DNA of 45,994 nt from positions 1 through 45,994 of the IMG/VR virus record IMGVR_UViG_3300028735_000014. One strand, written 5' to 3'. The translations under genes and the position numbers were made by a program. How positions within the stretch are numbered: the first letter of the stretch is position 1; each line of letters starts with the position of its first letter. This document shows positions 1 to 45,994 of this stretch, one piece after another. The notes under the pieces were generated by a model. It ran no database searches, had not been told where the DNA came from, and worked only from the letters and a program-made list of their open reading frames with translations. Source of the stretch: a virus.

Positions 1-353
1 AACCCGATGGCCGTCATAGTCTCGGGCGTAGAACCTTTGACATAACCGTAGCCCAAGCTGGCCAGGATGGCGAGCGGAACAACCGCCAACTTGAACCGCA
101 AGGCCGCCCCGAAGAGCCGCCCGGCTTTTTCGTCGTTGCTCGCCACGCTCCGGATGATGACTTGGGAAACACCCAAGTCCGCCAGGATAGTGAACATCGA
201 GGTCACGCTCACCGAAAAGAAGTAAACCCCGGTGGCGTGCGGCCCCATAATCCTGGCGATGGCGTAAAAGTACAAGAAAGCCACGACCTTGCTTAAGGTC
301 ATGGCGACTGCCAGCCAAGAGGCGTTTTTGGCTATCCTGGCACTTTCTGACAC
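1..353 (-). CDS. Polysaccharide flippase (Wzx/MATE-like), N-terminal part
   Basis: This is the first ~117 residues of a multi-pass membrane protein that continues beyond base 1. The reading begins at a GTG (353-351) with S-E-S-A-R-I-A-K-N-A-S-W-L. Two hydrophobic stretches follow, containing ARIMGPHATGVYFFSVS and FTILADLGVSQVIIRS. That RIAKNxSWL...LGPxGxGxYxFxxS...DLGxS pattern is typical of the N terminus of Wzx-type lipid-linked oligosaccharide flippases, which move sugar-lipid intermediates across the cytoplasmic membrane. An in-frame TAA lies just upstream, so the true start cannot be far from the GTG. The gene is GC-rich compared with the phage DNA to its right. I infer it is host chromosome flanking the integrated element. 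Confidence 0.8.
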   Translation of the reverse strand, partial: MSESARIAKNASWLAVAMTLSKVVAFLYFYAIARIMGPHATGVYFFSVSVTSMFTILADLGVSQVIIRSVASNDEKAGRLFGAALRFKLAVVPLAILASLGYGYVKGSTPETMTAIG

Positions 354-406
354 GCTCCAAGCGTAGCTTATTTAAGCAAAATTGGCTAGATATTGCACTT
401 TACTCA

Positions 407-612
407 TCAACAAAACATGATGCGCATGGCCTCGTCAGGATTTTCTTTGGCAAAAGAAATAGCCCGCTCCAACGTTTCTTTGTTGGAGAGCGGGTCGTAC
501 AAGCCTTGTATTTTTTCTGCTACTATAGGAGCGGTCGTTTCGCTCTCACGTGCGGTCTTGATAAATCCACGCTCTTTCGCGGCTGACGGTGGATAGAATA
601 ATTGACCTTGTT
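407..612 (-). pseudogene. Fragment of a large phage polyvalent/virion protein
   Basis: The minus strand reads an open frame of about 68 residues, roughly LLKQGQLFYPPSAAKERGF through GLYDPLSNKETLERAISFAK, ending MRIMFC. The combination RGFIKT.RES..TAP.VAEKI.GLYDPLSNKETL resembles an internal segment of very large phage polyvalent proteins, not a free-standing protein. No ATG, GTG or TTG is in frame after the previous gene stops, although an AAGGAGG ribosome-binding-like sequence sits there. The end at base 407 is close to the host flippase. I read it as a gene remnant cut off at the prophage boundary. An unusual start codon or frameshift from the upstream gene cannot be excluded. Confidence 0.4.
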
Positions 613-906
613 TTAATAAACCTCCTTCCAATTCGGATCCACTAAGTCCTTCTGCGGGTTCAAATATGGTTGCTTGCCATTCGCTATTGCGTACTCGTTG
701 AGTTGATTCGCCAATTCCTGCAATTGCTCCATTGCGTCCGGCGGTATCTGGTCTTCCAATTCCTTCCGCAATGTCCCTCGCTTCTGCTGACGTAAGGCTG
801 ATATCAGGCCGTCGTAACGCATCGCGTGCACCATTACCTGTCCTAAGTCCCAATCCTTGGGCGATATCGGGGTCGAGTTGTTTTGATTCGTATAATCGTT
901 TGACAT
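613..906 (-). CDS. Hypothetical phage protein, 97 aa
   Basis: A 97-residue soluble protein beginning MSNDYTNQNN and ending NPQKDLVDPNWKEVY. The start at 906 is chosen because GAGG lies about 8 bases upstream. It is mostly helical and charged in the middle (LRKELEDQIPPDAMEQLQELANQLNEYA), with no recognisable domain. Its frame looks more protein-like than the longer overlapping frame (407-1099), whose N-terminal half starts inside the terminator at 1098-1125. It lies immediately upstream of the polyvalent-protein remnant and overlaps its ribosome-binding-like sequence. Function unknown; probably the last intact gene at this end of the element. Confidence 0.5.
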   Translation of the reverse strand: MSNDYTNQNNSTPISPKDWDLGQVMVHAMRYDGLISALRQQKRGTLRKELEDQIPPDAMEQLQELANQLNEYAIANGKQPYLNPQKDLVDPNWKEVY

Positions 907-1046
907 AATCGTCAGCCTCACTTACCAGGCTATTTTCAGCATACGCCTTTTGTCGCAAAAAAGACAAGTTTATCCACCGCCTGAATGACGTTCGGCTAAA
1001 AATCAAATAAAAACATCCTACAATTGGACCGACTTGAATAAAATAA

Positions 1047-1064
1047 CGCAAAATATATTTTGCG
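1047..1064. repeat. 18-bp perfect palindrome
   Basis: The sequence CGCAAAATATATTTTGCG is its own reverse complement over all 18 bases. It lies about 210 bp beyond the end of the integrase/HTH genes. Such a symmetric AT-centred site could be a dimeric repressor operator or the arms of a tyrosine-recombinase core site. The sequence alone does not decide between them. Confidence 0.6.
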
Positions 1065-1097
1065 ACATGCGACGAGCTTTCTAAGTAAGCACGCAAC

Positions 1098-1125
1098 AAA
1101 AAGAGACCCTTTCGGATCTCTTTTT
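1098..1125 (-). terminator. Intrinsic terminator after integrase/HTH operon
   Basis: On the minus strand this reads a 12-bp stem (AAAAAGAGATCC pairing with GGGTCTCTTTTT, including one U-G pair) closed by a GAAA tetraloop, with the uridine run forming the 3' arm. The U-G pair becomes a C-A mismatch on the opposite strand, so the minus orientation is favoured. It follows the end of the HTH gene at 1273 and should end integrase-operon transcription. Confidence 0.8.
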
Positions 1126-1272
1126 GAATTCTTGATGTGTTTACCGCTTACTCCACTGCGAGGCCCTTCGGGACCCGCTATTATCAAACTCTGCCACATT
1201 AACTCCCAGTCGTTGTCTTGAAACTTCAATGTTCAGCTTACATAAATATAATACCTAAACCGTATTTGCCTG

Positions 1273-1485
1273 TCAAGTCTTATCTGTGGATAAAATTACC
1301 GAAGCTTTACGGCCTGTCTTTGAATTTGGCCTTTTGCCGTATCGGTACACCACTTGTCTGATGGTAGTGAAATCCAGATCGTAAAGTTTGGCCAAGTCCT
1401 TCAAAGTATAGCCTTTTAGGTACTTGCTGTGAATCTCCAAGTTCCTCTCCTTTTTCTCGGGTCGTCCCGGTTTGTTGTTCTGCAT
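1273..1485 (-). CDS. Small helix-turn-helix protein overlapping integrase
   Basis: A 70-residue basic protein. GRPEKKERN is an AT-hook-like start. It is followed by a resolvase-type helix-turn-helix at about residues 20-50 (HSKYLKGYTLKDLAKLYDLDFTTIRQVVYRYG, in pieces) and a basic tail. Its ATG lies inside the integrase gene in another frame and the two overlap by 179 bp. That is unusually long, but this frame is clearly protein-like, while the integrase tail in the same stretch is not. Likely a DNA-binding partner of the integrase: an excisionase/directionality factor or an autoregulator. This role is inferred from position and size. Confidence 0.65.
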   Translation of the reverse strand: MQNNKPGRPEKKERNLEIHSKYLKGYTLKDLAKLYDLDFTTIRQVVYRYGKRPNSKTGRKASVILSTDKT

Positions 1486-2431
1486 AGGCCACTATGTTAC
1501 CTGTTTTGCCTAAATCGTGCAACTTGCCAGTTTCCATCACCCGCCTGTACTCCTCTTCCACCTCCTTGTCCTTGTAGCCCATGTATGTCTGTGTTGTGGA
1601 TAACTTGGCATGCCCCATCATCACCTGGAGATAGCGCAGATTGGCGTTGGCTCTTACTCCACGATAGCCAAACCCGTGCCGGAAACTATGGGGAGTGATT
1701 TTCTTTTCCACGCCCACCTTTTCGCGCAATTCGCGGATCATACGTTCAATGGCTCCTTTGGTTACTCTGCATGGTTTTTTAGCCGTATCCAAGGAAATCC
1801 ATAAGGCTTCGCATCCAAGCCCTGCTCGGACGAGCATCTGTAGTCTTACATCGAGCCATCGCTTGAGATACCCATGCGTTTCTTCGTCCCAATACACCTC
1901 GCGCTTATGATTCTTGCGCTTAAAAGTGCAGACTAAGGCTTTACGCTCGTCCATATTCAGGTCAGCCACATTAAGCGACAGTAGCTCCCCTAACCGCAAT
2001 CCAGTAGCGTACAGAAACGATATGATCGCTTTGTTGCGTATCTCAGACGGCAGTAATTCCCCGCAACCGTCCATGAGCGAACGGAACTCCTGCGGTTCAA
2101 GGAACGGGTACGAGGTCTTATCAACAGCCGGCGGTGAGGGTATCAGGTCGTCAGCGAAATCCACCATCTTTTGGCGATATAGCCATTGCCAGAGGGTCTT
2201 AAGCGCCGTGACGTACAGGTTGCGCGTGCCAGACTTCAATCCCTTGTTTTCCATCCATTGAAGGTATCGCGTCAGGTCATCCAAGGTACACGTCTTGAGC
2301 ACCAACCTGTTTTCCACAAGGTACTTCTTTAACGAATTGAGCGCATAATTGTACGATAGAACAGTGGCCGGGGAGTGAGCTCCTTTAAGCCACACTAGAA
2401 AACTACTTATAATTTCTTCGTTTTCCTGCAT
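1307..2431 (-). CDS. int: Tyrosine recombinase / phage integrase
   Basis: Site-specific recombinase of 374 residues. The N-terminal core-binding (SAM-like) domain covers about residues 5-90 and the catalytic domain about 110-300. The full active-site set is visible: R146 in ATGLRLGELL, K173 in the beta-hairpin, H248 and R251 in PHSFRH, H274 in MMGHAKLS, and nucleophile Y283 in TQTYMGY. It should insert and excise the element through a covalent 3'-phosphotyrosine intermediate. The catalytic domain is complete by about residue 310. The last ~60 residues run through the HTH gene in another frame and look unstructured. Host flippase DNA begins about 1 kb downstream, consistent with an integrase at a prophage end. 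Confidence 0.93.
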   Translation of the reverse strand: MQENEEIISSFLVWLKGAHSPATVLSYNYALNSLKKYLVENRLVLKTCTLDDLTRYLQWMENKGLKSGTRNLYVTALKTLWQWLYRQKMVDFADDLIPSPPAVDKTSYPFLEPQEFRSLMDGCGELLPSEIRNKAIISFLYATGLRLGELLSLNVADLNMDERKALVCTFKRKNHKREVYWDEETHGYLKRWLDVRLQMLVRAGLGCEALWISLDTAKKPCRVTKGAIERMIRELREKVGVEKKITPHSFRHGFGYRGVRANANLRYLQVMMGHAKLSTTQTYMGYKDKEVEEEYRRVMETGKLHDLGKTGNIVAYAEQQTGTTREKGEELGDSQQVPKRLYFEGLGQTLRSGFHYHQTSGVPIRQKAKFKDRP

Positions 2432-2437
2432 ATATAA

Positions 2438-2489
2438 CCGCCCACCCTACTCCCGGACAGGTTAAGGCTGTACGGTTTCGGATGGGCGG
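2438..2489 (-). promoter_or_regulatory. Hairpin covering the integrase leader
   Basis: CCGCCCA at 2438-2444 is perfectly complementary to TGGGCGG at 2483-2489. In the minus-strand mRNA the GGGCGG arm lies 7-12 bases before the integrase ATG, so the stem could hide the ribosome-binding region. The rest of 2490-2719 has no gene. It holds a 6-bp hairpin (2578-2583 with 2593-2598) and, at its right end, the plus-strand promoter at 2668. Confidence 0.4.
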
Positions 2490-2667
2490 ATTTTCCCCGT
2501 CTTGCTTGCGCAACACGGTTGACCGCATAAGCCAATAAATGGCCTATACGGCTTTCAAACTATACACCCAAACAAAACGCATGTCCTTAACCCATGCGGT
2601 TCGTTGATGGTTTTAATATAACGGCGCTTCTAACTAAGCAAAAAATTTCTGTGAAGTCAAGTGGGTA

Positions 2668-2676
2668 TGGTATAAT
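2668..2676 (+). promoter_or_regulatory. Extended -10 promoter for the secreted-protein genes
   Basis: TGGTATAAT is a perfect extended -10 (TGn plus TATAAT) about 45 bases before the ATG at 2720. There is no good -35 hexamer at the usual distance, which extended -10 promoters tolerate. It would drive 2720-3154 and perhaps the three genes behind it. Confidence 0.55.
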
Positions 2677-2719
2677 ATCATTGACAATTTTGAATAATTA
2701 TGCTTCTCTTTCATGAGAT

Positions 2720-3154
2720 ATGAAAAAACTTCACATTTTGACGGCATTAGCCGTCGCGCTCGTAATGCTTGTTCCGTCCGTCTCAGAAGCCAGAACAGGC
2801 TGTTGCTCTTGGCATGGCGGCGTCTGCGGTTGCGGTTGTTGTGATGGGACTTCTCTTTCGGCAACGTGCGCGCCTTATTATCCGGAGTGCTATGCACCAA
2901 CGTCGGTTCCGCAAGATGTCGCCCCGATACCAAAACCGGCTCCCGTTATCGCTCAAGCGCCTGTCTATTTCACGGGAGTCCCAAGGTCAAGGACGGATCT
3001 GCTGAACTGTTTGGTCGTCGGAAACAAAATATCAAAGATTTACCATCTGCGAGGAAGCCGGTTAATCAAGACGATGACCCCTAAAAACAAAGTGTGTTTT
3101 AGAAATGAAGCCGCGGCTAAGGCTCTGAATTACAGGAAGTCGCTAGTTAAATAA
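2720..3154 (+). CDS. Secreted Cys-rich protein with degenerate Ada-like zinc domain
   Basis: A 144-residue exported protein. Residues 1-24 form a signal peptide (MKKLHILTALAVALVMLVPSV followed by SEA). A dense cysteine segment follows (TGCCSWHGGVCGCGCCDGTSLS), with a CSxHGG motif seen in small secreted proteins, then a Pro-rich linker. The C-terminal ~50 residues (VVGNKISKIYHLRGSRL...NKVCFRNEAAAKALNYRKSL) resemble the fold often fused to secreted nucleases and related to the Ada metal-binding domain (VGNKNSKIYHLPxC...FxSxEEAxxxGYRxC). Here the usual zinc cysteines are replaced, so metal binding is doubtful. It is the first of four plus-strand envelope genes. I infer a surface role encoded by prophage cargo. 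Confidence 0.75.
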   Translation: MKKLHILTALAVALVMLVPSVSEARTGCCSWHGGVCGCGCCDGTSLSATCAPYYPECYAPTSVPQDVAPIPKPAPVIAQAPVYFTGVPRSRTDLLNCLVVGNKISKIYHLRGSRLIKTMTPKNKVCFRNEAAAKALNYRKSLVK

Positions 3155-3170
3155 TGACAACGATGAATGT

Positions 3171-3434
3171 ATGAGCCCAGAAAAAAAACTGAATGTGCTG
3201 GTAGCTATTACGTTAATTGGTTTTATTATCGTTTTTTATAAACTAGACGAGTTGCAAAAAACTGTCATTGAGACTAAAGATGTCGCAATTACTGCTTCGA
3301 GTAATGCCCTATCGGCAGCATACTCAGCGCGGAGAGCAGAAGATTCCGCTTCAGAAGCTCAAAATACTGCCCAGGAGGCCGCGAATAAAGCAGATGAAGC
3401 AGCTGACTATGCTGCGAACTGTCCGGGTAATTGA
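3171..3434 (+). CDS. Membrane-anchored coiled-coil protein, 87 aa
   Basis: A short N-terminal cytoplasmic tail is followed by one transmembrane helix (about residues 9-23, VLVAITLIGFIIVFY). The rest is an alanine-rich heptad segment (SNALSAAYSARRAEDSASEA and NTAQEAANKADEAADYAANC). A single membrane anchor plus a long periplasm- or outside-facing coiled coil is a shape shared with spanin-like and other phage lysis accessories. There is no lysis motif to prove it. It sits 16 bases after the secreted Cys-rich gene and just before another membrane protein. Confidence 0.6.
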   Translation: MSPEKKLNVLVAITLIGFIIVFYKLDELQKTVIETKDVAITASSNALSAAYSARRAEDSASEAQNTAQEAANKADEAADYAANCPGN

Positions 3435-3436
3435 AT

Positions 3437-3709
3437 ATGCAACCAGAGTCTTCATTTGATAAGTTGAGCAAGGCCATTGGCCAAGCGATTTTGGCATCCT
3501 TGGTGTACATTAGTTACATGTTTGGGATTGGTCTAATTGGTGTTTTTGTTCTAGTAGTACCAGTAATGATTGTTTTATCCATAGCAAAACATTTCTTGCC
3601 GGTGGGAAATCCAATTGTTTTTGCTGTTTTGTTCACTGCAACGTTTGTAACGTCAACCCAAATAGCATATAGAATTGCTTATTGGTTAGGTCTCACTAGC
3701 CGTGATTAA
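3437..3709 (+). CDS. Small integral membrane protein, possible holin
   Basis: A 90-residue protein starting at the ATG at 3437. It has three hydrophobic stretches: IGQAILASLVYISYMFGIGL, then IGVFVLVVPVMIVLSIA, then PIVFAVLFTATFVTS. Size and topology suit a holin or a small membrane accessory, but such features are not diagnostic. It starts two bases after the coiled-coil gene stops and ends just before the secreted repeat protein, so the four genes look co-transcribed. Confidence 0.55.
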   Translation: MQPESSFDKLSKAIGQAILASLVYISYMFGIGLIGVFVLVVPVMIVLSIAKHFLPVGNPIVFAVLFTATFVTSTQIAYRIAYWLGLTSRD

Positions 3710-3713
3710 ATAT

Positions 3714-4943
3714 ATGAAAATCTTGTTTACTGCATTAATGGCAATATCGCTCGCTTGCCTGTTTCCATCTCTTACTCAAGCGTCTGATGGTTTAAGCGCG
3801 TGCTCATATCACGGAGGAATAAATTGTTACGCCGGCGCTGATTACGACGGTTCGGTCATTTGCCAAGACGGCTGGCGTTCGTCATCCGTAGCGTACAGAG
3901 ATGTCTGCCCAGCGAACTCTATCTACAACAAACCTAACCAAACCGCTTGTGATTTGTATTATACGTGGCTTGGTTCCGGGACAAACCCACTAAGCTCCGG
4001 TGGAGCGAGTCTTGCCGCCGCTTGTGAAGCCGAAAAAGCCGCAACCGCCACTCCGACCTACGTGCCAACTTACAATAACGAGATTGCGGTGCCGACATGC
4101 CCAAAAAACTCAACCCTTGATTCTTCCGGTTATTGCATGTGCAATAACGGATATTTTGTTTACAAGGATGAAACTGGAGAGCGATGTGAGCTTTTTGCCA
4201 ACATCTGCAATTTCAAATACGGCCAATACTCACAACCTAACGTAGCCACGAACAAATGCGAATGTATGGCCGGATATCGCCTAGATATCGCCACAAATAA
4301 ATGCATCAATGCCGATACATGGTGCAAAAACACATACGGTCAGAATGCAGAATATAAGGACGATGGATGCACCTGTATGGAAGGTTACGAGATGGGAATG
4401 ATCCTTAGCCCTTGGTGCGTCAAGAAAAACGCAGAAGTAACTGTATTGTCGACAAATCAGACAGAAGGAACGCAAAGTCCCGCCACATCTGCACAATCTG
4501 AGGATTTCGTAACTGAACAGATAAGATTGATTACGACGCCGGACACACTTTTAATCAACCGTCTAAAAGGAAACATCCTTTTGCAGGTGCAAACATTGGG
4601 AGCGGCATGGTATTTGCACCCAGTAACGCTCAAGCGGTACTACTTGAAAGATGGTCAAACTGCTTATGAGATGTTGCGAGCTTTCGGCCTAGGCGTATCT
4701 GAAAACGATTACGCAAAAATCGCAGCTGGTGATTTGAGGCTCAAAACAAAACTGAAAGGGCGGATAATACTTCGCACACAAGCCCATGGTGAGGCCTACT
4801 ACATTAATCCCAAAGATTTGGGCGTCACCTATCTGAAAGACGGCGAGGCCGCTTACCAAGCCATGCGCAATTTAAGCATTGGAATAACAAACAAAGATTT
4901 ATCGCGCATACCAATAGAAAGGTTTGTGCCGATAAATAAATAA
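3714..4943 (+). CDS. Secreted EGF-like/Cys-rich protein with CPR-type repeats
   Basis: Exported 409-residue protein. The signal peptide covers residues 1-24 (MKILFTALMAISLACLF). It is followed by a CSYHGG cysteine segment, three EGF-like cysteine repeats at about 130-240 (CMCNNGYF, CECMAGYRL, CTCMEGYEM), a Thr/Ser linker and two tandem ~50-residue C-terminal repeats. The repeats run RLKGNILLQVQTLGAAWYLH...RYYLKDGQTAYEMLRAFGLG and KLKGRIILRTQAHGEAYYIN...TYLKDGEAAYQAMRNLSIG. Repeats of this type, ending in GISNKDL-like sequence, are in my experience frequent in Parcubacteria-type CPR surface proteins, so this gene is the main taxonomic clue in the window. Role unknown; adhesion or envelope attachment is inferred. 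It converges with the module A late operon, which ends at 4956. Confidence 0.8.
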   Translation: MKILFTALMAISLACLFPSLTQASDGLSACSYHGGINCYAGADYDGSVICQDGWRSSSVAYRDVCPANSIYNKPNQTACDLYYTWLGSGTNPLSSGGASLAAACEAEKAATATPTYVPTYNNEIAVPTCPKNSTLDSSGYCMCNNGYFVYKDETGERCELFANICNFKYGQYSQPNVATNKCECMAGYRLDIATNKCINADTWCKNTYGQNAEYKDDGCTCMEGYEMGMILSPWCVKKNAEVTVLSTNQTEGTQSPATSAQSEDFVTEQIRLITTPDTLLINRLKGNILLQVQTLGAAWYLHPVTLKRYYLKDGQTAYEMLRAFGLGVSENDYAKIAAGDLRLKTKLKGRIILRTQAHGEAYYINPKDLGVTYLKDGEAAYQAMRNLSIGITNKDLSRIPIERFVPINK

Positions 4944-4955
4944 AAATCAACACTA

Positions 4956-7900
4956 TCACTTAACCGCCGCTTTTTCTTCGTCCACCAATTGTTTAATCTG
5001 TTTTGCGACTTCCGGCGTGATTATCTTTTTAGCCTTCAATTCCTTGTAATAAGCGTTGCGCTCTTCCGGTGTGTCAAAGTCTTCCTTTATCGTTTCATGA
5101 ATGAACCGCGCGCGTGTGCCGTCGGCTATACCATAATTGAGCATAGCTTTTTCTTTCCAATCGCGTCCTAACTTCCTCTCTTTAATGATCCCTATTAGAG
5201 TTTTGTACAGCGCCGGATCGTCTTTTTTTAATTTTTTTACTTTCGCATTAGCTTCATCTTTCGGGAGTTTGAGCAATTCCTCGTCAAGTTTTTGCGCCTG
5301 TCTTTTCCGTATGATTCTCGCGTTAGCCTGTTCCGTATCGAATTTCAATTTTCTCTCTTCATAGGCTTTTGACGAGTTCATCTCGGCGCGTTCGGCATCG
5401 GCTTCTTTGTAAAACCGATTCAAGAAGGGGATTTCATTCACGTCAGGCGGTCTCTTCAAAGCCATGGAAGAAACGGTATTTATGGCTCGATTTAAGGACT
5501 TTCCAGCTCCACCGATAAGCTGGTTATAAGCGTATAAGATGCTTTCCGGAGACCAATCAATCCTTCCTTTTGTTTTGTCGAATAAGATCTTGGCTGCTCC
5601 GATAGCGGCCTTCCCAGTTAGGCTCTTTTCCGTGCTGGCTTTATATTTTAGATAATCGTTGGCTTTTTTGGCGCTTGCATTTTCTGGCACGATTTTTGAT
5701 CCTGACCATGATTGATTGCGCCAAATCTCAGACGGCATGTCCAAAATCGTTGGTGTCACAATTGATGGCAAATCAGTCCCGCCAAGCGGATTATATGCGT
5801 CAATGGATGTTTTAATTAAATTATCGCCGATAGAAAGCAGTTTTTCTATGGGGCTTTTACCTTTTTCTACATGGCCGGTAATCCAGTCATATATGTCATC
5901 AGCTGCCACTTTCAAGGGTTTTAAACCCCACGAAACTGGGATAGTGATGTATCTTATGCCACCATTAGTCCCGCCCGGTAACACGACCACAAGGTTTGAT
6001 GTCTTGTCCCATTTGCTGACTTTATCGCGCCATTCCGGATCGACCATGTCATTCCAGGTGTTTACTGTTACGACAGCCGTTCCAACCGAAGCGACAGTCG
6101 CCGCCGCTACCTTAGGATTCTTTAATGCGCGCATCATCTTGGCCGAGCCTTGGATGGACGCGTTCGCGAACATGTAAAGCGCGTTGATGAGCGATCCGCC
6201 AGTCCCCTTTTTATTGAAGTTTATGGTGGAGTTTTTGGCCAAAACCGCCGCCGCATCTCGGCTCATCCCCTTATCAAGAGCCGCTTTGTAAACGGACAAG
6301 CGCGTCGAATCCTCAAAAACCGTGTTCCAGTTGTCTATCGCTTGGATAAGATAATCGGCGGCTTTCCTGGGATTGCTTTCGGCTAGTTTCTGCATTTTAT
6401 CTACATCCAATTTCACTGCTTTGCGGGTGGACATAGCCATGCCGCCGGTCACTCCGCCATCTTCTTTCATCTGCCGATAAAGCCGCGCTCCTTCCGTATC
6501 TTTACCGAGCAATGATTCAGTGACGGCTTTCATGCTCCAAGCGTCATTTTTAAGGGCTTGTGCGGCTCCTTTGGCGCCAAACCCTTTCTCTGCCGACATC
6601 GAGACAAGCATTTCTTGCAAATCACGCACCTTATTGGAAAACGCGAACTCTGGATTAAAGCGTGTAGCCAAGCCCGAATATAACCGCGTAACTGTCCCAA
6701 CCGTGTTTGTGATTATGTCCGCCTGTTCTTTGTTCAGACCTTGATACATTGCCGCCAAATGCGGATCCTTAACACGCACATAAACAGGCTTGCCCTCGAC
6801 TCGCGCCTCTATGACCTGGGGGTCGGTTATGCGCTCAAAAATAGGCTTGCCGTCAAAACTCTTGCCGATGGCTTTCGGTTCCACGAATTCAAATAATCCG
6901 GTATCGATATTGTTTTTGGCAAAGTCGACGATTGTTTTGTTTACCCTGTTCTTTTCAGCCCTAACGATAGCTCCCTCATAATTCGCCACTACATTGCCGA
7001 ATATGTCCTCGACCTGTCGCGAACTGCCCTTGGCACGTTTGATGCCGGTTCCACCAGTCTTAAATCCGCGTCCAGTTAACGCCTGCACGATATCGCCATT
7101 ATCGTCCATGACGCGATTAAGGGGGACATGGTTTTGATAAGCGGACCGCAAAGTGTCGTATGTTTCCTTGTCTATGACTTCCCCATCCAGCAATATGTCC
7201 AAAGTCTTATTGTTCATTTCCTGGACTTTGTCGGCTAAACGTTTTATTTCTTCCGCATGCGGTTTAGCTTCAATATTCGCCATCGTCTGTGCCGCTTGCT
7301 CGTCTGTTATTCCTGCCGCGCCATCCCCATGTAAGGCATTGCGCTCAGGCGCATGGCGCGCCAAAAGATAATCATTTACCTCATCACGTAATTTGTTTGT
7401 TTCCAGCTTATTCGTTTTGGCGGTTTTTACGAAGTCATTAATAATCTCTCTTGTCTGGCTTTGGGCATCATCGATACGTGTGCCGACACGCCCATGGTAT
7501 AAAGTTTCAGCTTGATATGGTGTAAGCCCATCGGCCTTGATCCCTGGTGTCCGTTCCAAGTTTTTCTGTCTTATCCAAGAATCCTGTACAAATTCGCGTG
7601 TTTTTGTCTGTAGGTCTTTAGCCGATTGCTTTAATTTCTTGAATAAAGTGGTTTTTTCCGGACTGGCGGAAAGCCGCTCTAAATTGGTCGTCACTTCATC
7701 CGCAATCGGTTCTGCCTTTGGGATGGCCGCTATTTTTTCCTTAGTCATCTCTGGCGGGAGTTTCAGCCCTTCAACGACATTTTGTTCGTTTGAAAGACTA
7801 AGCGGGCTTATTTGAGCCTCAGGCGAATGGTTGACATTGTGGATAACTTCTGATATAGTCTGTTCAGATGGTTCGCTGACGCCAGAAAGCATAGCGCGGC

Positions 7901-9032
7901 TCCGCTGGCTTGCAGCCCCCTCAACGGGGGAAGTCGCAAGTGTGGGATGTGCCGCCCCACCAGTTGAATCATAGACAATCCTACCTCTTCTCAGAATTGA
8001 GTCCAGGTAGGATTTTTCTTTTGGTTCAAAAGTCGTGGCTATGCTACTCTGCTCTGGTATAGATGGGCTTTCTTTTACAATTCCGCCGAAAATGTTTGTT
8101 TGATTTAAGCCAGGACGCGCAATCTCTGCTTCAGGAACCGCCTCTTTTGTCATGCCTTTAATTCCTGTCTTACCTAATCGCGACAATTCTTCCATGGCTA
8201 ACCTCTCGGCGGCTTCACGTGTAAAACCTTGGGCGATTTTTTCCTCTATAAGTTTGGCCGCTGCTTTCCCTACCTTAGCTTCCTCGCCTTCCAACCCTAA
8301 CGCTTCGCTGGCTGTACCGCCTACCATCAAGCCAACGCCCCCTAAACCTTTGGCGAATTTCATGGTTGAGCCTTTTTGTCCAGCTGTCTTCACGGCTTCG
8401 ACCAAGGGTTCTGTTGCTTTCTTAGCCAAAGTGCCGACGCTTTCTATAGGTTCATCGCCCAAAAAGAAACGCCCCACGTCGGATGTTGGTGTATAGCCAG
8501 TCTTCCCTATAACATCTTGCCCGAAACGAATACCGAGTTTCGGTATCATGCCGACAGTTTGCGGTGCAAAGCTCATTAGGAAATCCGCGCGTTCAGCCGC
8601 TTTTAGTTTGGGATTGTTCTGTCTGGCCGCTTCCTGCGCCGCATTTTGCGCTTTTATGGCTTCGTTGGCGGCTATGGTCGCCTTATCTTGTTCGGTAAGC
8701 TGCGACTCTTTTTTGACGATAGGTTGGCTCCCTGGCTTGCCGAGCGTCGGGAGTACCACATTTCTGTCTGGTACTCCTTGGAATTGCAATGGTGGCGTCG
8801 CCAGTGTACTTGTCCTAGCCGTCTGGAATATGTCTTGATTTGCTATCGGTTGCGCATTTTGCTGTATGTTGAGCCTATATGTAGGAGGCGGCACCGGTAT
8901 CTGTAAAGCCGAAGACACCGCCTTAGAGTTGGCGAATATGTTTTTTGGTGGCGCCATGCTCATCTGAGGTTTGGTCGTAGTGTCAGCCTGCGGTTTAGTG
9001 CCGGCTAACCTAAACAGGCTCATGATGTCCAT
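4956..9032 (-). CDS. Giant virion/ejection protein with LPD38-like domain
   Basis: A 1358-residue protein at the end of the module A late operon. Residues 1-250 are low-complexity and Pro/Gln rich. A central helical region begins near residue 490 (LERTPGIKADGLTPYQAETLY). The segment near residue 790 (ATRFNPEFAFSNKVRDLQEM) and the following ~250 residues match the pattern of the large polyvalent-protein-associated domain LPD38. A hydrophobic stretch near 980 (VAAATVASVGTAVVTV) could insert in a membrane, and the last 150 residues are highly charged helix. Proteins of this size at this position in podoviruses are injected with the DNA to form a conduit or to protect the genome. No lytic transglycosylase motif was seen. 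It starts six bases after the 567-aa gene stops. Confidence 0.75.
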   Translation of the reverse strand: MDIMSLFRLAGTKPQADTTTKPQMSMAPPKNIFANSKAVSSALQIPVPPPTYRLNIQQNAQPIANQDIFQTARTSTLATPPLQFQGVPDRNVVLPTLGKPGSQPIVKKESQLTEQDKATIAANEAIKAQNAAQEAARQNNPKLKAAERADFLMSFAPQTVGMIPKLGIRFGQDVIGKTGYTPTSDVGRFFLGDEPIESVGTLAKKATEPLVEAVKTAGQKGSTMKFAKGLGGVGLMVGGTASEALGLEGEEAKVGKAAAKLIEEKIAQGFTREAAERLAMEELSRLGKTGIKGMTKEAVPEAEIARPGLNQTNIFGGIVKESPSIPEQSSIATTFEPKEKSYLDSILRRGRIVYDSTGGAAHPTLATSPVEGAASQRSRAMLSGVSEPSEQTISEVIHNVNHSPEAQISPLSLSNEQNVVEGLKLPPEMTKEKIAAIPKAEPIADEVTTNLERLSASPEKTTLFKKLKQSAKDLQTKTREFVQDSWIRQKNLERTPGIKADGLTPYQAETLYHGRVGTRIDDAQSQTREIINDFVKTAKTNKLETNKLRDEVNDYLLARHAPERNALHGDGAAGITDEQAAQTMANIEAKPHAEEIKRLADKVQEMNNKTLDILLDGEVIDKETYDTLRSAYQNHVPLNRVMDDNGDIVQALTGRGFKTGGTGIKRAKGSSRQVEDIFGNVVANYEGAIVRAEKNRVNKTIVDFAKNNIDTGLFEFVEPKAIGKSFDGKPIFERITDPQVIEARVEGKPVYVRVKDPHLAAMYQGLNKEQADIITNTVGTVTRLYSGLATRFNPEFAFSNKVRDLQEMLVSMSAEKGFGAKGAAQALKNDAWSMKAVTESLLGKDTEGARLYRQMKEDGGVTGGMAMSTRKAVKLDVDKMQKLAESNPRKAADYLIQAIDNWNTVFEDSTRLSVYKAALDKGMSRDAAAVLAKNSTINFNKKGTGGSLINALYMFANASIQGSAKMMRALKNPKVAAATVASVGTAVVTVNTWNDMVDPEWRDKVSKWDKTSNLVVVLPGGTNGGIRYITIPVSWGLKPLKVAADDIYDWITGHVEKGKSPIEKLLSIGDNLIKTSIDAYNPLGGTDLPSIVTPTILDMPSEIWRNQSWSGSKIVPENASAKKANDYLKYKASTEKSLTGKAAIGAAKILFDKTKGRIDWSPESILYAYNQLIGGAGKSLNRAINTVSSMALKRPPDVNEIPFLNRFYKEADAERAEMNSSKAYEERKLKFDTEQANARIIRKRQAQKLDEELLKLPKDEANAKVKKLKKDDPALYKTLIGIIKERKLGRDWKEKAMLNYGIADGTRARFIHETIKEDFDTPEERNAYYKELKAKKIITPEVAKQIKQLVDEEKAAVK

Positions 9033-9038
9033 ATGGCT

Positions 9039-10742
9039 TTATCTTAAACCTTTGAGTATCGCGTCTAGATCTTCACTAGTTATGCCTAAATCTTCCAAGT
9101 CATTCGATTGTGCAGTTGTTGGTGTAACAGCTGGCGGAGCTACTATTGATTGACCGCCTAATAATGCGGCTAGCGGGTCAGATGTTTTCGTCCCCGTAGA
9201 CTTAAACGTCAATTGCGCTTTGCGGCCTGCCTCGTATGGGTTGGTATTCGGATCTATCGGACCAATAAAGTCTTTCGGTTGCATTGTCGCCTTGTATTGC
9301 GCTACTACCCATGGAATGTTTGCTTTTGATGGATACTCCCCGAACGTATCGAAGTATTTGGCCACGGCTTTTGTAGTGATGCCATCTGACGTGTTCAATC
9401 CCGTTCCCCTACTTGATACGTTCGCCATGAATTTATCGAGCGGGGTGAAAATGCCAGTAGTCTTGTCGAGCACGCCAGGCTTTTGGTATTTGGTTGCGCT
9501 TATGAATTGATAATCACCAGCTTTTTTGGCGTATTTTTGCGCTATTTCCTGCTCTTTTAGTGTTTTTGTCTGTTTAGCAATTGAGCCTGCCGGAAGTCCT
9601 GCGGCTTTTTCCATAGCCCGCATATCCTCATCCGACACGCCTTCAAACGCCGCCGAACCTAGGCTATCGAACATCATTTTTATGTTAGCCCGCGCGTCGT
9701 CGCGTTCAGCGTTGGATGTGATACGGTTTTCTTTAGCCTGTTGTGCCGCACGATTGAGTGCATCTACGCTATCAGCCAAGGCTTGCCTTTGCATTTCATA
9801 ATTTGTCTTGGCTCTCTCTTCCATCCGCGCCCGTTCGTCCATGAGATAATTGAGATATTTCTGTTGCGCGTCAGTTTTTTGCCCTGCCGCCGCCGCTTGC
9901 GCCGCCGAGATTTCAGCATTACGCATCATTTCGATATTACGGTTAGCCTCCCCGAGCTGGTTTTCGTTCGCGTTGGCTATGCTTAAAGCGCCTGACGACA
10001 ACGGATTCATACCCGTGCCGATAGACGCCAAGTCCGCGAATTGCTGTGCTTTGGCGTTTCTAAACTTCGCCGCCGTATCACGAGCCATCTGGTCATATTT
10101 GGCGTTGATGTCGGCGATTTTCCGGTTAAGCTCCGCATCTATTTCTTCCTTCGTCCTGCCTTGCGCCAAGCTCCGGATTTGCTCATCTAAGGCCGAAGTA
10201 TCAGGGGCTTTGTATAAAGGCACGTATCCGCCCTGCGTCGCGTCATAGACGTATCGTTGATTATTCTGTTCGGTTGTTGCGGATGATGCCCCGTTTTCCG
10301 GAGTAGCCGATTGACCGGCCTTGCTCCATAAGGAATTGCCAGAGGCGTCCGTGCCTGTCTGTATCCAGCCGGTTGAGTCGCGTCTGCCTATATTTGGGTT
10401 GAATGGGATTTTATCGGCCGTTACCCCCGTGCCCGAACCTGTAGGCGTAGGTTTCGTGCCGCCGTACGTGAAGGCTTGAAACGTGATTGGCGTCGTTTCT
10501 GTGCCTGTTTGCAATTTGCCCATTTGCGCGCCAGTGGCGAGCGTCCATGGGTTGGCTTGGCTTTGTCCGATGACCCTGTCTTTCATCTGTTGTTCTGCCT
10601 TTTGGCTCATTTCGTATGGCGTCATACCGCTCACGTTGGCCGACGGTAGAAGCGCGTCTTTGGAAAAGTCATACGCCGGAGCCGGTGTGGTGGTGACCGC
10701 CGGGATTTTCGCCTTGGGCGGATTATAGATTGAGGTTGGCAT
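9039..10742 (-). CDS. Coiled-coil virion protein (internal/tail)
   Basis: 567 residues. The N terminus is Pro/Thr-rich and disordered (residues 1-170). A long coiled coil spans about 180-360 with segments such as EEIDAELNRKIADINAKYDQ and MDERARMEERAKTNYEMQRQ. The C-terminal domain is mixed and contains TKAVAKYFDTFGEYPSKANI. There are no enzymatic motifs. Its position between the fibre gene and the giant ejection protein, and the shape, suggest an internal virion or tail-needle-like protein. The ATG at 10742 directly follows the 26-bp element at 10743-10768 that is shared with module B. Base composition from here leftward is visibly GC-richer than in the genes to its right, hinting that this gene and the next were acquired together. 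Confidence 0.65.
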   Translation of the reverse strand: MPTSIYNPPKAKIPAVTTTPAPAYDFSKDALLPSANVSGMTPYEMSQKAEQQMKDRVIGQSQANPWTLATGAQMGKLQTGTETTPITFQAFTYGGTKPTPTGSGTGVTADKIPFNPNIGRRDSTGWIQTGTDASGNSLWSKAGQSATPENGASSATTEQNNQRYVYDATQGGYVPLYKAPDTSALDEQIRSLAQGRTKEEIDAELNRKIADINAKYDQMARDTAAKFRNAKAQQFADLASIGTGMNPLSSGALSIANANENQLGEANRNIEMMRNAEISAAQAAAAGQKTDAQQKYLNYLMDERARMEERAKTNYEMQRQALADSVDALNRAAQQAKENRITSNAERDDARANIKMMFDSLGSAAFEGVSDEDMRAMEKAAGLPAGSIAKQTKTLKEQEIAQKYAKKAGDYQFISATKYQKPGVLDKTTGIFTPLDKFMANVSSRGTGLNTSDGITTKAVAKYFDTFGEYPSKANIPWVVAQYKATMQPKDFIGPIDPNTNPYEAGRKAQLTFKSTGTKTSDPLAALLGGQSIVAPPAVTPTTAQSNDLEDLGITSEDLDAILKGLR

Positions 10743-10768
10743 ATTAGTTGAAAACTGGCGTTTTTATT
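10743..10768 (-). repeat. 26-bp element, copy 1 (module A)
   Basis: On the minus strand these 26 bases contain AAAAACGCCAGTTTTCAACT and end directly at the ATG of the 567-aa gene. All 26 are identical to plus-strand 40448-40473 in module B. The core AAAAC-GCCA-GTTTT can form a small hairpin. It may be a late regulatory signal or a recombination junction. Confidence 0.8.
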
Positions 10769-10793
10769 CACTAAAAGCTGTCCAGTTTCTGTT

Positions 10794-12446
10794 TTATAAA
10801 TAAGCGGAATTAACTTTCATCGTGGCTACCAAACCGGCTGAACCGTTTCCGCCATCTCCAGCTTTAACTCCAACACTTGCACCAATCCCCCCATTTCCAC
10901 CGGCAACTGTTATTGTTCCAGAATTAGTAAATGTTCCACCATATTTGATAATACATGATCCACCACCTCCGCCACCTCCGCCGCCAGAGTTTCCATCGAC
11001 ATAACCATTGTTGCTGCCATTATTCCCATTATTCCCTTTGCAATTTATTAGCCCAGTAGCACCAATACTGACATTTCCTTTTGCGGCTATTAACAAAGCC
11101 CCACCACCCCTCCCTCCATTCCCACCTGGTACAGAAGGCAAGTTGCTAAATGCACCTCCTGCACCCCCGCCTGCGCCTAGCGATAATGGAGTAACACCGC
11201 ATTTAATTAATGAATAAATATCAGTGAACCCTATTAAATTAGTACAAGAACCACCGCTTCCGCCATCTGGTCCAGGATACCCCGCACCACCTGCACCGCC
11301 CGTAAAACCAGAGGCACTAGCTCCATTCTGTGCATAATAATTACTATTATATACGCCTTCTCCACCTCCTCCGCCAGCTCCAAAACTAACTAAACCAATG
11401 CCAGCACTTCCAGGCAAGCCATTACCACTTGCTACACCTGCACCACCAGCCGCTCCTTTCCCTTGAAGATTTATCGTTCCATTAATCTGGACATCACCGA
11501 TACATAACAGAGCGAGAGGCAAATTATCGGCCGCACCTCCTATTGTGAGAGTAGCCCCGCTAGCTATATTGATACTTTTATACTGATAAATCTTGTTCTC
11601 AGACAAAATAGTAGTGCCAGAAGACACAACCAAATCTCCATCTCTACCATCGCCAAACATCCTAGAGTCAAAATAACTCTTTCTCACCGCATCATTAGGG
11701 TTGCTTGCATCCGTTGTTATCTGCAATTTATCGGCCGCCAAACTTTGAACTGCATTCCATACACGATTTTTATCCAAAAAAGTCTGATCAAGCAAACCAT
11801 CTGCACCCAGGACAGGAACCTTCCCAGCATCTTCCGCCCCAGCAGTTGAGCTTTTACAATTTGAAGCCGGAACCACGAGTCTCGCTCCAGTTTCTCCCGT
11901 TCCTGTGCCGGATGCACATTCATTGGGAGTCGCCAATTCTATAATACCTTTCGTGTTTTCCGAAGCATTTGGCGCGCCGGAAACGGATATATTATTCACA
12001 TATTCAATTGAAGCTGGTTGGTGCAAATCCGCAGAAGAATAAGTTGGAATTGACCAAGTACCAGTGATTGTTTCATCATTTTTTTTATTAGCGAATTGAT
12101 TAAGCAAACCAGAGGTTATCGAAACAACCGCTATCGAGCCTCCGGAATGTTGTTTCTTTAATCCATTTGTTTCGGTATACGGATAAACGCATAAAACATT
12201 TTTTACTCCAGTAAGAGTGGCCGTTCCATTAGCATTTTGCGTGACTCCTGAAAAACTTATCTGCTCCTCGGAATCTCCTACGCCTGGATCAAGTGTCATA
12301 AAACCCTTATCGCCAAAATTCTGCATTGTGAGCAGATTGCCATCTATATCTTTGAACTCTGATAAAACAATCTCCGTATCACCAATGGATGCCCCGCTTG
12401 AATAAAGAGTGAAGTTTTGCAGTTGAGGATATAGTGTATTTGACAT
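10794..12446 (-). CDS. Tail fibre with glycine-rich C-terminal domain
   Basis: 550 residues. The N-terminal half is beta-rich and fibre-like, with repeated short strand/turn units and a shaft-like segment (GKVPVLGADGLLDQTFLDKN). From about residue 328 the protein is extremely glycine-rich (SFGAGGGGGEGVY, GGAGGAGYPGPDGGSGG, GGGGGGGGGSC), ending in a short NSAYL. Gly-rich polyglycine-helix tips of this kind form receptor-binding ends in several phage fibres and adhesins. It directly follows the nozzle-like gene (one base apart). Probably the host-recognition fibre of module A. The receptor cannot be read from sequence. Confidence 0.8.
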   Translation of the reverse strand: MSNTLYPQLQNFTLYSSGASIGDTEIVLSEFKDIDGNLLTMQNFGDKGFMTLDPGVGDSEEQISFSGVTQNANGTATLTGVKNVLCVYPYTETNGLKKQHSGGSIAVVSITSGLLNQFANKKNDETITGTWSIPTYSSADLHQPASIEYVNNISVSGAPNASENTKGIIELATPNECASGTGTGETGARLVVPASNCKSSTAGAEDAGKVPVLGADGLLDQTFLDKNRVWNAVQSLAADKLQITTDASNPNDAVRKSYFDSRMFGDGRDGDLVVSSGTTILSENKIYQYKSINIASGATLTIGGAADNLPLALLCIGDVQINGTINLQGKGAAGGAGVASGNGLPGSAGIGLVSFGAGGGGGEGVYNSNYYAQNGASASGFTGGAGGAGYPGPDGGSGGSCTNLIGFTDIYSLIKCGVTPLSLGAGGGAGGAFSNLPSVPGGNGGRGGGALLIAAKGNVSIGATGLINCKGNNGNNGSNNGYVDGNSGGGGGGGGGSCIIKYGGTFTNSGTITVAGGNGGIGASVGVKAGDGGNGSAGLVATMKVNSAYL

Positions 12447-12447
12447 A

Positions 12448-14616
12448 TTAATTTAAATCTCCATCATTAGGATCAAAAATGCTTGATTGCCCTTCTGTCG
12501 TTAGAGTGGCGTTAGTCGAAAAAGACACCAATTCCCACCATTGTCCTATACCATCTGAACTAAACCCTATTTGTTCCTCAAAATATGGCTTTTTATCGTA
12601 AGTCTGCACTAGTCTGAACTTCGGAGGCGTAGCCAAATCATTTTCTTGCGATGAACCGCCTATCGGGCTTTTACCTATTGGAGTTTTACCAATTGAAGCA
12701 TCATCAACTACCGGGACAATGCATCTAGAAGGCAATGTTTTCCAACTCCATGAGGTTACAGATCCATTCAAGCCCCTACGCAATATTCCAGTCAACTTAG
12801 TATCTTGCTTTTTATAGCCTTCGACAAAAAATTGATTGCTTGCCTTGCTCGCCGTTCTATCCCCATAAGTGCTATAAGCAAACAACGCAACACATTTATA
12901 CGGTTTACCATCATCCGAAAACCCATCAAATAATTTATACGTGTTCGATTCATTATAGGCATGCCCATACAATTCACCATTTATGATTGACAATCTGCCT
13001 ATTGGGAGAGTTTGCGGGGCTTCCCAATAATGAACCTGGCTAGGATCGATTGAACTATCAACCACATCCTGAGTCATATTGTAAATTAGCATGACCCCTT
13101 CCTTAGGTTTAGTAATGAATAAATACTTCTTGAAATACAGCATATGCCCATCAGTAAAATCAGCATTTTGGACATCATGCACTATGGGGAAGGAGATATC
13201 TACTACTTGCGGCTCACCGAAAAAATTAGCCGATAGGCCGAGAGTGTTTACTTGTACCTCATGAGACACAAAAGCTATAGAATTTTTTATCTTAGTAGAT
13301 AGAGCATCAGATTGACACCCCTGTTTAGCTGATGTTTTAATTGGCACTATATTTACAACCTCGTGTAAATTATCACTTGACATTTGCAATTTTGTATAAT
13401 ACCAATAATCATTCCCCGCAGAAATAAACATCGAGTCAGATTGTTGTTGCATGCTTTTTGGTACTCCATCTAACGTCAATATAGCTCCTTCTCCAGGTTT
13501 ACGCGGAGAAGAAAAAATATAATCAAGAAAAGAATTAACATTTGATATATAAATAGAATTATTATCAGATGCAGCAAGATAAATCTGATTATTTAGATTT
13601 TTGATGAGATAATTCTTAAAATTAAACGGCACGCCATTCAAAGACGAATTAGGAGAAATGTGCGGCTTTTGGCATATAACAGATGATACGGCTTCCATCG
13701 TGGGATCAGATGATATACCGATAAAATACTGCCCCGCGATCTTCGAATATGTATATGTATGTGTATTTATCAATAAAGCCTGCGAATAATTACCAGATGA
13801 CAGAAAACCCAGAGCGCCAGGCGGAATTCCATCAGGAATTTTTATATATCCCCGTGCTATTGTACTTATTTCAACCGTGCATCCAGTCCCTCTGCCACCG
13901 GATGTTGCTTTACCGGCACCAACTGTATAACCACTCCCCGGACTAAGCAACGTCAATGACGTAACCGCACCCGTAAAAGGGGCTACAGCATCAACGCGCA
14001 CCGTACAGCCAGTCCCTCCTGTTGTTATAGTCAAAACATCTCCAACCGCATAATTTGTCCCGCCAGCAGTAGGTGTGGTTGTTATCACACTAACACACCC
14101 AGTATCCCAAGAGGTTGATTCTACCTTTGATATAGCACCTGACCACATATAAATTTTGCTCGTGCCATCAACCCATAAAATCAAATCTTTAAGCTCATTT
14201 TCAAAATCCCAAAAATGACAGGCACTGAAACTAGAACTAACATTATCTTGTATATCTATCCAATATACCTGGCCTTCTGTAAATGTTATAGAATTGTACT
14301 TTTCTCCTTCTTTTGCGACATAACGCACCTGGACTTTACCGTTCGAACCGGTGCTATTAAATCCAACTCTCAAATTCCGTTCGAAACCAGTATGACTATG
14401 CCAGTCAAAAGATCCATAAATTCCTTGTCCGCTATTAGGCGTTGAACGTTGCCCATCAAGAGTATATCCGCGTCTGCTTCCTACACGTTTATAGGTATTA
14501 GTTAGTACATTTTTCGAGCCAACGACCATTATATTAGAGTTCAAAACAGAGACATCCTCACGATTCCTGTATCCAGGGAACTCCGAACGAATATTTGAAG
14601 CTAGAGGATTCTGCAT
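12448..14616 (-). CDS. Tail nozzle / beta-propeller-like tail protein
   Basis: 722 residues, beta-rich throughout, starting MQNPLASNIRSEFPGYRNRE. Two related Gly-rich hairpin units are seen near residues 182-205 (NYAVGDVLTITTGGTGCTVR) and 224-250 (GSGYTVGAGKATSGGRGTGC). Such units are common in phage tail proteins. A later region has repeated strand signatures suited to a propeller. Position after the adaptor-like gene and before the fibre matches the tail-tube-B/nozzle protein of T7-like podoviruses. That assignment is positional; no specific family signature was recognised. The gene is one base from each neighbour, as expected in a late operon. Confidence 0.6.
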   Translation of the reverse strand: MQNPLASNIRSEFPGYRNREDVSVLNSNIMVVGSKNVLTNTYKRVGSRRGYTLDGQRSTPNSGQGIYGSFDWHSHTGFERNLRVGFNSTGSNGKVQVRYVAKEGEKYNSITFTEGQVYWIDIQDNVSSSFSACHFWDFENELKDLILWVDGTSKIYMWSGAISKVESTSWDTGCVSVITTTPTAGGTNYAVGDVLTITTGGTGCTVRVDAVAPFTGAVTSLTLLSPGSGYTVGAGKATSGGRGTGCTVEISTIARGYIKIPDGIPPGALGFLSSGNYSQALLINTHTYTYSKIAGQYFIGISSDPTMEAVSSVICQKPHISPNSSLNGVPFNFKNYLIKNLNNQIYLAASDNNSIYISNVNSFLDYIFSSPRKPGEGAILTLDGVPKSMQQQSDSMFISAGNDYWYYTKLQMSSDNLHEVVNIVPIKTSAKQGCQSDALSTKIKNSIAFVSHEVQVNTLGLSANFFGEPQVVDISFPIVHDVQNADFTDGHMLYFKKYLFITKPKEGVMLIYNMTQDVVDSSIDPSQVHYWEAPQTLPIGRLSIINGELYGHAYNESNTYKLFDGFSDDGKPYKCVALFAYSTYGDRTASKASNQFFVEGYKKQDTKLTGILRRGLNGSVTSWSWKTLPSRCIVPVVDDASIGKTPIGKSPIGGSSQENDLATPPKFRLVQTYDKKPYFEEQIGFSSDGIGQWWELVSFSTNATLTTEGQSSIFDPNDGDLN

Positions 14617-14617
14617 A

Positions 14618-15820
14618 TCACGGCCTTAAAGCAACCCCGCCAAGCTTAGCGGCGTACGAAGAATTTTTTACATTAAAATAGCTCCCAATTGTCTTTTTGG
14701 CTTGCGATGGGAACCTCCGATTATATGAAGACACCGATGCCAGATAAGCGTTTTCAAACATTGATATATCAAAGGAACCATCTCTCCCCTGTTGTTGTTG
14801 CGCTGCAAACCAAGCCAAACAATTCAAAAATACTCCATATGAATCAGTATCTAGATTTAACATATCAGAGTCAGAAGTAGCCCTTTCCTTGAATGCTCCG
14901 GAGGCATCACGGAATAAATACTTGCTATAATATTCTATCTCATAGATTGAGCCCAACGAACATACCAAACCATCAAAATATACAGGGTCATCTGTACCCA
15001 CGAGATTTGTGATAAAACGCACCGAATTGATGGCACTTGATATCGGATTCCCGATTTTATTAGCCGTACTCCAATCGAAACCCAAAAGATTCCAACCTTT
15101 TACAAAAGCAGTGCCATCCCATCTGGAAGTGACAGTCTTCTCCCAATAATTTGATATGGTATCTGTCCCCCAACGCAAAATATAAGAAGTAGGATAGTTA
15201 GATGTCACATAAGCCCAGCAAAATATGACTCCTCTTTTTTCATAAATACTTAAATCAACCGGAGACATGGTTATATTTTCGATATAATTATTTGTCCCTA
15301 TCGAATATTTTATAGAACCGGAGCCTGTGACAAAATAAAACTTGTCTGATATCGCATTATTTGCCCCAGGACCAGAAACCCATAATCCGTTCGTGTCTAC
15401 TCCATTGCAATCATTTACCATTATATTTGATAACGCCGGAACAGATATGCGCAATGTTTTGATATATGTATTCCAACGCACTTCTAACTCAGAACCTGAT
15501 AATACTGACGTCTTTGTCAAATCAAAATCTTGCGAAGATACTTTCTTTAATATATCACCAATTTTCCTATCAGCTTGCGGGCGCAAATCGATAATTCTGT
15601 TTCCTTTCAAGTCTGAGGGGCAGGCATAATCGAAAACTGCCTGACCATATATAGGCGTGATCAATTGAACTGAACGTCGTGTCTCCTCAAAATCGCAATC
15701 TTCCTGGCATTTACATGCCACATCATATAACAAGCCATAAAAATCAGTTAATTGATTAGCAGTCGTTCCATGCAATCTACGAGATACCGCCTTTTTTAGA
15801 TCAGATATTGTATATGGCAT
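14618..15820 (-). CDS. Tail adaptor-like protein with inserted sugar-binding-type domain
   Basis: 400 residues. Residues 1-120 are mainly helical (MPYTISDLKKAVSRRLHGTT, LLYDVACKCQEDCDFEETRR), and the last 90 are helical again, ending near GSYFNVKNSSYAAKLGGVAL. This is like podovirus head-tail adaptor/tail-tube-A proteins. Between about 135 and 300 lies a beta-sandwich-like insertion (SYILRWGTDTISNYWEKTV, FVKGWNLLGFDWSTANKIG, DPVYFDGLVCS), with the spacing seen in carbohydrate-binding modules. The insertion may decorate the tail with a glycan-binding domain. The adaptor role is inferred from order: capsid, adaptor, nozzle, fibre. Confidence 0.6.
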   Translation of the reverse strand: MPYTISDLKKAVSRRLHGTTANQLTDFYGLLYDVACKCQEDCDFEETRRSVQLITPIYGQAVFDYACPSDLKGNRIIDLRPQADRKIGDILKKVSSQDFDLTKTSVLSGSELEVRWNTYIKTLRISVPALSNIMVNDCNGVDTNGLWVSGPGANNAISDKFYFVTGSGSIKYSIGTNNYIENITMSPVDLSIYEKRGVIFCWAYVTSNYPTSYILRWGTDTISNYWEKTVTSRWDGTAFVKGWNLLGFDWSTANKIGNPISSAINSVRFITNLVGTDDPVYFDGLVCSLGSIYEIEYYSKYLFRDASGAFKERATSDSDMLNLDTDSYGVFLNCLAWFAAQQQQGRDGSFDISMFENAYLASVSSYNRRFPSQAKKTIGSYFNVKNSSYAAKLGGVALRP

Positions 15821-15832
15821 AGGCTCTTATCC

Positions 15833-15851
15833 CAAGCCCCGTAAGGGCTTG
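15833..15851 (-). promoter_or_regulatory. Hairpin after the major capsid gene
   Basis: CAAGCCC at 15833-15839 pairs perfectly with GGGCTTG at 15845-15851 around a five-base loop. It lies between the capsid stop and the adaptor start. There is no uridine tract on the minus strand, so it is more likely an mRNA-stabilising or partial-termination hairpin that sets capsid expression above the tail genes. Confidence 0.5.
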
Positions 15852-15887
15852 AGTAAAAGACCATGTTCAATAAGTGCAAGCTATGTT

Positions 15888-16817
15888 TTAGACACCAGTT
15901 GAACCAACGCTACCCGCCCAATCAGCCACAAAATAAGCTTCACGATAATTGCCTTGATATTTATATGAACGGTTATCGCTATACTCCCAAGAGACCAAAG
16001 AAGTCTGCACCCCCTGGCGCACCACGCGCTTGACTCCATGAAAGTCTGATAGCAAGAACCAGGCCGTGTCTGAACCGCCGGCTGCCGCACCCAGATACGG
16101 AGACGTCATCACTTCAATGCCGAAAACAGACATATAGACGTTGACGGCGTTGTTTGAACTATCAGACACCAAAACAGATTGCGTGATCTGGATAGCATTT
16201 TTGAAGTTAGCCGGGGCGACAACAAGATATTTGCCTTCGGAGCCCAAAATAACACCCCGTTGATTCTTCTGTTCGCGCAAAGCAACCATGGCAGCATTTA
16301 GTGTCGTTTCTGATAGGGCGCCAGAGATGAGATTACTAACAACCTCACCACTTAACGTGACATGCGCGTTTGAAATCCACGGCATTCCATCTGGTGTTAG
16401 GGTCGTTGTAAACGCACCACGGAATAGACCGAAGGCGTTATCGTCTTGCGTAACACGAGCCATTAAGGCGAATTGGCGTACATCTTCTGCCCATACATCA
16501 TGCATGTTATCGTCAAACAGATTCTTAGAGATCATGATTTTTTGGGCAAAATCAGACACCAAAACAGTATTCTTGTAACCAGTCTTCGGGGTATCAGATG
16601 GTACAATTGATGTTTCACCAATTGCAGACCACTCACCCGTACCCATATTGACATTATGGATATACGCCGAATGAGTCGTCGTGACCTTACGGAACAACTT
16701 TTCATTTTCCGCTGTCGCAATACCCCATGCGCCAGTGCCTGGAGTTTCAAAAGCCTGGAAGAATACAGCGTCCAACTCAGTACGAGTAATTGCAAGATTA
16801 TCAGCTTCTGTAAACAT
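15888..16817 (-). CDS. Major capsid protein, module A (HK97 fold, Mu gpT-like)
   Basis: 309 residues. The segments TVLVSDFAQKIMISKNLFDD, QDDNAFGLFRGAF, DGMPWISNAHVTLSG and GKYLVVAPANFKNAIQI, plus the late WFLLSDFHGVKRVVRQGVQT, follow the pattern of HK97-fold major head proteins related to Mu gpT. The protein assembles the icosahedral shell around the scaffold. Context agrees: scaffold and decoration-type genes precede it, tail genes follow. Length is typical. It is unlike the module B capsid in length and sequence, which is one reason to think two viruses are represented. Confidence 0.85.
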   Translation of the reverse strand: MFTEADNLAITRTELDAVFFQAFETPGTGAWGIATAENEKLFRKVTTTHSAYIHNVNMGTGEWSAIGETSIVPSDTPKTGYKNTVLVSDFAQKIMISKNLFDDNMHDVWAEDVRQFALMARVTQDDNAFGLFRGAFTTTLTPDGMPWISNAHVTLSGEVVSNLISGALSETTLNAAMVALREQKNQRGVILGSEGKYLVVAPANFKNAIQITQSVLVSDSSNNAVNVYMSVFGIEVMTSPYLGAAAGGSDTAWFLLSDFHGVKRVVRQGVQTSLVSWEYSDNRSYKYQGNYREAYFVADWAGSVGSTGV

Positions 16818-16842
16818 ATCTTTTTTAGATTAATCTATTTTG

Positions 16843-17337
16843 TCAGCTTAAATACGAAACACCTGAGCGGAAGCTGAATGCTACTTTATTCGGGTATTTC
16901 GTTATATCGAGAGGCATAATTACACAGCCATTAGCCGCGCCATCCGTATTGAGCAGCGTATATTTGCCAGCAGTCAAATTCATAACAACTCTATCACCAA
17001 CCGCCAGATCATATTCAGCCTGCGTGTCAAACAACGATGGATTATTTGGCGTGATCAACCATATATCACCGTTATCTATGGGCACAACCTCGACATAACC
17101 ATCAGAGGATGCCGTGTTGGTAGAAGTAGAAACAGCGATGCCACAAAGATAATCAGTGCCGACCACTGGTTTGTTTGTCGCCATAGCAGTCACCACATTC
17201 CCTCCCAATGTCACAGCGACAGGATCGCCTGGGTAAATAAGGTTCGCGGAAGCGGCAACCTTGTATTTGATTGTCCCTTCCGTCTTGTTTTTACCCGCAA
17301 CCAATAATTCAATATCTTTTCGTGTAGGATTAGACAT
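16843..17337 (-). CDS. Probable capsid decoration/stabilisation protein, module A
   Basis: 164 residues from the ATG at 17337. A TTG ten codons upstream is possible but less likely. The body is beta-rich (TIKYKVAASANLIYPGDPVA, GYVEVVPIDNGDIWLITP, AEYDLAVGDRVVMNLTAGKY), a strand pattern like head-decoration proteins of the lambda gpD/DUF2190 kind. It lies between scaffold and capsid genes, the usual place for such a protein. Its gap to the capsid gene contains a 12-bp palindrome at 16826-16837. Confidence 0.6.
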   Translation of the reverse strand: MSNPTRKDIELLVAGKNKTEGTIKYKVAASANLIYPGDPVAVTLGGNVVTAMATNKPVVGTDYLCGIAVSTSTNTASSDGYVEVVPIDNGDIWLITPNNPSLFDTQAEYDLAVGDRVVMNLTAGKYTLLNTDGAANGCVIMPLDITKYPNKVAFSFRSGVSYLS

Positions 17338-17388
17338 AAAGACAGCGTTATTTAAGTCATACCGCAAAAATTCTTTTAAGTTTATTGG

Positions 17389-18105
17389 TCAGTATCGGCG
17401 CTTTTCCACAATGTCATTATCACGCGGGGATGTTGCTGTTCTAGTTATCGCTATCTCTTCAGCTTTCTTTACCATTTTTTCAATTTGTTCAGGAGAATAC
17501 ATATTGCGCGAAGCATATATCCTGCGCAACTCATTGCGTTGCTCTTCTGTCCAATATGTATTTGGCTTGCTTATGGAATTTTCATTCACCCCCGTACCGC
17601 TTCCTACACCTCCATGGAGACTAGCCATCTTTGTCGCTTCCAAAGAACGTCTCAGTTCTTCATTTTCCAGCCTCAATCTCTCTTCCTCAGATGCTTTTCT
17701 CGCGGCTTCTTCTAGCGCCTTTTGTTCCAATTCCCTATCTTGAATTTTTGCGTCAATAACTGATTCTAGTTTATCTGGATCAGATAAATCTTCGAGCGTT
17801 ATTTTTTTGGCTTTCTTGCCCAATTGTTTCGCGGCAAGCAAACCAGCTCGATATATTTCTTTATCTGATTCTACTTTAGCAAGCTTAGCCTTAAGATCGG
17901 CTATTTGTCTTGCCATTTCGTCTGCCGGCGTATCAGACAAATTACCGCCGTTGCCTGCTAGCGTATCAGGCCGTTTACCGCTATTGTCTGCCAGCGTATC
18001 CGCAGACTGTTTACCGCTATTGCCTGCTAGCGTATCAGGCTTTTTACCGCTATCCCCGGTTGCAGTGGTACCGGATTTACCTGCGTTGTTATCTTTTAAA
18101 TCCAT
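17389..18105 (-). CDS. Scaffolding protein, module A
   Basis: 238 residues, highly charged. The N-terminal ~60 residues are a tandem repeat of an 11-12-residue unit (SGKKPDTLAGN, SGKQSADTLADN, SGKRPDTLAGN). Then follows a coiled coil at about 64-160 (DEMARQIADLKAKLAKVESD, AARKASEEERLRLENEELRR) and a helical C terminus (RNELRRIYASRNMYSPEQIE) of the kind that docks on capsid. Position just upstream of decoration and capsid genes supports scaffold. The repeat is also plain in the DNA, around 17925-18050. Confidence 0.75.
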   Translation of the reverse strand: MDLKDNNAGKSGTTATGDSGKKPDTLAGNSGKQSADTLADNSGKRPDTLAGNGGNLSDTPADEMARQIADLKAKLAKVESDKEIYRAGLLAAKQLGKKAKKITLEDLSDPDKLESVIDAKIQDRELEQKALEEAARKASEEERLRLENEELRRSLEATKMASLHGGVGSGTGVNENSISKPNTYWTEEQRNELRRIYASRNMYSPEQIEKMVKKAEEIAITRTATSPRDNDIVEKRRY

Positions 18106-18159
18106 ATTTGTTTACCGCGCTTTGGCACTGCGCGTGGAGTTAAGAATATTATATCACAT

Positions 18160-18510
18160 CTATTTAATAGATGCCACTTTCTTCCTTTGCAAATATTCAG
18201 TATGAATTGCATTTATGGCATTTTCCTGTAAAGCAACCACATGCAGCATAGCTTTTGCGAATAAGAGCTGATCAAAATCCTTAGCTTTCTTTATCCCCAA
18301 ATCAATTGCCTGCGCTTTTATAGTTTCTGTCAATAAAGACCAAATATTAGTTTTCCGCAGTAGAATAATTTCATTAGCCAATTCTTGGAGTTGTTGATCA
18401 GTAGGTATATGGCCGCCAATATACAAATCCCCTTCTTTATACTCTACAAGTTTATCATCATCATAAACCGAATCCAGCGCCTCACAAAATCTACAAACTG
18501 TTTTCGACAT
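18160..18510 (-). CDS. Hypothetical phage protein, 116 aa
   Basis: A mostly helical 116-residue protein beginning MSKTVCRFCEALDSVYDDDK. CRFC is a single CxxC knuckle with no second pair nearby. The rest (QELANEIILLRKTNIWSLLT, LLFAKAMLHVVALQENAINA) is amphipathic helix. It lies between portal and scaffold genes in the late operon, one base from its upstream neighbour. No family recognised. Confidence 0.6.
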   Translation of the reverse strand: MSKTVCRFCEALDSVYDDDKLVEYKEGDLYIGGHIPTDQQLQELANEIILLRKTNIWSLLTETIKAQAIDLGIKKAKDFDQLLFAKAMLHVVALQENAINAIHTEYLQRKKVASIK

Positions 18511-18511
18511 A

Positions 18512-19027
18512 TTAGATTTCTTGCGCTGCTGTCAACGCATCAGCTACTTCCAAAAACAACTCCTGCCCCTTACCATCACCATTTACATCCCACATTTGGA
18601 CTGTTTGCTTAAAAACAGGAAGAAGCACATTTTCGTATTCCTCATTAGAGATTTTCACATCTATCATCGTATCAGGTTCAGCTTTCGATTCCTTTTGTAT
18701 TTCAGCCGCGCGTATATTGAACTCCAACTGTAAATCACGCGCCATTTTGGCGGCCTCTTCTTTACTCTTGCCAATTACTTCTTTATCATATTTTGCCTTT
18801 ATTTCAGCAAAAACATCACGTTTCTTTTTTTCAGTCTCCTCAACCGCCTCCACAAAAACATGATTTGCATCCATTATTTTTTTAACAATAGATAAATTCT
18901 TTCGTACAGCTTTTATAGCATCATAACCTGCCTCGCTACAAGCATCTACCACCTTCTGCCCATCCATCGTGCGAAGACGATGCGCTAACCCGTAAGCCAA
19001 AGAAGATTTGATCGTTATTTTCATCAT
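18512..19027 (-). CDS. Hypothetical helical phage protein, 171 aa
   Basis: 171 residues, strongly helical with a lysine/glutamate-rich middle (VEETEKKKRDVFAEIKAKYD, SKEEAAKMARDLQLEFNIRA), ending in a segment with MWDVNGDGKGQELF, which has a calcium-loop-like look (DVNGDGKGQE) that may be coincidental. Its ATG overlaps the stop of the preceding gene (ATGA-type), so translation is coupled. Late-operon position between portal and scaffold suggests a virion assembly accessory. No known domain identified. Confidence 0.6.
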   Translation of the reverse strand: MMKITIKSSLAYGLAHRLRTMDGQKVVDACSEAGYDAIKAVRKNLSIVKKIMDANHVFVEAVEETEKKKRDVFAEIKAKYDKEVIGKSKEEAAKMARDLQLEFNIRAAEIQKESKAEPDTMIDVKISNEEYENVLLPVFKQTVQMWDVNGDGKGQELFLEVADALTAAQEI

Positions 19028-19440
19028 ATAGTTTTATTGCTTTTATACTTAGGGCAAGTTTTTAAGTGCTTTACCCCTTTCGAATCACAAAAATCGCAAA
19101 AACGCTTCTTCGGCTCTATAAATTCTTTTGTCTCCGTCTCAGTTCCCTGTACAGTTTTTTTGCCCATTATTTCATCAACGCATAAACCGAAAAGATAATT
19201 GATATCGGTACTTTGATAATTCACGCCACGTTTTTTCAACCACTCAGTCATCCTTTCTACCGTTAGCACACGTAAATCATCAATCGTAAAGCCATCAGAT
19301 TCTACACGTGTATTGCCCAACTCAGTAATACAACGTGGTGTCCCAGTGCATTTTATATCAAACTCTTTAGCTAAAGCGTTCCGCGTTTCCGGCGGCACTT
19401 GTAGCCAAACATATGGCGTAATAGTGATTTCAATATTCAT
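19024..19440 (-). CDS. Hypothetical protein with C-terminal Cys cluster, 138 aa
   Basis: 138 residues. The N-terminal domain is mixed alpha/beta (TPYVWLQVPPETRNALAKEF, DLRVLTVERMTEWLKKRG). The last 25 residues, CDFCDSKGVKHLKTCPKYKS, contain C-x2-C and a third cysteine plus histidine that could bind zinc. Start and stop overlap both neighbours by four bases, showing tight translational coupling downstream of portal. Function unknown. Confidence 0.6.
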   Translation of the reverse strand: MNIEITITPYVWLQVPPETRNALAKEFDIKCTGTPRCITELGNTRVESDGFTIDDLRVLTVERMTEWLKKRGVNYQSTDINYLFGLCVDEIMGKKTVQGTETETKEFIEPKKRFCDFCDSKGVKHLKTCPKYKSNKTI

Positions 19441-19607
19441 TTCTTTCTTTTGGCCTTAACCGAAGTAGGTTTCCAGCCATGTTCAACGGCATTCAGCAAA
19501 CGCTTCTGCCTCTTAGCTTTAATCAAAGTAGTAGCTTTCGCTTTGACTCCACCAGGAGTGCTTACTTTGACTTTACCATTTTTAAGTTTTTTTATTTTCA
19601 CTGGCAT
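19437..19607 (-). CDS. Small basic phage protein, 56 aa
   Basis: 56 residues, about one third lysine or arginine: MPVKIKKLKNGKVKVSTPGG, then KAKATTLIKAKRQKRLLNAV and EHGWKPTSVKAKRKK. Its pattern (KVSTPGGVKAK.TT...A..Q.RLL.AVEHGW.P) is one I recognise from tiny proteins next to phage portal genes. Their function is unknown, and nucleic-acid contact is a guess from charge. It starts nine bases after portal stops and overlaps the next start in ATGA fashion. Confidence 0.7.
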   Translation of the reverse strand: MPVKIKKLKNGKVKVSTPGGVKAKATTLIKAKRQKRLLNAVEHGWKPTSVKAKRKK

Positions 19608-19616
19608 AAAATACAA

Positions 19617-21629
19617 TTAAGAATTAGCGAATAATTGAGGGATTGATGATTGTCCTGGGTTATTCCACTGTTGCCCTTGTGATTGCATATTAGCAAGAGC
19701 GAGATTATTCTCTTGCCCATTTGTTTTATTTACAAAACTCTCAGGATGACGAGCTGTGATCGGATTAATACTGTATAGAAGCTTCTTAGCCACTTCCTCC
19801 ATATTATTAAGCCCAGGATGAACTTGTTCAAGTTTAATTATCTGATCAAGCATTTCCAAATTCCGTTGAAAGCGAATATCATCACTCTTCGGAGTTAACA
19901 CATCCTCAGTCATCATCATATAATATTTGAGCTCTCTTATACGACGCGGATCGACTTTAATAATTTCAGTTTCTGAGTTCAAACCCCCTTGCTCTTCCAG
20001 CAAATCATATGAAGCGGCTAATTGTTTTTCTTTATCCGCCATTTCATCACCAAAAAGCTCAAATTTAATCTTTCTTCGTCTAGTTTTCCCCCCAGTCGTC
20101 TTCAAATCAACCAATAATGATTGATATCTCAAACTTGCCTTTGCACCCTGCATTTTTTCCACATCCCCCACTGTCAAAAACTGTAAAATATCTCCCAATA
20201 CAATGCGCGTTAATTGTACTGAGGCTCCTATCAATTCAGAAAAAAATGGACCAAGATCTTGCTGCACTTGTTGCTCGCGCAAACTCAGCTCATATGCCGT
20301 TATTCTACCAGGCATTCTATCAACTGGAGATGCTTGTATATTCGCTGTCTGATTTAATGATTCTTCGACTTTCATCATCGCATTGAGCAGATTTGTAGTC
20401 TGCAAAGGCGGCAATAACGGATCTAGTCTACTTTCAGGATCACGCATGTTTATTGTCGCACCCGGTATTATCACATCGGAACTGATCATGTCTTTTCCGA
20501 TATATTTCATCGGCTTTATCGTATCCAAAATAGCTCCATCTATTAACACTGGATAAAGAGTATTTATGATATTAGCGTCATGAGACACGCTGAAAACAAG
20601 CGATTTCCCATAAAAAAAGTTTTCACGGATCCAAGAAAAATACCATTTGGCAAACGGATATAAACCATCTTCACGCGGATTCTTTTCATCTGCCTCTCCG
20701 ATTATTATCCCATTCACCATAACCACTCTGCTCCCGCCATTTTCCTTAGTCCAATAAATTATCTCCTCATCAAGCTCTCCTCTAAGGTTAGGATCATAGA
20801 CAAAATAAAAACCCTGGTTCGCATCATTAAAAATCAATTGCATGCCAGGCCTCACCTTGTCCCAATTTTTTTGCCCATGATATTTAATATCCAATTGATT
20901 ATGACTCTGTATCCTGCGCCAGATAATGAAACGTTGTTTCTGTATATCTTTTTCAAAAATATTCTCTATAAAAATCTGATCAGTCGGGACAATAGTAGCA
21001 ATAAACCCAGAATTTGCTTCATCTAGATCATATCTATAATTCCATGTCCCATCTTCATTACGGTTAGTTTTTGTTTTCTTGTATACTTGTCTAAATTCAT
21101 GATTGACAATGCAAGCCGGTGAGACTTCAGATTGCAAAATAGCATGCAACCACCATTCTTTAGGGAAGTAAGTCGAATTAACCCATTCAATTATACTATT
21201 TATGACCATCGATGCATCATCATCAGGATAAGCGTCGGCATCAGTAGCTTGCAAGCGCAAGAAACCAAGTCTATTAGCGGCATGGCCAGCCATTGAGATG
21301 CATTTGTTCCTCTCTATTGGGCGTATTGCGTTAGAACGCCATGCATTTGATGGATCACCCAAAAGAGGCTCTCCGTTATTAGGTTGATAAGTATTAAATG
21401 CCATGCTATCTACCTGATCACGCCTCAATACACTTAAATCATTAAACTCCTGCCGCGGGCGAGACATCGTATTATAGCCCAATGTAAAATCAGAGATAAT
21501 CTTGCTTCTTACCTCCTTTTCTAAATCAGAAAATTGATAATTTGATGCCTCAATTTTTATTTCTGGATCTTGCTCTTTCGTCCCAACTTTTACTAACGCA
21601 TTTTTCAACCTCGAATCTATAATCGACAT
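19617..21629 (-). CDS. Portal protein, module A
   Basis: 670 residues, in the size range of podovirus portals. It follows TerL by 15 bases. Features include a central beta-rich wing, a long helical stem region (SHDANIINTLYPVLIDGAIL, LNAMMKVEESLNQTANIQAS) and the RITAYELSLREQQVQQDLGP segment, typical of portal tunnel/crown transitions in which Gln-rich helices line the channel. The dodecameric ring would form the DNA entry vertex and dock TerL. The C-terminal tail is Gln/Asn-rich and disordered. It shows no close similarity to the module B portal although the two are exactly the same length. Confidence 0.85.
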   Translation of the reverse strand: MSIIDSRLKNALVKVGTKEQDPEIKIEASNYQFSDLEKEVRSKIISDFTLGYNTMSRPRQEFNDLSVLRRDQVDSMAFNTYQPNNGEPLLGDPSNAWRSNAIRPIERNKCISMAGHAANRLGFLRLQATDADAYPDDDASMVINSIIEWVNSTYFPKEWWLHAILQSEVSPACIVNHEFRQVYKKTKTNRNEDGTWNYRYDLDEANSGFIATIVPTDQIFIENIFEKDIQKQRFIIWRRIQSHNQLDIKYHGQKNWDKVRPGMQLIFNDANQGFYFVYDPNLRGELDEEIIYWTKENGGSRVVMVNGIIIGEADEKNPREDGLYPFAKWYFSWIRENFFYGKSLVFSVSHDANIINTLYPVLIDGAILDTIKPMKYIGKDMISSDVIIPGATINMRDPESRLDPLLPPLQTTNLLNAMMKVEESLNQTANIQASPVDRMPGRITAYELSLREQQVQQDLGPFFSELIGASVQLTRIVLGDILQFLTVGDVEKMQGAKASLRYQSLLVDLKTTGGKTRRRKIKFELFGDEMADKEKQLAASYDLLEEQGGLNSETEIIKVDPRRIRELKYYMMMTEDVLTPKSDDIRFQRNLEMLDQIIKLEQVHPGLNNMEEVAKKLLYSINPITARHPESFVNKTNGQENNLALANMQSQGQQWNNPGQSSIPQLFANS

Positions 21630-21644
21630 ATCGTTTATATTATA

Positions 21645-23216
21645 TCATGAATTCATATTATTGCGAATAACCTCCATTCTCGCCGCGCCATATCTATAAG
21701 CCCCCAAAGCGGCTTTACTAACATTGATTGTACCTTCCCGCCTAGGCCTATCCACAACCTCACTAGCCATAGATAAAGCATCCATAGCATCGTCATATTC
21801 TGATATAGGAAAACGCAACAACTCTGTTTCTAAATCCTGGCATCTATTTTCTACGTGCCAAATACTATGTTCAGCATATCTAGGTTGCAAAGTAAGTATC
21901 CTATCTTTTTTGCTAGCTTTACTCGTATGAACCAATTCTTTTATATTAAGTCTAGTGCCCCTACGCCTCTCCTCTTCTTCTATATGCACTTTCATACCTT
22001 GCCAAAACTGCGTGTTTTCTATGCCAATTTGGATAATGCTTTCATTATCCCAAAGAGCAAATATAGTGTCGACCATCTGTTTTGGCGTATGTCTAGCTCT
22101 CCAGCACTCCACCAACCATTTATTATCTGTCGTCACTTTCACCAATGCATAACCAATAAAATCTCCCTCACCTTTACGTATAGCCGCTTCTGTATAAGCC
22201 TGCCCAGGAGGATCTATAAGCAAATAGCAGGCCGTATCCTTAGCATCAACCTCAGATCTAGAGATATATCGAAACATATCCCTAGAAAACTTAGCCAGAG
22301 CCGGATCGAATGGTTTCCCCATCATCTCCCTCATAAAGTCAGCATGACCGTTATTAGGAGTCCACATGCGGCGTTTTAATTCTTCAATTGACACTTTATC
22401 AGAACCGATTGCCTCCTCATCACTCAAAACATATTTCTGCGGCCATGTCGGCATGCCATTATCATCAACTATCCAAACCGTTCTTACCCGCATAGAATCA
22501 TCTGTTTTCGCCCTATCTATTATACTTTGTACAGTCCCAACCTCAGATAATCTATTCCCCAAATATAATACTCTCCCGCGCTCTTGATCCAAACCACCCT
22601 TAAACTCTGATATATGCTCTCTCACCTGCCTTGTAGCTGCTTCGCTACGAATTGTCGTCATATCTTCAAAATCATCCATTATTATGAACTGCGGGCGTGT
22701 AGATCCATGCAAACGCCCACGAACAGGCTCTTGCGTTGAGTGAGCTTCTACCCGAACTCCGTTGCTAGTCAAAAAATCCATTATACTTTTCTGCGTTTTT
22801 TGTTCATCTGTACGCTTAGCATTAAATAATTCTCCAAAATCACGTTTTAATCTCTTATTGATCTGCAATTCTAACACCACATCAAATAAAAAACGCCCAG
22901 AATTATTTTTATCATGGCTATCAACATTTATATAATCAAACTTTTTATAGGCTATACACCATAACACCACCCCCTTAGCAAAAGATGTTTTAGCGCTTTC
23001 TCGAAACATAAACCATCCCAATTCTTTCAAATTACCATCCACTAAATCACGTATATCTTGCCCCATCTCATAATGAAAATCGGCATATGGATATTTGATA
23101 TAATGCAAAAAATAATATGAAAAAAACAATAAAAAATCCCTCTGCATAACATAAAATCTCTGGCGCGGGTTAGCGTTGTCTAACCAAAATATCTGTTCCG
23201 CAGTTATACGATTCAT
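21645..23216 (-). CDS. terL: Terminase large subunit, module A
   Basis: 523 residues: the ATP-driven DNA-packaging motor and genome-cutting nuclease. A divergent Walker A is at about 70-79 (MFRESAKTSF) and Walker B at 177-184 (FIIMDDFEDM) with the catalytic acidic residue. The RNase H-like nuclease domain shows D335 in YLLIDPP, E400 in QIGIENTQFW and D475/D476 in SEYDDAMDAL. All key residues are present, so it looks functional. It follows TerS by one base and precedes portal. Confidence 0.95.
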   Translation of the reverse strand: MNRITAEQIFWLDNANPRQRFYVMQRDFLLFFSYYFLHYIKYPYADFHYEMGQDIRDLVDGNLKELGWFMFRESAKTSFAKGVVLWCIAYKKFDYINVDSHDKNNSGRFLFDVVLELQINKRLKRDFGELFNAKRTDEQKTQKSIMDFLTSNGVRVEAHSTQEPVRGRLHGSTRPQFIIMDDFEDMTTIRSEAATRQVREHISEFKGGLDQERGRVLYLGNRLSEVGTVQSIIDRAKTDDSMRVRTVWIVDDNGMPTWPQKYVLSDEEAIGSDKVSIEELKRRMWTPNNGHADFMREMMGKPFDPALAKFSRDMFRYISRSEVDAKDTACYLLIDPPGQAYTEAAIRKGEGDFIGYALVKVTTDNKWLVECWRARHTPKQMVDTIFALWDNESIIQIGIENTQFWQGMKVHIEEEERRRGTRLNIKELVHTSKASKKDRILTLQPRYAEHSIWHVENRCQDLETELLRFPISEYDDAMDALSMASEVVDRPRREGTINVSKAALGAYRYGAARMEVIRNNMNS

Positions 23217-23217
23217 T

Positions 23218-23631
23218 CTATAAATTAGGGAACATTTTCTTGATATCCTCCTTTTCTTCTTCCGTCATATTCAATTCAGTATATGCCACCGCCATTTCTG
23301 ATCTTAAAGCAAATTCCGACTTCGCCTTACGCTCCAAATACCATTTTGATGTCTCTACATTCCCAGCGCTGATATTTGAAACTACAACGTGCCTAGCCTT
23401 TAATATCGGTTTCTGCCTTAATTGAGCAAAACGTTCAGATAGTTTAGGGAATTCCTTTATCCATCTATAATAAGTATCTAAGCTGATTCCAGCAAACATG
23501 CATGCTTCCGGGATACTCGCATCAATGGCAAAAGCCTCTTCCAGCTTAGCCAATGTCTCAGGAGTCATTTTATATTTTATCTGTTCCCCCCTAGGGTTAT
23601 TGGGTGTAGGCCTAGCCATATTTTTTACCAT
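23218..23631 (-). CDS. terS: Terminase small subunit, module A
   Basis: 137 residues from the ATG at 23631, which overlaps the TGA of the small HTH gene. The N-terminal helix-turn-helix (about 22-55: MTPETLAKLEEAFAIDASIP, ACMFAGISLDTYYRWIKEFP) is the TerS DNA-recognition domain. Next is a helical oligomerisation region (KARHVVVSNISAGNVETSKW, YLERKAKSEFALRSE) with the KWYLERK...EF signature common in small terminases. The C terminus is acidic and should contact TerL. It recognises the packaging start site on the phage DNA. Confidence 0.85.
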   Translation of the reverse strand: MVKNMARPTPNNPRGEQIKYKMTPETLAKLEEAFAIDASIPEACMFAGISLDTYYRWIKEFPKLSERFAQLRQKPILKARHVVVSNISAGNVETSKWYLERKAKSEFALRSEMAVAYTELNMTEEEKEDIKKMFPNL

Positions 23632-23810
23632 CAAAATAAATGCCGTTTTGGATCCTTCCGCGCCAATCTATAATAGGTATCTTGACTTATTCCTGCATAT
23701 TCACACGCCTCTTTTATCCTTGCACCAGCAAAAATAGCCTCCTTCAATTTAGCTAACGCTCTAGGAGTAATTTTACGTTTTTTCTGCTTTTTTAATAAAG
23801 AATCTGCCAT
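23631..23810 (-). CDS. Stand-alone TerS-like HTH protein, 59 aa
   Basis: 59 residues, starting MADSLLKKQKKRKITPRALA and ending KDPKRHLF. It matches the DNA-binding half of the adjacent terminase small subunit almost position by position: ITPRALAKLKEAIFAGARIK versus MTPETLAKLEEAFAIDASIP, then EACEYAGISQDTYYR versus EACMFAGISLDTYYR. It lacks the oligomerisation and TerL-contact parts. It is therefore a partial tandem duplication, kept as an open gene with a very basic N terminus. It may compete with or assist TerS at the packaging site; that role is inferred. Confidence 0.75.
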   Translation of the reverse strand: MADSLLKKQKKRKITPRALAKLKEAIFAGARIKEACEYAGISQDTYYRLARKDPKRHLF

Positions 23811-23819
23811 ATTAAGATC

Positions 23820-24386
23820 TCAAATCTCCTCACCGCCAAACCTCTGATTTAATACTGCCTTGAACTCATGGCCGCACTTAGGACATACAATATCCTGGAC
23901 TCTACTATCATATTTATTAGCCAGATTCTCAAAAGCACTGCCCAATTTAGCCCCAACTTTCTTTATATCAGCATCTTTTACAATATCCGTATCTACATCA
24001 GGTAAATTTAAATCTATCTTTTCCTTAAAAAACTGCTGCATAAAATCAAAATCCTCTATCTCTCTCAACTCCAAAGACAAATCATCCGTCCATTCTGCAA
24101 ACTCACTAGTTTTATTGTCTATGATACGATATTGCTTAGCCTGTTTTGGATCTAAATCAGCTTCTATAACATCTATTTGCTCATACCCCAACTCTTTGAG
24201 AGCTCTCCAACGCGCATGACCAACTATTATGGTATTATTTTTATCAACGCATATATATTGATTATACCCAAATTTCCGTATACTTTCAACCACCACTTTA
24301 ACCGCCGCATCATTTGAACGCGGATTGCGCCAATATGGCTTGATTTCATTGATATTAAGCGTTTTTAGCTTCCCCATCTTTTGCAT
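23820..24386 (-). CDS. ParB-domain protein with C-terminal Cys knuckle
   Basis: 188 residues. The ParB/Srx-fold N-terminal domain (about 8-95) has INEIKPYWRNPRSND, the GHARWRALKELGY motif at 56-68 and DPKQAKQYRIIDNK at 79-92. That is the form usually fused to phage adenine methyltransferases, but the methyltransferase domain is missing. Residues 95-160 are helical and acidic. CPKCGHEF at 168-175 gives one CxxC knuckle. The start overlaps ibrB by about 30 bases. It could be a nuclease, an NTP-dependent clamp or a specificity subunit. Its place between the ibrAB pair and the terminase ties it to DNA. Confidence 0.75.
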   Translation of the reverse strand: MQKMGKLKTLNINEIKPYWRNPRSNDAAVKVVVESIRKFGYNQYICVDKNNTIIVGHARWRALKELGYEQIDVIEADLDPKQAKQYRIIDNKTSEFAEWTDDLSLELREIEDFDFMQQFFKEKIDLNLPDVDTDIVKDADIKKVGAKLGSAFENLANKYDSRVQDIVCPKCGHEFKAVLNQRFGGEEI

Positions 24387-24924
24387 ATTGCATTCTTAGT
24401 TTAATCTGGGCTTTGGATTCCCAGGCTTTTTTATATTCAACATTTTCAAACAACTTCGAAGAACCTGTGACATGCTTCAAGCGCAAAAGCTCCTCTTCCT
24501 CCAAGCCTATTTCATTGCATATTTGCGCATCTGACCAGCCGTTATCAAGCATCTTAAACACTATATTAGCCATACCAACGACTGAATGCTTGCCCCTCGC
24601 TCTATTATGCCTGATTGTAGCGGCCATGCGATTATTTATATCCCCATCAATCACAACAATAGGCAAAAGACCACCTGTCGAATTATAGACATCTTTATAG
24701 TTTTTCATCACAAAATATCTATGAAAACCATCAACAATGATATATTTTTTCTTTTCAGGATCATACATTGTAACTATCGGTTGCGTATACCCATCATGAT
24801 TGATTGAAGTATGCAAAAGACGCATTTCATTTCTTGCCACAGAATTTGGGTTGTAATCATTTGCTACTACATCCTCAATAGGAACCCATTTGACATGATT
24901 GACTGGATGCTGATCTAAGCTCAT
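24355..24924 (-). CDS. ibrB: IbrB-like ParB-domain protein
   Basis: 189 residues. WVPIEDVVANDYNPNSVARN, then SINHDGYTQPIVT, IVDGFHRYFVM (63-73) and TIRHNRARGKH (103-113), followed by a helix-turn-helix-like segment (DNGWSDAQICNEIGLEEEEL), match IbrB closely. IbrB is the partner of IbrA, named from E. coli where the pair controls immunoglobulin-binding proteins. The biochemical activity is not established. The fold is ParB/sulfiredoxin-like, a family that includes nucleases and CTPases. It overlaps ibrA by four bases and is the second half of the conserved pair. Confidence 0.85.
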   Translation of the reverse strand: MSLDQHPVNHVKWVPIEDVVANDYNPNSVARNEMRLLHTSINHDGYTQPIVTMYDPEKKKYIIVDGFHRYFVMKNYKDVYNSTGGLLPIVVIDGDINNRMAATIRHNRARGKHSVVGMANIVFKMLDNGWSDAQICNEIGLEEEELLRLKHVTGSSKLFENVEYKKAWESKAQIKLRMQYAKDGEAKNA

Positions 24925-26048
24925 ACAGTTATATCATCATTTATGAATCCTCTTTTTTTCTGTGCCTGCTTCCACAACCCAGAAAAAGCGACCTTAAAAT
25001 TTTTCAACTTGGTCAAAGCATAATCATTTGCAAGTATACTCTGCACAACCACTCTACAAGCTTTATCCATTAAATCAGGGTATCCCTTAAACAATTTCTC
25101 ATGATAATCAATAAAATCCTTTATATCCTGCTTCCATTTTTCATTTTTAATTAAATTCTTAGCTAAATACTCGCCATATTCACGCCAACCACTGAACATA
25201 TATGGGACTTTTTCTATAAAATAATTCTCATAGCCCATTTTACCCGCCATATCAACACCCCCCAACCTCTCGACTAACTTATCATATAATTCATGATCAA
25301 CTTCCTGAAGATAGAACAAACTATCAACCGCCGTTTCATGGTGCAAACTCGAAATACGCATATGCTTCAATGACACCCCATATTGGTATTGCAAATCATA
25401 CATTTTATTATACTTCCATCCATTATCATTTATGGCCTTCCAAATATCAGTATAAGACCAATCATAGAGAGGGTAAAAAGTAAAATGATTATTTCTCCCA
25501 GCTTTTTTATTCCCCCAAGTTATATGTTTGTAAACTCGTCCATTTATCAATGCCGCATGTCGGCCTGGGCTTTCTTCGCATCTTACACCCGAAACACAAC
25601 AATGCTTCTTCCCAGCAAAATCTTTATTAAAAATAGCCCCAAATATGCCATACCACCAACCTACCCCATAAGTATTTTCTTTAATCGAAATAGGCTCTTT
25701 TTCTCTTAACCATTTTTTCCCAGGTTCCCAGCAATACAAAAACGTATCCTTAAACGAAGTAGCGTTTTCTATACGTATCGGGATTTGGTACCAATATGGA
25801 TCTACGATTTTATCTGACATCACATATCTAACCATCTCTATGGTCTCGTTCCATTCAGCTTCTTGATCGATAAACAAAACACTTATTCTGCGTCCTCTCT
25901 CTAACGCTACTTTTTTAGCCAATTCAAAAATCACAGTCGAATCTTTACCCCCTGAATAACCTACCGTCACTTCTTCGAACTCATCGAATAAAAAATTCAT
26001 CCTTTCAAGCGCAGCTTCCCATACATTTTTATCAGAATAAATTTTCAT
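24921..26048 (-). CDS. ibrA: IbrA-like PP-loop ATPase (PAPS reductase family)
   Basis: 375 residues. The PP-loop SGGKDS is at 32-37 within [18 protein letters not shown], and the adenylylating family motif [10 protein letters not shown] follows, after a CC pair. [19 protein letters not shown] is the usual W-x-x-x-D-I-W strand/helix of PAPS reductase relatives. The C-terminal helical region ([20 protein letters not shown]) fits the DUF3440-type tail of IbrA. Such enzymes adenylate a substrate using ATP and release pyrophosphate. Sulfur transfer or nucleotide modification is the usual chemistry, but the substrate here is unknown. It overlaps AdoMetDC and ibrB by four bases each. Confidence 0.87.
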
Positions 26049-26428
26049 AACACCGGATAAAGCAACCCCCTATTTTGAATATGAACTTCCATATCCTTTA
26101 TAGAATATGCCAAGCGTAAAATATCAATAATCTGCCCAATATTCATATTCCCCCTACAAGTATAAACATCTATACTCACAAACCCAACATGTGGGAACGT
26201 ATGTATCGAGATATGACTTTCTTGAATTATGACAAACCCGCTATATCCTCCATGATCGCCTTTATCGTTATTAAAAGCCTCAACTATTTTGGGCTCAATA
26301 AGCATTTTCATCTTCTCATTATTAGCTATTTTTTTCATTATATCGCTCATCAAAGCTTTATCCTGCAAAGCCTTAAACTCGCACCCATATCCATCAATCA
26401 TCAAATGTTGTCCAAATATTTTAACCAT
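26045..26428 (-). CDS. speH: S-adenosylmethionine decarboxylase, prokaryotic type
   Basis: 127 residues from the ATG at 26428; full length for the SpeH class. The self-processing site is intact: E70-S71 in [12 protein letters not shown], where S71 would become the pyruvoyl cofactor. H76 and C91 (VYTCRG) complete the catalytic set, so it should convert S-adenosylmethionine to decarboxylated SAM. No aminopropyltransferase is seen in the window, so ordinary spermidine synthesis is not supported here. It may feed an aminopropyl modification or drain SAM from host methyltransferases. It overlaps the glycosyltransferase by eight bases and ibrA by four. Confidence 0.92.
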
Positions 26429-27029
26429 AATTCCCAATATAATCTAACGAATTGCCTATGTTATGCCCAAGTGTGCTTTTTTTACCAATATGATCAAACA
26501 AAGTCGGTATAGTGACCACCCATTCTATTCTGTTTTGTACCAAATATTCTTGAATAACATTATCAAAATGCTTCGCTCGTTTCTCATCCAAAATGTCTTT
26601 TCCTACATTAGTATACCATTTTTTTATTCTACCTATTAAACCCTGTTGATTTATATAAATTACAGCATGATAATAATAAGCACCTGGGAATACACCTTTC
26701 ACATATCCCCTAGCCCGATTCTCCGGAGTAAAAAGATGCCTACGCCGGTTCATAAAACAATAAATCTCGCCCTGCACTTTATTATGCAACTCATTAAAAC
26801 GTTTATACCAATCTGGTACAGTAACCACATCATCGCACATAATCAAAATAGGCTCTCCATCCTGAGCATTATCTAACATATCCTCCATGCACCTTGATAA
26901 ATTGTAAGTATGACCGTATTTATTCACATCATTAAAAATTTTCAATACATCCACAAAAGGGGCTATTAAACTAACCAAGGCCGGAAGATATTGCTGACGA
27001 TCAGGCGTTGTTATTATACCCGCTTTCAT
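26421..27029 (-). CDS. Glycosyltransferase-like protein (GT-A type)
   Basis: 202 residues. The N-terminal strand/loop [20 protein letters not shown] and the acidic motif [15 protein letters not shown] (D66-D67 as the metal/nucleotide-sugar site) are GT-A features. The C-terminal [17 protein letters not shown] matches the P..v.HIG..StlGh segment of small phage and bacterial glycosyltransferases. It probably transfers a sugar from a nucleotide sugar. Acceptor unknown: DNA, a virion protein or a cell-surface glycan are all possible. It is the first large gene of the module A late operon and is coupled to AdoMetDC, which makes a nucleic-acid or small-molecule target worth considering. Confidence 0.7.
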
Positions 27030-27103
27030 ACCATAATGCTATTGAATCTATAAACGGCAGTTTTCGCACAAATCATGGCAAATCCAATTCTATCTATAAA
27101 ATA

Positions 27104-27265
27104 CTATCTAACAAATGATTCATCCATATTACTTCCCTTCTTGTTCGCCTCTACCCATTCTCTAAGCTCCTTTTCAGTCACCCCATAAACCCGTTCAAAT
27201 TCTTTAACAAAAGGAGAGTCAAAATTGCCATTCTCTTTAAGATAAGAGACTATAAGATTGAACAT
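27104..27265 (-). CDS. Small hypothetical protein at start of module A operon
   Basis: 53 residues from the ATG at 27265, chosen because GGGAAAGGA precedes it and because the promoter at 27305-27313 would put an ATG at 27295 almost on the transcription start. The protein is helical and acidic/basic mixed: MFNLIVSYLKENGNFDSPFV, then KEFERVYGVTEKELREWVEA. No known family. It is the first gene after the divergent control region and could be regulatory. Confidence 0.55.
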   Translation of the reverse strand: MFNLIVSYLKENGNFDSPFVKEFERVYGVTEKELREWVEANKKGSNMDESFVR

Positions 27266-27304
27266 CTGCAATCCTTTCCCTCTATTAGGTATCATATTGA
27301 TTCA

Positions 27305-27313
27305 ATTATAGCA
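27305..27313 (-). promoter_or_regulatory. Extended -10 promoter before module A operon
   Basis: On the minus strand TGCTATAAT is an extended -10 with a perfect TATAAT. Transcription would start near 27298 and lead into the gene at 27265. The -35 region is weak. It lies at the 3' end of the structured RNA, so the operon may have two promoters. Confidence 0.5.
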
Positions 27314-27328
27314 TATTTACAACACACG

Positions 27329-27655
27329 CCGCAATCCCTTTTGGTATTTACCAAAAGCCTGGTTTTACTGACTGTATTGCGGTTGACCATGCCGTTTGTA
27401 GTAGCCCCCAAATAGAATGTTTGGTAAATACACGATTGAATCATGTCCTTGCCAAAGGACCGGGACGTATGCGTATTGTAGCATCTACTAGCTACCCGTT
27501 GCCCGGATTAACATTCTATTTTTTGAGGGTTGGGTTCCGCCTTCTTTTAAGCTTCAAGTCAGACGTCTATAAGCCCCTATGTTACGCAAAAGCCCGCCTA
27601 AAAAAGGCAGGCAATTGCGGATGCTACTTTACGCATAGCCAGTTTTAATTCTGGC
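27329..27655 (-). ncRNA. Candidate structured RNA, ~330 nt, with pseudoknots
   Basis: Read on the minus strand from a perfect promoter, this sequence pairs with itself extensively. GCCAG/CTGGC (27651-55 with 27638-42) opens exactly at the expected +1. An 8-bp + AA/AA loop + 8-bp long-range helix joins 27620-27637 to 27468-27485. Adjacent to it is a 5+8-bp hairpin (27585-27619) whose only imperfect pair is G-U on this strand. Next come TAACAT/ATGTTA (27509-14 with 27579-84) and a 6-bp hairpin with a 4-base loop (27445-60). A perfect 12-bp helix (27410-21 with 27510-21) crosses the long helix as a pseudoknot. The 3' domain is CCGCAAT/ATTGCGG (27329-35 with 27376-82), enclosing a 9-bp hairpin (27338-57). 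I do not recognise tmRNA, RNase P, 6S, SRP or group I/II cores. It could be a stand-alone RNA or a long operon leader. Confidence 0.55.
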
Positions 27656-27661
27656 AGCTCC

Positions 27662-27690
27662 ATTATACGCATCTCCATAGGTTATGTCAA
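27662..27690 (-). promoter_or_regulatory. Perfect consensus sigma70 promoter
   Basis: On the minus strand TTGACA (27690-27685) and TATAAT (27667-27662) are both exact and are separated by exactly 17 bases. The start of transcription is expected at about 27655, where the first hairpin of the structured RNA begins. Such a full-consensus promoter is rare and implies very strong, probably constitutive or repressor-controlled expression. Confidence 0.9.
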
Positions 27691-27777
27691 GTATAGATTT
27701 TTTTTGTCTCCTTGTCAAATGGATTTTTATCTAAAAAACTATTTTGACTTGTGTATAAAAAAATAATACTTTATACT

Positions 27778-27945
27778 ATGAATATGAAAATGGAATTAGA
27801 AAAAATAAAGATCGATGGCGTTCGTTGTCCTAAATGCGGCGGCGAATGGGTACCACGCAAAGAAAGGCCAAAACTTTGTCCTTTCTGTCGCTTTCGTTTA
27901 TATAAAACTTATCCACAGGAGGAGCCTTTGAAGCCCTTGACATAG
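27778..27945 (+). CDS. Zinc-ribbon protein, 55 aa
   Basis: 55 residues from the ATG at 27778. Two CxxC pairs, CPKCGGEWVPRKERPKLCPFC, form a classic small zinc ribbon (C-x2-C-x15-C-x2-C). The form CPKCG.EW.PR...P..CP.C is common among tiny proteins of phages and mobile elements, probably with a DNA- or protein-binding regulatory role. It is the first plus-strand gene after the divergent region. A TTGACT at 27744-27749 might be its -35, but no good -10 is correctly spaced. Confidence 0.7.
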   Translation: MNMKMELEKIKIDGVRCPKCGGEWVPRKERPKLCPFCRFRLYKTYPQEEPLKPLT

Positions 27946-28277
27946 GTTGAAGATTGTTATACATTGTAAGTGCAAAATGAAATAGCTAAGCCAAACGGCG
28001 AAGCTGAACGGCCAAGCCAAACGGCGAAGCCACAGTAAAGCGAAACGGATAGGCTGGTGATACTGGCCTTACCCGCTAGCAGAAAAAGCAAAAGCTAAAA
28101 GCCCCAAAGCACATTAGACAATACAAGATTCCAGGCCGAAGAAATGAGGGTGACGAAAGTGGCGGCTAAGCTGTACATAGGCCAATATGAATAGGCACTC
28201 AACAAATTCACGGCCTGGAACCTGCCCCCTAAATAATTAGGAGGCAAAGATATTAAATCTTAATTAGATCACATAGT
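27946..28277 (+). other. Non-coding, repeat- and hairpin-rich leader region
   Basis: No gene is supported in these 332 bases. AAGCCAAACGGCGAAGC occurs twice (27988-28004 and 28014-28030). A perfect 10-bp long-range pair joins TTCCAGGCCG (28129-28138) with CGGCCTGGAA (28211-28220) around ~72 bases. Right after it, GCCCCCTAA and TTAGGAGGC form a near-perfect hairpin that also contains an AGGAGG sequence. The layout suggests a folded 5' leader or a second small RNA ahead of the early genes. Confidence 0.45.
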
Positions 28278-28397
28278 ATGTATAACATTGAAGAAAGCTT
28301 GCGGAGATGCGAAGAAGATCGCATTTGGCAAGCTGGGCAATGCGAAGATTATGAGATTACAGAAGAAAATTATGAATTTGAAGATGAAGATATATGA
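28278..28397 (+). CDS. Small acidic protein, 39 aa
   Basis: 39 residues, MYNIEESLRRCEEDRIWQAG then QCEDYEITEENYEFEDEDI, with a strongly acidic C terminus like a DNA mimic or a charged linker. Its TGA overlaps the ATG of the next gene (ATGA), which supports real translation. Function unknown. Confidence 0.5.
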   Translation: MYNIEESLRRCEEDRIWQAGQCEDYEITEENYEFEDEDI

Positions 28398-28804
28398 CTA
28401 CCATAGAAATATACCTTGAAGCGAAGAAAGAATTAAAAGCTTTCCGTGAAGCAAACGAAGAAGTTTTGGGAGTTTACGAAGCGATGTTACAAGCAATAGT
28501 TGAATTAGAAGAAGAATTAAGACAAAAAGCCAAAAAAACAAGAATTGATATAGAAGCTGGGGATATAAAATTCCAATTTATACCTCGATATAAAAAATGG
28601 ATTGATTTTGAAAAAGCAATGAATTGCATGGAGACAGATGAACAAAGAAAAAAACTCATGGATATAACTTCGCAAAAAATTGAAGTAGATATCGAAAAAT
28701 TCTTGAAACTTTGTCGGAGAGGAGAATTGCCTGATAAAGCTAGAATTGAAGCATATCAAGAAGAAGAAATTGAACCGCAAGTACGTTTAATAGAGAATAA
28801 ATAA
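28394..28804 (+). CDS. Coiled-coil early protein, possibly Gam-like
   Basis: 136 residues. The first ~60 form a charged coiled coil (YLEAKKELKAFREANEEVLG, AMLQAIVELEEELRQKAKKT). A strand-rich part follows (DIEAGDIKFQFIPRYKKWID) and then more helix. Helical-hairpin proteins placed just before phage single-strand annealing proteins are often host-nuclease inhibitors of the Gam kind. That is a contextual suggestion only. It precedes the ERF gene by 38 bases. Confidence 0.55.
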   Translation: MTTIEIYLEAKKELKAFREANEEVLGVYEAMLQAIVELEEELRQKAKKTRIDIEAGDIKFQFIPRYKKWIDFEKAMNCMETDEQRKKLMDITSQKIEVDIEKFLKLCRRGELPDKARIEAYQEEEIEPQVRLIENK

Positions 28805-28842
28805 TATAAAAAGCTGAGTAGAAGTAAATTAACAATAAATAT

Positions 28843-29463
28843 ATGAAAAACATATATGCAAAAATACTAGCAGTGCAAAAAGATATACAACCGATTGAAA
28901 GAAACGAAGACAACCCATATTTTCAATCTAAATACTTTTCAGTTGATACGGTCATAGCTGAGCTAAAACCATTACTTAACAAGCATGGGTTAGTAGTTAT
29001 ACAACCGTTAGGCATATACGAAGGCCATCCTATACTTATCACCAGTGTATTAGATCCAGATTCCGGTGAAAAGATTGAAACATATACCCACTTACCCCAA
29101 AACCCGGATCCTCAAAAGCAAGGAGCGATAATAACCTATTTTAGGCGCTATGCCCTTGTTTCTATGTTCTTACTACAAGGTGAAACGGATGACGATGCCA
29201 ACAGTGTCTCAAATCAGACATCAATAGAAAAAAAACAATATCTAAACAATAAAAATAATATACAGAGTTATAGACCTACGGCATATTTAGATAAAAATAA
29301 AATAATAAATAACATCTTGTCATTAGAACCGAATAAACGCGAAGAAGCAATAAAAAACATTGAAAAAACAAATGATTGGACACCTGCAGAAATACAAAAA
29401 TTACGTGAACGTGTGAAATATGAAAAGACTCTCATGGAGCGAACTCAGTTTACTGGAAAGTGA
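28843..29463 (+). CDS. erf: ERF-family single-strand annealing protein
   Basis: 206 residues. The ERF signature is clear: NIYAKILAVQKDIQPIERNE, PYFQSKYFSVDTVIAELKPL, LNKHGLVVIQPLG, then DPQKQGAIITYFRRYALVSM and GETDDDANS at about residues 85-125. ERF proteins bind single-stranded DNA as rings and anneal complementary strands, for example to circularise or recombine phage genomes. The C-terminal half is Asn/Lys-rich linker plus a short helical tail. The gene overlaps the following nuclease gene by 44 bases, forming a recombination pair. Confidence 0.93.
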   Translation: MKNIYAKILAVQKDIQPIERNEDNPYFQSKYFSVDTVIAELKPLLNKHGLVVIQPLGIYEGHPILITSVLDPDSGEKIETYTHLPQNPDPQKQGAIITYFRRYALVSMFLLQGETDDDANSVSNQTSIEKKQYLNNKNNIQSYRPTAYLDKNKIINNILSLEPNKREEAIKNIEKTNDWTPAEIQKLRERVKYEKTLMERTQFTGK

Positions 29464-30049
29464 TTTTAACGCATGGTACATGCGATATATAGTTGGTATA
29501 CCAGAAAAAGAAACACAGAGTATGCGAAAAGGGAAAGAAATACATAATATATTGCAAAGTGGCATGCTTAACGTTGAGAACTTAGATAAAAGTGAGATTA
29601 GAATTTATGGTACGATTCTAAAAACGTTCGAAGATGAATTAGTAAAATTAAATAATGGCAGATCACGGATAGAATGGGAATATAAATCTACTAGCTCAAT
29701 CGATTCTATACCGACAATAGGCTTTTGGGATGGATTTATGCCTTGCGGTATACTGGAAATAAAAACAGGGACTAATTTATGGACTAAGGAAAAAGCAGAG
29801 GAGCATGGGCAATTGGCATTCTATGCCCTACAACACGGCGGAAATCCAGATATATGGCTATTCAGTGCGAATGTCACTAACGGAAGATGCAAAATGTTTC
29901 ACGTGAAACATACAAATGAACAATTAGAAGATATGAAAAAAAGAATAAAAAAAGCATGGGAAATAATATCTTCTTATCATGAATCAAGAATAGAAACATA
30001 TGAAAACAAGTATACCGGCCGCGATAACAAAAGTGACTACAATGCGTGA
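29420..30049 (+). CDS. PD-(D/E)XK nuclease (RecB/Cas4-like exonuclease)
   Basis: 209 residues. The RecB-like start LSWSELSLLESDFNAWYMRY is followed by KGKEIHNIL (H42). The catalytic centre has D104 in TIGFWDGF, E113-x-K115 in GILEIKTGTN, and Q131/Y135 in EHGQLAFYAL. All are in the expected order for the PD-(D/E)XK fold. Paired with ERF it should resect 5' ends so that the annealing protein can load, like lambda exonuclease with Beta. The overlap with ERF suggests coordinated translation. Confidence 0.88.
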   Translation: MKRLSWSELSLLESDFNAWYMRYIVGIPEKETQSMRKGKEIHNILQSGMLNVENLDKSEIRIYGTILKTFEDELVKLNNGRSRIEWEYKSTSSIDSIPTIGFWDGFMPCGILEIKTGTNLWTKEKAEEHGQLAFYALQHGGNPDIWLFSANVTNGRCKMFHVKHTNEQLEDMKKRIKKAWEIISSYHESRIETYENKYTGRDNKSDYNA

Positions 30050-30347
30050 TAAAACAATACGCCTGCAAGTAGATTGTCAAGAAACAGATGCAGAAACGAT
30101 GACAGATTTGTTCAGATTAAATGACAAATTAGGTTGGTTCTTCTTTCATGAATCACCAATTAAAGAAATAGACACAAAAAAATTACCTGAGATAAAACTT
30201 GAAAGAGGTCAAAAAACACCCAGTGAAAGGCTCAGATCATGCCTATATGTACTATGGGAATCTGAGAAAACAGATATGGATTTTGACAATTATTATCTAA
30301 ATAAAATGAATTCAATAATAGAATGGATAAAAACTAAATTACCATAA
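30042..30347 (+). CDS. Small conserved-looking phage early protein, ~101 aa
   Basis: 101 residues if it starts at the ATG at 30042; an ATG at 30000 would add 14 residues and a 50-base overlap. The N terminus is a short beta strand (KTIRLQVDCQETDAETMTDL), then KLGWFFFHESPI. The core TPSERLRSCLYVLWESEKTD is a pattern I have seen in phage early operons beside recombination genes. No catalytic motif. Function unknown, probably replication/recombination-related by position. Confidence 0.65.
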   Translation: MRDKTIRLQVDCQETDAETMTDLFRLNDKLGWFFFHESPIKEIDTKKLPEIKLERGQKTPSERLRSCLYVLWESEKTDMDFDNYYLNKMNSIIEWIKTKLP

Positions 30348-30351
30348 TAAT

Positions 30352-30684
30352 ATGGACTATACAAACAATAAAACTAAGAGACAATACGAATTAAAACCAT
30401 TAGAAGGCGTACTGTGGTTAGAAGAACGGCAATTCAAAACAAGAGATGGACGTGATTTTATTGTATGCAAAGGTAAATTCAAAGATAGCCAAGGGATCGA
30501 ATATTATATCGATGCATATAAAAACTTCACTAAAAATGGAAAACCATATTTCAGTATGAGATTCAAAACAGTATCTGAAATCAATATGAGGCGTGAAAGA
30601 CAATATAATGATTATATCGAGAATAAACAAAATGATTCTTTTTACCCAAACGATGACATGAATACGAATAATATACCATTCTAA
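30352..30684 (+). CDS. Probable ssDNA-binding-like protein, 110 aa
   Basis: 110 residues. The first ~75 are strand-rich in an OB-fold-like order (YELKPLEGVLWLEERQFKTR, DFIVCKGKFKDSQGIEYYID, KPYFSMRFKTV). The tail is long, polar and acidic and ends NPF-like as DDMNTNNIPF. Bacterial SSB ends in an acidic D-D-I-P-F tip that recruits partner proteins; here the last three residues I-P-F are kept. Position directly after ERF and nuclease supports an SSB role. It lacks a recognisable full SSB domain, so this is an inference. Confidence 0.55.
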   Translation: MDYTNNKTKRQYELKPLEGVLWLEERQFKTRDGRDFIVCKGKFKDSQGIEYYIDAYKNFTKNGKPYFSMRFKTVSEINMRRERQYNDYIENKQNDSFYPNDDMNTNNIPF

Positions 30685-30706
30685 ACATATTGAATAATAT
30701 TTTCTG

Positions 30707-30781
30707 CCCGTCCCGCCATGCCTCCGGCTAAGTCCGCAGGGAACAACGAATGACAGTAGTTGTCCGGAAATGGCGGACGGG
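30707..30781. repeat. Imperfect long inverted repeat at composition boundary
   Basis: CCCGTCCCGCCAT at 30707-30719 is complementary to ATGGCGGACGGG at 30770-30781 except for one missing base. The interior (30720-30742) has a second imperfect palindrome rich in CCTCCGG/CCGCAGG. It falls in the gap where AT-rich module A-like DNA gives way to GC-richer DNA. It could be a REP-like element, a bidirectional terminator or a scar of recombination. Confidence 0.65.
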
Positions 30782-30797
30782 TGGAAAAAGAAAAAAT

Positions 30798-31370
30798 ATG
30801 AAAACTAAAACCAAAATTATCTTCATCCTCTCAGTCCTGGCCATCTGCATTATGTCGTTCATCCTTTGGCCTAAGACTGAGACGGCCATTGAAATCAAAG
30901 AATACACGCCAGATCCTTGTACAAAAGTCAAAGAAGCTACGACTAGCACTCCGGCGGAATATGATTGCACCGAAAGCGCAACCCTGCTCAAAAAATGGGC
31001 AGTGTTCGAAAGACAAGAAAAAGCTAACCTACAAAACGAGCTAGATAGGCTCCTGGGCAAGAAAATTAAAGCTATCATCACTAAATATAGCCGCGAAGAT
31101 AGTTGCCATAACCCTAAAATAGTCCATGGCAAAAAACTCTGCCTAACATCCATAGGCCGTGACACGCGAGAGGGAGTGACCGTAGCTTGCCCTAGGTTTA
31201 TCAAACTCGGAACAAAGGTTGAAATCTTAGGCAAAACCTATATCTGCGAAGATAGATACAGTACCTATCTCGATAAACTGAGGAAACTGCCAACGTTCGA
31301 TATATTCCTGGAAAAAGAAAATCTAAGGAAAATGCCAGGAAAACAGATTGCTACAGTGACAATAAAATAA
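30798..31370 (+). CDS. Membrane-anchored 3D/RlpA-like double-psi barrel protein
   Basis: 190 residues from the ATG at 30798. Residues 1-24 are a membrane anchor or signal (IIFILSVLAICIMSFIL). Residues 30-85 are a polar stalk with a coiled coil (RQEKANLQNELDRLLGKKIK). The C-terminal domain carries TKYSREDSC, RFIKLGTKVEILGKTYICED and FDIFLEKEN, matching the order of acidic residues in 3D/RlpA-type double-psi beta-barrels. Those act on peptidoglycan (lytic transglycosylase-like) or bind it. It is the best lysis or cell-wall candidate in the window. It is flanked by two imperfect inverted repeats. Confidence 0.7.
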   Translation: MKTKTKIIFILSVLAICIMSFILWPKTETAIEIKEYTPDPCTKVKEATTSTPAEYDCTESATLLKKWAVFERQEKANLQNELDRLLGKKIKAIITKYSREDSCHNPKIVHGKKLCLTSIGRDTREGVTVACPRFIKLGTKVEILGKTYICEDRYSTYLDKLRKLPTFDIFLEKENLRKMPGKQIATVTIK

Positions 31371-31379
31371 TCAACCATC

Positions 31380-31454
31380 CGGCCTCTATGGGGGAGAGCC
31401 GCCGGCTACAAGCGCAAGGATAACGATGCCCCTTGCCTCTCCCCACGGAGGCCG
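31380..31454. repeat. Imperfect inverted repeat after the 3D gene
   Basis: CGGCCTC (31380-31386) and GGGGAGAG (31391-31398) pair with CTCTCCCC (31437-31444) and GAGGCCG (31448-31454), giving 7+8 bp with a small internal loop around a 38-base apex. It ends just before the ATG at 31457 and has no uridine tract. It may be a regulatory leader hairpin or, with the repeat at 30707-30781, bound a small inserted cassette. Confidence 0.6.
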
Positions 31455-31456
31455 AA

Positions 31457-31609
31457 ATGAGCAAGAAGAAATGGAAGAAACTGCACGACGCACCTTCACA
31501 AGCCAAAGAAGACGAGAAAGAGGAGAAAGAGGAGAAAATTGACATCGCCAAGCTATTTGCTAAGGCCAAGAGGAAACAACGGCCAATCATCAAGAGCTAC
31601 CGGAGGTGA
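31457..31609 (+). CDS. Small charged protein, 50 aa
   Basis: 50 residues: MSKKKWKKLHDAPSQAKEDE, then KEEKEEKIDIAKLFAKAKRK, and QRPIIKSYRR. A Lys/Glu-rich, probably disordered helix with no known domain. It is supported by the in-frame stop inside the strong GGAGGTGA ribosome-binding site of the next gene and by codon use like its neighbours. Function unknown. Confidence 0.5.
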   Translation: MSKKKWKKLHDAPSQAKEDEKEEKEEKIDIAKLFAKAKRKQRPIIKSYRR

Positions 31610-31613
31610 AACT

Positions 31614-31796
31614 ATGTGGCTGGAATGCATCGTCTGCTGTACCTCAAAAGAGTATGGAGAGCTTGCAGATAAACGCGTGGCCAAGACCACTTGCTCCCCC
31701 CTTTGCCATGCCATTCTTATGGAATGGGCACGCCTTCCAGATCCGCGTCCGTCACTCTATCAGTGCTATCTCAAAGCCAAGGACAAGAAGAAATGA
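31614..31796 (+). CDS. Small Cys-rich protein, 60 aa
   Basis: 60 residues from the ATG at 31614, with GGAGGTGA five bases upstream, one of the best ribosome-binding sites in this part. MWLECIVCCTSKEYGELADK and TTCSPLCHAILMEWARLPDP give two cysteine pairs (C-x2-C and C-x3-C) able to hold one zinc. The TGA overlaps the next ATG. Function unknown; small zinc proteins like this are typical of phage accessory regions. Confidence 0.6.
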   Translation: MWLECIVCCTSKEYGELADKRVAKTTCSPLCHAILMEWARLPDPRPSLYQCYLKAKDKKK

Positions 31797-31921
31797 AAAT
31801 CATCGCTCATGCAGTGGCAGGGATTATCAAATCCTATGTCATCTGCAAGATGTTCTACTTCATCCTGAAAGGAGCAGAAACATGCGCGTCCCGCTCAGAG
31901 ACCCACCGCACACCATCGTGA
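31793..31921 (+). CDS. Tiny protein with hydrophobic N-terminal half, 42 aa
   Basis: 42 residues, MKIIAHAVAGIIKSYVICKM then FYFILKGAETCASRSETHRT. The first 26 residues could be a short membrane helix. Its ATG overlaps the previous TGA and its end overlaps the start of the next gene by 40 bases, so it may mainly serve translational coupling. Weakly supported. Confidence 0.35.
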   Translation: MKIIAHAVAGIIKSYVICKMFYFILKGAETCASRSETHRTPS

Positions 31922-32106
31922 CCATCCTCGACAGCCAATACCGACAGCTTAACTTCACGGTCGCACGGGCGAAACTCCTGTCCGAAGTCCAAGTGAAAAT
32001 GCCAGAACTCGCGCTTGTCTGTTCGGTGCAAGGGAAAATCGTCCATATCCAACTCGAGTCACTTGACCTCGACAATCCTCGCGCCCTCATCGTCTTCAAT
32101 GGCTAG
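31882..32106 (+). CDS. Hypothetical protein, 74 aa
   Basis: 74 residues starting MRVPLRDPPHTIVTILDSQY at 31882, preceded by AAAGGAG. It is strand-rich (VTILDSQYRQLNFTVARAKL, ALVCSVQGKIVHIQLESLDL), perhaps a small beta barrel. The following 60 bases contain a hairpin (CGCCGTT/AACGGCG near 32117-32143). No known family. Confidence 0.5.
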   Translation: MRVPLRDPPHTIVTILDSQYRQLNFTVARAKLLSEVQVKMPELALVCSVQGKIVHIQLESLDLDNPRALIVFNG

Positions 32107-32167
32107 CATTCCGGTTTCGCCGTTCCGGCTAAAAACGGCGATTAAATAATATGCCATTCAAAAATAT

Positions 32168-32398
32168 ATGAACGAAAATAACAAGAAAAACAATATGAAC
32201 GAAAATAACAAATATCGTGTACTTGTCGATTACGGAACAGAAAACTTTGCGTTTCTAGATGGAGAATACGAAACCGTTGACGAAGCAGTCAAAGCAGCAA
32301 TAAAGAACTCTTACACCCCATTTACAATTGTCAAGATAATAAACTGGAAAGCTATAAATTCTGGTGGCGAATATACCACGCAAGAAGAAGAGCGGTAA
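32168..32398 (+). CDS. Hypothetical protein, 76 aa
   Basis: 76 residues. The first 17 codons contain a direct duplication: ATGAACGAAAATAACAA occurs at 32168 and again at 32195, so either ATG could start translation. The folded part, KYRVLVDYGTENFAFLDGEY then ETVDEAVKAAIKNSYTPFTI, is a small alpha/beta unit resembling generic phage proteins with a DxEYxTxDEAVKAA helix. No function recognised. Confidence 0.55.
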   Translation: MNENNKKNNMNENNKYRVLVDYGTENFAFLDGEYETVDEAVKAAIKNSYTPFTIVKIINWKAINSGGEYTTQEEER

Positions 32399-32418
32399 GG
32401 AAAAACAACACGAGAGAT

Positions 32419-32595
32419 ATGACCAGCGAAGAACTCAAAGAGATTAGAAAATGGGCAAGAAATGAAATCGCTGAATACGAAGCGTTCATTAAAAACGTCA
32501 ATGAGGAATTGAAAAAACGGAGTAAATCATGGTCAAAGTCGTCTGCTCTTTATGCGGCAAGTCATGGGAGAAAGAAGGCGAATGCAAAGGCATAA
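32419..32595 (+). CDS. Small helical protein, 58 aa
   Basis: 58 residues, MTSEELKEIRKWARNEIAEY, then EAFIKNVNEELKKRSK. The first 37 residues form a convincing amphipathic helix pair. The rest overlaps the next gene by 67 bases in another frame and may be non-functional tail. Support is moderate: there is a plausible start but no strong ribosome-binding site. Confidence 0.4.
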   Translation: MTSEELKEIRKWARNEIAEYEAFIKNVNEELKKRSKSWSKSSALYAASHGRKKANAKA

Positions 32596-32699
32596 GTCAT
32601 GGGATGTGCGAGCAATGCGAGCGCATCTACAACGACTATATCGACGGAAATCTGACCTTCAAGGAAACCCTAGAGCTTGCCCGAAAAATCCAAAACTGA
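32529..32699 (+). CDS. Small zinc-binding protein, 56 aa
   Basis: 56 residues. CSLCGKSWEKEGEC and GMCEQC give two CxxC pairs plus extra Cys/His, enough for a treble-clef or ribbon. The C-terminal helix is NLTFKETLELARKIQN. It starts inside the previous small gene. Part of a run of tiny accessory genes before the HNH nuclease. Function unknown. Confidence 0.55.
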   Translation: MVKVVCSLCGKSWEKEGECKGISHGMCEQCERIYNDYIDGNLTFKETLELARKIQN

Positions 32700-32748
32700 C
32701 GTGTTCACCGGCTCACGTCTCAAAAGCTGGAAAACCTTAAAATAAACC

Positions 32749-32997
32749 ATGCCAAAAATGCGTTTTCATATATGCAACGACATGAAAGAAGCCAAAAACA
32801 AGGCGGCGATATTGAGGCTCAATGGATATGAGACGGAAATATCTAAATCAAAAAACAAAGGAGTAAATGATATTACACAATACATAGTCTGGGGATGGAT
32901 GCGCATTGTAGAGTTTCGCGCGAGACCTGGGAGAAGACGCCAAAGATATGAGACCGACAAAAGACCAAAAGAAACAGATAATGCATCTACTCCGTAA
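32749..32997 (+). CDS. Hypothetical basic protein, 82 aa
   Basis: 82 residues: MPKMRFHICNDMKEAKNKAA, then ILRLNGYETEISKSKNKGVN. The first 65 residues are alpha/beta; the last ~20 are Arg-rich and overlap the HNH gene by 50 bases. No domain recognised. Its place just ahead of HNH and terminase suggests a packaging-region accessory. Confidence 0.5.
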   Translation: MPKMRFHICNDMKEAKNKAAILRLNGYETEISKSKNKGVNDITQYIVWGWMRIVEFRARPGRRRQRYETDKRPKETDNASTP

Positions 32998-33325
32998 AAT
33001 AGCCATCGCCCGAGACGGTGAATGCTGTTTAAGATGCGGCAAGACCACGAGCCTGCATCTGAGCCATATCTACCCCAAAGGACGCTATAAGAGCATGGAA
33101 TATGACCCTGACAACATCAAATTGCTATGTAACGCTTGCCATCTTTTTTGGTGGCATAAAAATCCAATCGAGGCCGGAGAATGGCTAAAAAGCGTTATCC
33201 CTAGCGGACGTTTGTCGAGGCTCAAAACCATGTCGGAAGATAACACTAAGCGGCCATTCGACCCTAAATTGCATATTATATTCCTTGAGCAAGAGCTGAA
33301 ACGCTATTCCAAGCCAAGGTTTTGA
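32948..33325 (+). CDS. HNH endonuclease
   Basis: 125 residues. Zinc/HNH core: CLRCG (C27, C30), LHLSHIYPKGRYKS (H37, H40), then DNIKLLCNACHLFWWH (C61, C64, H65, H70). That is a full HNH with structural zinc. Small HNH proteins encoded just before terminase genes stimulate cutting at the cohesive-end site in phages such as HK97, so this suggests a cos-type packaging strategy for module B. A free-standing homing nuclease is the alternative. Confidence 0.85.
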   Translation: MRPTKDQKKQIMHLLRKIAIARDGECCLRCGKTTSLHLSHIYPKGRYKSMEYDPDNIKLLCNACHLFWWHKNPIEAGEWLKSVIPSGRLSRLKTMSEDNTKRPFDPKLHIIFLEQELKRYSKPRF

Positions 33326-33367
33326 GCCTTCTTTACACGCCTAACAGCAATCTTAAAATGTAAATAT

Positions 33368-33502
33368 ATGCCAAAAGCTATGGAAGAAGCCTTGAAAAAA
33401 GAGGCTACCAAGAAAGGGTTGACCGGTGATAGCTGGAATGCCTATGTGTACGGTACTTTGGCCAAGTTCAAAGAAGCCGCTAACAAGCCAAAAAAGAAGT
33501 GA
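33368..33502 (+). CDS. Small phage protein, 44 aa
   Basis: 44 residues: MPKAMEEALKKEATKKGLTG then DSWNAYVYGTLAKFKEAANK. The pattern ALK.EA.KKGL.G...AYVYGTL.K is one I recognise from very small proteins beside phage packaging genes. Role unknown. It ends two bases before the TerS ATG. Confidence 0.7.
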   Translation: MPKAMEEALKKEATKKGLTGDSWNAYVYGTLAKFKEAANKPKKK

Positions 33503-33504
33503 CT

Positions 33505-34017
33505 ATGGGAAGACCCAAAGGAAGTAAAAACCTGACGCCCGAAGAGCGTGCCGAAAGGCTAAGGGTGTACAATGCGCAAAAATTGCCACCTCATCGACCT
33601 ACTACATGGAAGCCTGAATACAATCAAGCCATAATTGATTGGTTTGAGGATGCCGCTTTACACCCATTCAGAGAAGTAGTTGATAATCATGGCAGGATAC
33701 AATTAGTGCCGAAACGATGCCCTACTCTTGAAGGATTTGCGCATTCCATCGGGACTGTGCCCCAGGTTTTGGAACGTTGGGCGGAAGAGGAAAACAAAGA
33801 TAAGTACCCCGGGTTTAGCGAATCTCATTCACGTGCTTTGAAATTACAGAAGGATTTTTTGCTATCTACAGGGCAATCTGGCGCGGCTGACTCTAGGTTC
33901 ACAATGTTCATGCTAAAGAATAACCACGGCATGAGAGATACGACCGATGTTACGAATGACGGCGGGAAGTTTGAGCCGCCAGTCATCATTAACCCAGGTA
34001 AAGATTTGACCATCTAA
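33505..34017 (+). CDS. terS: Terminase small subunit, module B
   Basis: 170 residues from the ATG at 33505; a GTG two codons upstream overlaps the previous stop and is possible. It opens with an AT-hook-like MGRPKGSKNLTPEERAERLR. A helix-turn-helix follows near residues 70-95 (PTLEGFAHSIGTVPQVLERW). A helical region then leads to RFTMFMLKNNHGMRDTTDV, a signature frequent in terminase small subunits. Its stop overlaps the TerL ATG by one base. It would mark the module B genome for packaging and shares no clear similarity with the module A TerS. Confidence 0.8.
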   Translation: MGRPKGSKNLTPEERAERLRVYNAQKLPPHRPTTWKPEYNQAIIDWFEDAALHPFREVVDNHGRIQLVPKRCPTLEGFAHSIGTVPQVLERWAEEENKDKYPGFSESHSRALKLQKDFLLSTGQSGAADSRFTMFMLKNNHGMRDTTDVTNDGGKFEPPVIINPGKDLTI

Positions 34018-35429
34018 TGGGTATCACGATAACTCAAGACCGCTGGATAGGGCGCCCGAACGAGTTTTTAGATAGAGATGGACAAAGACATCCTCTACCC
34101 GTCCTTGACGCTTTCATGGCCTCGAGAGCCAAGAGACAGATACTTGTTGCCCATAGGCGCGGACGAAAAACTACAAAAGCGCTGGAAAAAATGTTCCAGT
34201 ATTTATGGGCTAACCCTGGGATAGTGGGGAAAACATTGGCGCCTATACGCAAGCAAGCCAAAGAAATAATATGGGATGATCCCGACATGTTATTCCATCC
34301 GAATGTTTGCAATCCGAATATTATATCCAAAGTAAATCATAGCGAATTAAAGATTACGCTAAAAAATGGCAGTTTATGGAGCTTGGACGGCATGGACGAC
34401 CCGCAATCTAAGCGCGGCGGCAATGCCAAAGTAGTGCATTTTACAGAAGCAGGCGACCATGAAGAGTCCGGTTGGAGCCAGATATACGAGCCTATTTTGA
34501 CGGCGAATAACGGCGTTGCCATTTTCGAGGGCAACCCGCGTGGCAGGAATTGGTATTATCGTCTGTTCAATAACGCGGAAGGACGCGAAGGCTGGGAAAG
34601 GTTTTATATGCCGGCGGCACGATTGGACGCCCAAGGTAAACTAGAACCTCTTACGCCTATTTTTACGCTTGAACAATTACAGGATTTGCGAAGCCATAAT
34701 CCTGACGCTGTATTTAGGGCTGAATATCTTTGCGAATGGGTAGATAGTGTCGGCACCGTATTCCGCAATTTTGAGCGTTTGGCCATAGCACAACCTGAAA
34801 AAGCCAGGAAAGGCAGGCGATACCGCATAGGTGTTGACTTGGCAAAATTGCAAGATTTTACTGTTTTGACCGTGGTGGACAGGCACGAATGGCGTGAGGT
34901 GGCTATTGACCGTTTTAATCAGATTGACTGGACATTGCAGAAAGAGCGCATCAAGGCCATGGCTAAGGAATATGGAGCTAAAGAGAATGGCAATAAGCTG
35001 GAAGTGTTGATAGAAAGCAATGGCGTCGGTGATCCGATATTCGATGATTTATGGAAATGGGCGGCATCTGACGAAATACGCAAGGCATACGACATAACAT
35101 TTACGCCATTTAGAACGACCAACGAAACCAAGGCTATGATAGTAAGCAATTTGTCTATGCTCTTTGACGAGGGGATTATCACGATATTGCCGGATCCGGT
35201 GGCCTTGCGTGAGCTTAGCGCGTTCGCCTATAAGAAATCGTCTTTGCACTTCATCTATGGCGCGCCGAATGGGGAGCATGACGATACCGTCATGAGCAAG
35301 GCTTTAGCTTTTTGGGAGCTAGGCGCAAAACTCCCCGAACCTATTGACAACGATAAGCCTCAGCATAAGTGGGGATTGCCGCCCGAAGCCTATAAAAACA
35401 GGACTTCACACCCTTTATGGCTGGGCTAA
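34017..35429 (+). CDS. terL: Terminase large subunit, module B
   Basis: 470 residues. The Walker A-like element ILVAHRRGRKTT is at 42-53 (divergent, with R-R-x-R-K-T) and Walker B is VVHFTEAG at 139-146. The nuclease domain has D274 in RIGVDLAKLQDF, E333 in VLIESNGVGDP and D422/D423 in GEHDDTVMSKAL. All catalytic positions are present. It is clearly distinct from the module A TerL: shorter and with a different ATPase motif. It sits between TerS and portal. Confidence 0.95.
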   Translation: MGITITQDRWIGRPNEFLDRDGQRHPLPVLDAFMASRAKRQILVAHRRGRKTTKALEKMFQYLWANPGIVGKTLAPIRKQAKEIIWDDPDMLFHPNVCNPNIISKVNHSELKITLKNGSLWSLDGMDDPQSKRGGNAKVVHFTEAGDHEESGWSQIYEPILTANNGVAIFEGNPRGRNWYYRLFNNAEGREGWERFYMPAARLDAQGKLEPLTPIFTLEQLQDLRSHNPDAVFRAEYLCEWVDSVGTVFRNFERLAIAQPEKARKGRRYRIGVDLAKLQDFTVLTVVDRHEWREVAIDRFNQIDWTLQKERIKAMAKEYGAKENGNKLEVLIESNGVGDPIFDDLWKWAASDEIRKAYDITFTPFRTTNETKAMIVSNLSMLFDEGIITILPDPVALRELSAFAYKKSSLHFIYGAPNGEHDDTVMSKALAFWELGAKLPEPIDNDKPQHKWGLPPEAYKNRTSHPLWLG

Positions 35430-35440
35430 AATTGTAATGT

Positions 35441-37453
35441 ATGCAGGACGGCAAGAAAGAAATAGACGTATTCGAGCGTGATTGGAATACCGCACGCGAG
35501 CATTGGAAACGTAAACATCGTGTCTGGGATTATAACTACCTGACATACCGTTCCGTGCTGACGTATAACGACATATACGGTGAGAAATATCTCAAAGCGT
35601 TCGGCTTGCAGGTGTTCGTGCCGCGCACGTTTCAGACTGTCGAAAGTTTGTCATCCGCAATTCTGGCCAAAGATACGTCATTCACGGTCAAGGGATTGAA
35701 CCTGTTAGACAATAAAAAGAGCAAATACTTCGAGCGCATGGACAATGTGGAATGGAAGCGGTCGGGCGCGGAAGAAGCGACCGCAACAGCTCGGCGCGAT
35801 GCGCTCATATATGGCATGGGGCATATTCTTAATTGTTATGTAGAGGATACGGAAACTCTTGATTTTCCTGTCAATAAAGCCAAAGAAAACGAGAAACCTG
35901 AAGAGGACAAGGATGGCCAGCCAGAGGAACAAGAGACTGCGTTGCCTAAAAACAAGAAAGAAATCGAATGGGAAAAGAAAGAGGTTATTCGTTATCGCGG
36001 CATGAAGCCGGAAGCCATCGACCCGTATTATTGCTTTCCTGACCCGTCGGCCAGCGATGCGAAATCACGCCGTTACCTGTATCGCTACAAGATTTGGAAC
36101 GTTGACGAATTGCGCGACTGGGTTGTCGGTAAAGGTTGGATGGACGAGAAAGAAGCAGCCCAAAAGATACAGCCGACGAACGTGGAATACTTTGACGCTA
36201 TCCGCGACACGATTGATTGGATGTATCAAATGCCGCTCAATACGGGCTATACGCGAGGAAACCACGCTGACCCGAATGACGCGGCCTTGAAACCTTACCA
36301 GAGGCCGACCGAAAACATGGTGGCTACGATAGAACGCTACGAGAAGAATTACTACGAATGCCGCCTAGCTGACCAGACTCCACTATATTCTGACTTTAAT
36401 GTTTATCCGCATAAGAAAATCCCAGTCGTCACGTTCTATAACTACAAAATAGAGCACAGAGACGAAGGAATGGGCGAGCCTGAAATCATCCGACACCAGC
36501 AACTCGAGGAAAACAAGATACACAATTTTGTATTGCAGACGCTTTTAATGAGCATAGTCCAGCGATATGCAGTGCATGCTGACTTGTTAGATGACGAAAA
36601 TGACTTATACATGAGCGACCCGTTTAAGCCTATACGGCTGAAATCCTTGCCCGGACTATCCGTGCAACAAGCCATAATGCCCATGCCGCAACCGGACGTG
36701 AAGCAGATTCCGTTCGAACTTATGGGGCTTGTAAAAGATACTTTGCAAGCTACAAGTGGAGCGTCGGACTTTATCGTCTCTGCCAACGACGCATCAACCA
36801 ACACGGCCACAGAGAGCAACAACCTCATGGCCGCCACGACAGGACGCATACGCGGGAAAATCCGCGCGATGGAACCAAGTCTGCGCGAAATCGTGGAGCA
36901 ATGGCATACGTGTTTTGCTTTTTTCTACGACCAAGAGATGGACTTACTTATCACAGGCGATGACCAGTATTACAAGTATTTACCTTATAACAGGGAAGAA
37001 GCAGACGAAAATCCGGTACTCATGGCTCGTGCCTCTCAAAAATACGATGCCGTCGGCGATACTTTGGAAGAGATATACAGAAATGCAGGCTTTGCCGATG
37101 TTATTTATCTATCTGACTTAATGGGCGAGATGGTGGTAAGCGTGCAGACAACCGACCCAGAAATAAATAAAGATAAGACCGTGGTTAAGTTCTCAGAGGC
37201 CATTCGCCTCATGAACGAGGCTAATAACGCGGCTAAAATGGCTGGAGATACGCGCCAGTTCGATTCTTTCAAGCTAGCTAAGGACGCTTTGGCCAACTTC
37301 GACTTCATTAAGGACATATCGGAATACGTGAAAGGCGAGGGGAAACAAGCCTTACAAGCGCCAGTTATTCCTCCGCCGCAACCGGAACCAGCTATGAACA
37401 CTACTAATCCGAACATAGCGGCAGAAATGCCAGCTATGCCGATGACACAATAA
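35441..37453 (+). CDS. Portal protein, module B (P22-like)
   Basis: 670 residues. The segment GEPEIIRHQQLEENKIHNFV, a helix lining the channel, and the following LQTLLMSIVQRYAV are typical of P22/SU10-type portals. An acidic low-complexity loop lies near residues 140-175 (EKPEEDKDGQPEEQETAL). The C-terminal helix-rich barrel is followed by a Pro/Met-rich disordered tail. The ring would join head, motor and tail. Same length as the module A portal but not visibly related in sequence. Confidence 0.85.
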   Translation: MQDGKKEIDVFERDWNTAREHWKRKHRVWDYNYLTYRSVLTYNDIYGEKYLKAFGLQVFVPRTFQTVESLSSAILAKDTSFTVKGLNLLDNKKSKYFERMDNVEWKRSGAEEATATARRDALIYGMGHILNCYVEDTETLDFPVNKAKENEKPEEDKDGQPEEQETALPKNKKEIEWEKKEVIRYRGMKPEAIDPYYCFPDPSASDAKSRRYLYRYKIWNVDELRDWVVGKGWMDEKEAAQKIQPTNVEYFDAIRDTIDWMYQMPLNTGYTRGNHADPNDAALKPYQRPTENMVATIERYEKNYYECRLADQTPLYSDFNVYPHKKIPVVTFYNYKIEHRDEGMGEPEIIRHQQLEENKIHNFVLQTLLMSIVQRYAVHADLLDDENDLYMSDPFKPIRLKSLPGLSVQQAIMPMPQPDVKQIPFELMGLVKDTLQATSGASDFIVSANDASTNTATESNNLMAATTGRIRGKIRAMEPSLREIVEQWHTCFAFFYDQEMDLLITGDDQYYKYLPYNREEADENPVLMARASQKYDAVGDTLEEIYRNAGFADVIYLSDLMGEMVVSVQTTDPEINKDKTVVKFSEAIRLMNEANNAAKMAGDTRQFDSFKLAKDALANFDFIKDISEYVKGEGKQALQAPVIPPPQPEPAMNTTNPNIAAEMPAMPMTQ

Positions 37454-37455
37454 CT

Positions 37456-37746
37456 ATGGACAAAGGATTTAAGGGGCTAATCAAGCCCAAAGATACGCCA
37501 GCCGATGTGATTGAGGTGATACAAACGCCGCCGAGTTTTTACATCGAAAGCGACCAGATGTCTGGTATCAAAGACTTCGAGCTAGGCAAGGAATATACGG
37601 CCAAAGTTCGCATGACACGCCGTGAGGAACAAGAAAACGGCGAAATGCATTGTTGTTTCGAGGTCGTGAGTGTAGACGGCAAGAGCCTAAACGCAGAGGA
37701 AGACGTGCAAAAGGACGAAAACAGCGAGGAAAACTCCGATGAATGA
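37456..37746 (+). CDS. Hypothetical protein, 96 aa
   Basis: 96 residues beginning MDKGFKGLIKPKDTPADVIE. The core has strands (GKEYTAKVRMTRREEQENGE, HCCFEVVSVDGKSL), with an acidic disordered tail (EEDVQKDENSEENSDE). It starts two bases after the portal stop and is followed after three bases by the next gene, so it is a late gene. The small beta-barrel shape suggests a virion accessory. Not recognised. Confidence 0.6.
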   Translation: MDKGFKGLIKPKDTPADVIEVIQTPPSFYIESDQMSGIKDFELGKEYTAKVRMTRREEQENGEMHCCFEVVSVDGKSLNAEEDVQKDENSEENSDE

Positions 37747-37749
37747 TGT

Positions 37750-38106
37750 ATGGATCCCATGGAATTACTGGAAAACATCGCCAATCCTAAGCAAACGGCA
37801 GAAAACGAGGCGCAACATAAAGCTCATCTAGCAGACGCCGCGTCCGTGTGCGAGATGTTACAGACGCCAGGCGGGAAAATTCTGCGAGATAAACTGCAAG
37901 CAATGCTCGAAGCGTTGGTCGTACCGCCTGAACGTTTTACCGTAACACGCGTAGGTGCGCAGGGAGACACTTTCACGGAAGTCAACGCGACGCTTGTGGC
38001 GTCCATGGCAGGCCAACGAGCTGGTATCTATGACGTGCTTGCGTGGCTTAACTCATGTGAGAAAATGATTGAGAGGGAAGCGCAAAATAAAGCGGAAGCT
38101 CATTGA
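37750..38106 (+). CDS. Hypothetical helical protein, 118 aa
   Basis: 118 residues, mainly helical: PMELLENIANPKQTAENEAQ, GKILRDKLQAMLEALVVPPE, then a short beta part and AGIYDVLAWLNSCEKMIERE. Between portal and scaffold genes, it corresponds in place to small assembly or head-closure accessories. It ends before a structured intergenic region. No family recognised. Confidence 0.6.
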   Translation: MDPMELLENIANPKQTAENEAQHKAHLADAASVCEMLQTPGGKILRDKLQAMLEALVVPPERFTVTRVGAQGDTFTEVNATLVASMAGQRAGIYDVLAWLNSCEKMIEREAQNKAEAH

Positions 38107-38113
38107 TAAAACA

Positions 38114-38188
38114 ACACAAAACTCCACAAACGGTGCGGGGTCCATGTCCCGTAGCGGTTTTTGGGGTTTTGTGTGGTTAGTGGAGTTT
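38114..38188 (+). promoter_or_regulatory. Mutually exclusive hairpins ahead of scaffold gene
   Basis: Two perfect 9-bp helices compete for overlapping bases: 38114-38122 with 38166-38174, and 38119-38127 with 38180-38188. Both enclose a CGGG/CCCG stem (about 38136-38151). Only one outer helix can form at a time, the layout of an RNA switch or attenuator. It stands before the terminator-like hairpin at 38226-38246 and the scaffold/capsid genes. Confidence 0.45.
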
Positions 38189-38225
38189 CCATACAAAATC
38201 AAAAAGCCAAAGCTAAGGGACAAAG

Positions 38226-38246
38226 ACGCCGTACCAAGTACGGCGT
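38226..38246 (+). terminator. Terminator-like hairpin before scaffold gene
   Basis: ACGCCGTAC (38226-38234) pairs perfectly with GTACGGCGT (38238-38246) around a three-base loop, followed by TTATT. The uridine tract is short, so termination may be partial, or the hairpin may protect the 5' end of the scaffold/capsid message. It ends 22 bases before the scaffold ATG. Confidence 0.5.
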
Positions 38247-38268
38247 TTATTCATAAGCGACAAAACTT

Positions 38269-39192
38269 ATGCCAGAAGTTCAAGCGAACGTCGCCATTGC
38301 CGGAGAGCCAACGGGGCTGGGTGCGCAAGTGTTAGCCGACGAAGAGGCAGCGCTTGAGCAAGCAGTCCCGAAAATCGAAAGCAAACAAGACGTTCCAGAA
38401 CCATCGAAGTCCGACGACGAAAAACAAGAGGACGACGGAAAAGCAGATGAGCCTGAGGCCGAAGAAACCGAGTCGACCAAGGACGACAAGCCCAAGGAAG
38501 ACAAGGATAAAAAGCCTGAGGAAACCAAAAGCGCCACCGTCAAGATAGGCAAACAGGAGTTTGCCAGCGTGGAAGACGCAGTCCGCGAAGCTACTCGGAT
38601 CATGGGTCGCAACGCGGAATTGTCAGGGCAATTAAAGCAGGCCAATGCCCGTGCGGAAGAGGCCACACAAGCCCTAGAAAGCGTCAAAGCGCAATTGGAT
38701 GAAGCCTTAAAGGTCAATCAACAGTGGGCAGAATGGCATGAAAAGGTCACGGCAGGAGAAACCGCTGAGCCGCCACATGCCAAACAACCACCAATTGATG
38801 AAGTAGTTCGCAAAGTCCTTGCCGAGCAAGAAGCGGCGCGGGCTGAGGCCGAACGCATGAAGGCCATCGAGGCTGAGTTCGAAAAGGTGCAGAACGCACC
38901 TAACTACCCTCAGGTGGCCGAAACCATCTACAAGGTAGCAGACCAAATAAATCCATTAACAGGGAAGTACTTTACCCCAAAAGAAGCCTACGAATTCGCC
39001 TGTCGCATGGCAGGGATTGCGCCTGAGCTCGAGACTACTGCACCGCCTCCCGTTCCTCCTAGGTCGCCAGTTAATTCGGCAGTTAAGAGTTCGGCCGCAA
39101 GACCCGGTGGTTCCGGACGTTTAGCTCCCCAGCAAGAGCCGGAAGTCACCACTATCGAGGACGAATATCTGGCAAAGGCCTTCCCGCTATAA
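38269..39192 (+). CDS. Scaffolding protein, module B
   Basis: 307 residues, very acidic and Lys/Glu-rich over residues 35-95 (DDEKQEDDGKADEPEAEETE). A coiled coil follows at about 115-160 (AELSGQLKQANARAEEATQA, LESVKAQLDEALKVN). The C-terminal region contains INPLTGKYFTPKEAYEFACR, then a Pro-rich linker and a short tail (TTIEDEYLAKAFPL). Placement six bases before the capsid gene and the charge/coiled-coil profile fit a scaffold that is removed from the procapsid. It is unrelated in sequence to the module A scaffold. Confidence 0.8.
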   Translation: MPEVQANVAIAGEPTGLGAQVLADEEAALEQAVPKIESKQDVPEPSKSDDEKQEDDGKADEPEAEETESTKDDKPKEDKDKKPEETKSATVKIGKQEFASVEDAVREATRIMGRNAELSGQLKQANARAEEATQALESVKAQLDEALKVNQQWAEWHEKVTAGETAEPPHAKQPPIDEVVRKVLAEQEAARAEAERMKAIEAEFEKVQNAPNYPQVAETIYKVADQINPLTGKYFTPKEAYEFACRMAGIAPELETTAPPPVPPRSPVNSAVKSSAARPGGSGRLAPQQEPEVTTIEDEYLAKAFPL

Positions 39193-39198
39193 AAAATT

Positions 39199-40449
39199 AT
39201 GCCTAAACCTAACGTCACGCCGTATTCCGGCAACGCTAACACGGGGCTAGACAACACAGCGCAATTTGTCCGCGACGTCGATCCCCGGATGTTCTACCTC
39301 GAAGCGTACAAATATCCCTTCGTGTCCATTTTGTTCACCATGGGCACTGACATGGAAAAAAAGGACAACGGGAAGCTTGCTTTGAAAGGAAGCCAAATCA
39401 AGAAACAAAAAACTGTCAATCCGAAGTTCGAGCATACTGAATCAGAGATGCTCAAATTCGCGTTCAACCCGACGGCTGCAGTCGCTACTGGTGACACTAC
39501 AATCAGCGTGTCCACGTCCGACGATGATTATTTTGTGGCCGACATGGAAGTGCTGCTCACGAACGCCGCAGGTTCACGTGAAGTCGTCCGCGTCAATTCT
39601 GTCGGCACTGGCTCAATCTCCGTTACCCGTAACATCGGCGGTACCGGCGCCATCGCCATGACTACGGCCGATAACATGTACATCATGGGCGTGGTACGTG
39701 CCGAGGACTCTCTGTCCACGACCGCTGTCCAGGCCAAGAGCGAGACGCTTTACAACTATGTCGAGTTCCTGTCCGAGCCTTATGGCGTGTCTAAAATCGA
39801 GCAGGCTACGGCCAACTACCACGGCGATCCGTACGCCCGCAAGAAGATGGAAGCCTTGGCTCGCATGAAACAGAAGCTCGAAATGATGGCATGGTTTGGC
39901 GTGCGCTCTATGGACGCCTCGACCACTAACCCAATCTACCACAATGGCGGTGTCATGTACTGGCTGCAAAATCAGTTCACTGACGTGCCGTCTTTGGATG
40001 TAGGCGGCTTGCTTACTAAACAAGCTTGGGATGCCTGGCTCCAGGATGCCTTGAAGTACAACAATCAGCAGAAGTTCGTGTTCGCCTCTAGCCCTGTCTT
40101 GACGGCTGTCAACGGTTTCGCAAGCAATCAGCTCCGTCCATCAGACGTGAACCTATCGAAGTTTGGTGTGTCTATCACGCAGTATCAATCGCCATTCGGT
40201 ACGGTCAATCTCATTCGCGAGCCGTTGTTTGACGAAGTCGCCAGCATGAATGGCAGCGCCGTCTGCTTAGACCTTAACAACATCTCTTGGCGCTATTTGG
40301 AATCCAACGGCGTCAACTTGGACTTGAAGTCTTATGACGACATCCAAGAGAATGACCGCTCGGCCAGGAAGGGCGAATGGATGGTGGTCGGCGGCTTTGA
40401 CATCGCCGTGGGTAAATCGCATGCCATCCTGTCCAATGTGCAAGCCTAA
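39199..40449 (+). CDS. Major capsid protein, module B (SU10/DUF5309-like HK97 fold)
   Basis: 416 residues. FYLEAYKYPFVSILFTMGTD, then the KFEHTESEM segment, a central beta insertion (TTISVSTSDDDYFVADMEVL, REVVRVNSVGTGSISVTRNI), HGDPYARKKMEALARMKQKL and NPIYHNGGVMYWLQNQF follow the SU10-type (DUF5309) major capsid pattern with HK97 fold. The bases around its stop codon are shared with the 26-bp element. Its gene is GC-rich with highly biased codons, as expected for the most abundant virion protein. Confidence 0.85.
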   Translation: MPKPNVTPYSGNANTGLDNTAQFVRDVDPRMFYLEAYKYPFVSILFTMGTDMEKKDNGKLALKGSQIKKQKTVNPKFEHTESEMLKFAFNPTAAVATGDTTISVSTSDDDYFVADMEVLLTNAAGSREVVRVNSVGTGSISVTRNIGGTGAIAMTTADNMYIMGVVRAEDSLSTTAVQAKSETLYNYVEFLSEPYGVSKIEQATANYHGDPYARKKMEALARMKQKLEMMAWFGVRSMDASTTNPIYHNGGVMYWLQNQFTDVPSLDVGGLLTKQAWDAWLQDALKYNNQQKFVFASSPVLTAVNGFASNQLRPSDVNLSKFGVSITQYQSPFGTVNLIREPLFDEVASMNGSAVCLDLNNISWRYLESNGVNLDLKSYDDIQENDRSARKGEWMVVGGFDIAVGKSHAILSNVQA

Positions 40450-40473
40450 TAAAAACGCCAGTTTTCAACTAAT
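40448..40473 (+). repeat. 26-bp element, copy 2 (module B, after capsid)
   Basis: Contains AAAAACGCCAGTTTTCAACT and is identical over 26 bases to the minus-strand sequence 10768-10743. It overlaps the last two bases of the capsid stop codon and lies about 20 bases before the next gene. The AAAAC/GTTTT hairpin may act as a weak terminator or processing site after the capsid gene. Confidence 0.8.
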
Positions 40474-40494
40474 CCGCTAATTTAAGCTAAAAAT

Positions 40495-41226
40495 ATGGAA
40501 TATCAACACAAGGCCGCAGGACTCATCGAGAACGGTAGCCGTGTTATCGTCGCCGACCAATCAGTCGCCGTCGCTATCCGCTACAAAGGCTCGCAACCGT
40601 CCGCGACCGTGACTGTCGTCTCCGCCACTTCAATGACCTTGAAGCATGGCACGGCAGGTTCAGAGACCGGTGATACAACTGTCGGATCGTCTGGTGTCCT
40701 GGCTTTCTCCACTTACTCGACACTTGGCGCGCTCGTTGACGAAATCAACCGCGGCGGCAACTGGCAGGCCGAAATTGTCGATGGTTTGCGCTCCGATGCG
40801 ACTACTGGTTCAACCTTGCTAGCTCGCTCAGAAACGACAATCACTCCGAAGACGCAGGTTCTGGATTGCTACTGGGACACTTCGGCCAAGCTGTCGCTCG
40901 ATGTGGCCATCTCTTCGCGCCGTAGCAACTTCAACAAGACGCGAAAAGGCAAGGTCGCCGTGTTCCAGCAGGCGCGCTGTCTGGTAGATATCTCTTCCGG
41001 AACGCTTACCCTCTACATCTACGATGTGGATAAGGCGCGTTCGACAGCTACGCTCTTGGCCACGTTCGCCGGAACGGACGCTACCGAACTTTCCGCGCTC
41101 ATCGCCGGAGGCAATGGCGTATTGCGTTCGAGCGTCGGCAACGATTTGCTCGTCCGCTATGTCGGATCTGCGAATTTGCCGGATACCGGAGCCTACCTGA
41201 ACGTCGCCGGTTACATCGAAGCCTAG
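40495..41226 (+). CDS. Probable virion structural protein, 243 aa
   Basis: 243 residues, beta-rich, starting MEYQHKAAGLIENGSRVIVA. Two comparable halves are visible: SATVTVVSATSMTLKHGTAG...YSTLGALVDEINRGGNWQAE, and GKVAVFQQARCLVDISSGTL...LSALIAGGNGVLRSSVGNDL. Both have a strand-rich unit with a LxxLIxxxNG-like helix. Immediately after the capsid gene such a protein is usually a head decoration or head-completion protein. No exact family recognised. Confidence 0.6.
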   Translation: MEYQHKAAGLIENGSRVIVADQSVAVAIRYKGSQPSATVTVVSATSMTLKHGTAGSETGDTTVGSSGVLAFSTYSTLGALVDEINRGGNWQAEIVDGLRSDATTGSTLLARSETTITPKTQVLDCYWDTSAKLSLDVAISSRRSNFNKTRKGKVAVFQQARCLVDISSGTLTLYIYDVDKARSTATLLATFAGTDATELSALIAGGNGVLRSSVGNDLLVRYVGSANLPDTGAYLNVAGYIEA

Positions 41227-41253
41227 CCCATTAAATCCATTAACGGGTTGGTT

Positions 41254-41287
41254 GGTCGCCCCTAGTGCCTTTTTGCTGGGGGAGACC
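41254..41287 (+). promoter_or_regulatory. Intergenic hairpin
   Basis: GGTC (41254-41257) plus CCCC (41259-41262) pair with GGGG (41279-41282) plus GACC (41284-41287), giving a two-part stem around a T-rich loop. It is followed by an AAGGAG ribosome-binding site (41295-41300) for the gene at 41308. No uridine run follows, so an mRNA-processing or stability role is more likely than termination. Confidence 0.45.
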
Positions 41288-41307
41288 GCCAAAAAGGAGC
41301 TAACCCT

Positions 41308-41766
41308 ATGTCAATTCGTTTCATCTCATCTAAGGCTGATCATAAAGTCTTGCTCGTCCCAGGACGCCAACTTACTGACCCCTTAACAGGGTTACCAGGT
41401 CAACAAATACCAAACAGATACGTGCATTTTAAGTCGCTTGTATATGAAGCGACGAATGACGACGAAGCCTACTTGCTTTTGCAAAAATGGCATCAAGCCG
41501 AGGAACGCCGCTGGCCTCATTCATTTTGGGTACATCCGTCTGATTTAGAAGCCGCCAACGAATTGTGGGAAGAACGTAAAACAAACCCAACTCCGGTTGT
41601 GCCAGACGCTAATTACGTCAAGAGCCTTGAAGACCAGATACGCGAATTGAAAGCCATGATCATGGAAAAAGGCAATGAGACCGAACAGCTTAAACCTAAA
41701 AAGCCGAAGGGGAGGCCTAAAGCTCCATCATCGGAAATGAACAACTATGGATCAAATCAATCGTAA
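41308..41766 (+). CDS. Hypothetical phage protein, 152 aa
   Basis: 152 residues. The globular N-terminal part is MSIRFISSKADHKVLLVPGR...IPNRYVHFKSLVYEATNDDE and AYLLLQKWHQAEERRWPHSF. The second half is a coiled coil (KSLEDQIRELKAMIMEKGNE) and a basic KPKKPKGRPKAPS tail. The pattern of a short strand-rich unit followed by a coiled coil is common in phage late regions after the capsid. Function unknown. It overlaps the next gene by 20 bases. Confidence 0.65.
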   Translation: MSIRFISSKADHKVLLVPGRQLTDPLTGLPGQQIPNRYVHFKSLVYEATNDDEAYLLLQKWHQAEERRWPHSFWVHPSDLEAANELWEERKTNPTPVVPDANYVKSLEDQIRELKAMIMEKGNETEQLKPKKPKGRPKAPSSEMNNYGSNQS

Positions 41767-43117
41767 ATTGGGTTGTTTCACTTACGACCCATCAATCAGC
41801 GGATACGACACGTCATTTTGGAAAACCTTATCAGGTTCGCCAAGTGTTATATCCAACAAATTACGCTTAAGCTCAGCGGAAATCGCCAGCTATGTAGCCT
41901 TCCGTGAGCTCGACGTCGAGTTCATGGTAACGGTACCAACCGCCCCGACAAGCGGCGATGCAAGAGCTTTTGGCCTAAAAATACCGGCTCTCGGCAACCG
42001 CGCCCGCGTGGAATTCAACATCACTGACGCTGTATTTTCATGCAAAGTGTATGACGATACGGCCACGGCACAACTCAGTCAGGCCATCACATGGGACGCC
42101 TCGTGGACAAACACAGCCATTAAATATCGCATCCAAGCTACAGCATCTGGCGTCAAGTTTTATGTTGACGGTGCGTGTGTCGCAAGGGCGGAAATGCAAG
42201 GATTGACCGCAAACAATTCACTCCCAACTATTGGCGGTTATCTGCATATCTCGAACGGCAACGCCGATAACATGGATATTACGGCCGTCGTTGTTAAAGA
42301 CGCACAGCTTGTGGATACAACACTCCGCCCAGTTCCTTCATCTAGTTCTGGCTCTTCTAGCTCTTCTTCCTCCGGTTCATCTTCCGCCGGCGGTGGTAAT
42401 AATACCTATTCAACAGAACAAGGCGACTTTTCGGCCACTGTAACTGACTCGACATATAGCATCGTTCTTTCAACCGACACTATTGGCGGGCAGACAATCA
42501 CCGAGGCTAACTTTGCTAACGGGATCTTGAAAGTCATGGATGTCTCGGCTTCGCCCAAAGAATTCAAGACTATCACTCTTAATAAGTTCACCTGGAATAG
42601 TTCGACCAAAACACTCGATGTCACTAACTGCACAGGAGCATTCCTTTTCGGTACTGGGGATATTGTCTCATTGACTCTTACCGGTGCGGATAAAATCCGC
42701 GATGCGGCTACTGACTCGCAAAAAACAAGTCTCATTCGCGACGTGAGCGACCAGTATGGGAATGAGACACTCATTGATACGACGAACGTGGCCGCTGGGA
42801 CTAACTATTATCCGTCACCTTCCGGAAGCCCGATGGACAATTCTTCGACGCTCTCTATTCAAGGAAAAACAAGCGGTGGAGTGACTACGACAATTGAGGC
42901 GACAAACGACGACTCGGCTTCTCCCGATTGGTTCGATATTTCCAAATCATTTACCGACTTGGTCACGAATACATCCGGCAACGCATCTTACGTAGATGCC
43001 AACTTCATTCTTGTTCCAACTGGGCGGGATGTACTAAATGTCAAGGCCATTCGTATTAAATCCGTCACAAGCACCTCGACTAATGTCGTTAAATATAACA
43101 TCCGAAAAATTTACTAA
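41747..43117 (+). CDS. Fibre-like protein with LamG-type domain and Ser-rich linker
   Basis: 456 residues. Residues ~10-190 form a concanavalin/LamG-like sandwich (FWKTLSGSPSVISNKLRLSS, AIKYRIQATASGVKFYVDGA, GGYLHISNGNADNMDITAVV). A pure Ser/Gly linker follows at about 197-220 (SSSSGSSSSSSSGSSS), then a second beta-rich domain (STEQGDFSATVTDSTYSIVL, PSPSGSPMDNSSTLSIQGKT). The two-domain layout with a flexible linker suits a virion surface or tail-tip protein that binds glycans. The third copy of the shared element follows directly after the stop. Confidence 0.65.
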   Translation: MDQINRKLGCFTYDPSISGYDTSFWKTLSGSPSVISNKLRLSSAEIASYVAFRELDVEFMVTVPTAPTSGDARAFGLKIPALGNRARVEFNITDAVFSCKVYDDTATAQLSQAITWDASWTNTAIKYRIQATASGVKFYVDGACVARAEMQGLTANNSLPTIGGYLHISNGNADNMDITAVVVKDAQLVDTTLRPVPSSSSGSSSSSSSGSSSAGGGNNTYSTEQGDFSATVTDSTYSIVLSTDTIGGQTITEANFANGILKVMDVSASPKEFKTITLNKFTWNSSTKTLDVTNCTGAFLFGTGDIVSLTLTGADKIRDAATDSQKTSLIRDVSDQYGNETLIDTTNVAAGTNYYPSPSGSPMDNSSTLSIQGKTSGGVTTTIEATNDDSASPDWFDISKSFTDLVTNTSGNASYVDANFILVPTGRDVLNVKAIRIKSVTSTSTNVVKYNIRKIY

Positions 43118-43139
43118 AAACGTTAGTTTTCAAACTGAT
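43115..43139 (+). repeat. Diverged third copy of the 26-bp element
   Basis: TAAAAACGTTAGTTTTCAAA continues to CTGAT and ends exactly at the ATG at 43140. It differs from the other two copies at a few bases but keeps the hairpin AAAAC-GTTA-GTTTT. Loop bases vary while the stem is kept, which hints at selection for the hairpin. Confidence 0.6.
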
Positions 43140-43373
43140 ATGCCAGAATTATTCGATCCGCGAGCAGGCATCGTGGAGACTCCCATCGAGCAGCAAGTCC
43201 GAGATGTCTCGGAGGACTTGGCTCGCGCCGAAAAGATTATCCGAGGCCTAAAAGAGCCCATGTTCATTGAGGACTTGATTAAGATGGTGCAGGAGACCTG
43301 CAATCTCACGAACGATGAGGTCGTGGAAGTAGTTAAGAAAATCGATGACGAGCTCAAAGCAGTAACGCAATAG
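43140..43373 (+). CDS. Small helical late protein, 77 aa
   Basis: 77 residues: MPELFDPRAGIVETPIEQQV, then RDVSEDLARAEKIIRGLKEP and IDDELKAVTQ. Almost entirely helical and acidic. Its ATG directly follows the third shared element, just as the 567-aa gene follows copy 1. It may be a small tail or chaperone protein. Not recognised. Confidence 0.6.
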   Translation: MPELFDPRAGIVETPIEQQVRDVSEDLARAEKIIRGLKEPMFIEDLIKMVQETCNLTNDEVVEVVKKIDDELKAVTQ

Positions 43374-43374
43374 T

Positions 43375-44583
43375 ATGTCTCTTATCGGAGCGGCCGGAGA
43401 CGGCATAATTTGCAGGCCTGACTTGACCAGCCAGCAAACTCTTTTAGCTTCAAAGGGCACTGTTTACGGCTCTCCGATGATTGACCATGGAGTAAAGTTC
43501 AACGGCACGACTGATTATGTATCGTTTTCTTGTCTCCGCTATGGTGTAAAAAGCATTGTCATTAGACTCAATCTGGGTGCGCTTACAAACTATATCGTGG
43601 ATTTAGATGGCGGTACGCATTATATCTGGGTAAACAATGGGACGGTGACAGCTACGGGCTTTGCTAGTCCGACGATATACGTTGATGGTATAGCAACATC
43701 TACGATAACTTTGGGCAAGCACACGATATGCATTGCGACTTCTACGGCCTTTGCTCTCAAAAATCCCGTTCTAGGTAAGAAAGACGCAAACTACTTCAAC
43801 GGCACGATTTACGATATTTATGCGCTTAATATCGTTTTGTCAGCCGAGGATGCAAAGGATATATATGAGCAAGACACAATCCAGGAATTAGAGCAATGTT
43901 TATTGTTTTTGCCGTTAAAATCGTCATATACGGATAGTTCTGGCAATAGGGTGACTGAAAACAAGGGCACGGCTCTTGGGACTGTAAAACTGGGCAATGG
44001 CACGACGCCCTCTTCTTTTCCGACGCAACTTGTGCCTAGCGGCATGTATTTTGATGGCAGTGATGGCTTGACCTCGTCCATAATTGATCCGGTGGAATAT
44101 AACGAGCCGTTTTTCGGTGGAATGGTCTATAACGGTTCGCCTGTTAGTACCAATAATGCATGGATGTCGACATACAATTCTACTACATCCAAAGGTTTCG
44201 AGTTCCGCGTACAAAATTCTATTGGCTGGCTTATACAGATTATATCTACAAATTATATTCAGGCTTATTCAGCGTCATCCTATCTTCTTAAAGGCCTGCA
44301 TTCTGTGATGTTTTCTTATGATGGTTCGGCATCGCCAAATGGTTTATCTATTTATCTCGACGGGGTTTCTTTGTCTGGCCTCTCACGCAGCGGTTCAATT
44401 GCTGGGACAATAAAGAACGGCCAACCGATAGCCATTGGCGCACGTCTCACGGGTGCGTCGCTTTCTTTGTATATTACTCCAATGAAGCTATTCAGACCGT
44501 TTTTTGGCAAGGGTTTATTTACGGCGAGACAGGCTAAGATAATGCATAATTATCTCATGAAGATCTATAACACTAGTGTATGA
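43375..44583 (+). CDS. Tandem LamG-domain fibre protein
   Basis: 402 residues. Domain 1 (about 1-170) ends in IYDIYALNIVLSAEDAKDIY; domain 2 (about 175-395) ends in FRPFFGKGLFTARQAKIMHN. Both have the LamG/concanavalin layout of two curved sheets closed by an 'AxxIY/IxHNYL' helix, with strands such as GVKFNGTTDYVSFSCLRYGV and LKGLHSVMFSYDGSASPNGL. Such domains bind sugars or cell-surface glycans, so a receptor-binding virion protein is likely. It overlaps the next gene by four bases (ATGA). Confidence 0.75.
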   Translation: MSLIGAAGDGIICRPDLTSQQTLLASKGTVYGSPMIDHGVKFNGTTDYVSFSCLRYGVKSIVIRLNLGALTNYIVDLDGGTHYIWVNNGTVTATGFASPTIYVDGIATSTITLGKHTICIATSTAFALKNPVLGKKDANYFNGTIYDIYALNIVLSAEDAKDIYEQDTIQELEQCLLFLPLKSSYTDSSGNRVTENKGTALGTVKLGNGTTPSSFPTQLVPSGMYFDGSDGLTSSIIDPVEYNEPFFGGMVYNGSPVSTNNAWMSTYNSTTSKGFEFRVQNSIGWLIQIISTNYIQAYSASSYLLKGLHSVMFSYDGSASPNGLSIYLDGVSLSGLSRSGSIAGTIKNGQPIAIGARLTGASLSLYITPMKLFRPFFGKGLFTARQAKIMHNYLMKIYNTSV

Positions 44584-45994
44584 AGCTCGATGAATTAAAA
44601 AAGCAAGGTAAACTCTGCGGCTGGTGGGACTTCCGTCAGAAGACGCTTTTCGATTTTTCGGGCAATGACAACAATTTCACGTCATCGGGGAATATCGTCT
44701 GGAGAAGTGGTAAAAACGGCAATGGTGTCTTTTTCAAGGACACTGGGTTGCTTACGGCTACGGATAATGCCAGTCTAAACGTCACGGCGCTCACGATATT
44801 GATTTTTGCCGATATTCCGACGCAGATAAGAGGGATATATTATTTTGATAAATACGTCTGCCGGTTCGGGGTTGCGGTTAGCGGTTATCCATTCATCTTA
44901 AACAGGCAAACGACAATCCAATCCGATGGTTCGGTGGATTGCAGGGGAGCAAAGATGATTGGCGTGAAATATGCCAATAATGAAGTCCCGCAATTCTACA
45001 AAAACGGCAGTCCTATTGGTTCTGGGACGAACAGTGAGGCTCTTGGTTCTTATGCTCAAAATCTTGGGCTAGGGAATTATTTTATCACTCCTTCCTCAAC
45101 TTATAGCGCTGGTTGTCCTTTTTATGGCGTCGTTTATGCAAATACCAAGCTAAGCGACCAAGAAATAAGTCAAATCTACAATGAGTTTTACGCGCAGACG
45201 CCTAGTGGTAATCCGAAAACTACGAATTACAAATGGCTCAATAATCCGAAAAACAACGAGTTCGCGAAAGACTCGGACTGGGTAAAAGGCACAAACTGGA
45301 CAATAGCTAACCATAAAGCTAACGCTACGGCGGCTGGTGCTGAAAGGGATTTATATCAGGATAATGTAGTAAATATCGGGAGCACTTACACGGTGGAGTA
45401 CAAAGTTTCTAATTATACCGCTGGTTCAGTCAAGGCTCTTATTGGGACAACTGCTGGATCTTTGGCGTCTATCAACGGAGTATTCGGGGAGACTTTGAAG
45501 TGCGCGGGCAATAATAGAGTATCAATCAGGGCTAGTTCGGATTTTGTCGGGAGTATTGATTATGTAAAAGTCCATCAAAACTATCATCCTGTATATTTGG
45601 GCAAATCTGAATACTGGTTGCCGACGTTATCGAATGTTTCTTCGGGCGCGCTCACTAATACTCAATTTAGTGTTTTATCAGGTTCATTCAAAGTTTCGCA
45701 ATCTTCCGATAAAAAGAAGTGGATTGAATGCGTCACCGGTGGTTTAGCTAGCGCTTTACAAGATAGGGCTTACGGGACTTGGGTATTTGAGTTTTTGAAG
45801 GGTGGGGATGCTAATAATTTTGAATTTCTTTTCATAGCTAGCCAAAAAGCTAGTCCGACAGCCGCTGGGCAGAATAGCTATTCGTTCAAATTGAATAGTA
45901 CCGAGTCAGTTAATTTTAATAGGTCAATCAACGGTTCGGCAAGCACGCTTACCTATACGCCTGCTAATTATTTTTCTTACGGCGTGCCGTACTT
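44580..45994 (+). CDS. LamG-domain fibre protein, 3' end outside window
   Basis: At least 471 residues, open to the end of the window. Residues 1-205 are a third LamG-type domain (GKLCGWWDFRQKTLFDFSGN, NNEVPQFYKNGSPIGSGTNS, ending TKLSDQEISQIYNEFYAQTP). A beta-sandwich resembling carbohydrate-binding modules follows (about 215-335: NEFAKDSDWVKGTNWTIANH, NNRVSIRASSDFVGSIDYVK), and then the start of another beta domain. Like its neighbour it should be a tail fibre or receptor-binding protein, and the three LamG units look duplicated from one another. Confidence 0.75.
   Translation, partial: MKLDELKKQGKLCGWWDFRQKTLFDFSGNDNNFTSSGNIVWRSGKNGNGVFFKDTGLLTATDNASLNVTALTILIFADIPTQIRGIYYFDKYVCRFGVAVSGYPFILNRQTTIQSDGSVDCRGAKMIGVKYANNEVPQFYKNGSPIGSGTNSEALGSYAQNLGLGNYFITPSSTYSAGCPFYGVVYANTKLSDQEISQIYNEFYAQTPSGNPKTTNYKWLNNPKNNEFAKDSDWVKGTNWTIANHKANATAAGAERDLYQDNVVNIGSTYTVEYKVSNYTAGSVKALIGTTAGSLASINGVFGETLKCAGNNRVSIRASSDFVGSIDYVKVHQNYHPVYLGKSEYWLPTLSNVSSGALTNTQFSVLSGSFKVSQSSDKKKWIECVTGGLASALQDRAYGTWVFEFLKGGDANNFEFLFIASQKASPTAAGQNSYSFKLNSTESVNFNRSINGSASTLTYTPANYFSYGVPY

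What the first reader, a model, noticed from the sequence alone, without database searches (positions are those of the whole stretch)
23820..27029. Glycosyltransferase-AdoMetDC-ibrA-ibrB-ParB cassette wired into a phage packaging operon
Five genes that are not ordinary virion genes overlap one another by 4-32 bases and run straight into TerS/TerL: a GT-A-like glycosyltransferase, a complete AdoMet decarboxylase, an IbrA-like PP-loop ATPase, an IbrB-like ParB-fold protein and a second ParB-fold protein. The sequence shows the active-site motifs. Known: PP-loop and ParB proteins pair as IbrA/IbrB, and AdoMetDC makes decarboxylated SAM. Inference: together they may modify DNA or a nucleotide (adenylation, then aminopropyl or sugar transfer) before packaging, or act against host restriction. 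I do not know of a described system with this composition.
Basis: partly seen in the sequence, partly recalled or inferred. Interest (0 to 1): 0.82.

Follow-up and report, generated by a model that had tools for sequence, protein, structure and literature searches.

The report
Modular phage DNA-modification cassette beside terminase
A phage carries, just before its DNA-packaging genes, a recurring set of enzymes (an ATP-using activator, DNA-binding proteins, a sugar-transfer enzyme and an amine-making enzyme) that sits where related phages carry a DNA methyltransferase, so it probably decorates phage DNA in a way nobody has yet characterised.

Summary
The five genes are real, complete and overlapping (GT 26421-27029, SpeD, IbrA, IbrB, ParB, minus strand) and run into TerS/TerL. 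They are not a one-off: the same five recur in another phage contig (L004). In 80 IbrA-containing viral loci IbrB is almost always present (76) and a ParB protein usual (51). Interchangeable enzymes fill the space before IbrA: glycosyltransferases, DPPW-type DNA-methylase-like proteins, GNATs, class-I methyltransferases, SpeD, and an undescribed ~90-residue protein. GT-IbrA and SpeD fusions occur. A sister phage (TerL 71%, portal 69%, capsid 86%) has a ParB-DNA-methyltransferase fusion in the same position. Best reading: a modular DNA-hypermodification cassette replacing a methyltransferase. Its 'AdoMetDC' step is doubtful: the nearest cellular kin are candidate-phyla SpeD homologs, several beside deoxyhypusine-synthase-like genes, a setting where ornithine/arginine decarboxylases are known. 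Boldest testable version: IbrA adenylates a base or phosphate and couples it to putrescine/agmatine, lysidine-fashion. Not shown: any modification, substrate or host. New variant of a known kind.

The parts
26421..27029 (-). GT-A fold glycosyltransferase, 202 aa, invariant Asp-Asp (D66 D67)
   Evidence: AF2 pLDDT 88.9; pdb_via Z 14.6 to POMGNT1 5ggi_B; D66/D67 invariant in 12 of 12 aligned rows; homologs directly before IbrA in L004, L059, L023, L030, L031
26045..26437 (-). SpeD-family pyruvoyl decarboxylase, 130 aa; processing Ser74, His79, Cys94; substrate AdoMet, ornithine or arginine not settled
   Evidence: PF02675 8.2e-26; TIGR03330 86.0 bits; residues invariant in 5-row alignment A3; kin and neighbours
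24921..26048 (-). IbrA-like PP-loop (PAPS-reductase fold) ATPase/adenylating enzyme, 375 aa, SGGKDST
   Evidence: phrog_2302 1.3e-80; PF01507 2.6e-16; SGGKDS in 93 of 98 sequences, no Cys column above 49%
24355..24924 (-). IbrB-like ParB-fold protein, 189 aa, DGFHR box
   Evidence: phrog_2159 1.2e-73; DGxHR in 77 of 77 sequences
23820..24386 (-). Second ParB-fold protein, 188 aa, C-terminal CPKCG zinc-ribbon-like end; kin of ParB-DNA-methyltransferase fusions
   Evidence: phrog_620 6.2e-43, phrog_498 DNA methyltransferase 1.4e-30 over its N-terminal part; PADLOC MTase_II 1.1e-15
23631..23810 (-). 59-aa TerS-like ORF
   Evidence: phrog_4102 2.5e-08
23218..23634 (-). Terminase small subunit
   Evidence: phrog_4102 7.2e-17
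21645..23216 (-). Terminase large subunit
   Evidence: phrog_38 7.6e-57; 71% identical in L255 and L256

Best explanation
The five genes are one version of a modular phage DNA-hypermodification cassette that takes the place of a DNA methyltransferase just upstream of the terminase genes. Proposed working: the two ParB-fold proteins bind DNA and nucleotide and bring the enzymes to the DNA; IbrA uses ATP through its PP-loop to adenylate an oxygen of the target (base carbonyl or phosphate, or the carboxyl of a small group); a nucleophile, most likely the amine made by SpeD, displaces AMP; the glycosyltransferase adds a sugar to the product. The modified DNA is then packaged and resists host nucleases. 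Shown: the genes, their folds and motifs, their recurrence, fusions, and the swap with a methyltransferase. Inferred: that DNA is the target, the order of steps, the amine, and the protective purpose.
For: Recurrence: L004 has ParB-SpeD-S92-GT-IbrA-IbrB-TerS-TerL. In 80 IbrA loci, within 4 kb: IbrB 76, ParB 51, S92 42, GT 34, DPPW methylase-like 32, GNAT 25, class-I MTase 14, SpeD 6, TerL 37; all 46 non-redundant closer loci hold at least one such enzyme. 17 of 80 SpeD loci hold IbrA; S92 is in 16 of those 17 against 2 of 63 without IbrA. Fusions: GT-IbrA (L054), S92-SpeD (L091, L093), SpeD-S92 (L038), S92-MTase (L016, L021, L022, L024, L025 and others). Slot swap: L255, sister of the window phage, has ParB-N6_N4_Mtase (PF01555 1.8e-20) before TerS; the more distant L257 likewise (3.4e-34). 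DPPW-type motif in 32 of 36 members of that family. ParB-MTase fusion plus SpeD plus TerS/TerL in Pseudomonas phage ZRG1, Nmad5 nearby.
Against: No modified nucleoside has been seen, and no chemistry was tested. SpeD is near only 6 of 80 IbrA genes, so it is an optional part. The window lacks S92, the small partner most often present in closer relatives (0 hits). The window's GT could decorate something other than DNA. L256, the other sister, carries only ParB fragments in that place, so the slot is not essential. The slot-enzyme profiles were built from the same loci on which they were counted. More distant IbrA loci (28 non-redundant) rarely have ParB (7), S92 (2) or TerL (1).
Confidence: 0.66

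Rival explanations
1. Backbone route: IbrA/IbrB work like DndC/DndB, adenylating DNA phosphates, but hand on an amine or sugar-bearing group instead of sulfur.
For: IbrA matches DndC (5.6e-08) and BrxP (5e-08) in PADLOC and TIGR03183 DndC (1.3e-06); IbrB has DGxHR in 77 of 77, the box I recall from DndB DGQHR proteins.
Against: No Cys column is conserved in IbrA (highest 49% of 98), so no Fe-S or sulfur chemistry; DPPW-type methylase-like partners point to bases rather than phosphates.
Confidence: 0.12
2. Independent morons: SpeD makes polyamines that neutralise packaged DNA or support translation, GT acts on a capsid or cell-surface sugar, and IbrAB regulates transcription; they merely share a late operon.
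For: 63 of 80 viral SpeD loci have no IbrA; the proven arginine decarboxylase of pelagiphage HTVC201P lies beside ribonucleotide reductase genes, with no cassette gene annotated in the stretch read; phage polyamine enzymes are documented (PMC9992855, passages read).
Against: Recurring gene set in unlike phages, fusions between members, short overlaps in many loci, and swap with a ParB-methyltransferase.
Confidence: 0.12
3. The cassette modifies a free nucleotide, tRNA or a host nucleic acid rather than virion DNA, for example to block host defence signalling.
For: PAPS-reductase-fold enzymes can adenylate small molecules; the best PDB profile match of IbrA is FAD synthase (5.7e-07).
Against: Linkage to terminase (median 409 nt in the 38 of 49 nearer loci where TerL was found), and replacement by a DNA methyltransferase.
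Confidence: 0.1

Closest known systems
Phage ParB-DNA methyltransferase fusions (phrog_498 kind), for example in sister contig L255 and Pseudomonas phage ZRG1
   Same: ParB-like N-terminal domain and position directly upstream of TerS/TerL
   Different: The window has no methylase domain; instead separate IbrA, IbrB, SpeD and GT
IbrA/IbrB pairs of phages (phrog_2302/phrog_2159), for example Flavobacterium phage FCV-1
   Same: Adjacent PP-loop and ParB genes between TerL and portal genes
   Different: FCV-1 has no SpeD or GT hit by blastp to the window proteins in the stretch read
Microbacterium phage Rasputia end region
   Same: GT, S92-MTase fusion and IbrA in one run
   Different: No SpeD, IbrB or second ParB found in the stretch read; three GTs and an acetyltransferase annotated; no terminase annotated there
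Dnd phosphorothioation (DndB/DndC)
   Same: PAPS-reductase-fold enzyme paired with a ParB-superfamily protein (DndB as such: PMC12839542, passages read)
   Different: No conserved cysteines in IbrA; GT/SpeD partners instead of sulfur supply
Neofunctionalised SpeD decarboxylases (PMC9992855, PMC10407285)
   Same: Same family; candidate-phyla kin, some with deoxyhypusine-synthase-like neighbours
   Different: Window SpeD is inside a nucleic-acid-type cassette, not a polyamine operon
Predicted phage lysidine-like and SAM-derivative DNA modifications of Iyer et al. 2013 (recalled; paper not held)
   Same: Idea of lysidine-like or SAM-derivative chemistry on phage DNA
   Different: I could not check whether this gene set is among their systems

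Membership tests
GT-A glycosyltransferase | GT-A fold with acidic metal motif | tested here: met
   Z 14.6 over 185 residues; Asp-Asp invariant in 12 of 12
GT-A glycosyltransferase | Acts on DNA | not testable with these tools
   Needs enzyme assay
AdoMet decarboxylase (bona fide, class 1b) | Processing and catalytic Ser, His, Cys and equivalog score | tested here: met
   S74, H79, C94 invariant in 5 of 5 aligned; 86.0 bits over cut-off 75.65
AdoMet decarboxylase (bona fide, class 1b) | Groups with proven AdoMet decarboxylases | tested here: inconclusive
   Window falls outside the 100-support clade of T. maritima, but proven phiN3 does too, and long branches warn
SpeDC/SpeDA (ornithine/arginine decarboxylase) | Diagnostic residues of the published logo | not tested
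   Only the text was held; the figure that fixes their columns was not
SpeDC/SpeDA (ornithine/arginine decarboxylase) | Kin in polyamine operons without spermidine synthase | tested here: inconclusive
   8 of 80 genome loci, mostly among the best matches, have a deoxyhypusine-synthase-family neighbour; another 30 have a neighbour in an arginase-family cluster (2 of them checked by Pfam); SpeE sought only by a crude GGG[DE]G pattern
IbrA/IbrB pair | phrog_2302 PP-loop plus phrog_2159 ParB, adjacent | tested here: met
PAPS reductase (enzyme) | Conserved catalytic cysteine (recalled ECGLH) | tested here: not met
   No Cys column above 49% in 98 IbrA sequences
Dnd phosphorothioation | DndC cysteines for Fe-S and sulfur transfer | tested here: not met
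   As above
Dnd phosphorothioation | DndA/DndD/DndE partners | not tested
   No search was made for them
Phage DNA hypermodification system | Modified nucleoside in virion DNA | not testable with these tools
   Needs virion DNA
Phage DNA hypermodification system | Conserved linkage with DNA-modifying enzymes | tested here: met

The most novel reading that the evidence does not exclude
A PP-loop enzyme joins a polyamine (putrescine or agmatine, made on site by a repurposed SpeD) or an aminopropyl group to phage DNA bases, lysidine- or agmatidine-fashion, and a dedicated glycosyltransferase caps it. The cassette is a combinatorial kit in which GT, GNAT, methylase-like and SpeD modules are swapped to change the DNA coat.
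Probability: 0.25. Interest if true: 0.92.

Novelty: new variant of a known kind. Interest (0 to 1): 0.74.

Why it matters
If right, a common but uncharacterised class of phage DNA chemistry becomes testable. The swap against a DNA methyltransferase in a sister phage is a natural control. An isolated, sequenced phage (ZRG1) carries a simpler ParB-methyltransferase plus SpeD version, and the ~90-residue S92 protein is a conserved unknown with no clear relative among solved structures. It would also give a use for SpeD genes in phages that lack the rest of a polyamine pathway.

Tried and rejected
Single-protein scans of viral contigs found nothing for IbrA, and one and two loci for SpeD and GT; alignments were needed. 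The alignment scan for GT gave only L003 and L004 again.

A first single-linkage clustering seemed to show SpeD in 54 loci. Inspection showed chaining through fusions: most members are the S92 protein, not SpeD. Dropped.

S92 fold: no PDB match below E 0.2, best VIA Z 5.1, rmsd 4.5, 77 aligned, which may mean only a common arrangement; one BFVD match, A0A516LRX9 E 9.6e-07. No claim of a new fold is made.

IbrA as sulfate-reducing or phosphorothioating enzyme: rejected for want of conserved cysteines.

Diagnostic residues for ornithine decarboxylase: not usable, figure not held. Glu72/Trp70 substrate residues: the paper search gave nothing, so not used.

Literature: nine answered searches that bear on the finding listed no paper whose title or abstract start describes this gene set; apart from passages of PMC12839542, PMC10407285 and PMC9992855 the listed papers were seen as search listings only. 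The library lacks most subscription papers, so this is weak evidence of absence.

Full report
Observation. In reading order they overlap by 17, 4, 4 and 32 nt, and a 9-nt gap leads to a 59-aa TerS-like ORF, TerS and TerL. Families: SpeD PF02675 8.2e-26; IbrA PF01507 2.6e-16 and phrog_2302 1.3e-80; IbrB phrog_2159 1.2e-73; second ParB phrog_620 6.2e-43; TerS phrog_4102; TerL phrog_38. The first gene had no significant Pfam or NCBIfam family and only a weak phage glycosyltransferase match (phrog_2456, E 0.043). Its AlphaFold model from a 12-row alignment has mean pLDDT 88.9 and matches GT-A enzymes (Foldseek best E 9.8e-07; VIA Z 14.6, rmsd 3.6, 185 aligned). An Asp-Asp pair is invariant in all 12 rows.

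Recurrence. A glycosyltransferase scan brought L004, an IMG/VR contig with ParB-SpeD-S92-GT-IbrA-IbrB-TerS-TerL. S92 is my label for a ~90-residue protein found here. Within 4 kb on the same strand these hold IbrB in 76, ParB in 51, S92 in 42, a GT in 34, a DPPW-type methylase-like protein in 32, GNAT in 25, a class-I methyltransferase domain in 14, a further 171-aa-type cluster ('OG', function unknown) in 7, SpeD in 6, TerL in 37 and TerS in 23. After removing 90%-identical IbrAs, 74 loci remain (IbrB 70, ParB 47, S92 38, SpeD 5, TerL 32). All 46 non-redundant loci of the closer group (L011-L060) hold at least one accessory enzyme; the 28 distant ones rarely show ParB (7), S92 (2) or TerL (1). 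The profiles for slot enzymes were built from these same loci, so the counts describe the set rather than test it independently.

The reverse look. A SpeD alignment scan kept 80 of 201 loci; one row of that alignment came from L004, a bias. 17 of 80 hold IbrA. S92 is in 16 of those 17 and in 2 of the 63 others; one of the two, L140, is cut by the contig end.

Anatomy. Among SpeD-bearing cassettes the usual order is ParB, SpeD, S92, one or two tailoring enzymes, IbrA, IbrB, TerS, TerL; in others ParB follows IbrB. The window has GT-SpeD-IbrA-IbrB-ParB-TerS-TerL and no S92. Of 49 closer loci with IbrB, TerL was found downstream in 38, at a median of 409 nt. Fusions tie the parts together: GT-IbrA in L054 (644 aa), S92-SpeD in L091 and L093, SpeD-S92 in L038, S92-methyltransferase in several.

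The slot. The window's TerL is 71% identical to those of L255 and L256 and 45% to L257. L255 also shares portal (69%), the small genes between, and capsid protein (86%). Before its TerS, L255 carries not the cassette but a 393-aa ParB-DNA-methylase fusion (PF01555 1.8e-20), L257 a 463-aa one (3.4e-34), and L256 only ParB fragments. Pseudomonas phage ZRG1 has the same kind of fusion overlapping SpeD, then TerS and TerL, with an Nmad5 gene downstream. The cassette therefore occupies a DNA-methyltransferase position. This is the strongest evidence for a DNA-modifying role.

Chemistry. IbrA keeps SGGKDS in 93 of 98 sequences but no cysteine column exceeds 49%, so it is unlikely to reduce or transfer sulfur; its best PDB profile match is FAD synthase, an adenylating enzyme. 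IbrB has DGxHR in 77 of 77. SpeD keeps the processing Ser, His and Cys. Its best genome matches are mostly candidate-phyla bacteria at 40-48%. In eight of the 80 loci of that scan a deoxyhypusine-synthase-family gene lies near (PF01916 in 8 of 8 tested), and 30 others have a neighbour in an arginase-family cluster (PF00491 in 2 of 2 tested). Published work (abstract and passages read) shows that phage and candidate-phyla SpeD homologs can be ornithine or arginine decarboxylases. The tree puts the window SpeD outside the 100-support clade of the T. maritima enzyme, but branches are long and columns few. I rate a non-AdoMet substrate as more likely than not.

Mechanism. I propose DNA binding by the ParB proteins, adenylation by IbrA, attack by an amine from SpeD, and a sugar cap by GT. 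DNA as target is inferred from context; the amine step is speculative (about 0.25).

Literature. Searches for the combination listed no description. I recall, without having been able to read it, that Iyer and colleagues in 2013 predicted lysidine-like and SAM-derivative phage DNA modifications; part of this idea may therefore be in print. I file it as a new variant of phage DNA hypermodification.

Limits. The window is a linear virus record that also holds a second packaging module. The TerS-to-capsid side is supported as real by synteny with L255, and the cassette is contiguous with it by overlapping or closely spaced genes. Host unknown.

Noticed in passing
window 15888-23634 (-) and 33499-40449 (+): Two different head/packaging modules in one contig: phrog_38 TerL with its portal and capsid on the left, and a Gp3-like TerS, phrog_2 TerL, SU10-like portal and SU10-like capsid on the right. 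Either two adjacent prophages or a chimeric assembly.
   Followed up: no
window 34017-35429: The right-hand TerL, not the cassette's own neighbour, matches the profile of TerLs that follow the cassette in most related loci, so cassettes sit beside at least two TerL families.
   Followed up: partly
L055 7106-7384 and relatives: S92, a conserved ~90-aa protein (FAKTMPKIPH...YKYWTMG...NRAK), no Pfam, PHROG or PADLOC family in the one member scanned, confident model (pLDDT 92.9) without a clear PDB match.
   Followed up: partly
L166 2007-3657 and L006 6548-8393: ParB-methyltransferase fusion overlapping a SpeD gene, whose SpeD groups with T. maritima AdoMet decarboxylase: a candidate for decarboxylated-SAM-dependent DNA aminopropylation.
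   Followed up: partly
L009 1606-3273, L008 5704-6825: SpeD homology inside much longer ORFs (555 and 373 aa), possible fusions.
   Followed up: no
L077 1-4040: IbrA on both strands around TerL, TerS, ParB and IbrB, looks like an inverted-duplicate assembly.
   Followed up: no

Follow-up and report, generated by a model that had tools for sequence, protein, structure and literature searches.

Lambdoid phages express their late genes from a strong promoter that is followed by an early terminator with Q antitermination, and then by a long structural operon. In phage HK022, the put antitermination RNAs are about 65-70 nt long and form two stem-loops. GOLLD and ROOL RNAs are about 600 nt or more in length and are often found near tRNA islands, and together with OLE they are marked by a conserved structure with covariation and by homo-multimers. 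For comparison of size, ROOL RNA measures 659 nt and many GOLLD RNAs exceed 800 nt (PMC12286853). Nearly all that is known of Patescibacteria viruses comes from metagenomes, and our literature search found no paper that deals with structured RNA, phage and Patescibacteria together.

We analyzed IMG/VR record IMGVR_UViG_3300028735_000014 over its whole length of 45,994 bases (the window), in which a putative structured noncoding stretch of about 330 nt, named RNA A (27325 to 27655, minus strand, 3' end inferred), lies in front of a structural operon. At present it is one sequence with real structure signals and no family; if verified, it would show late-gene gating in such a virus, or a new phage RNA class.

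Like a lambdoid late promoter, the promoter of RNA A (P1), a 12/12 match, stands at the head of a terminase-portal-capsid operon; a predicted terminator of borderline score, with a short U-run, lies soon after the start. Unlike the lambdoid arrangement, no Q-like gene or binding site was identified, a structured stretch follows the predicted terminator, and a second promoter (P2) precedes the operon. RNA A resembles HK022 put as a structured RNA that starts a phage operon and would, in our model, act in cis, but it is about 330 nt long with a predicted pseudoknot. It shares with the phi29 packaging RNA that it is a phage-encoded structured RNA, and the operon here also codes for packaging proteins; unlike phi29, this phage has an ordinary two-subunit terminase, and RNA A matches no Rfam family. 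With ROOL and GOLLD (PMC12286853), RNA A has in common that it is phage-encoded and noncoding, with long-range helices and a pseudoknot, which is predicted here. A new ornate RNA of that kind, as proposed in the earlier note, is nevertheless not shown: the distance from P1 to P2 leaves about 330 nt, half their size or less, a terminator-like hairpin lies inside, no tRNA is nearby, neither their Rfam models nor any homologue match, and the sequence outside nt 1-72 and the long-range helices folds at the level of chance.

Gene blocks and promoters around RNA A

RNA A is located between two gene blocks, the minus-strand operon named module A and a plus-strand block. Module A extends over approximately 22 kb, from about 27295 to 4956, and encodes the small and large terminase, portal, ParB-like proteins and a capsid/protease protein, along with PAPS-reductase-like and AdoMet-decarboxylase-like proteins. 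The plus-strand block starts at 28278-28394, with an Erf-type annealing protein first, and carries a second terminase/portal/capsid set unrelated to that of module A. Relatives of the terminase were found in viral contigs and in Patescibacteria (Parcubacteria) contigs, and therefore the host is probably a Patescibacterium.

Several other features of the record were noticed. The two unrelated head modules, at 4956-27295 (minus) and 33499-44583 (plus), give one record two large terminases, two portals and two capsid genes, which could mean prophages in tandem, a chimeric assembly or a virus that truly has two modules; the relatives L002 (module A) and L048 (module B terminase, 53%) come from the same metagenome. 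A phage-encoded AdoMet decarboxylase lies at 26045-26437 on the minus strand (Pfam AdoMet_dc, E 8e-26), and a similar cluster, comprising the 26421 protein and PAPS-reductase-like and ParB-like genes, occurs in L025. On the plus strand, a short acidic ORF (28278-28397, MYNIEESLRRCEEDRIWQAGQCEDYEITEENYEFEDEDI) without a family match has a stop that overlaps the start of the 28394 gene, and the region 30700-30900, at the start of the 30750 ORF, reaches a folding z of about -4.2 on both strands.

The promoter P1 (27662 to 27690, minus strand) consists of TTGACA at 27690-27685, a 17-nt spacer and TATAAT at 27667-27662. It is exact at 12/12 positions, as had been claimed for it, and is the sole 12/12 site of the window, with none in 40 dinucleotide shuffles of the window. 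A further promoter, TTGACA-17-TATACT (27690 to 27718, minus strand, 11/12), is placed upstream and overlaps P1 by one base. Counted from the promoter position, the predicted start G27655 is about 7 nt beyond the TATAAT of P1, and is the first base of a 5' hairpin GCCAG/CUGGC (27638 to 27655, minus strand), whose pair probability is about 0.95.

RNA A is thus flanked by the very strong P1 and, on its other side, by P2 (TTGTAAATATGCTATAAT and the bases after it, 27296 to 27322, minus strand) before the first module A gene. When the region was compared by blastn with 380 Patescibacteria genomes, 9 of the 14 best matches fell on P2, and several of these P2-like matches stand just before start codons, so that P2 appears to be a host-type (Patescibacteria-type) promoter for the module A operon. 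The first module A ORF (27104 to 27295, minus strand) encodes 63 aa from the ATG at 27295 and has no family match above the cut-off; its downstream ATG (MFNL) has an AAGGA ribosome-binding site. A leaderless first gene at P2 is not claimed, in view of that downstream site.

Helices of RNA A and their excess over chance

At 27401-27600, G+C reaches 46%, compared with 30-37% in the adjoining sequence. No minus-strand ORF of at least 60 aa lies within RNA A. Plus-strand coding at 27421-27648 was considered and set aside: an ORF runs across RNA A there, without a Pfam or phage protein match.

The long-range helix H1 (27468 to 27637, minus strand), is a perfect 8+8 bp inverted repeat around an AA/AA loop, pairing 27637-27630 with 27475-27468 and 27627-27620 with 27485-27478, and so agrees with the 8+8-bp helix across about 170 nt described earlier. 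Its inner part has a pair probability of 0.93, and its outer part 0.29-0.93. The 12-bp helix reported to cross it was likewise recovered, with 27521-27510 pairing exactly with 27421-27410 (helix 27405 to 27529, minus strand). Past an AAA bulge it is extended by CCCUC/GGGGG (27529-27525 with 27409-27405), which contains a second U-G that forms on the minus strand only. Close to the 3' end, CUUUUGGU-AAAU-ACCAAAAG forms a hairpin at 27338 to 27357 (minus strand, pair probability 0.69-0.88), inside which 27344-27355 is a 12-bp complement of 27420-27431.

Two helices of the earlier note need correction. The nested 3' domain CCGCAAU/AUUGCGG is present but disfavored, with a pair probability of about 0.06; a competing helix (RNA 194-202 with 316-324) has a probability of about 0.9 for its first six pairs. 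The 13-bp hairpin also exists, yet not as one continuous stem: a UU/UU loop divides it into 5+8 pairs. As noted, all of its pairs are perfect except one, which on the minus strand is U-G; this pair and the one in the extension would both be C-A on the plus strand.

The density of long helices is a real excess over shuffled sequence. Five Watson-Crick inverted repeats of at least 8 bp were seen versus 0.86 expected (five were reached in 1 of 300 shuffles), and two of at least 12 bp versus 0.01 expected (0 of 300). The score of the best crossing helix pair was reached in 8 of 200 shuffles. For RNA A the minimum-free-energy z is -4.1 in both orientations, which leaves the choice of strand to other evidence: the promoters and the two U-G pairs favor minus. 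When RNA A is divided, z is -4.8 for nt 1-72, -5.4 for nt 1-188, 0.0 for nt 72-170 and -0.8 for nt 189-334. Nt 1-72 and the long-range helix account for the excess stability, and the folding of nt 72-170 and 189-334 is at the level of shuffled sequence. What stands out in RNA A is therefore the 5' hairpin, along with the terminator-like hairpin, H1, the crossing helix and the palindrome near the 3' end. In a pseudoknotted fold, the crossing duplex contributes -18.5 and the remaining structure -101.3; with an assumed penalty of 7-9 kcal/mol, the sum comes to about the -110.9 of the nested minimum, and the energies thus permit the knot but do not require it. The observation of a promoter joined to unusual helices is real.

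Relatives and RNA families

We compared RNA A with Rfam and with related loci. No Rfam family matched anywhere in the window at the gathering score, and at E values up to 10 nothing credible appeared in 27000-28400, including GOLLD, ROOL, OLE, RNase P RNA and group I introns, in line with the earlier statement that no known class is recognizable. ARAGORN and Rfam were negative for tmRNA, and no tRNA was found in the window. Neither blastn in 380 Patescibacteria genomes nor a single-sequence covariance model run on about 130 loci and 362 Patescibacteria genomes gave a homologue. The loci had been gathered from viral contigs via terminase, portal, capsid, zinc-ribbon and operon proteins, and from genome contigs via terminase. 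The covariance model gave few matches, most of them to the terminator hairpin or to hairpins that arise by chance, and the more distant capsid relatives held no match to the RNA.

The nearest phage, L002, is 71% identical in terminase, 69% in portal and 86% in capsid, and has kept a divergent zinc-ribbon gene (46% identical) in the corresponding position. Its noncoding stretch before the operon (718-1060, about 340 nt) has a sequence unrelated to RNA A and gave nothing credible in Rfam; it contains a terminator-like hairpin with a score of 13.9, and the promoter TTGATT-17-TATAAT at its end. No promoter of at least 9/12 stands directly before that hairpin, so the stretch is a loose positional analogue only. 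We rejected it as a true homologue: the covariance model gave no score above noise and the crossing helices were no better than shuffled, so only the shared position is kept. L003 is nearly identical to L002 in this stretch, and the pair gives no covariation. RNA A is accordingly treated as an orphan candidate, a single sequence without an Rfam family or a homologue.

An early terminator-like hairpin and possible readings

The 5+8-pair hairpin, followed by UUUU, occupies 27585 to 27619 on the minus strand (27619-27615 with 27589-27585, and 27612-27605 with 27599-27592). Its core, GCCUGCCU-UUUUU-AGGCGGGC followed by UUUU, is set within a CGCAA/UUGCG base, and a region scan lists the hairpin at 27612-27592 as terminator-like on the minus strand only. 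What the earlier note described as a coaxial 13-bp hairpin is thus predicted to be an intrinsic terminator (27612-27592, tail 27591-27588), located about 65 nt past the start (approximately nt 44-68). Its score of +7.2, with a UUUU tail, is borderline and comes from a published standard formula. Termination may be weak, given the short U-run (UUUUGCG). Terminator-like sites in the region scan are about as frequent as in shuffles (3 versus 2.0), and none was found on the minus strand between 27590 and the first module A gene.

The signal of promoter plus fold resembles, at least in part, an early stop signal with a leader before the structural operon, and our best reading, a tentative one, is a strong promoter, an early terminator and a structured read-through leader ahead of the 22-kb operon. 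It builds on the observed sequences, promoter match, helices, terminator-like hairpin and absence of a terminator before the operon, from which we infer transcription, read-through, antitermination and knot formation. P1 would head the minus-strand structural operon (terminase, portal, capsid), and polymerase starting there would make the 5' hairpin, an 18-nt linker and then the intrinsic terminator at about nt 44-68; thus part of the transcription is predicted to stop early, as a short RNA of about 65-68 nt. Read-through may be constitutive, or aided by a phage or host antitermination factor. Polymerases that read through would go on into module A after making the roughly 330-nt leader, where the linker would pair with 27485-27468 and a helix of 12-17 bp would close the pseudoknot, while P2 would give a lower, host-type level of the same operon.

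In favor of the leader, much of the excess stability resides in nt 1-72 (z -4.8). The operon codes for ParB-like proteins, small terminase and capsid/protease, and its terminase and portal are homologous to those of L002, whose own operon is likewise preceded by about 340 nt of noncoding sequence containing a terminator-like hairpin in its early part. A scan of the operon-edge proteins revealed no antiterminator family; small orphan ORFs remain. H1 and the crossing helix cannot control the early terminator, because their 3' arms are made later, and the leader model assigns them no purpose. The alternative raised in the earlier note, that RNA A is an elaborate leader of module A, agrees with the data no worse than a new RNA does, because no terminator was found between RNA A and the operon.

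The long-range helices, which the leader model does not explain, keep close behind it a second reading, quite possible though short of likely: an independent noncoding RNA with a pseudoknot, about 330 nt long, made from P1 and ending before P2, that would act in trans as an orphan class working like other large phage RNAs. The perfect promoter, the 5' hairpin at the predicted start, helices beyond chance with an energetically tolerable pseudoknot, two U-G pairs formed on the minus strand only, the operon's own promoter P2 and the lack of an Rfam match all agree with it. The leader is placed slightly above it, since a predicted terminator lies inside RNA A and none at its 3' end; moreover, nt 72-170 and 189-334 have no extra stability, no homologue exists among the sequences searched, and the L002 sequence at the same place is unrelated. 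That the RNA would represent an undescribed class seems rather unlikely: a compact, fast-evolving pseudoknotted RNA of about 330 nt in Patescibacteria viruses with its own consensus promoter, perhaps paired with a second divergent structured RNA (27937), whose closest relative keeps the position only.

Improbable, in our view, is that P1 yields nothing but a short terminated transcript (about 66 nt) and that the downstream repeats are unrelated to it. A hairpin, an 18-nt single-stranded seed and a terminator are typical small-RNA anatomy, consistent with the z of nt 1-72 and the borderline terminator score, and L002 has a predicted terminated RNA of less than 100 nt, but on the opposite strand relative to the operon; the U-run is short, and the exact 12-bp and 8+8-bp repeats downstream would be left unexplained. 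Least probable is that the inverted repeats work as DNA, as operator half-sites (the TTTGGTAAATAC palindrome by P2), recombination or origin elements with an incidental RNA fold: CTTTTGGT-ATTT-ACCAAAAG stands immediately upstream of P2, another half-site is present at 27420, and both strands fold about equally well, but no repeat sequence recurs elsewhere in the window above chance, and both imperfect pairs, U-G on the minus strand, would be C-A on the plus strand.

Further promoter-associated structures were noticed here and in L002. A second noncoding stretch (27937-28260, plus strand) has a divergent promoter TTGACA-17-TACATT, AAGCCAAACGGCG repeats and a 10-bp long-range stem, with a z of -4.8, and folding z falls to -6.3 (minus strand) in the 28200 window. 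In L002, a promoter TTGACT-17-TACAAT at 187 on the minus strand matches the divergent 27937 promoter, and at 531-657 (minus strand) an 11/12 promoter TTGACA-17-TAAAAT at 657 and a terminator at 552-536 with a score of 13.9 delimit a predicted RNA of about 90 nt.
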